This document shows positions 1 through 38,621 of a stretch of 38,621 bases of DNA, one piece after another. Source of the DNA: Bacillota bacterium (lineage in GTDB: Bacteria; Bacillota; Sulfobacillia; Sulfobacillales; Sulfobacillaceae); assembly GCA_021797675.1 (NCBI GenBank), contig JAJZZH010000136.1:1-38621 (forward strand). Reading direction: 5' to 3'. Made by a program: the position numbers and the translations under genes. Below the pieces are notes generated by a model, which searched no databases, was not told where the DNA came from, and saw only the letters and a list, made by a program, of their open reading frames with translations. Within the stretch, counting starts at the first letter, position 1, and each line of letters opens with the position of its first letter.

Positions 1-55
1 AACATTGTCGCATTCTGCAACGCAACGGAGGATGGCACTATGCACAAAAACCCAT

Positions 56-106
56 TTCCGCCTAACGGCGGAAGCCCGCTTTCCTTCCCACGGCTAAAGC
101 CGGGGG
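56..106. mobile_element. IS200/IS605-like end hairpins (remnant)
   Basis: Two consecutive hairpins are seen. The first has a perfect 7-bp stem around a TAAC loop (56-62 with 67-73). The second is CCCACGGC / TAAA / GCCGGGGG at 87-106. Paired hairpins of this kind, with a CGGC-TAAA-GCCG tip, are familiar from the transposon ends and omega-RNA scaffolds of IS200/IS605 and IS1341 (tnpB-only) elements. In the usual orientation the tnpB gene would lie to the right on the minus strand, but no TnpB sequence is visible there, so this is a scar or a non-autonomous end. Bases 119-500 hold no gene I can support. A reading frame at 40-498 runs through the hairpins and looks spurious. Confidence 0.35.
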
Positions 107-533
107 CTTCTCGCGGGTATTCGGTGAAAACCCCGAAAAGGCGCCGTGTCAGCGTGTTAGCAACCGAAGACAATGCCCTAGTCATCACGGAACGTGCCTG
201 GGGCTCATTTTGGGCACGGCGCATTACTGGGTTCTGGAAAATCGAGCCTGAGGTCAAGGGGTCGGCAGCAAAGCAGCCTGCACAGCCGACGGTATGGTCA
301 AACGTTTGGGGGCTCGGACGAATTGGTAGCCGGGTGGTTCAGTGTCAAAAAATCGCCAGAAAGGTTGGGCATTCTGGTTGTATAATTATGCCCTCGAAGA
401 GGGTCCCGGTGATACAGTACGCTGAGGATGTCGAGCTGTTCGAATTGCTGGGCACGATGACGTCCGAGAGGGCTGGTACGTTTCGAGCAGATCAGTGATG
501 CGTGCCCAAGGACAAGCAATCGAGTGCCAGGCT

Positions 534-600
534 GTGCGACGCTCCGCCTAAGGGACGGGTGAAAGTCTGGTGATGGGGGAACGCGGTAAGCCGTGCGCAA
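534..600 (+). other. Possible group II intron 5-prime end fragment
   Basis: The sequence beginning GTGCGACGCTCC at 534 and the following GGGTGAAAGTCTGG around 558 resemble the conserved start of bacterial group II introns (GUGCGAC, then a GUGAAAG element in domain I). No reverse transcriptase, domain V hairpin or 3-prime splice site follows. A different gene starts at 628. If the resemblance is real, only a short truncated 5-prime fragment remains. This is recognition from memory and could be chance. Confidence 0.2.
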
Positions 601-627
601 ACATAAATCGGAAAAGGAATGATGCAG

Positions 628-1344
628 ATGGACAACGCGCAGAGTGTGGTAGAACTGTCCTGGGAGCAATACGTTGAACGAGTCATAGCTCAGGATCAGC
701 GGCCGTTGCGGAATGCCAAGGTTTCTCCGCTGCAAGTTTTGCCGGACTCTGGACGCTGGTCATATCTTGACGAATTGGCCGCATGCCAACGGTGCTTTGA
801 TCAAACAGCTTCGTTGATCGAAATGCCGCCCGACGACCTGAAGCGGGTCACGGGTATCTTGGCGCCTTCTACGGAACGTTGGTTTGGATTGATGCTTGAT
901 ATCGGGGTTCGCTTCAAGTCCGTGGTTAATCGAAGGTCCCATGAGTTGGCCCAATGGCTCGATAGCATTCCACGATCGGGACCCATTTCTGCTTCCCAGG
1001 TGGAACAATACCTGGAGGGGATGATTGCGATGCCAGGCGTAACCATTTCAACGGCTACCCGCCTGCTCGCGATGAAGCGTCCGGATTACGCTGTGCCGGT
1101 CACTTTATCCAATGTTGCAGGCTTTCGGTCGGACTCGAGGATTGGGCCGCGGTGTCCTCTGCCCACGATACTCAACAAACAGGACGGAGAGGAACTCCGC
1201 AGCCTTGCTCGCCAGTACGCAGCCATGTTGCAACAGCTCTGGAAAGCTCCCTGGTGGCAAGCGCCCCCGCCGGACAAGGGCCTGGAGGCGACGATTTGGT
1301 CGGGCCGAGTCGCACTCGTTGACGCGCTATTTTACGATCCGTAG
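628..1344 (+). CDS. Helix-hairpin-helix protein of unknown function
   Basis: The protein is 238 aa. I chose ATG 628 because AAAAGGA lies 9 bases upstream; the in-frame ATGs at 619 and 622 are too close to that site. Residues 135-153 read MPGVTISTATRLLAMKRPD, a helix-hairpin-helix-like turn (PGV...TA..LLA...P) of the kind used by DNA glycosylase-fold proteins to contact DNA. The C-terminus (IWSGRVALVDALFY) resembles a family of bacterial hypothetical proteins that combine an HhH turn with a tryptophan-rich end, which I recall near restriction or defence genes. No catalytic residues can be assigned. There is no signal peptide or membrane segment. It stands alone between mobile-element debris and the convergent sugar operon, so context does not reveal a role. 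Confidence 0.65.
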   Translation: MDNAQSVVELSWEQYVERVIAQDQRPLRNAKVSPLQVLPDSGRWSYLDELAACQRCFDQTASLIEMPPDDLKRVTGILAPSTERWFGLMLDIGVRFKSVVNRRSHELAQWLDSIPRSGPISASQVEQYLEGMIAMPGVTISTATRLLAMKRPDYAVPVTLSNVAGFRSDSRIGPRCPLPTILNKQDGEELRSLARQYAAMLQQLWKAPWWQAPPPDKGLEATIWSGRVALVDALFYDP

Positions 1345-1623
1345 GCAGGGTTGGCGGCCTTGGGGAAGCAATCCGATCCGTCAGGGCGATGCTTTGTGCG
1401 AACTCAAACCCGAGGAGCTCGACATTTATTCCAAAAACCGCTGGCTTCGGCCATGCGGGATACCCGGGTGCGCGTACCTTGAGCTAGCACCGGAATTTGC
1501 CACTTCGTCAGTGCGTCTGTTCGAGGTTTCACCAGGTGAATCCGACGGAGGACGTAGGAACCCGCTCGGCGCGGAAAGCCGGCAAGCGTTGATGACCCTC
1601 CTCCGGGTGAGGTCGCGGACCGA
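1345..1623. other. Intergenic, convergent genes, nothing recognised
   Basis: This stretch separates the plus-strand HhH gene from the end of the minus-strand sugar operon. I see no convincing gene, and no hairpin followed by a T-run for either direction. Confidence 0.5.
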
Positions 1624-2172
1624 CTAACTCCTCCACTGCGGTTCACCGTCAATCTTGAGTAGGCGATGACCAAAGCCGTGCTCCTCCGCCCAGCGGTAAT
1701 CATGACCGGCGTCGGACGGGTAGACGGCAAACCACACCAGGGGGGTCTCTCCGGTATTGATCACGCGGTGCGCCTGACCCCCTCCGATATAGGCGACCGT
1801 GCCGGGGTTCAGCCTCACGGACTCCCAGGCTCCGGTGGCATCGACCAACAGCAGGTAGCCCGTCCCTTGCAGGACCTGATAGACCTCGGTGCGGTCGAGC
1901 ACCTGATGCCGATGTCCCCGGGTAAACCCGTATTCCGCGCCCACCATGGTCGGATACAACACGGTCGTTCCGTATCCGAGTTTGGCGCCGTCCGCGTGCG
2001 AAGGCTCCACCAGATATACCTCGTAGACCACTACATTCTCCTTGGCCACCGCCGCGTTAAAGGCTCTTTCGTCCTGAAACAGCCCCGCCAAGTCGCACAA
2101 CCGAACCTCCCGCCGCGTAGCGCCAGTAATCACGCCGGCATGCGGTCCATCGATGATCAGGGTGCTATGCAT
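1624..2172 (-). CDS. pgiA: Cupin-type glucose-6-phosphate isomerase
   Basis: This 182-aa cytoplasmic enzyme should interconvert glucose 6-phosphate and fructose 6-phosphate. It belongs to the metal-dependent cupin phosphoglucose isomerases (cPGI), best known from Pyrococcus and Thermococcus (about 189 aa), not to the common PGI/SIS fold. The four expected metal ligands are all visible at nearly the archaeal positions: H87 and H89 (RGHRH), E96 (RTEVY) and H135 (GQAHR). The start ATG at 2172 overlaps the end of the Fe-S gene by 8 bases, so it is the last gene of the six-gene overlapping operon. In that operon it would connect the BadF-type hexose kinase to the PfkB kinase. A related isomerisation of a modified hexose phosphate cannot be excluded. 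Confidence 0.88.
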   Translation of the reverse strand: MHSTLIIDGPHAGVITGATRREVRLCDLAGLFQDERAFNAAVAKENVVVYEVYLVEPSHADGAKLGYGTTVLYPTMVGAEYGFTRGHRHQVLDRTEVYQVLQGTGYLLLVDATGAWESVRLNPGTVAYIGGGQAHRVINTGETPLVWFAVYPSDAGHDYRWAEEHGFGHRLLKIDGEPQWRS

Positions 2173-3181
2173 CCGCCGTCTCTCCTTTCGTGCAATAGGC
2201 CAACCATTCCGGTACGAGCCAGATCCGCTGATCGGGTCGCGCGATCTCCCCGAGCGCGCGAGCCATATAGGGGTCGTCGGTAATCACCGCGTCAAATGCT
2301 TCCTTTGTCAGATCGCCCCAGAAGGACAGGCTCATCGCGCTCAGCGTGGCCTGGCTGATGCCCGGAGCCGGCCCAGGGCTGACCACGCCCGGCTTCCACC
2401 AGCGCATGGCGCTGCCGGCGTCGATGCAGGCCGCGACGTCCTCCGCTGTTCCCAAATCCCGCGTCAAATAGGCCGACGGATGGTAGGCTCTGAGCCCTGC
2501 ACGGGGGGCGGGACGGATAACGGCCGGGTCTAACGCTTGGGCGAAGTATTCGACGGGCCGGTTGACACGCACGCCAAACTCCGTGGCGATCTGGTTCAGC
2601 CAGACCACGTCGCGCGGAAATGCCGCGACCACCGGGCCCGGCCAAGCGTTTAGCCGCTCGGCGACCTTCTCCAGATGCGGGTGCACTCGACCGCCGCTGA
2701 GGGCAAGGTTCCATCCCAAATCGATCCGGCAGCCCACCGCCCTGCGGGGGGAAAGCACCGAGACCGCGGCTTCGATGTTGGATTCGGCCCCAGGCGCCCA
2801 GTAATCGGCGATGACCAGCAGCGTCTGGCTTGAGCCAGGTGGCAACCCCGGTGGCGGCATCGCCGTCCGTTCGGCCGTCTGGGCTATCGGATGAGCCACG
2901 GCCTCCCGCAATTCCTGGCGGAGGTGAAGCAGCATCCGCCCGGGGTACATGGGCTGATCGGGGTAGACGCAGGCGGCCGTACAGCGATCACAATGGATAC
3001 AGGAATACAGCGTGTCCGCGACGGCATCCCAGGTTACCTGGCCCTGTCGCGCCGCAAAGGCCGCTTGCGCGAGCCGGGAGGGGGCGGTGGTGTGGCGACG
3101 GGTCGCCTGCGTGACCGGACACGCCGCAATACACGGCTCGTGGCACATCATGCAGGTGGCCAAACGCTCATTGGCAATCAT
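2165..3181 (-). CDS. Two-cluster 4Fe-4S oxidoreductase subunit
   Basis: The protein is 338 aa. The ATG at 3181 overlaps the FAD gene stop as ATGA, and the first cluster motif follows at once; a longer upstream frame exists but is not needed. Two ferredoxin-type motifs are clear: C10, C13, C17, C21 (CMMCHEPCIAACP) and C61, C64, C67, C71 (CIHCDRCTAACVYP). This is the layout of GlpC, GlcF and LutA N-termini, which pass electrons from a flavoprotein towards quinone or a carrier. The C-terminal two thirds lack the repeated CCG (CX..CCG) motifs of GlcF/GlpC and instead end in an unfamiliar domain, so it is not a standard member. It is translationally coupled to the FAD subunit, strongly suggesting one complex. 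The electron acceptor is unknown. Confidence 0.8.
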   Translation of the reverse strand: MIANERLATCMMCHEPCIAACPVTQATRRHTTAPSRLAQAAFAARQGQVTWDAVADTLYSCIHCDRCTAACVYPDQPMYPGRMLLHLRQELREAVAHPIAQTAERTAMPPPGLPPGSSQTLLVIADYWAPGAESNIEAAVSVLSPRRAVGCRIDLGWNLALSGGRVHPHLEKVAERLNAWPGPVVAAFPRDVVWLNQIATEFGVRVNRPVEYFAQALDPAVIRPAPRAGLRAYHPSAYLTRDLGTAEDVAACIDAGSAMRWWKPGVVSPGPAPGISQATLSAMSLSFWGDLTKEAFDAVITDDPYMARALGEIARPDQRIWLVPEWLAYCTKGETADA

Positions 3182-4599
3182 GCGGGTGGGGATCCCTCCT
3201 CGAACAAGACGCCGGGATTGCAAATGCCGTGCGGGTCTAAAACGGGTCGGAGCGTCCGCAGCAATTGTACCGCATCGGGCCGTGCCCGCTCGAGCCACGG
3301 CACGCGAGCACGGCCGATGCCATGGTGGTGGCTCACGCCGCCGCCCGCGTTCAGGGAGGCCGTCAGCGCCTGAGCAAGGACTTTATGATACCATGCGCGC
3401 ACGGCGTCTTCCTCCGCGGCCGGGGCCTTGGTCTCGATAATCACGTACACCGAGCCTCCGGAAGCATAAAAGTGGGAGAAATGGGCATAGACGCGCGTAC
3501 ACAGGGGACGGAGCGCCGACCGCATTGCGTGGTAGACCTGCGACAGGTGCGTCCAGCTGGCCCCCACCTCAATCGTCTCGGCAATCGTCCCCGGCCGGCG
3601 CAGGCTGGTGAGCAGCGCGCTGGTGTCAAACCGCCGGTTCCACCACCCTTGGCCCACCGTGTTGGGCAGCTGCCGCGCGCCCTGCTGCCGCGCCTGCTCC
3701 TCGGCAACGGCGGCTTCGGCGCCGATGATCGGCGCCAGTCCCTGAAAGTGGAGCAGCAGGACCGCACCGCCGTCCGCCAGGTCGGGAAACCATACCCCGC
3801 TTTCCTCGGGGTCGAAGAGGCGGGTGACGGTCGGTCTCACCCCATGTTGGACCAGCCACTGAATCACCGCGAGGCCGGAGGCCACGTCGCGGACTGCCCA
3901 TACCCGGATCACCTCAGGCAGGTCGCCCGGTTCCACCCGAAGCCGGGCCCGGGTAATAATGCCGAACCGTCCTTCACTGCCCAAAAACAGGCGGAGGAGG
4001 TCGGGCCCTTCGGACGCGGGCGGACCGCCCCCGAGGATAAGTCGTTCCCCCGTGCCCAGAACGACTTCGATCCCTTCCACCCGGTCCTCGATTCGGCCAT
4101 ATTTGGTCGACAGGATGCCGGTGGCGCGGGTGGCGAGCCATCCTCCAACGGTGGACGAGTGGAGCGACTGGGGATAGTGGGCCAGCGTGACCCCATGGTG
4201 ATCCCTGAGCCAGGCGTCGAGCTCCCCGCCGAACCACCCGGCTCCGGCGTCGACCACCTGACTGGCGGTATCGTAGATCACGGCGCGCAAGGCCTTGGTG
4301 TCGATCATCAAGGACGCCTCGGTGGATCCGGTCCCTCCCACGATGCCCGATCCGCCCCCGTAGGGAATCAGCGGGACACGCCAGCGATACGCCCAGTCGA
4401 CGAGCGTTTGCACTTCCTCGGCGCTTTGAGGCCAGGCCACCGCCGCCGGCAGGGGAAGGTTCCCGTTCTCCAGGCCTTTCAGCTCGATGGCCCACGTGCC
4501 ATGCCGATAGGCTAAGCGATCGGCGAGGTGCTGACTGACGCGACTGGGCGGTAGGATTGCCGCCAACTCCTGCATCCCCGCGACGGTCGGCTCAGCCAT
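3178..4599 (-). CDS. FAD-linked oxidoreductase, alkyl-DHAP-synthase-like
   Basis: The protein is 473 aa. The ATG at 4599 overlaps the aldolase stop by 8 bases; upstream in-frame ATGs lie deep in the aldolase gene. The N-terminal half is a PCMH-type FAD-binding domain with PYGGGSGIVGG near residues 79-89. The C-terminal half is an FAD-oxidase C domain ending in SHHHGIGR (423-430). That triple-His loop is typical of alkyl-dihydroxyacetonephosphate synthase and its bacterial relatives, where glycolate and D-lactate dehydrogenases have GEHGIG. The natural substrate is probably a hydroxyacid or a phosphorylated triose derivative. Genuine ether-lipid synthesis is unlikely because the gene sits with sugar-catabolic enzymes and an Fe-S partner. 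No membrane segment is seen. Confidence 0.82.
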   Translation of the reverse strand: MAEPTVAGMQELAAILPPSRVSQHLADRLAYRHGTWAIELKGLENGNLPLPAAVAWPQSAEEVQTLVDWAYRWRVPLIPYGGGSGIVGGTGSTEASLMIDTKALRAVIYDTASQVVDAGAGWFGGELDAWLRDHHGVTLAHYPQSLHSSTVGGWLATRATGILSTKYGRIEDRVEGIEVVLGTGERLILGGGPPASEGPDLLRLFLGSEGRFGIITRARLRVEPGDLPEVIRVWAVRDVASGLAVIQWLVQHGVRPTVTRLFDPEESGVWFPDLADGGAVLLLHFQGLAPIIGAEAAVAEEQARQQGARQLPNTVGQGWWNRRFDTSALLTSLRRPGTIAETIEVGASWTHLSQVYHAMRSALRPLCTRVYAHFSHFYASGGSVYVIIETKAPAAEEDAVRAWYHKVLAQALTASLNAGGGVSHHHGIGRARVPWLERARPDAVQLLRTLRPVLDPHGICNPGVLFEEGSPPA

Positions 4600-5389
4600 C
4601 GGAGCCGCCGTCCTCGCCATGGACAATCGCCCGGAAGGCGCTGAGCGCGGCTGCCGGATCCGGCTGCTGATAGATGTTGCGGCCGAAGACAATCCCCGCC
4701 CCGCCGCCCTTGACGATCGCTCGGGCTAACTGGTAGGCGTCTTCGGCGCGCTCCTTGCGCGGACCGCCAGCAATCACAATTGGGCAGGGACAGCTCTCCA
4801 CTAATTCCTGCAGCGCCTCAGGATGCCCCGGATACTTGGTCTTGATCAGGTCGGCCCCGATTTCGGCGGCAATCCGGGTGTGCAGTTTCAGGACGTCCAA
4901 GCGAAAATGGCCATCGGCGTCCTGCTCGTGGTGGACCGCCCGCGATTCGACCAAATGCACCAACCCCAGCCGGTCACACGCCTCCTGCACCCGGACCAGT
5001 TGTTCAATCTCGCGCGCTTCGTCGTGAGGATCGTCGAAGCCCAGATAGAGGTAGGTCATCACCCCGGCGGCGCCGCTCGCCGCCACCCGCTCCAATGATG
5101 CCAAGAGGGCCGTACTCCCCTCGCGATAGCCGAGCAGCGGGGCCGGCCGACTAATGTTCTGCCAGCCCAACAGCACCATCAGCCCCGGCGCATCGCGTCC
5201 TTCAAAGAGCGGCACCACATACCGCAACAATCCCGGTGGCACTAAGACCCCGTCGGCGCCGCGCAGCGTCTTGGCCTGCTGGGCCAACTCTGCGCGCGAC
5301 GCCAAGCCGGCCAGCGGGCCGAGCAAGACGCCGTGCGCGTACGCGACAAGAATTGTGCGGGCACTCGTGGGATGGACGATCCGGCTCAT
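4592..5389 (-). CDS. Class I (DhnA/FbaB-type) aldolase
   Basis: This 265-aa TIM-barrel aldolase belongs to the DeoC/FbaB (DhnA) family, which includes archaeal-type fructose-bisphosphate aldolase, LsrF and the sulfofructose-phosphate aldolase YihT. The Schiff-base lysine is K183 in ADLIKTKYPG. The phosphate-binding loops are IAGGPRKE (207-214) and GAGIVFGRNIYQ (from 230). The start ATG at 5389 overlaps the PfkB stop as ATGA; an earlier in-frame ATG at 5419 lies inside PfkB and is less likely. Placed after a PfkB kinase, it most simply splits a ketohexose 1-phosphate or 1,6-bisphosphate into DHAP and an aldehyde. The exact substrate cannot be read from sequence. Confidence 0.85.
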   Translation of the reverse strand: MSRIVHPTSARTILVAYAHGVLLGPLAGLASRAELAQQAKTLRGADGVLVPPGLLRYVVPLFEGRDAPGLMVLLGWQNISRPAPLLGYREGSTALLASLERVAASGAAGVMTYLYLGFDDPHDEAREIEQLVRVQEACDRLGLVHLVESRAVHHEQDADGHFRLDVLKLHTRIAAEIGADLIKTKYPGHPEALQELVESCPCPIVIAGGPRKERAEDAYQLARAIVKGGGAGIVFGRNIYQQPDPAAALSAFRAIVHGEDGGSDG

Positions 5390-6384
5390 TCTGAGGCGTT
5401 TGCCAATTGCTGAATCCATGTGAAAACCTCCTCTGCATTGGTCACCGGGCGAGCTTTGACGCGCTTAGCGAGAATCGCTACGCTGTGGGGCGACACCCGT
5501 CCGGCCTCGACGTAGGCCATATTATCCGTGGCGGCGGCGACGGCTTGGGCCATGATGGATGCTGGCGCCAGGCCGCGGAGGACGCCCGCCGCGATTGCTC
5601 CGACCATCGCATCGCCGCTGCCAATCGGGTTAAAGGGGCGGGCTGCCAGCGGTTCGAGATACACGATGGGCTGGGCCGGGGTTTTCATCAACGTCCCCCA
5701 TCGCCCCAGGCTCACTACCACATGGGACCGGGGTGCGGTCAGACGGCGCAACTCTCGCCAGATGGCCGCTGGATCGTTGGCCGCGACACCGACTCCGGTG
5801 GCGAACTCGAAGGCGTTGACCTTGATCCAGTCCGCCTGCTGCCGTAGCGCCTGGTCGAGCGTAGATCCGGCGACGTCGCAAATCGCCGTGCCCCCGCGCT
5901 CATGCACCGCGGCAATCAGGGTTCCGATCGCGCCGGCGTCGAGTCCCGGTGGCAGACTGCCGCCGATGATCACGACCGTACCCGCTTGCACCCAGGTCAG
6001 CGCGGCCGCTAGCAGCGCCTGAACATTCGCCTCGGTCAACCCGGGACCGGCTTCGATCAGTTCCACTTGCGCCCCGCGCTCGGCGTCCACAATGCTGACG
6101 TTGGTTCGGGTCTCGCCCGCGATCTCGACAACGGTGACCAAAACCCCTTGCTTTTCCAGCATTGATCGCCAGTGAGCGCCGGCGGGCCCGCCCACCGGGG
6201 CCACCACCCGCACGGCCGGCGCGCCGAGCTGCGACGCCACCAAGGCCGCATGCACCCCTGATCCCCCGGGATAGATCACGGTGTCGATGGCCCGCAGGGG
6301 CTCGCCGAGGGCAAACCCTTGCACCACCTCCATCCGGTCGAGCGCCGGGTTCGGGTTGACGGCCAACAAGCGTCCGCCGTTCAC
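5386..6384 (-). CDS. PfkB-family sugar kinase (LacC/FruK-like)
   Basis: This 332-aa ribokinase-fold kinase starts with GTG at 6384 and overlaps the upstream kinase stop as GTGA. Family marks are NPALDR (12-17), the glycine motif YPGGSGVHAA (38-47), GGSLPPG (141-147) and the anion-hole/catalytic motif NPIGSGDAMVGAIAAG (252-267) with catalytic D258. LacC and FruK usually have GGKG(I/V)N in the glycine motif; the GSGVH here is a variant that may alter sugar recognition. The expected role is phosphorylation of fructose 6-phosphate, tagatose 6-phosphate or a related ketose phosphate, feeding the aldolase encoded next. Confidence 0.85.
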   Translation of the reverse strand: MNGGRLLAVNPNPALDRMEVVQGFALGEPLRAIDTVIYPGGSGVHAALVASQLGAPAVRVVAPVGGPAGAHWRSMLEKQGVLVTVVEIAGETRTNVSIVDAERGAQVELIEAGPGLTEANVQALLAAALTWVQAGTVVIIGGSLPPGLDAGAIGTLIAAVHERGGTAICDVAGSTLDQALRQQADWIKVNAFEFATGVGVAANDPAAIWRELRRLTAPRSHVVVSLGRWGTLMKTPAQPIVYLEPLAARPFNPIGSGDAMVGAIAAGVLRGLAPASIMAQAVAAATDNMAYVEAGRVSPHSVAILAKRVKARPVTNAEEVFTWIQQLANASE

Positions 6385-7340
6385 GATCCGGCCGCCTGCG
6401 GCCAGTGCGCCAGCACGTCGTTGAGCGATAGCCCGTCGGCCGCCAGGGCGGCCAAGAGGGCTCCGTGCAAGGCGGTCCGTTCGGCGGTGCGCAGGCTGCT
6501 CCCGGATCCCCAGATCGCCGAGAGACCCTGACGGAGTTGATCGCAGTACCGACGCGAGGACATCAGCCCCCCGGCCCCATAGAGCGTCACGGGCTCTCCC
6601 GGAGTTTTTCCGGATGCCACTGCGGCGGCCGTAATTTGCCGGGCGAGGAGGTCCAGGCGGTGACGGAGGATGGCGAGCGCCACGCTGTCGCCCGCATCCG
6701 CCGCCTCCAGCAGCAAGGGGGCGAACCCGGCCAGCCAGCGGGCTTCACGGGTCCGGGCCATCACCATCACTTGGCGCATGGAACGCACCCGCAGGCGATT
6801 CAAGATCCGCATCCTCAGGCTACTCGACGGACCGTATCCGTCCTCCTCGGCGGACGCGGCCCGGAGGGCTTCCCGCCCAAGGTCCGCCCCGCCGCCCTCG
6901 TCGCCGAAGCGGTAGCCGTATCCGCCCACCAAAATCTCATGGTCGGCCGCATCCCGAGTAAAGACCGACGACCCGGTTCCGGCCACCACCAGCACGCCAT
7001 CGAGCGACGGCGCGGTAGCCCCCATCCACGCCGTGTAGGCGTCATGATGGACGATGACGCGCCGTGCCACCTCGGCCCGTTTCAGACCGGCGGCGATCCA
7101 GGCCCGATCGGCCTCGGTCACACACCCGGCGGCACCCACAAAGGCGACGTCGGCTGGGCCCTCGGTCCCCAGCACTTGGCGGGCGACCTGGGTTAGGGGT
7201 TCCAATACCCGGTCCTCGGCCACCGACGACAGACTGGCGGGCACGCCGTGGTCGGCTTCCTTCCAGGTCCTGGCCGGATACTCCCAAGCGAGGGCGCGGG
7301 TGCCGGTGCCGCCGGCGTCGATGCCCAAATAGGTTGCCAT
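6381..7340 (-). CDS. BadF/BadG-type sugar kinase (GlcNAc kinase-like)
   Basis: This 319-aa ASKHA-fold kinase is of the BadF/BadG/BcrA/BcrD ATPase group, the group that includes N-acetylglucosamine kinase. The ATG at 7340 has AAGGAGG 7 bases upstream, which is preferred over a longer frame from 7394. The ATP-binding signatures are IDAGGTGT (7-14), VVAGTGSS, and GYGYRFGDEGGGADLG, where the acidic pair and glycines match GlcNAc and glucosamine kinases. It lacks the cysteines of the reductase-activator members. It is the first of six overlapping genes and probably phosphorylates the hexose released by the neighbouring glycosidases. Glucose, mannose, GlcNAc or glucosamine are all possible. Confidence 0.85.
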   Translation of the reverse strand: MATYLGIDAGGTGTRALAWEYPARTWKEADHGVPASLSSVAEDRVLEPLTQVARQVLGTEGPADVAFVGAAGCVTEADRAWIAAGLKRAEVARRVIVHHDAYTAWMGATAPSLDGVLVVAGTGSSVFTRDAADHEILVGGYGYRFGDEGGGADLGREALRAASAEEDGYGPSSSLRMRILNRLRVRSMRQVMVMARTREARWLAGFAPLLLEAADAGDSVALAILRHRLDLLARQITAAAVASGKTPGEPVTLYGAGGLMSSRRYCDQLRQGLSAIWGSGSSLRTAERTALHGALLAALAADGLSLNDVLAHWPQAAGS

Positions 7341-7415
7341 GGGATCCTCCTTGACTGCGTGCAGCGATGGTCTTGATTCGGCGGGCGTAATCAACCTCAG
7401 AACCCGGTTGAGGAC

Positions 7416-8366
7416 TCAAGCGTAGGGGATGTCGTCACCCCGGCACACCGCCGCCTGCGTGGCCTCCATCACCGGAGCCCGTAGCCTGCCAAGCAGGTGC
7501 TGCGGCACGGTCGCGTCCCGGCGCACCACGAGCACCGCCGCGTTCATCGCCTGGGCCAGATGACGGGTGGGTTGCTGGTCGAGCGCCGCGACGACCAGTT
7601 GGTCCATGATGCCGACCGGCAGTAAAGCAGTGGTGTGCCATATGGCCGCGTCGATGGTACCTCGAGCAATCAGCCAGGGTAGCTGCCCGTAGGGGACGTT
7701 CACCCAGTCGACGTCGGCAAACTCCGCACGGGAGAGGGCGCTATGATCCTCGGAGGATTCGTCGATGCCCACCGTCCGAATCGCCTCGCGATCAGCCACC
7801 CGCTGTAAAATCACCACGGAGTCTTGGGCATAGTACGTTCCCGGCGAGAACTGATGGACAATGGTCAGATCGTTGTCCCCCGACCGCTCCGCCGCCCAGC
7901 GGGAAGCGAGCACAAAATCCCAGTGTCGATGCATCAGCCCCTCGAAGCGAGCACGGGCACCATTCACATAGGCCAGGCGAACCGGAAGGCTATGTCCTCG
8001 GAATTCGCGTTCCAGGGCCGTCGCCATGCCTTGAAACTCCAGCGAATAGGGTAGGGGCAGCGCCCCTACCAGGGGCGGCAGTCCAGAAAACTCCCAAAGG
8101 CGCCCGAGGTGCCGGTCCAACAGCAGCGAGCCTTGGGCGCCCCGGGCGGCGACCCGGATGGCCTCGGCTGCTTCCAGCACCCCGAGTGCGGCCTGCACGG
8201 TGCCCGATCCCGACTGGGTGCCCGCCATCCATTCTTGCGTGGTCGGCAATTGTTCCCCGGGGCTCATCGTCATCAGAGTCCGCGCCATGTATTGCACCGC
8301 GGAGAGCGTCTTGGGATACAAGTCCTCCACCGAAAACTTCCGACCGGACGGTCTGGTCAATCTCAT
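7416..8366 (-). CDS. YhfZ-like transcriptional regulator
   Basis: The protein is about 316 aa. The start is ATG 8366 (or GTG 8369), with GAGG just upstream. The first 75 residues look like a winged helix-turn-helix of the GntR/YhfZ kind (TTQEWMAGTQSGSGTVQAALGVLE). The rest, from LPPLVGALPLPYSLEFQGMA onward, resembles the YhfZ C-terminal domain, a periplasmic-binding-protein-like effector domain. It lies directly before the six-gene kinase/aldolase operon and behind the orphan binding protein, so it most likely controls this sugar cluster. The 18-bp palindrome upstream of the GH2 gene is a candidate site for it or for the GntR/LacI regulator at 22723. Confidence 0.65.
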   Translation of the reverse strand: MRLTRPSGRKFSVEDLYPKTLSAVQYMARTLMTMSPGEQLPTTQEWMAGTQSGSGTVQAALGVLEAAEAIRVAARGAQGSLLLDRHLGRLWEFSGLPPLVGALPLPYSLEFQGMATALEREFRGHSLPVRLAYVNGARARFEGLMHRHWDFVLASRWAAERSGDNDLTIVHQFSPGTYYAQDSVVILQRVADREAIRTVGIDESSEDHSALSRAEFADVDWVNVPYGQLPWLIARGTIDAAIWHTTALLPVGIMDQLVVAALDQQPTRHLAQAMNAAVLVVRRDATVPQHLLGRLRAPVMEATQAAVCRGDDIPYA

Positions 8367-8369
8367 CAC

Positions 8370-8587
8370 TCGCCTCGCTTTGTTGGGCCGTTTTGGATGT
8401 GGGGGCCAAACCGAACGGCATCATTTAGAACGTGCCGGCATCCGTGACCCCCGTCCCCTCCCCGGTGTTAGCGTCGGCTTCGCCTTGAGCGCCGTCTGCC
8501 GCGAACCGTGGCGAACCTGCAGTCTGCGCAGCACCTCCGAGCCCGAGCCGTCGGGGTTAGCGAACCGCTGGGCTCTGATCGATCCCG
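8370..8587. other. Spacer between binding protein and regulator
   Basis: This 218-bp gap separates two minus-strand genes. I see no convincing hairpin with a T-run, so read-through from the binding-protein gene into the regulator is possible. A regulator promoter could also lie here but none is clear. Confidence 0.4.
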
Positions 8588-10240
8588 CTACTTGACCGGC
8601 CGCAGGTGGGTTAACACCATAAGGTTGTCTGGAAAGTACTGGCTCGGCTCGGCATACGGATGCTTCGGGGTCGGCCATCCCACATAGTGGTTGGTCTGAT
8701 ATTCATTCCACGACGCCCCGGACACCAACGCCACCACCGGCACCTGGGAAAACGTAATCTGCTGCAGTTGATCGACGATTTGACGCTGCTTGGCTACCTT
8801 CGTGGTCTGCGACAACGCATGCAGCAGTGTGTTGGTCCTGGCATTGTTCCAGCGCTCGCTGTTGGCGTTGAAGCTTGCCACCTGACCAACGGGCGCGGAC
8901 TCCGAAGACGCCAGCATATAGTCATAGATGAAGTAAGGATTCGATACGTTCCAGCCAGAGACGAGTGCCGCCTGATAGTGACCGGTCTCCACGTCATTAA
9001 CGTCGGTGACCACCGACGGCGTGATGACCCGAACTTTGATCCCGAGCTGGCCGAGTTCCTGCTGGATGATCTGACAATCTTGAATCCAGTCGGTCCACCC
9101 TGTCGGCACCTGCAGCGTGAAACGGACCTGCCGACCGTTTGGCCCGATGAGCGCCCCTTTTTTCTTATGATAGCCTATCGACGCTAACAATGCCGCAGCC
9201 TTGGCAGGATCGAAATGGTACGCGTACTTCCTGGCCAAATTGGTATCGAGCCATTGCTTGTCCAGGGTTGGAGGCAACAGCGATTGGTTGGCCGGCGGTT
9301 CGTAGCCATATTCCCCGTTGTGATAGATGCGCTGCCGGTTAATCGCGTAGGCCATGGCCTGTCGAAACTTCACCTGGTTGAACGGCGCCTGCGTCAAATT
9401 CAGGTAGAGGCTGACCGGCGACGCCAAGGGGAACCAGTAGTGGTAGGACTTGGGGTTGCGACTCACGTAGGCCTTTTGAATGTTAGGCTCGAAGAGGACC
9501 GCTTGGTCGAACTTGCCTTGGGACAACAGCAGGTCGTCGGTCTGAGCGCCGGTCATGGCCGGATAGTCGATGCCGGTCACCTTAACCAGGCGCTTGTTCC
9601 AGTAATAGGGGTTGGGCTTGAGCAGGTATTCTGACGGGTGAAAGGTTGCCACCCTAAATGGTCCCGTGCCGATGGGGGTGGTGTCCGTGAATTTGACCGG
9701 ATTGGCCACCTTAGACCACTGAAATGCGGGAACGATGGGAGTTTGCGCGAGTAACGAGAATTCTGGCACATCGGGCTTGCTGAAGTCAAAAAACACCTGG
9801 TTGCCTCGCGCGTACACCCGGCTCAGCACGTTCCACAGTCCGTTCGCATCGAGCGCGGGATACGCATGCAACAAGTTAAACGTATACGCCACGTCCTTGG
9901 CGGAAAACGGCTTCCCATTGTTCCACTTTACCCCCGAACGGATGGTAAACGTCAGTTGGGTTGCGCTGACCCAATGGTAGGCGGTGGCAAGCCACGGGGT
10001 GACCTTGCCGGTGAGCGCGTCCACAACCATTAGGGGCTCGAAAATGTCGATCCATCCCTGCCGGGCGGTGGGGGAAAACGGGTTGAAATTGTCGGTAAAG
10101 GTCGGGGAACCGTAATCGCTGCCGATGACCAGCGGGGGCGGCGGAGCCTTGGCCTGGGCCATGGGCATTGCCGTCCCCAGACCTGCCATGCTTACGGCCA
10201 GTAAAGGTATGGTCAGCCAGGATACTGTATGGTTGCGCAT
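8588..10240 (-). CDS. Orphan ABC oligosaccharide/peptide-binding protein
   Basis: The protein is 550 aa, an SBP family 5 (SBP_bac_5) extracytoplasmic solute-binding protein. The start ATG 10240 follows GGGAGGAAGG. A Sec-type signal peptide covers about residues 1-30 and ends in MAQAKA. There is no lipobox cysteine, which is odd for a Gram-positive-type binding protein. It has no permease or ATPase genes beside it. It is a close paralogue of the binding protein at 30919-32580: shared stretches include VPTGWTDWIQDCQII, GEYGYEPPANQ, KVRVITPSV and WNEYQTNHYVGWPT. It therefore probably docks onto the transporter encoded at 26983-30839. Placement behind a GH2 glycosidase gene favours a beta-linked oligosaccharide ligand, as with the Opp-like sugar transporters of thermophiles, rather than peptides. 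Confidence 0.88.
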   Translation of the reverse strand: MRNHTVSWLTIPLLAVSMAGLGTAMPMAQAKAPPPPLVIGSDYGSPTFTDNFNPFSPTARQGWIDIFEPLMVVDALTGKVTPWLATAYHWVSATQLTFTIRSGVKWNNGKPFSAKDVAYTFNLLHAYPALDANGLWNVLSRVYARGNQVFFDFSKPDVPEFSLLAQTPIVPAFQWSKVANPVKFTDTTPIGTGPFRVATFHPSEYLLKPNPYYWNKRLVKVTGIDYPAMTGAQTDDLLLSQGKFDQAVLFEPNIQKAYVSRNPKSYHYWFPLASPVSLYLNLTQAPFNQVKFRQAMAYAINRQRIYHNGEYGYEPPANQSLLPPTLDKQWLDTNLARKYAYHFDPAKAAALLASIGYHKKKGALIGPNGRQVRFTLQVPTGWTDWIQDCQIIQQELGQLGIKVRVITPSVVTDVNDVETGHYQAALVSGWNVSNPYFIYDYMLASSESAPVGQVASFNANSERWNNARTNTLLHALSQTTKVAKQRQIVDQLQQITFSQVPVVALVSGASWNEYQTNHYVGWPTPKHPYAEPSQYFPDNLMVLTHLRPVK

Positions 10241-10413
10241 GAATAACCTTCCTCCCTATAAAGTGCATCGCTCTGGCGGATGTTTTCAGCCTGAGCAGTC
10301 AGATTTCCGCCATGGCCCGCGAAAGATCGGCGCCCCTGACGGTTGGCCACGGGCTTGACGGCTCGACACGTCGAACCATGGAGCCCGCCGACGGGACTCC
10401 TCCTCGAAGACCG

Positions 10414-12531
10414 CTAATCGTGGTGGAGATAGCGCAGGGGGCCCCCCAGCCTGACCAGGGTCACCGCATAATGATTTTGGGCGAGTTCCTCTCCACTTGG
10501 ATCCGTCAGACGAAGTCGCAGGGCCGCGGAGACCTTCTCCCGCGTGCCGGGAATCGTGCAGCCGAGTTGGGTGACCACCCCGCAATGGTCGGCATCGAGA
10601 TCGACCGGCGTTCTCGCTGATCCGAGGGGGCTCCCATGCTCATCAAATAGGTCCATCGTGACGATGCACCCCGGGAATCCGATCGGTAGGTCGTTGACGA
10701 CGTGCACGGGGACGGTGAACCCTCGGTCGACCGTGTAGACGCCGTCCCCGGCCGCGGCGTCCCCAGGGATGCTCACCATCACGGGCTGGCAAATTTCCTT
10801 CAGCGTGCGGTAGGCGAGCTTCGGTTCGCGATCATAATCCACCACCGACCACGTGATCGACGGCCAACAGTCCACGAACATGAATTGAAAGAATCCCACC
10901 ATGGGCTGCCATTTTGCACGGCGGTAATGCTCCACCGCCACCTTTAAGAGGCGTGCCTGATACGCCTGACTGGACGAGGCGAACGCTTCGAGGCTCGACG
11001 GAACCGGCAGGTTGGCCACATGGAACGTTTGGTGGTATTGGAAATCGTGATATCCCCAGGCCTCCCAGTCCGGGGGCCACGCCTTGTCCCCCAACATGGT
11101 CCGCAGGGCTTCGGCCGACGGCAGGGCCTGGGCGCCGAATTCGGTCACGAACGGGGCCCCGGGAATGCGTGCATATTCATGGAGGTCCCCATGATACCAT
11201 CCGGGATACGGATGCTGCGCGAAGGCCGCCTCGGGAACCGTCACCCTCGACGCGTCAAGCCCGCGCGCGGTTTGATCCAGGAGGTGGACCAGCGACTGCT
11301 GTTCTTCGGTAGGCTCGTTCTGCATGCACCACACCACGATCGAAGGGTGGTTGTACAACCCCTCAATCATGTCCCGTGCCTGGCGCACCGCCTCGGCGGC
11401 GAAGGTGTCGTCCTGGCTGTAGTTCCACTGTAGGGGAAAATCCTGCCAGAGGAGGAGCCCGGCACGGTCGCAGGCTTGATAAAATGCTTCGCGGTTGACG
11501 TGGACACAAACCCGAACGGCATTGAAGCCCGCTTCGCGGATTAAGCGCACGTCCTTGGCAATCCTCTCTGGCGTATACTCGCTGAGCCATTGCGTAGGCA
11601 TGATGTTGGTCCCGCGCACGAAGACCCGCCGACCGTTTACGATCCACGCTCCCTCGTCGCCGAGTTCTATGGAGCGGATACCAACCTCGATCTCCCGCTG
11701 GTGGGTGCCATATTCCGAGTCGAGGGTCATCCTCGCCGAGTACACATATGGCTCGCCCATATCCCACGACCACCACAGCCGTGGATTTTCCACGGTCACC
11801 ACGGATTGCACACGGTTGAGCCCAGGCGTGACCACCATCGTTGGCGCCGGCTGCGATCCCACCTCGCTGTCATCGCCCACCATCACCGCCGCGAGCGTCA
11901 CCGAAACCGCGCGCTCGGCGAGGTTAACCACTTCGACTGCGAACGACACCCGCGCGCGTCCTTCCTTGGGCAGCCATTGGGGGGTTGCGCGTACCGCGTG
12001 GATGAACACCCGCGGCACCGTTTCGATCCATACGGAGTTCCAAATCCCTCCACTGCCCTGATCTTGGCCGGTCACGGGATCCCACGACCCCGGCCGACAG
12101 TCCCAGTGATTAAATAATCCTTTAATTTGCCGCTTACGGTTCGGCCAATCCCCCTCGGCCTCCCGTGCGGCCGTTACCTTGACGACGAGTTCGTTGGAAC
12201 CGGGGACCAGCGCCTGGGTAATCCGGTATGCAAACGGCTGAAAATACCCTTCGTGTTCGCCGAGGAGCTGACCGTTCAGCCATACCACGGCTTGGTAGTC
12301 GACGCCGCCAAAATGCAGCCACAGATCCTCGTCGGTATTGAACCCGGACGTCATCGGAAACCGTTTCCGATACCATACGGTACCTAAGACATCGCCCAAA
12401 TCGGTGCGCATCCAGTTCGCCGGCACCGGCACCGGTTTCCACGACGGATGTGCTGCCAGGCGGTCAAAGCTAAGGACGCCTTCCCTGTCCACCAGACCTT
12501 CCCAATCACCATTGAGGCTCGTCATTGGCAT
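10414..12531 (-). CDS. GH2 glycosidase, beta-mannosidase-like
   Basis: The protein is 705 aa. The start ATG 12531 follows GAGGAGGTGA at good spacing. The order of domains is the GH2 one: a jelly-roll sugar-binding domain (about 1-175), an immunoglobulin-like domain (about 180-290) and a TIM barrel (about 295-600), then a short beta domain. The acid/base is E406 in WCMQNEP and the nucleophile is E464 in FVTEFGAQALPS. The E-F-G-x-Q-x-x-P pattern after the nucleophile favours beta-mannosidase or exo-beta-glucosaminidase over LacZ or GusA. No signal peptide is seen, so it acts in the cytoplasm on imported oligosaccharides. It is the first gene of the minus-strand sugar cluster. Specificity is inferred. 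Confidence 0.85.
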   Translation of the reverse strand: MPMTSLNGDWEGLVDREGVLSFDRLAAHPSWKPVPVPANWMRTDLGDVLGTVWYRKRFPMTSGFNTDEDLWLHFGGVDYQAVVWLNGQLLGEHEGYFQPFAYRITQALVPGSNELVVKVTAAREAEGDWPNRKRQIKGLFNHWDCRPGSWDPVTGQDQGSGGIWNSVWIETVPRVFIHAVRATPQWLPKEGRARVSFAVEVVNLAERAVSVTLAAVMVGDDSEVGSQPAPTMVVTPGLNRVQSVVTVENPRLWWSWDMGEPYVYSARMTLDSEYGTHQREIEVGIRSIELGDEGAWIVNGRRVFVRGTNIMPTQWLSEYTPERIAKDVRLIREAGFNAVRVCVHVNREAFYQACDRAGLLLWQDFPLQWNYSQDDTFAAEAVRQARDMIEGLYNHPSIVVWCMQNEPTEEQQSLVHLLDQTARGLDASRVTVPEAAFAQHPYPGWYHGDLHEYARIPGAPFVTEFGAQALPSAEALRTMLGDKAWPPDWEAWGYHDFQYHQTFHVANLPVPSSLEAFASSSQAYQARLLKVAVEHYRRAKWQPMVGFFQFMFVDCWPSITWSVVDYDREPKLAYRTLKEICQPVMVSIPGDAAAGDGVYTVDRGFTVPVHVVNDLPIGFPGCIVTMDLFDEHGSPLGSARTPVDLDADHCGVVTQLGCTIPGTREKVSAALRLRLTDPSGEELAQNHYAVTLVRLGGPLRYLHHD

Positions 12532-12702
12532 CCAACGTCACCTCCTCATCATTCGCGCCGACAGATTCTCTCCGCTATCCCGTCCCCGCTACGCCCGTGA
12601 TGGAACAGGACGCCTCGAACTTCTGCCCGAATCCGCTAAGGTCGGCTCCCGGTGATCTCGCAGAGCCAAAGGGCACCCTCGCATTTTACTTTCTACAAAC
12701 CA

Positions 12703-12723
12703 AATGCAGTATACTGCATTATA
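12703..12723 (-). promoter_or_regulatory. Palindromic operator over a minus-strand -10
   Basis: AATGCAGTATACTGCATT (12703-12720) is a perfect 18-bp palindrome. A minus-strand TATAAT box occupies 12723-12718 and overlaps its edge, so a bound dimer would cover the start of transcription. The -35 position (12746-12741, ATGGTC) is poor, suggesting that an activator or other help may be needed. The transcript would have a leader of about 170 bases before the GH2 start. I did not see a second exact copy of the palindrome in the window. Confidence 0.55.
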
Positions 12724-12875
12724 AACAAAGAGCAAATAGGGACCATCATGGCGCATACAATTCGATGATATCGAGACCAACAGAGCGCGGTCATGGTGGA
12801 ATTTGGCGATGGAAGTGCGTATTCATGTAGCCGCCAACGGATTGGGGGTCCGCCCGTGAGTCATCCCCACTTTTG

Positions 12876-12904
12876 TTGACGATACTTAGTGACTAATCTG
12901 TATA
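12876..12904 (+). promoter_or_regulatory. Promoter of the broken IS4 transposase
   Basis: TTGACG (12876-12881) is followed after 17 bases by TGTATA (12899-12904), or after 19 bases by TATATT (12901-12906). It lies about 80 bases before the transposase ATG at 12982, which is itself preceded by GGAGG. Confidence 0.45.
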
Positions 12905-12981
12905 TTCTGAGTAAAGGATTTCTGGGGTTTCATGGCGAATCTTGTTCAAGACGCCAGCTTGGCGACAAGAGGAGGATTCGA

Positions 12982-14161
12982 ATGATTTCCCTGGGATCGA
13001 TCACCGAGTTCTTCACCAACACGGGTCAGCTTCGGCTCTCGCAGCGCAAAACCCTCGCGGCCCTCGTCTGGGCTGTCCTATATGAACCCTTGCTGGGCAT
13101 TGCAAAAATCGGCCGGCATTTAGCCATGGCGAACACGACAACGGCCAAGCATGCTATTCAGCGCGTGGATCGCTTCGTGGGCAACCTCCGGATCAATATG
13201 GAGGTGGCCCAAGGGGATTTATTCGCAGGGTGGTCGGCACGGCCACCCGCGTCTTCCTGACCCTCGATTGGACCGAACCCAACGACGGCGTCCACCAAAT
13301 CCTGACGTGTAATCTGCGGGCCCATGGACGCGCGTTACCGCTGGCGTGGACGACCGTGCGCAAGGACGCGTTGAAGGATCGGACCCGGTGGTATGAGCAA
13401 CAATTGTGTGGGCGCGTGGCGGCCTTGGTCCCCAAGGCCTGCCAAGTCATCTTGTTAGCCGATCGGGGCTTTGCTACGGTGGAATTCTTCCGATTCCTGG
13501 ATACGTTAGGGTGGGACTGGATTATTCGGAGCAAGGGGTCGGTCTCGGTGCAGCATCTGGGACAATGGATCCTCCTCGGGTTATCCCCGGCTTTTACGCA
13601 GTCCATGGGGATTTCCTCCTACCGTCGGTCATTGGGTCAACCCCGCCCTGCCCGTGGCGATTATCCAGAGATTCTCTACGGCAAGCGTGCGACCGGGGGA
13701 TCATACCGGGGCGGCGGGTGGTCTATGCGGACTTAGTGCATACCGACCCGTGGTTCTTGATGGTCTCGGCGGGATTAGCGGATTGGTCGTGGGGCATGGT
13801 GGTGGCGGGATATGCCAAGCGGTTGACCTGCGAAGAATCTTACCGGGATTCGAAAAACGACCTGTATGAGGGCTTTCAGATGGATGGCGTAGATCTCGGC
13901 ACCCCCGCTCGCTGGGATCGGATGTTTTTGGTCTTTGCCTGGGCGTATTATTTGTTGCATGTAGGCGGTTGGGACGTCGAAGCCCGCGGGGATGCGCGGC
14001 ATTGGAAAGCCAACACGGATCCCCAACGGACGCATGCGTTATGGCGCCTGGGGGAATGGGGACTCAAACATCACGACGTGGTTTGGCGGACGATCGTGCG
14101 GAGCCTGGAGGCCTTTCGCGAAGCGATCCCGGCCTGGCAAGCAGTGCCGGTGCCCACGTAA
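12982..14161 (+). pseudogene. IS4-family transposase, two frameshifts
   Basis: This is a DDE transposase of the IS4 family read in three successive frames. The first runs from ATG 12982 to about 13230, the second from about 13230 to 13590, and the third from about 13590 to 14161. Catalytic parts are all recognisable: LDWTEPNDG (first D), LADRGFATVEFF (second D), and YAKRLTCEESYRDSK, a perfect Y-2-R-3-E-6-K signature with the catalytic E. Two separate shifts, neither at an obvious slippery heptamer, mean the copy is dead. I could not find terminal inverted repeats that match each other, so the right end may be lost. It separates the minus-strand GH2 cluster from the plus-strand ABC operon. Confidence 0.85.
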
Positions 14162-14344
14162 CCTCGGAGGACCGTCAGCGTCTTCAGGAACCTAGCCGAG
14201 AGCAGATCCTGGCACACATTGCCAATCAGCCGGGGCAGCGGGAGCGCGCCCTGTTTGCGGTTTGCGCGGGAGGCCCCTGGGGTAGCTCCTGGGGGGACCA
14301 AGCGCAAAGTTTCTTCATAGTCCCTGTGAGCACTCCAATGTTCG

Positions 14345-14370
14345 CATGCTGCCGCGATCGCGGCAGCATG
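14345..14370. repeat. Perfect 26-bp palindrome
   Basis: CATGCTGCCGCGA is followed immediately by its exact reverse complement, with no loop. The centre is GCGATCGC. It lies about 180 bases after the transposase remnant and about 40 bases before the MITE. It has no T-run on either side, so it does not look like a terminator. It could be a protein-binding site or part of a mobile-element end. Confidence 0.8.
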
Positions 14371-14406
14371 TCCGACGCAAAACGCCTCACTGGCAACGGT
14401 TCCGCC

Positions 14407-14589
14407 AAGCAATTGGCTCTTGCACAAAGGCTGCTATCAACCGTTGAGGCCAGTTCTCGGAGTAAAGCAACTCGCAATATACGACGACCCAAGATAGGCT
14501 TGGGTGTTCTATTTGTGCGTCAGTGAGCCAAACCGATGGGTTCGGCATATTTGAACGGATAGCGGTCATTGTGCAAGAGCCAAGCAATT
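14407..14589. mobile_element. MITE with ISL3-type ends and 8-bp TSD
   Basis: The element is 167 bp (14415-14581). Its ends are perfect 13-bp inverted repeats, GGCTCTTGCACAA at 14415-14427 and its reverse complement at 14569-14581. It is flanked by an exact 8-bp direct repeat, AAGCAATT, at 14407-14414 and 14582-14589. Ends starting GGCTCTT with 8-bp target duplications are characteristic of the ISL3 family. The element is too short for a transposase. A short minus-strand frame inside it begins just within one inverted repeat and may be a trace of the parent. The first 55 bases are repeated identically at 38567-38621. Confidence 0.85.
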
Positions 14590-15371
14590 GGTAAAAACCG
14601 GGGATCACTCAGGGTCCGCCCAGAAACGCTTCGCCGATGGGAAAAGCAGGGAAACAGCGCTTCCCCGGCGTGCTCCATGCAGAACCAGACGGTATGACCT
14701 GGATCGCCGGCTCCAGGCAGCCTCAAAACACGCTCCGGGCCCGGGGGCGCCCGCAATTGTTCGGCATGGTCTCAGAAGGAAGATCCGAGGCACCGCGTTG
14801 AACGCCTGAAATCCTTGTGCGCCGCCAATGGATCACGTATTTCGCGTGGGAGAGGTGCCAAATTGTCGAGATTGCGCTAGCGCTCTGCTGTTTTGGCTAT
14901 TCCTTTGGCCATCGGTCTTGTTGGCATGGTGGCTTTCGGTTGGCGGAAAATGGTCGGAACGATGCTGCCTTACCCTTTTCATTCGCGTTTGGCCGTACGC
15001 CAAACGCGAATCTCAGCCCATCGGGCTGCTTCCAGCCGGTTTTTGCGTCAATCGGGTACTTCGGATCCGATGGCAGCCGAATTGACCAAGGGAGTAACAA
15101 ACCGCTTGGCACCAACCCGTGTGGTCATCGTCAGCTCCCGGACCGAACGGGTGTCGACGGGGCGGAGGCGCCCGCGGAAAGACGCTCCCATCTGCACCGT
15201 CTGGTCTGTCACGCCAGCCGTGGGAAGGTCGAAGTTGCCTGGCATCAGGCCGGGTGGGGACGTCGCTCGACTCTTGGGTGCATCTTTGATTTAGCTAAGG
15301 AATCTCGGGATGCGGCGGCATGGTTGCGCGAAGATTAAGAGCAATCCCATTTAAACTGGAAATCACCCAAA
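14590..15371. other. Gene-poor debris between MITE and ABC operon
   Basis: No gene can be supported here. Several open frames of 60-170 codons exist on the plus strand (for example 14817-15338), but they lack ribosome sites, overlap each other and have no recognisable domains. A short hydrophobic run near 14893-14950 may be the trace of a decayed membrane-protein gene. Together with 14162-14406, this is probably mobile-element debris. Confidence 0.5.
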
Positions 15372-15420
15372 AGACAGCCTTCTGTCTGAAGTTGTACGGA
15401 GAAATGAATTGATTTATAAT
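15372..15420 (+). promoter_or_regulatory. ABC operon promoter with inverted repeat
   Basis: TTGTAC (15392-15397), a 17-base spacer and a perfect TATAAT (15415-15420) form a good sigma-A-type promoter. Directly before the -35 lies AGACAG-CCTT-CTGTCT (15372-15387), an inverted repeat placed where an activator would bind. The leader to the binding-protein ATG at 15647 would be about 220 bases long, unusually long. I see no known riboswitch in it. Confidence 0.55.
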
Positions 15421-15646
15421 GAATTATATGCTAACGTTACGTATCCGAATCATTCTGCGGAACGGATAATGGTTGCGGAAGAATCCTAGCTAGAGTACAC
15501 GACGACGCCAGTCCGTAATCATCCACGATAATTGGCAATATTTGCGGTGGTCGTTCTGAAAAGTGTACAGCGAATGTTGCCGCATTCTTTGGCAAGGCGT
15601 TGCGCAGAACGATTGGATAATTCTATACGAGGAGAAGGTCCATCTA

Positions 15647-17545
15647 ATGAAGGGACGCAAATATGGTGCCGGTGGCGCCAAAGCAGGACTAGCCGGCCTG
15701 GTGGGTTTGTCGCTGATTGCTGCCGGACCGATCGCCGCCGCGCATATCACGCCGTCTGTCCACCGGGCCGCGGTCCACGCGACGGGGACATTTACCACGT
15801 ATGCCCCTACCGGGTACCTTCCGCAAGCCGACTGGAATCCTTTTGGTCAGTCGGGCAGCACCTGTAACACCGCCGTAGGGGTCCTGGCATTTTCCCCCTT
15901 GGCCATTCAGTCTAATACGCCCCGCGACGGTGGGGAATATTTTTATCCCCAACTGGCGAGTTCCTGGGGCTACACGCATCACTTCAAGGACTTCGTGGTC
16001 CATCTGCGGCCGCATCTCAAGTGGAGTAATGGCAAGCCACTGACCAGTCAGGATGTCGTCACCAGCTGGGACCTTTACGGGCTCACCGGTGCGTGGGTTG
16101 GGGCGCAGATTCAAAATGTCTATGCTCCCAATTCCAGCACGGTGGTGTTCGTGCGTAAGCGGCCCGGATTTTCTCTGGCCTTCGCGGGACAGGTGTTGAC
16201 GCTATATATCGCACCGGCTTCGATATATCAGAAGTTCGTGCCATCCAAGGCGACGTTTCAAAAAATGATGGCGGTCAACGATATGCCGTCGTCCCAGCAA
16301 AAACCGTACAAGAAGCTCCTGACGCAATTGACGGCCGACGCCAAGAAACTTATCGCCTTCAATCCCGGTCCCGCCGGCTTGGTCACTGCGGGGCCGTATA
16401 CCGTCAAGGCGTTTTCCCCTGGCGAAGTCCTGTTGCAAAAAAATCCGAACAACTGGGCCGCCGCCAATGTGCATGTCCAAAACGTGGACCTGATTAACCA
16501 AACTGGCACCGAGGCGGTACAAAACGCCGCCGTAGCCGGGAAATTTGATGCCTTCGGTTATCAGCCGACGACCCCTCTTTATGACGCTATCATGAGCCGC
16601 AACCGTCCCTATATCCATTACATGAAGCCCAAGCCCTTTTTGACACCCAATGGGCTTTTTTACAATTTCAAGGACTATCCCTACAACAAGGTGCAGGTCC
16701 GTCAAGCCATCGCCTATGTCGTGAACCGCAACGCCGTGATGAAGCTGTCTGACCCGGTAGCCGGGGTCCCCAACCCAATTCCGGCGGGCGTGCCGCTGGA
16801 TTACATCAAGGCCTATCTGAGTCCGGCCCAAATCAAGACCTTGAATCCCTACCACCGCAATCTGAAAAAGGCTGCTCAGTTGCTGAACTCGGTGGGATTT
16901 AAGAAAAAGCACGGCACGTGGTATATGCCAAACGGGAAACCGTTTAAAATTACCATTATCAGCATCACGACGCTGGCCAGCTGGGATTTGACCGCCGAGG
17001 CGACGGCCAATGAATTGACCCAATTCGGCATACCGTCCAAGATGGAGCTCCGCGACGTGGGTTCGTTCGGACAAGAGATGGTCAAAGGTGAGTATCCGAT
17101 GTATGGGGGCTACGTCTTTATGTGGCCATTTCAGCCCTGGGGGTCACTCGGCGCGATCTTTTCCTATTGGGGGCAAGGCGGTATCAGCTTCAAAACGAAT
17201 GGACAGGTGCTGCCTCCCGCCACCAAGGGGGATGTAGGGTTTGGATTTCCGACCCACGTCACCGTCCCCGGTATCGGGACGGTCGATCCGGCCAAGTTGG
17301 CTTGGCAGTTCCAGTATACGTCGAGCAAGGCCCAGCAGGATCAGATTATGTACAAGTTGGTCAAGACGATGAACTACGAGTGTTGGCCCTTTGTGGAGTA
17401 CTTCCAAGACCAATCCTTCTTTTATTCGACGAAGAATTTTACCGACTGGCCAGTACACCGATCGTTCTTTGACCTGGTCGGTGACGGCAGTGCCAACTAC
17501 TTTCTCACCGTGGCCGAGGAAAACGGCTACGTGCGTCCAAAATAG
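15647..17545 (+). CDS. ABC transporter solute-binding protein (family 5)
   Basis: The protein is 632 aa, an SBP_bac_5 (DppA/OppA-like) protein. ATG 15647 follows GAGGAGAAGG; a longer frame from 15563 lacks a signal peptide at its start. The signal peptide covers about residues 1-32, with a likely cleavage at AAA-H. Again there is no lipobox cysteine. Typical family stretches are DWNPFGQSG near the start, HLRPHLKWSNGKPLTSQDV, and VRQAIAYVVNRNAV. It is clearly diverged from the other two binding proteins of the window and longer than them. It heads a complete transporter operon that runs to 21782, next to alpha-mannosidase genes, so an alpha-mannoside ligand is a reasonable guess. Confidence 0.9.
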   Translation: MKGRKYGAGGAKAGLAGLVGLSLIAAGPIAAAHITPSVHRAAVHATGTFTTYAPTGYLPQADWNPFGQSGSTCNTAVGVLAFSPLAIQSNTPRDGGEYFYPQLASSWGYTHHFKDFVVHLRPHLKWSNGKPLTSQDVVTSWDLYGLTGAWVGAQIQNVYAPNSSTVVFVRKRPGFSLAFAGQVLTLYIAPASIYQKFVPSKATFQKMMAVNDMPSSQQKPYKKLLTQLTADAKKLIAFNPGPAGLVTAGPYTVKAFSPGEVLLQKNPNNWAAANVHVQNVDLINQTGTEAVQNAAVAGKFDAFGYQPTTPLYDAIMSRNRPYIHYMKPKPFLTPNGLFYNFKDYPYNKVQVRQAIAYVVNRNAVMKLSDPVAGVPNPIPAGVPLDYIKAYLSPAQIKTLNPYHRNLKKAAQLLNSVGFKKKHGTWYMPNGKPFKITIISITTLASWDLTAEATANELTQFGIPSKMELRDVGSFGQEMVKGEYPMYGGYVFMWPFQPWGSLGAIFSYWGQGGISFKTNGQVLPPATKGDVGFGFPTHVTVPGIGTVDPAKLAWQFQYTSSKAQQDQIMYKLVKTMNYECWPFVEYFQDQSFFYSTKNFTDWPVHRSFFDLVGDGSANYFLTVAEENGYVRPK

Positions 17546-17553
17546 GGCTTTGC

Positions 17554-17580
17554 GGCGGGCGGGCCTATTCCCCGCCCGCC
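17554..17580 (+). promoter_or_regulatory. Stem-loop after binding-protein gene
   Basis: A perfect 10-bp stem, GGCGGGCGGG with CCCGCCCGCC, encloses a 7-base loop eight bases after the binding-protein stop codon. There is no T-run, so it is more likely an mRNA-stabilising or partial-termination hairpin that lets binding protein exceed permease levels. The minus-strand ABC operon has an equivalent hairpin at 30863-30889. Confidence 0.7.
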
Positions 17581-17628
17581 ACGGCGCCGCGTTGTTGACC
17601 TCGGGTAGGGGTAGGAAGGAGGATTAGC

Positions 17629-17886
17629 GTGAGTCGAACCGAACAGGCCCGCTTCATGGTGTTGGCGGTAACCCGGATGAGTTATTGGATGGTATCGTTT
17701 CTCACCATTGCTGAACTCGCCTGCCTGCCGGTGGCGGCGCGCCATCGGTTGGATCTGTTCGTGGATTTGACGGCGTTGGCCGTCACGGCGCTGTTTGCCG
17801 TGTGCATTTGGCTGGCTCCCCGATGGGCGTTGAGCATAATCGACCACCAATCGGGGTCGACCGCGCAGAAGAGGTCCGCCGTATGA
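17629..17886 (+). CDS. Small two-helix membrane protein
   Basis: The protein is 85 aa and starts with GTG 17629 after a strong GGAAGGAGGA. Two hydrophobic segments are seen, around residues 18-35 and 47-65. It belongs to no family I recognise. Its stop overlaps the permease start as ATGA, so it is part of the operon and translationally coupled. Such a protein between binding protein and permeases is unusual for Dpp/Opp operons. It could be an accessory subunit or a binding-protein anchor, which would be interesting because the binding protein has no lipid anchor. That role is speculation. Confidence 0.7.
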   Translation: MSRTEQARFMVLAVTRMSYWMVSFLTIAELACLPVAARHRLDLFVDLTALAVTALFAVCIWLAPRWALSIIDHQSGSTAQKRSAV

Positions 17887-18860
17887 GAACGGTCCGCCGC
17901 TTCGGCGTAGCCTTGGTGATGATTTGGATGGTGGTCACGCTAACGTTTTTTCTCATCCGCTTGATGCCCGGAAATCCCATTGCCACCGCCTACCAAACCC
18001 TCCTGCAGCAGGGCATGACGGCGCAACAGGCCGCCATTGAGGTGCATGTGCTTTACGATGTGTACCCCAACCAGCCTGTGGTGGTCCAATACCTGGTCTA
18101 TTTGTGGCACTTGTTGCACGGGAACTTGGGCACCTCGATCGTCTACACGGGCCGTCCGGTCTTGGGGATGATTTTGGCCGCAGCCCCGTGGACGTTGCTT
18201 CTGGTGTCGATTGGCCTTTTCATCAGTTTTGTCATCGGCCTTTTGTTGGGCGTCGTGGTCGCGATTCACCGCGACACGTGGATCGACAACGTGACCAGCC
18301 AAGTGGCATCCGTGTTCCATGGGATCCCGAATTACATCACCGGGTTCATCTTCTTGTATTTCTTTACCGTTATTTGGCCATGGTTTCCGTTCGGCAATAT
18401 CTATGATCCGTCGATTGCGGTGGGATTTACGTTTCCCTTTGTCGCCAGTGTTGCGTATCACTCCGTCCTCCCGATAGCCGCCTACGTATTTGGTGCCTTC
18501 GGAGGATGGACGCTTTCCACCAAGTCGGCGGCGGTCGCTGTCTTGGGCGACGACTTCATGATGGCCGACCGCATTCGCGGGCTGACTTCAGCGCAACGGC
18601 TGGATCACTTGGTCAATAATTCCATCTTGCCGCTGTTTACCGGATTTGTGCTGTCGCTGGGATTCATGTTCGGTGGCTCGGTGTTCATCGAGAGTATGTT
18701 TACCATTCCCGGGCTGGGCTATCTGGTGCTGAGTGCTACCACGCAACGGGACTACCCGGTGATGCAGGGAACCTTCTTGCTCTTGAGCGCCGCGGTCATC
18801 CTGGCCAACTTCATGGCCGACACCTTCTATTCCCGGATTGACCCCCGGATCCGGAATTGA
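17883..18860 (+). CDS. ABC permease, DppB-like
   Basis: This 325-aa inner subunit of a peptide/oligosaccharide ABC importer starts at ATG 17883 (ATGA overlap with the small membrane protein); a longer frame from 17802 is not used. It begins with a hydrophobic helix followed by FFLIRLMPGNP, a DppB hallmark. Five further membrane segments follow. The EAA coupling loop is DDFMMADRIRGLTSAQRLDHLVNNSILP, facing the ATPases. It ends in the typical ADTFYSRIDPRIR. Confidence 0.92.
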   Translation: MRTVRRFGVALVMIWMVVTLTFFLIRLMPGNPIATAYQTLLQQGMTAQQAAIEVHVLYDVYPNQPVVVQYLVYLWHLLHGNLGTSIVYTGRPVLGMILAAAPWTLLLVSIGLFISFVIGLLLGVVVAIHRDTWIDNVTSQVASVFHGIPNYITGFIFLYFFTVIWPWFPFGNIYDPSIAVGFTFPFVASVAYHSVLPIAAYVFGAFGGWTLSTKSAAVAVLGDDFMMADRIRGLTSAQRLDHLVNNSILPLFTGFVLSLGFMFGGSVFIESMFTIPGLGYLVLSATTQRDYPVMQGTFLLLSAAVILANFMADTFYSRIDPRIRN

Positions 18861-18911
18861 AATGCAGCACAGAGATTCCGCGGCGATTTGCTAAAGAAAG
18901 GGGGAAGCAAC

Positions 18912-19814
18912 GTGATTAGTGTACCCGCCGTCGAACGGCCTCAGATTACGCATCGCGGCCTAGGTCGCTTCTTCTTCAGCAAGCCGATTCGCGTGCTCGG
19001 GCTCACCATTCTCCTGATTTACGTCCTCATGGCCTTGTTGGGGCCTGTCATCTTTCCTCCGCAGATCGCCCTGGTGGCCAATCCCGCCAAGGTTTTTCAG
19101 GGTCCGACGTGGGCCGATCCGTTGGGAACGGATTTCCAGGGCGTCAGCGTATTGGCCGAAGTGGTCCTGGGAGCACGGGGTGTCTTGATGGTGGGGGTGT
19201 CCGCCGCATTTTTCATCGTGGTCTTGGGAGTCCTGGTCGGCCTGCTTGCCGGATTCGTGGGCGGCCTGGTGGACACCGTGTTGATGCGCATCACCGATTT
19301 GTTCATTGCCGTTCCGCAGTTTCCCTTGCTGCTGTTAGTAGCGAGCATTCTTAACACGTCGAGTCCGTGGATGCTCGTGCTCATGTTGAGTCTGACCAGT
19401 TGGGGCGGACTCGCCCGCTCGATTCGATCCCAGGTGCTTAGCCTGCGCGAACGGGATTTCGTGGAGGCTGCTCGCGGACTTCGCTTGGGAACGCGCAATA
19501 TTGCCCTCCGAGTTATCCTGCCGAATATGCTGTCCTATGTGGCGATGAATTTCATGATTTCAATCACGGGCGCCATCTATGCCGAAGTGGGGCTGCTTTT
19601 TCTCGGGGTGACGCCGTTCAGCCCCGATAACTGGGGGGTCATGTTGCGGCAGGCCGCGGGGACCTCGGGCGCGCTCTACACACCGAAGTCGATGTTTTAT
19701 GTTCTGGCGCCGTTATTGGCGATTTTGCTGCTGCAATCGGGGATCATATTTATTTTGGGCGCCTTAGATGAAGTGTTTAATCCCCGGCTGCGCAAGGGAG
19801 GGGCCCGCGCATGA
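18912..19814 (+). CDS. ABC permease, DppC-like
   Basis: The protein is 300 aa, the second permease subunit. I chose GTG 18912 because AAAGGGGG lies about 7 bases upstream; TTG 18888 is less likely. The N-terminal helix is followed by the extracytoplasmic stretch and DPLGTDFQGVSV, the usual DPLGTD(E/N)xGRD-like motif in a variant form. The EAA loop reads EAARGLRLGTRNIALRVILPN. Its stop overlaps the next ATPase start as ATGA. Confidence 0.92.
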   Translation: MISVPAVERPQITHRGLGRFFFSKPIRVLGLTILLIYVLMALLGPVIFPPQIALVANPAKVFQGPTWADPLGTDFQGVSVLAEVVLGARGVLMVGVSAAFFIVVLGVLVGLLAGFVGGLVDTVLMRITDLFIAVPQFPLLLLVASILNTSSPWMLVLMLSLTSWGGLARSIRSQVLSLRERDFVEAARGLRLGTRNIALRVILPNMLSYVAMNFMISITGAIYAEVGLLFLGVTPFSPDNWGVMLRQAAGTSGALYTPKSMFYVLAPLLAILLLQSGIIFILGALDEVFNPRLRKGGARA

Positions 19815-20800
19815 GTGAAGTGGCGGTGGAGGTCGATGACCTAATCGTCGAATTTCCCACTGAGGAAGGCTCCGTGCGGGCGGTGGATCGCGTCAACCTG
19901 CAACTAGAACGCGGTAAGATTTTGGGGCTCATCGGCGAGAGCGGCTGTGGCAAAACCACGGTGGCCCACGCGATGCTGAATGCCGTCGCCGAACCCGGGC
20001 GAATTGTGCGCGGCCGTATCCACTATACCGGGCATGGTAACTTGCTCACGATGTCGGACGAGACCCAGCGGCTCTTCCGCTGGCGGCACGTCTCGGTGGT
20101 CTTTCAGGCCTCGCAAAACACCCTCAACCCTTTGCAACGAATCGAAGCCCAAATCCGGGAATTGGCTCGGGCGCACCGGATTGCCAATCCTAACGCGCTG
20201 GTTGGGCGGGCGCGGGAACTGTGCGGCCGCCTGCGCCTGGAAAGCGACCGCGTCTTGACCGCATATCCCCATCAGCTGTCGGGGGGCATGCGACAAAGAG
20301 TCGGCATCATGCTGGCATTGCTCTTGCAACCCGAAATCATTCTGTTTGACGAGCCTACGACCGCACTCGACAGCTTGAGTCAGGAGTCGGTGCTTCAAAT
20401 CATCAAACAGGTGCATGTCGACGAAGGCATCACCGGCGTATTTATTACGCACGACCTCGGCATCGTGGCCGAAGTCGCTGATCTCGTGGCGGTGATGTAT
20501 GCGGGCCGCATCGTGGAAGTGGCGCCCGCCGCGACGCTCTTTCGCGCCCCGCGCCATCCCTACAGCCGGGCCTTGCTCGATGCCTTGCCAAGACTGACGG
20601 GCGATCCGCATGCCGCCAAGGGACTGCCCGGAGCGCCTCCGAAGGTCGTGGGCGAGATGGCCGGTTGTCTGTTTCGAGATCGCTGTCCCTTCCAGATGGC
20701 CCAATGCATGACGGTAGAGCCTGTGTTGACGCCGGTTGATGCCGGTCATCAGGTGGCGTGTTTTCGGGTGAGCGAGGAGGATGCGCGTGCTAGCGTGTAA
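19811..20800 (+). CDS. ABC ATPase, DppD-like
   Basis: The protein is 329 aa, one of the two nucleotide-binding subunits powering uptake. Seen in order are Walker A GESGCGKTT (near residue 40), the Q-loop, the signature LSGGMRQRV, Walker B IILFDEPTTALD, and the H-loop histidine in FITHDLG. A C-terminal oligopeptide-transporter extension carries the cysteine motif CLFRDRCPFQMAQC, which in this family holds an Fe-S cluster. It overlaps both neighbours. Confidence 0.93.
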   Translation: MSEVAVEVDDLIVEFPTEEGSVRAVDRVNLQLERGKILGLIGESGCGKTTVAHAMLNAVAEPGRIVRGRIHYTGHGNLLTMSDETQRLFRWRHVSVVFQASQNTLNPLQRIEAQIRELARAHRIANPNALVGRARELCGRLRLESDRVLTAYPHQLSGGMRQRVGIMLALLLQPEIILFDEPTTALDSLSQESVLQIIKQVHVDEGITGVFITHDLGIVAEVADLVAVMYAGRIVEVAPAATLFRAPRHPYSRALLDALPRLTGDPHAAKGLPGAPPKVVGEMAGCLFRDRCPFQMAQCMTVEPVLTPVDAGHQVACFRVSEEDARASV

Positions 20801-21782
20801 TCAACTGGTCAAACGCTTTGCTGTGCGCCGCGGCTGGCGATCCCATCCGGTGACGGCGGTCAATCAGGTGAACCTTCAGGTAGCCGATGCCAAGGTACTT
20901 TGTATTGTCGGCGAGAGTGGCTGCGGCAAGACGACGTTGGGGAAGATGCTGGCGGGTGTACTGGCCCCGACCGAAGGCCGCGTGACCTTGGACGAAGTCG
21001 ATATCTCTGATCGCCGCACGGCCAACCGGGAAAAACACGCGCTCAAGGTCCAGTTGGTGCACCAGGATCCGTTTTCCACGCTGAATCCGGTGCACACCAT
21101 CGGCGAAGAGCTGAGCCTGCCGCTGGCTCACCACCAGATCGTGCCCAAACCGCAGATACGTGAAGAGTGCGAGCGCCTGCTGACGCTGACGGGATTAAAT
21201 CCGAAGACGGTGTTGGACAAATATCCGCACGAACTCAGTGGTGGCCAACGTCAGCGCGCGGTGCTGGCGCGGGCGCTTTCCGTGCGCCCCCGGTACCTGG
21301 TGGCTGACGAGGCCGTCTCGATGGTCGATGTGTCCTCGCGGCTCATTTTGCTCGACCTTTTTCTCGAAATCGCTGCCACCCAAAAACTGGGACTCGTGTT
21401 TGTTACGCACGACTTTGGGGTGGCGCGCTATGTAGGCTACGAAGGTGCGATCGCAGTCATGTATCTGGGGCGGGTGGTGGAGCAGGGACCGACCGAACAG
21501 GTCATTCACCATCCTTGCCATCCCTACACCCAGGTGCTCTTGTCATCCATTCCCGCCTTGCAGGCCGGTCACGACTTTATGCCCCAAAAGGTCTTACCGC
21601 GCTCGTTTGAGGTTCCGTCGCTGGAGCACTTGCCCCCCGGCTGCGTGTTCGAGCCCCGTTGTCCATTCGCCTCGCCCGCGTGCGCACAATCCCAGCCCGC
21701 GCTGAAGGCGACGGAAGCGACGAACGTCCAGCAAGCTGCCTGTATCCTGCTTGACGTACCCGGTCGGAAGGTGGGGGGATAA
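20781..21782 (+). CDS. ABC ATPase, DppF-like
   Basis: The protein is 333 aa, the partner ATPase. It starts with ATG 20781, overlapping the DppD-like gene by 20 bases. It shows Walker A GESGCGKTT, signature LSGGQRQRA and Walker B YLVADEAVSMVD. The residue after the catalytic DE is Ala instead of the usual Pro, a mild variation. The C-terminal extension has CVFEPRCPFASPAC, a cysteine cluster. It is the last gene of the transporter operon. Confidence 0.92.
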   Translation: MRVLACNQLVKRFAVRRGWRSHPVTAVNQVNLQVADAKVLCIVGESGCGKTTLGKMLAGVLAPTEGRVTLDEVDISDRRTANREKHALKVQLVHQDPFSTLNPVHTIGEELSLPLAHHQIVPKPQIREECERLLTLTGLNPKTVLDKYPHELSGGQRQRAVLARALSVRPRYLVADEAVSMVDVSSRLILLDLFLEIAATQKLGLVFVTHDFGVARYVGYEGAIAVMYLGRVVEQGPTEQVIHHPCHPYTQVLLSSIPALQAGHDFMPQKVLPRSFEVPSLEHLPPGCVFEPRCPFASPACAQSQPALKATEATNVQQAACILLDVPGRKVGG

Positions 21783-21849
21783 TGGCCCGCTGCCGGTTTC
21801 CGGGATCCGAGCCCCGTAATCGGATCGCATATCCTGGAAGTGAGGAGCG

Positions 21850-22708
21850 ATGACGGTGATGGCGAACCGCAGGCTGCAGGCCATGGACTGGCTTTCGGCC
21901 TGGCCGGAGACGGTGGCGATGGGGGGCAACCCGCCCGGCACCGTCCGCCGACTAATGGAGAGCGTGGCGCTGACCGCTCCGTCGCCGGCAGAAACATCCC
22001 AGGGTACCCCACGCGCGATGTTCGATCCCAACATCGCTCGAATGGACCTGGCCATGGAAATCGACGGATGGGACTCGGGAGGACCTGGACGCGGGGTAAC
22101 CGGCCTCACTGACAGCGGGAACCAGACGGCGCTCTGGGGCCAGCCCGGAGGGTCGAACATCCGCGCCCTGCCGAGTTTCGACAGGCCTGTCCAAGCGGTT
22201 ACGCACACGGGCACCGCCGCGTTTTGTCATCCTGCCCGCAACGGGATGCGGGTGACCGATCGGCAGGTTGCCATGGCTCTGCTGCGCGCATCCTACGATC
22301 CTGTTCCTAATGGCGGAGCGGGATGGCGTCGGGGTCGACCGAGCTATCTGCCGACCGAAGATCAGGACCCCGGCCGGCTAGCCCGCGAGGCGGCAGGCAC
22401 CTTGCAGCCGCTCCTCGGATCCGCGGCGCAGGCTGGCTGCGCGCGTGTCGCTTTTGGCCCGAAAAGTGGGGGATGGGGTGGTGCGTGCCGTGAAAGCGGC
22501 CGACGACCGCAGAGGAGGGGGGAGCGTCGTGCTCGGGATGATCGGGAGGCAAGATCGATACCGTTTCGCCCGGGGCATCCCGATTTGCCGCATCACGCGG
22601 GTTTCGGGGCCGGAGACCGACAAAGCGGGAGAGTTTTCGTTGTTCGCAGAAAGTGTCGATCGTGTGGTGCCTAGGCGCAGTGTGGTGAGGTTGGGGCAGG
22701 AAGGTTAA
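21850..22708 (+). pseudogene. Decayed GH38-type alpha-mannosidase remnant
   Basis: Two frames together resemble the second half of a GH38 alpha-mannosidase. The first runs from 21850 to about 22440. It begins NRRLQAMDWLSAW, like the helical region after the GH38 catalytic domain, and later has RQVAMALLRASYDPVPNGGAG, like the L-x-LLRS-x-x-x-P-x-P-x-x-x-G stretch of the GH38 beta domain. After a frameshift near 22440 the second frame (22445-22708) gives VSLLARKVGDGVVRAVKAADD and ends VVPRRSVVRLG, matching the GH38 C-terminus. The catalytic domain is missing and the two blocks look shortened. It sits next to an intact GH38-like gene, so it may be a lost paralogue. No single intact protein of 274 aa is likely here. 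Confidence 0.6.
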
Positions 22709-22722
22709 GGGCGGAGGATCGT

Positions 22723-23886
22723 ATGGACAGGCGAGGACGGCTGTATTTGCAGGTGGCGGAGACGATTCGGCAGGATTTGGTCAATGGTCGCTATGCCGAC
22801 CGCCTGCCCACGGAAGCAGAACTGGTTGACGTGTTTCAGGTCAGCTTGACCACGGTTAAGAAGGCGTTGTCCGTGTTGGTGGAAGAAGGACGGATCGAGC
22901 GCATTTCGGGCAAGGGCACGTTTCCGGTTAAAGGGGCACCGGCCCAGCCCCGGGGGAGCTCGGTAGACGGCATCGTGGGCTTTTTGATACCCGTGCTGCC
23001 CGACGAGTTTGCCCGCCGCCTGGTGCTCGGGGTCGCCGAAGCACTCGCAGCGCACGATAGCTTTCTGCTGCTCGGGATGACCGGCTCTGGTCCCGAGCGC
23101 GAAGCGGAAATGATTCGCAGTTTTCGCGACAAGGGCGTGCGCGGCCTCATTATCTGCCCCATCGAAGGCGAGCTCTATAACGAGGAAATTCTACGCCTTA
23201 AGCTCGATCGCTTTCCGTTTGTCCTGGTCGATCGCTGGCTCACCGGAATTGACACGCCCTATGTGGTGTGTGATAGCCGTTCGCTGGTGCGGTCCGCGGT
23301 CGAACACCTGGCCCACTTGGGTCATCGCCGGATGGCCATGGTTAGCATGAGCCGGCCGGTGCCTTGGTCTACCCAAAGCCTCGCCGAGCGAATTGAGGAA
23401 TTCGACGGCATGGTCAAAGACTTGGGCTTTGACCCGGGAGGCGAAGCCGTGTGGGTGGTCGACGAAAATGAGCCGGTTGACCGCAAGGTCGAGGTCGTGA
23501 TGGACCGCATCCGCGCGTCGGGCGTGACCGCGCTGGTTGGCAGCACGACCTTCGATACCCAGCTCATTTGTCAGGCGGTCGGACGTTTGGGCTTGCGAAT
23601 ACCCCGTGACCTTTCGATCATCAGCTACGATTATTCCGGAGCCGACGAGACGCTGGCGATGGCGGGACTCGAAGGACTATGCGGCCCGTTGACGTGGCTC
23701 GACCAACACGAGGAGACGATGGGGCGTCGGGCTGCGGAAGTTCTCCTGGAGGTGATTGGCGACCCGCATAGCACGCCCAAGGCGCTGGTGTCGGGGGAAC
23801 TGCATCCCGGGGCCTCGACGGCGCCGCCGGGCGCGGTCGCCGAGGCCGCCAGGTACTCCGGGGAGGCAGGCGTGCGGTCCCGGTAA
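22723..23886 (+). CDS. GntR-HTH / LacI-effector transcription regulator
   Basis: The protein is 387 aa. ATG 22723 follows GGAGG at 6 bases. Residues 1-70 form a GntR winged helix (YLQVAETIRQDL, LPTEAELVDVFQVSLTTVKKALSVLVEEGRIERISGKGTF). Residues 80-370 form a LacI-type periplasmic-binding sugar-sensor domain (FVLVDRWL, HLAHLGHRRMAMVS, STTFDTQLICQAVGRLGLRIPRDLSIISYD). This AraR-like architecture usually gives a sugar-responsive repressor. It lies directly before the GH38-like gene in the same direction and probably controls it and the transporter operon. The palindrome at 12703 and the repeat at 15372 are candidate sites. Confidence 0.88.
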   Translation: MDRRGRLYLQVAETIRQDLVNGRYADRLPTEAELVDVFQVSLTTVKKALSVLVEEGRIERISGKGTFPVKGAPAQPRGSSVDGIVGFLIPVLPDEFARRLVLGVAEALAAHDSFLLLGMTGSGPEREAEMIRSFRDKGVRGLIICPIEGELYNEEILRLKLDRFPFVLVDRWLTGIDTPYVVCDSRSLVRSAVEHLAHLGHRRMAMVSMSRPVPWSTQSLAERIEEFDGMVKDLGFDPGGEAVWVVDENEPVDRKVEVVMDRIRASGVTALVGSTTFDTQLICQAVGRLGLRIPRDLSIISYDYSGADETLAMAGLEGLCGPLTWLDQHEETMGRRAAEVLLEVIGDPHSTPKALVSGELHPGASTAPPGAVAEAARYSGEAGVRSR

Positions 23887-23943
23887 GCGCGCAGGGGCAG
23901 TTTCCCAATGACATTTGTTATCCAACGATCGGAGGAATTTTTC

Positions 23944-26637
23944 ATGGGCAGCAATCAACCGATTCGCGAACTGCTCATTTACCACCACTCCCACTTAGAC
24001 GTCGGCTACACCCATCATCCGGACACGGTGTGGGCACGTCAGGGAGATTATCTCCGGCTGGCCATGGACTTGGCCGAACGCTACGCCGAACGGCCGGAGG
24101 GAGAGCGCTTCAAATGGACGGCGGAGAGCAGCGCCGTGGTCGAGCGTTTCCTGCAGTCGGCGAGTACCGGGGAGATCGACCGATTTGTGCGGTTGAGTCA
24201 GGCGGGGTTGATCGAGACCACGGCGATGTTTTGCAACACGACGCCGCTGTTCACCGCCAGCGAGCTCTGGGCGAGCCTGGGGGTGATGCAGCGCTTGCGG
24301 CGGGATTTCGGCCTGACGATTGAGAGCGCGGTCAATCATGACGTCAATGGCGCGGCATGGATTTTGCCCAAGGTGCTGGGTCAACTCGGGATCCGCCTGT
24401 TGGTCATGGGCATTAACCAGGATTCGGCGCGCGCTCCGCTGCCGAGGCCCCGCGCGTTTTGGTGGGAAGGTCGTGAGGGTGAACGGCTGTTGACGTGGAA
24501 CGGTGAACATTACGGATATGCCCAGTATGTGGGGATTCCACGACCGAAGGCGTGGACGCGGGGCACGGCCGACCTTACGGCCAGCCAACAACAGCTCGAT
24601 GCCTATTTGGATCGGATCGTGGGGGAAGGGTATCCCTACGACTTTCTGGTCCTGTCGGTGACCAACACGGTAACGTGGGACAACGACGCTCCCAACGAAG
24701 AACTGGTGCAGTTTGTTCAGGCTTGGAACCAATCCGGCAGAAGTCCCCGGCTTTCCATCGTCACCCCTCGCGACGTCTCGGGGTATCTTCACCGTCAACC
24801 CGCCGGCACCATCCCGGTGCGCCGAGGGGATTGGACCGACTGGTGGGCCGATGGCGTGGGGTCGACCGCCCGAGAGACCGCCCTCGCCTTGTGGACGGGG
24901 CGGATGTGGGAAGGCGCGCGAATCCTCGCCGGGCTGAGCCCGCTGCTGTCGGAGGCGGACCGTCGCGAGTTCAGCCGCCTGGACGCGGAGGTTCTCCGTC
25001 ACCTCTGGCTCTACAACGAGCACACCTGGGGCAGCGCCCAGAGTATCAGCCGTCCCGACACAGTGAATGGCCGGGGGCAGTGGATCGCCAAGGCGAGCCA
25101 TGCTTACGAAGGCGCGGCGGGGGCCCACCGCTTGTGGACGTTGGCCAGCCGAGGGCTGGCGGCCGCGATTGAAGATGACGGCGAGCCGTCCGTCATGGTG
25201 TTCAATCCCTTGCCCTGGGATGCCCGGGTGCGCGCGGTGTTGCCGCACTTCCGGGAAGCCGCAGCCTTGGGCGGAGCCTTTCCGCTGCAGGAACTCGCCC
25301 GCGATATCGACCTGGCGAATCCGGTCAGCCCGGATTATGTGGCCGGTCCGCCAACCGACTACGGATTGGTGTCAATCTCTGCGCTGAGCTACCGTACGCT
25401 CCCGCTGCGTGCGCCAAATCCTGAGGCGAAGAGTGGGGGGGAACGGTGGACCCTCACCAGCCCGTGGCTGAAGGCAACCGTCGACCCCGCCACCGGGGCG
25501 CTAAGCAGCCTCATTACCCGCGCTGACGGCCGTGAGTGGGGCAAGCTGGGCGGGGACTATGGCCTCGGGGAATACGTCTATCACCGCCTCATGACGCCGC
25601 GGGGCCGCCGCGACCTGCAGCCGCCTCGCCCGGCCGAGGATGTACGCAGCCAATGGGCGATTGACGAGCGCCGGGTTACTCGCGTGATTGAGCAGAGCCT
25701 GATCCCGGGGCCGGGCCTGGCCTCGATGCGGCTCAAGCTCGACGCGGCCGGGATGCGATCGTTGGAAGTGACCTATACGGTCTACGACGACGAACCATGG
25801 CTGGATCTGCACTACCGGTTCGATAAGGGGGAAGCTCGCGGCATTGAATCGGTCTACGTGGTCTTTCCCTTGAATCTGAAGGCACCCGACTTTCACTATG
25901 CGTCGGCGGGCACCGTGATTCAGGGCGAGACCGACCAGTTGGCAAACGCTTGCCGCGATTACTATAGTGTGGAAAACTGGGCAGATCTCTCCGACCCGGA
26001 TGGAGGGCTCACCCTGGCCACCCCCGACGCCCCGCTCGTGCTGTGGGGCGGCTTTACCGTAGGCGCCTACGCCGAACGACACTCCGCTGCCGAATCCTGT
26101 TTGGTGGGGTGGGTGATGAATAACAAATGGCACACCAATTTCCGCCACGCCCAGCCGGGTGTGGTCGAGATGCGTTACCGTGTGTGGGCTCACTCCGCGC
26201 CCTTCGACCCGGTCGCCGCCCAAGTCTTTGGTCTGACGACGGCCATGCCGCTCATGGCCACTCCGGTGATGCGGGGGGAGGCCGCGATGGTGACCGACGG
26301 TTTAGCGCCCCGGCAGGCGGACCGCGGGCAATGGTTGAAGGTGTCGCCCGCCCACGTGCGAATTATCGAACTCACCCCCGTTTTGGGTGAGGAAAACGCC
26401 GCCGATGCGTGGCGCATAGGGTTGCAACTCTTGGCTCCGGTAGACCAAGGCAGCCTGGCCTGGAGCGGACCAGGGCGATCCTTGCGGGAAGCGTGGATCA
26501 CTGACTGGAACACCGGAAGGCGGCTCGCTCCCCTGAGCGTAGCGAACGGAACGTGCCACTGGTCTGGGCAGGCCGGAGAATGGGTAGCCATGGAGTTGCG
26601 TCTGAGTGCGGGCCGCACCACCGAAACGACCGGCTAA
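23944..26637 (+). CDS. GH38-like alpha-mannosidase
   Basis: The protein is 897 aa. ATG 23944 follows GGAGG, so the 12 codons upstream in the same frame are not used. The N-terminal domain has HHSHLDVGYTH (14-24), whose H17 and D19 match the Zn-binding H-x-D of GH38. The expected nucleophile is D133 in SAVNHDVNGAAW. A helical region and large beta-sandwich domains follow. There is no signal peptide, so it acts on imported glycans in the cytoplasm. Sequence style is closer to the divergent bacterial GH38 group (including proteins annotated as DUF5054) than to the lysosomal or MngB type, so alpha-mannosidase activity is probable but unproven. It is the last gene of the plus-strand block. Confidence 0.8.
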   Translation: MGSNQPIRELLIYHHSHLDVGYTHHPDTVWARQGDYLRLAMDLAERYAERPEGERFKWTAESSAVVERFLQSASTGEIDRFVRLSQAGLIETTAMFCNTTPLFTASELWASLGVMQRLRRDFGLTIESAVNHDVNGAAWILPKVLGQLGIRLLVMGINQDSARAPLPRPRAFWWEGREGERLLTWNGEHYGYAQYVGIPRPKAWTRGTADLTASQQQLDAYLDRIVGEGYPYDFLVLSVTNTVTWDNDAPNEELVQFVQAWNQSGRSPRLSIVTPRDVSGYLHRQPAGTIPVRRGDWTDWWADGVGSTARETALALWTGRMWEGARILAGLSPLLSEADRREFSRLDAEVLRHLWLYNEHTWGSAQSISRPDTVNGRGQWIAKASHAYEGAAGAHRLWTLASRGLAAAIEDDGEPSVMVFNPLPWDARVRAVLPHFREAAALGGAFPLQELARDIDLANPVSPDYVAGPPTDYGLVSISALSYRTLPLRAPNPEAKSGGERWTLTSPWLKATVDPATGALSSLITRADGREWGKLGGDYGLGEYVYHRLMTPRGRRDLQPPRPAEDVRSQWAIDERRVTRVIEQSLIPGPGLASMRLKLDAAGMRSLEVTYTVYDDEPWLDLHYRFDKGEARGIESVYVVFPLNLKAPDFHYASAGTVIQGETDQLANACRDYYSVENWADLSDPDGGLTLATPDAPLVLWGGFTVGAYAERHSAAESCLVGWVMNNKWHTNFRHAQPGVVEMRYRVWAHSAPFDPVAAQVFGLTTAMPLMATPVMRGEAAMVTDGLAPRQADRGQWLKVSPAHVRIIELTPVLGEENAADAWRIGLQLLAPVDQGSLAWSGPGRSLREAWITDWNTGRRLAPLSVANGTCHWSGQAGEWVAMELRLSAGRTTETTG

Positions 26638-26982
26638 AGCCGGTGGCCGCCCGGCAACCCTTTCGGTCGTGGAGCCGGGCTGCGTCGGCATGGCCCCGGG
26701 GTCCGCTTGGCGCATGCAGACGGTGTAGGGGTTCGCGGTGTCCGCCGTTGCCTAAAAACGTGGACTGCAGCGTTCGTCTGACCTTTTTCTCCCGCCGCCG
26801 AGGGAGAGGAGTTTGCGGCATCTTCTTGTCGGCGTGGGGTTGATCCCCACGTCTGCCAAGCGACACCCTGAAATCGCGGGGAGGCGGAGGCCAGCGCACG
26901 GGTAAACCCCAGAAGTCGAACCTGGCGCTGGTCTTTCTTCTTCGGGAGTTAGCGGCGACGGCCAATGGAGCGGGGATGCGCT
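26638..26982. other. Convergent intergenic region with hairpins
   Basis: No gene is seen between the convergent GH38-like and ABC ATPase genes. ACCGGC-TAAA-GCCGGT (26629-26644) spans the GH38 stop codon. CGTGGGG-TTGAT-CCCCACG (26833-26851) is a perfect 7-bp stem. Neither is followed by a T-run, so any termination would be Rho-dependent or inefficient. Confidence 0.5.
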
Positions 26983-27984
26983 CTACGGGGTAGTCGTTCT
27001 CGGTTGGGCGACTTTCGACGCATCCTGGCCGTCGGTAGCCGTTCGGGTCACCACGTGGCAGCTGACCAGACGGCCATCGGGTAAAGGTTCCAGGCGGGGA
27101 GCGGTTTGCTGGCATGCCTCCTCGACCCAAGGACAACGGGGGGCAAATGGGCACCCGGTTGCCGACGAAGGGGCCAGGCTGCCGCTCACCGGGATGGGCA
27201 GGGCCTCGCCGCGGAAAGCCCGGCGAGGGTTAGGGATGGAGGCAAAGAGCATCTGGGTATACGGATGACGGGGATTGGCCAAGAGATCCCCCGTTTTTGC
27301 CACTTCAACCATTCTTCCCCGATATAGCACGATCACCCGCTGGGCGAGGGAGCGTGCACTCATCAAATCATGCGTGATATACAAAATGGAAGCGACTTGT
27401 CCGGTTACCATGAGCTTGCGCAGCAGTTGGAGGACCTCGGCTCGGATGGACACGTCAAGCATCGAGACCGGTTCGTCAGCCACAATCACTTGCGGCGAAG
27501 CTGCCAAGGCCCGGGCAATCACGATGCGCTGGCGCTGTCCCCCGGAAAGTTGATGGGGACGCTTGACCAAAAATTGATCCGGCGGAGTTAGTTGCACCGT
27601 CGTGAGCAGGGTGCGGGCCTGGTCGAGAGCTTCGGCGGGGGACAAATGCCGGAAATTTATCAGCGGGCGGGTCAGCGTATACCGGATCGGATTGAACGGA
27701 TTCAGCGCCGCGTAGGGATCTTGGAACACCATTTGGACCTGACCATGCCCGGAGGCAAAGGCCGAAGACCATTGCAGGCTTCCGGTGGTGGGCTTTTCAA
27801 TCCCGGTTAAGAGACGGCCGATGGTCGTCTTGCCGCTTCCGCTTTCCCCAATCAAGCCCAGGATCTCGCCCGCATACAACGTGAACGAAATCTCGTGGGC
27901 CGCGACCACCGCGTCACCGCGTTTACCGTGTCCCGCATAGATTTTGGTGAGTTGTTGGGCGGTGACTACCGCTTCAGCTGACAT
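26983..27984 (-). CDS. ABC ATPase, OppF/DppF-like
   Basis: The protein is 333 aa, the second ATPase of the minus-strand importer. It shows Walker A GESGSGKTT, signature LSGGQRQRI, Walker B VIVADEPVSMLD and the H-loop in YITHDLM. The oligopeptide-type C-terminus has CPFAPRCPWVEEAC. ATG 27984 overlaps the OppD-like gene by 11 bases. It is the last gene of the operon. Confidence 0.92.
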   Translation of the reverse strand: MSAEAVVTAQQLTKIYAGHGKRGDAVVAAHEISFTLYAGEILGLIGESGSGKTTIGRLLTGIEKPTTGSLQWSSAFASGHGQVQMVFQDPYAALNPFNPIRYTLTRPLINFRHLSPAEALDQARTLLTTVQLTPPDQFLVKRPHQLSGGQRQRIVIARALAASPQVIVADEPVSMLDVSIRAEVLQLLRKLMVTGQVASILYITHDLMSARSLAQRVIVLYRGRMVEVAKTGDLLANPRHPYTQMLFASIPNPRRAFRGEALPIPVSGSLAPSSATGCPFAPRCPWVEEACQQTAPRLEPLPDGRLVSCHVVTRTATDGQDASKVAQPRTTTP

Positions 27985-28942
27985 GTTGTACCTCCCGTTC
28001 CGTGACGCGGCATCGCAGGGTCAGTTCGCTAAAGGATTTTAGGGGCGGGGCGGCCTCCAGGCATTCGGGCTCCGCCAGCGGGCAGCGCGGTGCAAACAGG
28101 CAAGCCTGGGGGATCTCATGCAAGTCGGGAGGCATGCCAGGAATCCCTTCGGGTTCGGCGTAAGGTGTCTCCGGATCGGGCAGAGCCCGCAACAGGGCTC
28201 GCGTATACGGATGGAACGGATGGTCCAACATGGTGCGCGCCGGCTGCGATTCGACGATCTCGCCCGCATACATGACGAGCACGCGGTCGACCAATTCGAG
28301 CTCTAGGCCCAGGTCATGGCTAATAAAGAGGAGGGCAAAAGCCTGTTCCCGTCGTAACTGCTTCAGATTTTCCAGGATTTGCCGTTGCACGACCATGTCG
28401 AGCGCAGTCGTGGGCTCATCCATGATGATGAGTTTGGGCCGCAAGACGATGGCCAGCGCAATCGCGACCCGTTGCTTCATGCCTCCCGAAAGCTCATGGG
28501 GATACCGCGGCAGCACCGTACTGGGGATTTCCACCATTTCCAAGACTTCGGCGGCGCGCCGCCGGCATTGTTCCACGGTCATCTCCCCATGCTGCATCAT
28601 GACATCGCGAAATTGCGCCTCGATAGACATGATCGGATTGAGCGCATTCATGCCGCTTTGCAGCACCATGGCGACCTTCGTCCAGCGCTCGGGGCGTAGC
28701 GTGCGGGCATCCGCGGTGGTCCAGTCTTGTCCAGCCACGGCGATGGTGCCCGCCGTAATGCGGGCGGGTGGACGTTCCAAGCGCGCGATGGCAAATCCCA
28801 ACGTCGATTTGCCGCAACCAGACTCGCCGACCAAACCGACAAACTCATTATCCGCAATCGTTAAACTGACGTCGCGCACGGCATGAACCGGGTGGAGCCT
28901 GCCGTAGTCCACGAACAAGTGCTCGAGGTGCACAATGCTCAT
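27974..28942 (-). CDS. ABC ATPase, OppD/DppD-like
   Basis: The protein is 322 aa. It shows Walker A GESGCGKST, signature LSGGMKQRV, Walker B LIIMDEPTTALD and the H-loop in FISHDLG. The C-terminal cysteine cluster is CLFAPRCPLAEPEC. ATG 28942 overlaps the permease stop as ATGA. With its neighbours it forms the engine of the transporter that may serve both related binding proteins. Confidence 0.93.
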   Translation of the reverse strand: MSIVHLEHLFVDYGRLHPVHAVRDVSLTIADNEFVGLVGESGCGKSTLGFAIARLERPPARITAGTIAVAGQDWTTADARTLRPERWTKVAMVLQSGMNALNPIMSIEAQFRDVMMQHGEMTVEQCRRRAAEVLEMVEIPSTVLPRYPHELSGGMKQRVAIALAIVLRPKLIIMDEPTTALDMVVQRQILENLKQLRREQAFALLFISHDLGLELELVDRVLVMYAGEIVESQPARTMLDHPFHPYTRALLRALPDPETPYAEPEGIPGMPPDLHEIPQACLFAPRCPLAEPECLEAAPPLKSFSELTLRCRVTEREVQHVS

Positions 28943-29850
28943 TCGGAATCCTCCCGTAGGCGGGGATTAGAAATAGCGTCAAAACCAAAGTTAATGAGGG
29001 TGAGCGACATCCCCAGGAGGGCAATGCACAGCCCGGGAGCTAAGATCCAGGCCCACTGGCCTTGAAGCAGCGCGCCGCTGTTCTGTGCCCAATAGAGCAT
29101 GGAGCCCCACGAGATTTGGTTGGGATTCCCAAAGCCTAAGAATTGCAGCCCGACGGCGGCTAGCAGGCCATAGGTGGCCGAACCCAGGAAATTCGCCATG
29201 ACCAGCGACAACATGTTGGGAAGGATTTCGCGGCCGATGATCCGCGCGCGGGAATCTCCCGCCAAGCGGGCGGCCAGGACGAAGTCGCGCGTTCGCAGGG
29301 TGACCACCTGGGAGCGCAACACCCGGGCCCCCCAGGGCCAACTGGTAAAGCCGATGATGAGGATAATCAGCCCCAAGCCTGCACCGGGCGCATAGGACGC
29401 CAGCACAATCAACAGCGGCAGGCCCGGCAGCACGAGAAATACGTTGGTCAGAAACGACAGTATCTCATCAACCCAGCCGGCCAGGTATCCGGCGGTAAGG
29501 CCAATCATGAGGGCCAGCACCGTCGCAATCGCTCCTACGGCAAAGGTGACGATGACCGAGAGCCGCGTGCCCACGATGAGTTGCGATAAGACATCTTGCC
29601 CCGATTGCGTGGTGCCCAGCCAGTGGCTGGCATTTGGGCTGAGCATAAAGGGAAAGTTCGTGTCGTTAGGATTGTACGGTGCCAATAGTGGGCCAAAAAT
29701 TGCCACCAGGATGAAAAAGCCGGCGAGCACCATGCCAACCCGTGCCTTGGAGTTGGACCACAGCACGCGAAAGATGTCCGCCAGGGGACTCGGAGGACGG
29801 ACCACGGGCAGGGGTTCGGCGGATAGTTTGCGTTGATCGGCGACACTCAT
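28939..29850 (-). CDS. ABC permease, DppC-like
   Basis: The protein is 303 aa and ATG 29850 overlaps the preceding permease stop as ATGA. The N-terminal tail and first helix are followed by FPFMLSPNASHWLGTTQSGQDV, a variant of the DppC H-x-LGTD-x-x-GRD motif in which Thr replaces the Asp. The EAA-type loop includes LAARLAGDSRARIIGREILPN. About six membrane segments are seen. Confidence 0.91.
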   Translation of the reverse strand: MSVADQRKLSAEPLPVVRPPSPLADIFRVLWSNSKARVGMVLAGFFILVAIFGPLLAPYNPNDTNFPFMLSPNASHWLGTTQSGQDVLSQLIVGTRLSVIVTFAVGAIATVLALMIGLTAGYLAGWVDEILSFLTNVFLVLPGLPLLIVLASYAPGAGLGLIILIIGFTSWPWGARVLRSQVVTLRTRDFVLAARLAGDSRARIIGREILPNMLSLVMANFLGSATYGLLAAVGLQFLGFGNPNQISWGSMLYWAQNSGALLQGQWAWILAPGLCIALLGMSLTLINFGFDAISNPRLREDSE

Positions 29851-30839
29851 ACCGAAGTCCCCCTTCGAACCCGTGGATCAAACAGCACGTACGCCAGATC
29901 CGCGACAAAGTTGGCCAGGACCACGCAGACCACGATGATGAGGAAAATGCCCTGCATCAAGGGAAAATCTTCGTTAATGACCGCATTGTACAGGAGATAG
30001 CCAATGCCGGGATAAGCAAAGACAATTTCTGTCAACAGCGACCCACCGACCACAAATCCGATCGCCATGGCAAAGCCCGTAATGTTTGGCAAGAGGGCGT
30101 TTCTGGCGACATACATCCACGCGATCCACCGCTCGTGCAGGCCCTTGGCTTGGGCGAGCAGCACATAATCCTCGTTCAGCGTGTTAATCATGTTATTGCG
30201 CATGCTCAAGAGCCATCCGCCGATCGAACTGATGACGATGGTGACGGAGGGTAAAATGCCGTGCCGCACCACGTCCCAGACAAATCCGAAATTCAATCGG
30301 GGCACCGCCGAACCGCTATAGGCGCCGGAGAGCGGAAACCAGTGCAAGATGAAGCTCAGGCCGTAGATTAGCGCCAGGGCGAACCAAAAATAGGGAAACG
30401 TGCTGGTAAAACTGGAGACGGTCGTCAAAAAGCCGTCGGCCCGACGGCCGCGCTGCCAGGCTGCAACAATCCCGAGCCCGGTTCCGACGGCGAAACTTAT
30501 AATCGTGGAAAGGCCCACCAATCCCAGGGTCCAAGGCAGCGCTTGGCCGATCATATGGCTGACGCTGTAGGGAAAATAGGTATACGAGACCCCGAAGTTG
30601 AAGTGCGAGACCTGGTTCAGATATTGGAGATATTGGTGAAAGAACCCACCGCTGGAAATCCCCAACATGATTCTGATGGCCTGGGCCGCATGCGGGTTAA
30701 TCTGACCCCGACCGTGAAACTTGGCCATCATGGCCTGAACCGGACTCCCCGGCATCAACCGCGGAATTAAGAAATTGAGCGTGATCGCTACCCACAAGGT
30801 CCCAACCAGGAACACGACCCGGCGCAGAAAATACCGCAT
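29847..30839 (-). CDS. ABC permease, DppB-like
   Basis: The protein is 330 aa. ATG 30839 follows GGAAAGGAG. It begins with the classic helix and LNFLIPRLMPGSPVQAM. The coupling loop is NEDYVLLAQAKGLHERWIAWMYVARNALLP and the end is ADLAYVLFDPRVRRG. About six membrane segments are present. It is the first permease gene after the binding protein and the stem-loop at 30863. Confidence 0.92.
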   Translation of the reverse strand: MRYFLRRVVFLVGTLWVAITLNFLIPRLMPGSPVQAMMAKFHGRGQINPHAAQAIRIMLGISSGGFFHQYLQYLNQVSHFNFGVSYTYFPYSVSHMIGQALPWTLGLVGLSTIISFAVGTGLGIVAAWQRGRRADGFLTTVSSFTSTFPYFWFALALIYGLSFILHWFPLSGAYSGSAVPRLNFGFVWDVVRHGILPSVTIVISSIGGWLLSMRNNMINTLNEDYVLLAQAKGLHERWIAWMYVARNALLPNITGFAMAIGFVVGGSLLTEIVFAYPGIGYLLYNAVINEDFPLMQGIFLIIVVCVVLANFVADLAYVLFDPRVRRGTSV

Positions 30840-30862
30840 GCTCAGGAAAACTCCTTTCCGTA

Positions 30863-30889
30863 ACGAAGGAGGGAATCCCCCTCCTTCGT
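30863..30889 (-). promoter_or_regulatory. Stem-loop between binding protein and permease
   Basis: A perfect 11-bp stem, ACGAAGGAGGG with CCCTCCTTCGT, encloses a 5-base loop. It lies 30 bases past the binding-protein stop and just before the permease ribosome site. There is no T-run. Its position matches the hairpin at 17554-17580 in the other operon, which suggests differential mRNA stability or partial termination that keeps binding protein in excess. Confidence 0.7.
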
Positions 30890-30918
30890 GTAGGCTTCTA
30901 ACCCAAGGACGCGCGGAA

Positions 30919-32580
30919 TTACTTGGCCGGCATCAAGTGGGTCGCAATCAGCAGCGTGTCCGGATACGTGTTGGACGGCATCGCGTAGGGGTTGCTTTGG
31001 GTCGGCCAACCTACGTAGTGGTTGGTCTGGTATTCATTCCAGGCGGCACCGTAGACGAGGGACACGACCGGCAGCTGCTTCACCATGATGGTCTGCAGCT
31101 GGTTGATGATGGCATGCTGTTTGGCGGAGTTGGTGGTCTTCGCGTAGGCCGCCAAGAGCGCATCCACCTTGGGGTTGTGGTAGCGTTCCACGTTGCCCGT
31201 GAAAGGCGCCACCTGGCCGATCGGGGCCGACATCGAACTGGAAAGAATGTAATTGTAAATGAACCAGGGGTTCGGATTCGAGTTCTCGTAAACCAGGGCG
31301 GACTGAAAGTGACCGGTTTCCACGTTGTTGTAGTCCGTGGCGACCGACGGCGTGATGACCCTGACTTTGATGCCGAGCGTACCGAGCTCGCTGTGAATAA
31401 TCTGGCAGTCTTGAATCCAGTCCGTCCAGCCGGTAGGCACTTCCAGGGTGAAGGAAATTTGCTTGCCGTTCTTACCGATCAGCTGTCCGTGGGCATTTTT
31501 CTTCAGGCCCATCTGTCGGAGCAGCGACGCCGCCTTTTGCGGATTATAGGCATAGGCGTACTTCTTGACCAAGGTCTTGTCGAGCCACTTGGGGGCTAAG
31601 GACGGCGGTAGCAAGGTCTGGTTCGCCGGCGGCTCATAGCCGTATTCGCCTTGCTTCCAGATCTTGTGCTTATTAATCGCATAGGCCATCGCGGCGCGGA
31701 ACTTGACGTTGTTAAACGGGTACTGATTCAAGTTGAACACGAGATTTACCGGCGGGGCCAACGGGAACCAGTAATGGTAGTACTTCGGGTTCCGGTCGAC
31801 ATAGGTGCCTTGGATGTTGGGCGTGAATAAGACACTCTGATCGAACTTCCCTTCCGACATGAGCATATCGCTCGTGGTGTTACTGGAAAGCGCGACCGAT
31901 TTGATGGCCGGAATGTGAACCTTGGCCCGTTGCCAATACAGGGAATTGGCTTTCAAGGTGTACTGGGTGGGATGAAATGATTGCAGCACAAAGGGACCGG
32001 TTACCACGGGATGGGGATTGGTATAGCTGACGGGATTTTTGACCTTGGACCATTGTTGGGCAGAGACAATCGGGGTGGTGGCGATATAAAACCACGACGG
32101 AATGTTCACCTTTTTGAAGCGGAAGGTGACCGTGTTGCCCGATGCGCTGACCCCGGACAAGTTGGTCCAAACCGCGTTGAGATCCAGGGCGGGATACCGT
32201 TTCAGCATGTCAAAGGTGAAGACGACGTCCTTCGCAGTAAAGGGTGTTCCGTTGCTCCACTTCACGCCTTGACGGAGGGTAAACTGCAGCTCAGTCTTCG
32301 TGACCCACTTATAGTGCGTGGCCAGCCACGGGGTTTGCTTGCCGTTTAAAAGATTGACCATCGTCAGGGGCTCATACATGTAGTAAACCCCTGACAGGAG
32401 ATTCGGTGAAAATGGGTTGAAATTCTCCGTGAAATTCGGCGACCCGTCTTCGACTCCCAAGACCAAAGGCACCTTGCCCATCACGGTTGCCGGTCGTTGG
32501 GCCGTTCCGGCGGCACTTAACATTCCCGCCAATAAAATCGCGGGTGCCGCCCATGCCAGCTTGCTGACGCTTGATGACAT
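30919..32580 (-). CDS. ABC oligosaccharide/peptide-binding protein
   Basis: The protein is 553 aa, an SBP_bac_5 protein heading the minus-strand importer operon. ATG 32580 follows AAGGAGGC; a longer frame from 32676 is not used. The signal peptide covers about residues 1-25 (KLAWAAPAILLAGMLSAAG) and has no lipobox cysteine. It is a close paralogue of the orphan protein at 8588-10240 along its whole length, including the C-terminal WNEYQTNHYVGWPT and the unusual YHYWFPLA. These two form a pair distinct from the protein at 15647. Ligand unknown; an oligosaccharide is favoured by context. Confidence 0.9.
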   Translation of the reverse strand: MSSSVSKLAWAAPAILLAGMLSAAGTAQRPATVMGKVPLVLGVEDGSPNFTENFNPFSPNLLSGVYYMYEPLTMVNLLNGKQTPWLATHYKWVTKTELQFTLRQGVKWSNGTPFTAKDVVFTFDMLKRYPALDLNAVWTNLSGVSASGNTVTFRFKKVNIPSWFYIATTPIVSAQQWSKVKNPVSYTNPHPVVTGPFVLQSFHPTQYTLKANSLYWQRAKVHIPAIKSVALSSNTTSDMLMSEGKFDQSVLFTPNIQGTYVDRNPKYYHYWFPLAPPVNLVFNLNQYPFNNVKFRAAMAYAINKHKIWKQGEYGYEPPANQTLLPPSLAPKWLDKTLVKKYAYAYNPQKAASLLRQMGLKKNAHGQLIGKNGKQISFTLEVPTGWTDWIQDCQIIHSELGTLGIKVRVITPSVATDYNNVETGHFQSALVYENSNPNPWFIYNYILSSSMSAPIGQVAPFTGNVERYHNPKVDALLAAYAKTTNSAKQHAIINQLQTIMVKQLPVVSLVYGAAWNEYQTNHYVGWPTQSNPYAMPSNTYPDTLLIATHLMPAK

Positions 32581-33130
32581 TGACTGTTGCCTCCTTGACC
32601 TTTTGCGAATTTTGTAAATCCCTCGGCCATCGCCAACACGATTCCCGCAAATCCTTGCTCGCTGGCGAAGCGCCATGGCGCAAGATTGGCGCGATTTCGT
32701 CCGTCGTTACGACGGTGGCGAATATCGTCGATCATTTTGATTAATTCGGCGTCGATTAGTGAAAATCCTGCTTGTTGTGCGGATTGGACCGCGGGCTGCC
32801 CAGGGTGCAGTTCGTCACCTATGGAAATCAATTCGATCACCCGTGATCAGTTAAGCAACGTAATTAACGCGCTATCCCTCTAACGGTGCCGTCCGCGGGT
32901 CTAAGAGCCGGTCTTGGTGGACGTTGGGATCCACCCCTTCATGCGGCATGAGCGCGACAATTGCCCCGATCGGATCGCGAATCCCCGCCGTGCTACACAC
33001 GCGCGGGAGGAACTGTCGGAGCTGATGCGGAGATCGGATGGGGGGGTCTGGGCTCAACCACAGTCCGCTTGTTTGGTGGCGTCTGCGAGCTATCCGAGCA
33101 GGATAACCCCAGAAGAATTGAGGTGCCGCT
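32581..33130. other. Upstream region with 14-bp palindrome
   Basis: There is no convincing gene between the binding-protein start and the coiled-coil gene. GATCAC-CC-GTGATC (32835-32848) is a palindrome about 255 bases upstream of the binding-protein start and is a candidate operator. I do not see a clear -35/-10 pair for the minus strand. The overlapping minus-strand frame at 32517-32840 is unlikely to be real because it runs into the binding-protein gene in another frame. Confidence 0.4.
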
Positions 33131-33166
33131 GGGCGTGCTATACTGACTGGGCGTGCTATACTGAAA
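33131..33166 (+). promoter_or_regulatory. Tandem extended -10 promoters
   Basis: A 16-base unit, GGGCGTGCTATACTGA, occurs at 33131-33146 and again at 33149-33164 with an 18-bp period. Each contains TGCTATACT, an extended -10 (TGn-TATAnT type), with boxes at 33139-33144 and 33157-33162. TTGAGG at 33118-33123 could serve as a weak -35 for the first. They lie about 90 bases upstream of the coiled-coil gene. Confidence 0.5.
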
Positions 33167-33246
33167 GGAAGGGAAGGAGCTTGGGTGACAATGGCGGACG
33201 AAATCCACCCCCCAAGGACACGTCGGGTGTCGAGGAAAGAGTCAGC

Positions 33247-33492
33247 GTGAGTTGGCTTATCTTGCAACGGCTCGACGACTTGAAGGGACAAATTGGTGCC
33301 GTAGACGGACGGTTTGCTGCCATAGAGCGACGGTTTGAAGCTATGGACCGGCGATTTGAAGCTATGGACCGGCGATTTGACGGGGTGGATCGACGATTTG
33401 AGGTCATGGAGCGACATTGGTTGTGGTCGATTTCTCTTATTGCCGTTATGGCTTTAGGGTTGTTGGCCAAGTTATGGCTTCCGGGAGCTTGA
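33247..33492 (+). CDS. Small coiled-coil protein with C-terminal membrane anchor
   Basis: The protein is about 81 aa. I chose GTG 33247, preceded by GAGGAAAGA at 6 bases; an upstream TTG at 33181 is possible. Residues 10-55 are a heptad coiled coil (RRFEAMD repeated with variations). It is encoded by five 21-bp DNA units at 33304-33408, two of which are nearly identical. Residues 59-78 form one hydrophobic helix ending in LWLPGA. This is the architecture of the XhlA-like and similar short coiled-coil membrane proteins. Function unknown. The minus-strand frame opposite it is a shadow. Confidence 0.65.
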   Translation: MSWLILQRLDDLKGQIGAVDGRFAAIERRFEAMDRRFEAMDRRFDGVDRRFEVMERHWLWSISLIAVMALGLLAKLWLPGA

Positions 33493-34718
33493 TCCCGGGC
33501 AGCTTTGGAATTAGCTTTCCTCAAAACCCAATTCTCAATACTGACTAACTGTGGGCTCTTGCCCAAAGACTACCATGGTATACAAAAATAAACAAACGCG
33601 TCCCACTTGTTGGGTGGATTGGATGCAATCCATCGTCAAATCTCGAATCATTGTACGCTCGGCTTGGAAAAGGATCAGAGTGCCTATCGGCGGTCCTTTG
33701 GCAATCTTCGGGCACGGGCCGCGGCTTCCAACACGCTTGTGCCCTCAGCAGATACACGCCCTCAGTCCTGTCGACGACCATTTGACGCATTGTGGAACTT
33801 CGATGGGTTCCTCCGAGACTGCCTGCTTGCGCTCGATTCCTGCGTGCATTGGGCGTTTGCGGCGACAACGCTTACAACCGACACCGACACCGGATTGGTT
33901 AAGCCCACCCGACAATTGGCTACGGTATGGAAACGACTCGTGGCTGCCATCCCGAAAGATGATCGAGTCCGCAGTGAGCGACTAATAATCTGTTCACGAG
34001 CACAGCGCGGATCGTTTACTTCTGTCAGGGTATTTCTGGAATACGATTGCCTTCGTTCATCGGAACTCCATGGCGAACCCGCCGCCGTTCTTCCTGCACG
34101 GAATCGGCCGCGGGACTGCAAGGCCACGGTCACCCGGGCCACGTACCGAACGGTAGCGCGTGGCCCACAAGGATGCGCGCATACGCATGGTTTGCTGCTC
34201 GACAGGGCGTTGATTCTCGGAGAGCCAGACCCGCGCCCCAACCTTGGTTGACTGTTACGGTGCGCCCTCCTTGTTTCTTTGCTGGGAGCCTGAGATCAGG
34301 GCGATGCGAAGGCTGCGAATCCGCGTGGACGCCGGGACACGGTCCGAAGGGCTGCTTCGGCGAGGCGACTCGGCGGGTTTCTGAACGCGCTAACGATCCA
34401 CCCTTCGGGATCTTTAGATCGGGGGCTCGGGGCCGGTCGATCGCCCCTTGCGGCCGAAGCCCCCATCAAGACGGTCCGTTAGGCACGGAGAATCTTCTCT
34501 GTTGGAACCTATCCCGCGCATCGGTGGCAACGGCATAATGACTCGCGTACGGGGTGCAGCAGCGCCCGCCGCGGTCGCCGAACGGCGTGTCCCTAGTGGC
34601 GACTTCGGCCGATGGCGCTGACACCCGAACGTCATCCGGACCGGGCAGCCCGGCGATCCCTCACAACCAGGGGATGATAAGCCTGGTCTCCCGGTCACGA
34701 CCAAGGAGGTTCGGTTTT
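33493..34718. other. Gene-poor stretch with an ISL3-like end
   Basis: GGCTCTTGCCCAAAGACT at 33554-33571 matches 16 of 18 bases of the left end of the MITE (at 14415 and 38567), so an ISL3-type element end is present here. I found no matching right end and no recognisable transposase in the next kilobase. The open frame at 33607-34251 lacks a ribosome site and known motifs. The remainder to 34718 shows no gene that I can support. It is probably a decayed insertion plus the leader of the next gene. Confidence 0.45.
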
Positions 34719-35183
34719 ATGGAGTCCCTGCGTACGTCTTCCGAATTTCCGCAGGCTGCGCCAACGTCGTTCACCCTGCGGAAGGTGCATATCTTACGCT
34801 TGACCTGCGTGTTTTTTGCCTTGTGCAATGTCGCCGCCCACGTCTACGCGACCCCGGGTGCGACCCCCATCACGACCTGGTGGATCGACGTCGAGATCGC
34901 GGCCTACGGCCTCATCGCGGTCATCTACCTCTTCGGCCTGCGGATGTTTTACTGGCCCCCCATCGCGTTTACCGCCTTCACCATGGTCATGTTTTTCTTG
35001 AGTGGGTGGTTCGCGATGGGTCCCATCGATCCAACGCCATTGGTCGGTCACCTGCAGCTTCTGCACTATTCTTTTGGCCGCGGATTTTCGGTATTGTCCT
35101 GGCTTTACCTGCTCATTGCAGGGGGGATCATGCTCAAACAGGACCCGGGAAGCCAGATTAACGAACTCCTGAAACAGAGTTAA
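34719..35183 (+). CDS. Four-helix membrane protein, unknown
   Basis: The protein is 154 aa. ATG 34719 follows AAGGAGG at 8 bases. After about 24 polar residues, four hydrophobic segments are seen, around 27-46, 58-80, 84-104 and 120-142. The short polar C-terminus ends NELLKQS. No family is recognised. It is followed after 49 bases by the first atypical response regulator, in the same direction, so the two may be co-transcribed. Confidence 0.7.
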   Translation: MESLRTSSEFPQAAPTSFTLRKVHILRLTCVFFALCNVAAHVYATPGATPITTWWIDVEIAAYGLIAVIYLFGLRMFYWPPIAFTAFTMVMFFLSGWFAMGPIDPTPLVGHLQLLHYSFGRGFSVLSWLYLLIAGGIMLKQDPGSQINELLKQS

Positions 35184-35232
35184 GCGGTGAGGATGCGCCG
35201 ATTGACCGCAGCAGGAAAGGGGGGCTGGCGCC

Positions 35233-35967
35233 ATGCGGCAGATTCGGGTGGCTATCTTGGGCGACAGTGAGCTCGAGAACGAAGGCCTGTGTCATGTGCT
35301 CCGAAAGCATCCCGACCTGGTGCCGTGTTGTCATGGTGTGGTATCGGTGCGTGATGTCGTTGCATCAGAGGATCTCTGCGACGGTCTCCGCAGCGACGTC
35401 ACCGTGATGCTGCTGCCCCTTGGACTCCTGTACACGGTGATTTCCCGGTGGCGAGCTGGTCATCCCAGCGAGCCCATCCTCGCTATTGTGAAGGGTTCCG
35501 GGCATGGGAATGCCGTGGGCCGCCTGCTCGACGCGGGGGTCGCCGGGATCCTAAGCACGTTGGACCCGTGGGCGGTGGCCAGCCTGGTTCGCCTGGTCCA
35601 TAACCACGTGGGCGTCGTGGAAGCGACGATGGTTCGCCGGATGTTGCAGGAGACTCGGGAAAGCGGGTTTAGTCCGTCCCGCATGGTTCCCCTCGACGAT
35701 CACGTCTGGGAACTCCTCGCTCGGGGATGGTCCAATCCCCAGATTGCGACCGCATGTGGTCTGTCGCTGGCGCAGACCAAACATGCAGTGCATCGCATTT
35801 TGCACTACCTAGGCGTTACCAGTCGCACCCAGGCCGCCCTGGCCTACGCCGGGGAAACCCTGGAGGAGTCGTCGGGGCTCGAGGCGGAGTCGGCGAGCGC
35901 ACGTCCTGCGCGCTCGCCGGTTTCGGTCCGGCCGTCGCACGACGAGATAAGGAGGTCGGTACGATGA
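35233..35967 (+). CDS. NarL/LuxR-type regulator with degenerate receiver
   Basis: The protein is 244 aa and ATG 35233 follows AGGAAAGGGG. The N-terminal 125 residues have the shape of a response-regulator receiver (VAILGDSELENEGL ... SDVTVMLLPLG ... AGVAGILSTLDPWAV). The phospho-acceptor position is L60 instead of Asp, and the conserved Lys is absent. Residues 153-205 form a LuxR helix-turn-helix (LLARGWSNPQIATACGLSLAQTKHAVHRIL). It should bind DNA without classical phosphorylation. The last 35 residues are a polar, low-complexity tail. It overlaps the next gene as ATGA. No histidine kinase is near. Confidence 0.82.
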   Translation: MRQIRVAILGDSELENEGLCHVLRKHPDLVPCCHGVVSVRDVVASEDLCDGLRSDVTVMLLPLGLLYTVISRWRAGHPSEPILAIVKGSGHGNAVGRLLDAGVAGILSTLDPWAVASLVRLVHNHVGVVEATMVRRMLQETRESGFSPSRMVPLDDHVWELLARGWSNPQIATACGLSLAQTKHAVHRILHYLGVTSRTQAALAYAGETLEESSGLEAESASARPARSPVSVRPSHDEIRRSVR

Positions 35968-36266
35968 TCACCCTGACGGTCGTGGTGGCGTTAGAGATGA
36001 GCGTGGTCGTGGGAGCGATGGGAGGGGCCATGGTGCGGATGATTTGCGACATTCACCGATTGCCGTCGCATACCCCGCACGCCCCGGTCATCGTGGGTCG
36101 CGGTGCAGAGAAATGGGTGATGCGGTCGCCGACTGCCGTCTGGCGGATTACGTCCGATTCCCCTCAGCCCATGTCCCGTCCGATCCTCCGCGCGCTGCCC
36201 TCCAAGCCCCCGGGTAGGCTGCACGTCGTGCCTCGCGATTCGCCCCCGGACCACGTGCGTAGATGA
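35964..36266 (+). CDS. Small protein with N-terminal membrane helix
   Basis: The protein is 100 aa. ATG 35964 follows AAGGAGG and overlaps the stop of the preceding regulator as ATGA, which argues that it is a real coupled gene. Residues 2-27 are a hydrophobic helix. The rest is basic and proline-rich with no recognised domain. It sits between two atypical regulators and could be a membrane tether or sensor partner for them, which is only an inference. Confidence 0.55.
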   Translation: MITLTVVVALEMSVVVGAMGGAMVRMICDIHRLPSHTPHAPVIVGRGAEKWVMRSPTAVWRITSDSPQPMSRPILRALPSKPPGRLHVVPRDSPPDHVRR

Positions 36267-36481
36267 CTTCGCTGCCGTCGGTGATCGGTTGCGAAGAGCT
36301 CTTGGCAGCCCGCAGAGGACGGATGGCGCCGTGGTCACGGTCTACTTTGCGCGAACCGCGTCATCGGCACACGATGGTGAACCCGGTCACGGGGCCGCCT
36401 GTCCCAAGGGAGTCCGGGGTCGAGGAGGCAATGAGGGGTCCAAGCACCGGCGCGAACCCTAGGTTGGACCCAGGGGGGACG

Positions 36482-37180
36482 GTGAAGACGTTGGAATCCT
36501 GGCAGGTGGCATTGGTGGATGGTCATGATCTGGTCCGCATGGGATTGCGGACCTTGATTGCGGGCCAACTCGATATGAGTGTGGGTTGCCAGAGTGCCAC
36601 AGGAGCGGACGCGCTGGCCTCCGTGCCCCATCACGCCGATATCGCGATACTCGGTATTCGGCTGCCCGACGGATCGGGGCTTGACATCTGTCGGCAAATT
36701 CGCGCCCGGGATCCCCATGTGAGTGTCATGATTTTCACGATCGTTGCCGCGGCGGACATGGTGGCTAAAGCCTTGGATTACGGTGCGTCGGCATATGTCC
36801 TGAAAAGCGCCTCCGCCTCCCGAATTTTGGAGGCCATTCGTACCGTCGCCGAGGGAGGACTGTGGTTTAGTCCCGAGGTGGCCGAGACCGTTCAGCACCA
36901 CCTGCGCAATCCTCATGCACCAGCGCATCCCATCCTTGCTCTCTCCGCCCGCGAGCGCGCCGTGGTGCGCCAGATAGCGAACGGGAAGACCAATCCGGAA
37001 ATTGCCAGGGAGCTCGGACTGAGCAACACGACCGTGAAGCATTACGTCAGCAGTCTGCTCGGCAAATTGGGATTGGAGCACCGTGCCGAGGCGGCCGCCT
37101 TGTTTGCCCGTTATCGAGAGGAACATGGTTCTCGAGAAGAAACGGGCCGGTATCGATCTCTCGATGCCAAGGCGAGGTGA
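36482..37180 (+). CDS. NarL-type regulator lacking phospho-Asp
   Basis: The protein is about 232 aa. GTG 36482 after AGGGGGG is the best start; the frame is open from 36263, but that part does not resemble a receiver. The receiver (1-125) has VDGHDLVRMG, with one of the two acidic residues replaced by Gly. It also has ADIAILGIRLPDGSG, where the phospho-acceptor Asp is G58. T86 and K108 are kept. The LuxR helix-turn-helix at 152-212 is fully canonical (LSARERAVVRQIANGKTNPEIARELGLSNTTVKHYVSSLLGKL). It therefore looks like a functional DNA-binding protein with a phosphorylation-independent receiver. Confidence 0.85.
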   Translation: MKTLESWQVALVDGHDLVRMGLRTLIAGQLDMSVGCQSATGADALASVPHHADIAILGIRLPDGSGLDICRQIRARDPHVSVMIFTIVAAADMVAKALDYGASAYVLKSASASRILEAIRTVAEGGLWFSPEVAETVQHHLRNPHAPAHPILALSARERAVVRQIANGKTNPEIARELGLSNTTVKHYVSSLLGKLGLEHRAEAAALFARYREEHGSREETGRYRSLDAKAR

Positions 37181-37206
37181 CGAGGAAGCCGCGGCAACGG
37201 CCTTGT

Positions 37207-37245
37207 CATCGCTGAACCCCTCCGGGGATCAGCGATGTTTCTGCT
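37207..37245 (+). terminator. Rho-independent terminator
   Basis: CATCGCTGA (37207-37215) pairs perfectly with TCAGCGATG (37229-37237), and CCCC/GGGG inside the loop extends the stem. TTTCTGCTC follows. It lies 26 bases after the second regulator stop and probably ends the regulator operon. Confidence 0.8.
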
Positions 37246-38029
37246 CCGTCTGATCGGTGAACGCCCTGCCAAATTCACCGGTTCGGCGCGTTGTGCGTCG
37301 CACCGCTCACCGGAGCAAAATCCGTCGTGGAGTCTTTGGGGAGCAGACCATTGCATGCCCCTATGGCTGTGGGGCTCGATCGACGTGCTGGGCGCGGGCT
37401 GATCACCCATCCAAACGGAACCGACGATGCCTGGAAGACCGTGCTGACGCGCCTGAGTCCAGAACACTGGTCGGATTGCCAGGCCAGTTGGACGATGATC
37501 GTTGCGGACGACGGAACCGCCCCCACATGAATTTCCGCGATTTCCCACGCGGCGAGCGTTATCGCATACCGTACATGGCTCCTCGAAGGTCCGCCTGCCT
37601 GATGGTAGGAAAGGGAATGATCGGTGGAGCCGAGTCGGCCTGTGGCCCTGTCATCCAGCATGGGGCAAGGCAACAGCCTTGAGGAAGCCGACAGGTTAGA
37701 GCATCACACGACCGCCGCCCCGAGGTTGCCTGTCGACTAACGCTCAATGCGTCGCTGTCAGACAATGCCATGCAATTGCCGAATATTCGGAGTTGATTTA
37801 TCCTAGTAATGATCTCGCGCACTGGAAGTTTCGGCCCGGTATTTGCAGAAAACTGTGCATGAGAAGCCGATAACGCTTGCGGTGAAGGGGATTGGATTGG
37901 TCGTTCGCGTGGGGATCATCGTTTTCAACCACGGGATGACGGTGCATTGTCGCCGGCGATAACGTCCAATCGCCATGGCTCCTCGCCTCACGGTGAGGCA
38001 TGAAAGCCAATAAGGGGGGTTTTAGGGAG
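37246..38029. other. Long stretch without a recognised gene
   Basis: About 780 bases separate the terminator from the next supported gene. Several frames of 60-145 codons overlap here on both strands, but none has both a ribosome site and a recognisable protein. Base composition falls towards 37740-38000, which fits a promoter-containing upstream region, but I cannot name the boxes. Confidence 0.45.
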
Positions 38030-38221
38030 ATGCGCCACGCAAAGATCTGGTGGAACCAACAGCATTTTTGGACGATGGTTGGTATGGCTCTCTTTGTCTT
38101 TCTAAACGCTAAGGGCTGGGGAATCTCCAAAGTCAGTGGCACGGACATGCTGGCGCTCGGTGGAGTCGTCGCCGCCTGGATTATCTTTGACGAACTGCGT
38201 GATCATAGGTCTGCGGGATAA
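38030..38221 (+). CDS. Small two-helix membrane protein
   Basis: The protein is 63 aa. ATG 38030 follows AAGGGGGG at 10 bases; an in-frame ATG at 38000 is less well placed. Residues 13-31 (FWTMVGMALFVFLNAKGWG) and 39-55 (LALGGVVAAWIIFDELR) are hydrophobic. It ends in a charged tail. No family is recognised. Confidence 0.6.
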   Translation: MRHAKIWWNQQHFWTMVGMALFVFLNAKGWGISKVSGTDMLALGGVVAAWIIFDELRDHRSAG

Positions 38222-38241
38222 CACGGCAGTCATTGTAATTA

Positions 38242-38475
38242 CTAAGGCGAGGCGATGCCGTTCGGCATCGCCTCGCCTCGTCCATGGTATTCGGTCGGAG
38301 CAGATGGTATTTCCGTATTTGGGGTTGAGAGGCTCGGCGACCCCGGGGGCGCCGCGAGGTCCTCGCCGGCCACGTCGGCCCGAATCGCGAGGCCATCATA
38401 GGCGCCGTGGTACCAGACCTCGACGGTGTCGGGCTGGTGGATCCCTCGCTTGCCAGAAAGTGGCGACGTATCCAT
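38242..38475 (-). CDS. Possible small hypothetical protein
   Basis: A 77-aa frame starts at ATG 38475, with a weak AGGA upstream. The sequence (PDTVEVWYHGAYDGLAIRADV) is not low-complexity and looks protein-like, but I recognise no family. The last codons overlap the strong hairpin at 38245-38278, which could act as its terminator because TTAGTAATT follows on this strand. Confidence 0.3.
   Translation of the reverse strand: MDTSPLSGKRGIHQPDTVEVWYHGAYDGLAIRADVAGEDLAAPPGSPSLSTPNTEIPSAPTEYHGRGEAMPNGIASP
38245..38278. terminator. Strong 15-bp hairpin
   Basis: AGGCGAGGCGATGCC (38245-38259) pairs perfectly with 38264-38278 around a GTTC loop. It lies 24 bases after the plus-strand membrane-protein gene. 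There is no T-run on the plus strand. On the minus strand TTAGTAATT follows. It may terminate in both directions. Confidence 0.65.
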
Positions 38476-38566
38476 CGTTTCCTATCTGGCAGGGATACCG
38501 CAGATTGGCCCATTCGTTTCGCGTGGACTGTCTGGTTCAACGAAAGAGGTTACAGGGCGGGTTTCG

Positions 38567-38621
38567 GGCTCTTGCACAAAGGCTGCTATCAACCGTTGAG
38601 GCCAGTTCTCGGAGTAAAGCA
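38567..38621 (+). mobile_element. Second MITE copy, cut by the window end
   Basis: The last 55 bases start with GGCTCTTGCACAA and are identical to 14415-14469. This is the left end of the same ISL3-type element. Only this part is in the window, so it cannot be told whether it is another MITE or a full-length element carrying the transposase. Confidence 0.85.

Follow-up and report, generated by a model that had tools for sequence, protein, structure and literature searches.

Gene organisation of the locus

The window, a stretch of 38,621 nucleotides from a Bacillota bacterium of the Sulfobacillaceae, carries six genes on the minus strand between positions 1624 and 7340 (Table 1), each scoring above the Pfam curated cut-off for its family. 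This confirms the operon and gene families of the original prediction, and an arrangement of six overlapping genes on one strand, all with such family matches, is not a product of chance. Using the most plausible starts, the genes overlap by 4 nt (BadF/PfkB), 34 nt (PfkB/aldolase), 8 nt (aldolase/FAD protein), 4 nt (FAD/Fe-S protein) and 8 nt (Fe-S protein/cupin). The overlaps of 4–8 bases proposed earlier are therefore seen at four junctions but not between PfkB and the aldolase, where a 4 nt overlap rests on an ATG at 5389; the ATG at 5419 has the Shine-Dalgarno sequence AGAGGAGG upstream and agrees with the start in relatives. The BadF gene starts at 7340 and has AAGGAGG in front.

The six genes are real, but the run had been read without its first gene, which lies 75 nt upstream on the same strand and encodes a YhfZ-type regulator (PF14503, 170.2 bits, plus PF14502; 207.1 bits to YhfZ_full, under the cut-off of 260). 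In the parts of the YhfZ literature available to us no ligand is named. Further upstream are the genes for a family-5 solute-binding protein and a GH2 glycosidase. Elsewhere in the window a GntR/LacI-type regulator gene (22723–23886) precedes a GH38-like gene, whose product is a possible source of the operon's sugar. A Pfam search found no DAO protein, the GlpA subunit of the anaerobic glycerol-3-phosphate dehydrogenase GlpABC, among the operon's genes, and the operon has no glycerol kinase, GlpD-like or lipid gene. Lacking the kinase and GlpD-like genes, it must provide the substrate of the flavin/Fe-S pair through another step.

Table 1. Coordinates and assignments of the operon and of related genes in the window.
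Feature	Position	Strand	Evidence
Cupin-type glucose-6-phosphate isomerase (cPGI)	1624..2172	-	PF06560; solved-structure match; metal-site pattern
Fe-S partner, two [4Fe-4S] motifs and HdrB/LutA/EtfD-like C-terminal domain	2165..3181	-	PF13183; alignment; predicted fold
AGPS-like FAD protein (SHHHGIG motif)	3178..4599	-	PF01565 and PF02913; PDB match; predicted fold
DhnA/LsrF-type class I aldolase, variant active site	4592..5419	-	PF01791 (DeoC/LacD); alignments; AGAGGAGG upstream
PfkB kinase, Pfk-2/1-PFK/tagatose-6-P kinase group	5386..6384	-	PF00294; TIGR03168; PDB match
BadF-type sugar kinase	6381..7340	-	PF01869; 2e2n hexokinase; AAGGAGG at start
YhfZ-family regulator, heads the run	7416..8369	-	PF14503 and PF14502; YhfZ_full
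Family-5 solute-binding protein, Opp-type ABC transporter	8588..10240	-	PF00496, 222 bits
GH2 glycosidase, nearest solved relative a beta-mannosidase	10414..12531	-	5n6u beta-mannosidase, 2e-43
GH38-like (alpha-mannosidase family) protein	23908..26637	+	PF01074, 1.9e-12

The flavoprotein and its Fe-S partner

On its sequence, HHH motif and predicted fold, the flavoprotein is a member of the alkyl-DHAP-synthase (AGPS)-like family. The best PDB sequence match is AGPS (2uuu, 6.4e-47), ranking above all GlcD types, and the best 36 Foldseek matches to the predicted fold are also AGPS. The SHHHGIG motif stands where GlcD types have T/SGEHG, and H455–H457 are invariant in the flavoprotein alignment. 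Against the NCBIfam GlcD model the protein reaches 118.6 bits, far under the cut-off of 567.9. Motif, model score and predicted fold thus rule out a glycolate or D-lactate oxidase, and they speak against the C2–C3 hydroxyacid dehydrogenase that had been suggested for this pair. In the Dictyostelium AGPS the catalytic residues are R352, Y508 and R447 (PMC3509576). With residue numbers shifted by 3, a shift deduced from the three residues together, the equivalents of R352 and Y508 are R291 and Y416, and the position of R447 is occupied by Leu361. With two of the three catalytic residues kept, the protein would not count as a true AGPS. In the tree it sits on a long branch (1.31) with moderate support for its grouping (81–92), which we count against the pathway favoured below. 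A search of the genome contigs with the single flavoprotein sequence gave no match, and an alignment query was needed.

The Fe-S partner keeps both [4Fe-4S] cysteine motifs in the alignment; the CCG cysteines are absent. Its predicted fold is closest in the PDB to EtfD, HdrB and LutA. A search of plasmids with the Fe-S protein gave no match.

Isomerase, kinases and aldolase

From their sequences, the cupin isomerase and the BadF kinase look like genuine hexose-phosphate enzymes. The isomerase scores 82.1 bits to PF06560 (cut-off 20.7), matches a solved glucose-6-phosphate isomerase with 155.8 bits and retains the GHRH..TEVY..AHR pattern of the His/Glu metal site. The BadF protein scores 73.9 bits to PF01869 (cut-off 31.5) and 81.7 against 370 for the NagK equivalog; its nearest solved relative is the hexokinase 2e2n (1.2e-23, 87 bits). 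The PfkB protein has E. coli Pfk-2 as its best PDB match and reaches 196.8 bits to TIGR03168, under the cut-off of 216.4. Its catalytic GSGD motif is kept; its sugar motif reads GGSGVH instead of GGxGIN, replacing the sugar-site Asn with His.

The aldolase has the Schiff-base lysine, K193. In the alignments it carries AHG for DHG (Asp to Ala) and an Arg at the position of the catalytic Tyr, and its score to the model for archaeal-type class I FBP aldolases is 99.7 bits (cut-off 430). We take the aligned Asp and Tyr positions to have the acid/base roles that they have in FBP aldolase, and because both residues are missing, plain fructose bisphosphate is unlikely to be the substrate. Together the PfkB and aldolase substitutions argue for an unusual substrate, as had been proposed.

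A phosphofructokinase (contig C92) and three class II FBP aldolases are encoded elsewhere in the genome; these rule out the operon as a replacement for housekeeping glycolysis and bear out the earlier view of a dedicated set. Canonical PGI (PF00342) is absent from the genome, and this is not special to it, since 12 relatives also lack PF00342.

Gene context of relatives

Neighbours resembling GlpD/GlpA or GlpK occur at 63 of the 79 bacterial AGPS-type loci examined and at none of 17 GlcD-type controls. Each of the three nearest relatives of the flavoprotein (L077, L058 and L192) lies with a GlpK-type kinase and with GlpA or GlpD; the kinase is confirmed by NCBIfam in L058 and L077, and that of L192 scores 646 bits to the L058 kinase. 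Within this clade the Fe-S partner of L058 has lost its second cluster as well as a Cys of the first, and that of L192 nearly all cluster cysteines, a decay that fits poorly with an essential electron path. YhfZ adjoins AGPS-like genes in 14 other loci, among them a Microbacterium plasmid with annotated YhfZ, FAD, GlpK and GlpD genes.

The six-gene unit was not found around flavoprotein or aldolase homologues in the genomes searched, nor in the neighbourhoods of the best-matching cupin, BadF and PfkB homologues. A lack of co-conservation, named earlier as grounds for refutation, is seen for the six genes as a unit, but a smaller module of YhfZ, aldolase and flavoprotein recurs in Streptomyces sp. 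ODS25 (L190), where an aldolase-YhfZ pair is divergent from FAD-FGGY. The ODS25 aldolase is the closest aldolase relative found, with Ser at the Asp position and Arg at the Tyr position, and its subtype occurs in only one of 394 genomes of the class of ODS25. Further polyol-type operons combine a DhnA aldolase with a kinase and a dehydrogenase, as GlpD-aldolase-FGGY in Rhizobium and Parasedimentitalea and as PfkB-FGGY-three Zn-ADH-aldolase in L110. Since such aldolases occur in several other operons (rhizobial and f172 loci), the pathway cannot be told from the aldolase by itself.

A possible pathway and its alternatives

The operon looks like a dedicated pathway for a sugar or sugar alcohol. 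It combines a glucose-to-triose gene set with a flavoenzyme/Fe-S pair, and this exact combination occurs in no other genome searched. We tentatively prefer a YhfZ-controlled route for a hexose or polyol, with the pair oxidising an intermediate that resembles glycerol phosphate. The PA3026-PA3024 operon compared below and the polyol-type operons with DhnA aldolases also speak for this reading. Building on the gene order, the families, the AGPS-like fold and motif, the context of relatives, the changed residues of aldolase and PfkB and the housekeeping PFK and FBA encoded outside the operon, we infer its substrate, reaction and order of steps as follows. The nearby glycosidases (GH2 beta-mannosidase-like and GH38-like) and Opp-type transporters would supply a hexose or hexose-containing compound, which BadF may phosphorylate. 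The cupin isomerase would convert the product to a ketose phosphate, PfkB would add a second phosphate and the DhnA-type aldolase would cleave the result, with K193 forming the Schiff base. The flavoprotein and the Fe-S protein may together make up a dehydrogenase of two subunits, taken over from glycerol/polyol-phosphate metabolism, that oxidises a glycerol-phosphate-like secondary alcohol to a keto phosphate. This alcohol could be a polyol phosphate that arises before the aldolase step, or a glycerol phosphate if the substrate carries glycerol, and the electrons would pass via two [4Fe-4S] clusters to some acceptor outside the usual CCG-domain route. Counting against this pathway are the missing glycerol kinase and GlpD-like genes, the decay of the Fe-S partner in the nearest clade and the fact that an ordinary sugar would call for no oxidation beside isomerase, hexokinase and PfkB.

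A plain accessory hexose operon is an alternative that we consider unlikely though not negligible. BadF hexokinase, cPGI, PfkB and DhnA aldolase would here carry out ordinary upper glycolysis on sugar released from mannosides. The pair would be another kind of glycerol-3-phosphate dehydrogenase, adding to or drawing on DHAP and sharing no more than the promoter. The closeness of cPGI and BadF to true hexose enzymes, the GH2 and GH38-like genes in the window and the GlpK/GlpD company of the pair's relatives all suit such an operon, and a cupin PGI could be useful where neither the genome nor 12 relatives has the canonical enzyme. Housekeeping PFK and FBA are already present, however, the aldolase and PfkB lack the residues described above, and in Streptomyces the rare aldolase subtype goes with YhfZ and AGPS-like genes where none of the operon's hexose genes accompany them. 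It is improbable, in our estimate, that the flavoprotein works by AGPS-like chemistry with no net redox, joining a 1-O-substituted DHAP phosphate to flavin N5 as an adduct for C1 ether or ester cleavage or exchange, the Fe-S partner being a decaying structural subunit. The AGPS fold, the HHH motif and the Arg291 and Tyr416 equivalents of catalytic residues (PMC3509576) are consistent with this, as are the progressive loss of Fe-S cysteines in the nearest clade, the GlpK-GlpD-AGPS trios, which would make exactly such a DHAP phosphate, and the glycerolipid role proposed for PA3026-PA3024 (PMC8151288). Against it, the third AGPS catalytic Arg is Leu361, the window's Fe-S partner retains both cluster motifs and the operon has no lipid or glycerol kinase gene. 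A broader version is a long shot, the least probable of all these readings: bacterial AGPS-like flavoproteins would be catabolic, cleaving 1-O-substituted DHAP phosphates (glycerol ether, ester or glycoside), made ready by a kinase and a dehydrogenase, through AGPS-type flavin-adduct chemistry, and this operon would be a sugar-pathway version whose redox partner is being lost.

At least as improbable as the no-redox chemistry is the view of the original prediction, in which the aldolase splits a modified or deoxy hexose to give an unusual aldehyde or hydroxyacid and the pair oxidises this product. A variant aldolase and PfkB, a dedicated operon and a GlcDF-like flavin and Fe-S architecture would suit it, but the active-site motif is of the AGPS and not the GlcD type, the score is far under the GlcD cut-off and the relatives lie among glycerol/polyol genes. 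Deoxy sugars lacking the C6 hydroxyl cannot be phosphorylated at C6 by hexokinase; the C6 kinase likewise argues against a sulfoquinovose-type or 6-deoxyhexose pathway, for which the literature offered nothing usable. Given the glycerol/polyol ties of the relatives, the pair is no less likely to oxidise a polyol phosphate, possibly before the aldolase step, than to act on an aldolase product.

AGPS-like flavoproteins beside GlpD/GlpK-like genes are widespread in bacteria, and we found no function assigned to them. In this operon such a protein shares a regulator with sugar kinases, an isomerase and a variant aldolase, a defined set with which enzyme assays can narrow the substrate. Should the aldolase reject fructose bisphosphate and PfkB fructose 6-phosphate, this would point to an undescribed sugar or polyol pathway.

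Comparison with known systems

The ODS25 locus has in common with the operon a YhfZ regulator, the closest aldolase found and an AGPS-like flavoprotein; a single FGGY kinase replaces BadF, PfkB and cupin, and there is no adjacent Fe-S gene. In P. aeruginosa the AGPS-like/GlpD-like/kinase operon PA3026-PA3024 belongs to the GliR regulon and was proposed for glycerolipid metabolism, and its deletion gave no phenotype (PMC8151288). As here, an AGPS-like FAD protein is found with a carbohydrate kinase and a putative glycerol-phosphate-type oxidation step. That operon has GlpD-like and FGGY genes and an AraC regulator and no aldolase, isomerase or PfkB, whereas the present one has a YhfZ regulator, hexose genes and an Fe-S partner. 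With AGPS/ADPS itself the flavoprotein shares the fold, the HHH motif and two of three catalytic residues, but it lacks the third catalytic Arg, has an Fe-S partner and lies in a sugar operon. GlcDEF, LutABC and EtfD-type systems likewise combine an FAD-oxidase subunit with an Fe-S subunit bearing an HdrB-like domain; here, in contrast, the motif is of the AGPS type, the CCG cysteines are lost and scores lie under the GlcD model cut-offs. Archaeal-type upper glycolysis (hexokinase, cPGI, PfkB-type kinase and DhnA class I FBA) uses the same four families in pathway order, from which the operon differs in its altered aldolase and PfkB residues, in the separate PFK and FBA of the genome and in the addition of the flavin/Fe-S pair and YhfZ.

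Organisation of the operon

ORF calling and family matches bore out the six minus-strand genes predicted at 1624-7340, which encode, from 5' to 3', a BadF kinase, a PfkB kinase, an aldolase, a flavoprotein (FAD), its Fe-S partner and a cupin isomerase. With the best-supported starts the genes overlap by 4, 34, 8, 4 and 8 nt; the second overlap had been put at 4 nt, but is 34 nt because a strong Shine-Dalgarno sequence precedes the aldolase ATG at 5419. A seventh gene, 75 nt upstream of BadF, encodes a YhfZ-family regulator and is probably a member of the operon. Upstream on the same strand lie genes for a family-5 solute-binding protein and for a GH2 protein whose nearest solved relatives are beta-mannosidases. 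Two Opp-type ABC gene sets lie between the family-5 solute-binding proteins of the window.

Coordinates of features in the window and at related loci
Feature	Location	Strand	Remark
YhfZ-family regulator	window 7416-8369	-	
ORF, 241 codons	window 619-1344	+	no Pfam match
ORF, 251 codons	window 13406-14161	+	no Pfam match
Family-5 solute-binding protein	window 8588-10240		similar to 30919-32676
Family-5 solute-binding protein	window 30919-32676		similar to 8588-10240
Family-5 solute-binding protein	window 15563-17545		third of the family
Fe-S protein	L058 2589-3689		second cluster lost, first cluster one Cys short
Fe-S protein	L192 11392-12531		almost no cluster cysteines left
Truncated cupin isomerase	L168 9538-9830 (same-genus genome G506)		~65% identical over C-terminal half; frame change just before

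The flavoprotein and its Fe-S partner

The flavoprotein scores far below the GlcD model cut-off, and its top PDB sequence match is the alkyl-DHAP-synthase (AGPS) of Dictyostelium. In searches with the predicted structure (mean pLDDT 84) AGPS chains rank first, followed by D-lactate dehydrogenases. The AGPS motif SHHHGIG stands where GlcD types have T/SGEHG. Three residues are described as catalytic in Dictyostelium AGPS (PMC3509576); the window flavoprotein shares two of them and has Leu in place of the third.

The Fe-S partner carries two [4Fe-4S] motifs, and its C-terminal domain has a predicted HdrB/LutA/EtfD fold but lacks the CCG cysteines, as in the related locus L077. The cysteine losses in L058 and L192 place the pair in a family that is in the course of losing its redox centres, so that its role may be oxidative or non-oxidative.

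Sugar enzymes and the proposed pathway

Other contigs of the same assembly (4.06 Mb, 242 contigs) carry a canonical PFK gene as well as three for FBP aldolases of class II, and no canonical PF00342 glucose-6-phosphate isomerase was found in this genome or 12 relatives (13 genomes, family and order); the operon is therefore accessory, not housekeeping. The original prediction looked to co-conservation of the six genes across genomes, and no second six-gene locus appeared among the listed neighbourhoods of flavoprotein, aldolase, cupin, BadF and PfkB homologues.

The cupin is closely related to solved glucose-6-phosphate isomerases and keeps the metal residues, the nearest solved protein to BadF is a hexokinase, and PfkB resembles Pfk-2, except that the Asn of the GGxGxN motif, in the sugar site, is replaced by His. 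In alignments the aldolase keeps the Schiff-base Lys193, but the Asp of the DHG motif is Ala and the catalytic Tyr position is taken by Arg. The nearest aldolase found (Streptomyces sp. ODS25, 43% identity) has Ser at the Asp position and the same Arg; among 394 genomes of the class to which ODS25 belongs, only its own gave a strong match to it. The ODS25 gene has YhfZ as a neighbour, and an AGPS-like gene and an FGGY kinase lie divergently to it. This linkage of YhfZ, aldolase and flavoprotein, found in another phylum at a locus that lacks the hexose genes, suggests that the three belong to one pathway. The truncated cupin of L168 follows two FGGY kinase genes and looks like a remnant that has decayed within an operon of the pentose type.

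The pathway may run from kinase to isomerase, kinase, flavin dehydrogenase and aldolase, an order we infer because DhnA aldolases elsewhere accompany a kinase and a dehydrogenase: with GlpD and FGGY in Rhizobium and Parasedimentitalea, and with Zn-ADHs, PfkB and FGGY in a relative. By analogy the flavin/Fe-S pair would make or handle a keto phosphate. Three rivals remain, namely plain accessory glycolysis, oxidation of the aldolase product, as originally predicted, and a non-redox reaction of the AGPS type, for which the motif and the cysteine losses are relevant. Mannosides are one guess at the substrate, from the GH2 and GH38-like genes.

The Rhizobium sp. SL42 and Parasedimentitalea plasmid operons (L272, L273) are Lsr-like, annotated as glycolysis and glycerol genes, and comprise an ABC transporter, sugar-binding regulator, aldo/keto reductase, GlpD-like protein, DhnA aldolase and FGGY kinase. 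In L101, L102 and L104 a DhnA aldolase lies beside a Gfo/Idh oxidoreductase, PfkB and two large GH38-type genes; in L102 both GH38 genes were confirmed, and a lyxose-isomerase-like cupin is also present.

Genomic company of AGPS-type genes

Neighbourhoods were drawn from 398 genomes of the phylum, 151 of the class, plasmids and an 80-locus scan of public genomes. A GlpD/GlpA- or GlpK-like gene lies within 4 kb at 63 of 79 AGPS-type loci versus none of 17 GlcD-type loci (Fisher 3.7e-10, ignoring relatedness and similarity-based sampling), with neighbours assigned mostly by family-level matches; the L058 and L077 kinases score as GlpK in NCBIfam. In the tree the window flavoprotein groups, on a long branch, with those of L077, L192 and L058 (support 81-92), all from glp-type operons. 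At 14 loci an AGPS-type gene has a YhfZ-type regulator beside it; one of these, on a Microbacterium plasmid, holds YhfZ, FAD, GlpK and GlpD genes together. On a Methylobacterium nodulans plasmid (L184) the context differs, the AGPS-like gene preceding PdxA and four-carbon acid sugar kinase genes. A known operon of the AGPS-like and glycerol-type kind is PA3026-PA3024 of P. aeruginosa, whose deletion gave no phenotype and for which a role in glycerolipid metabolism has been proposed (PMC8151288).
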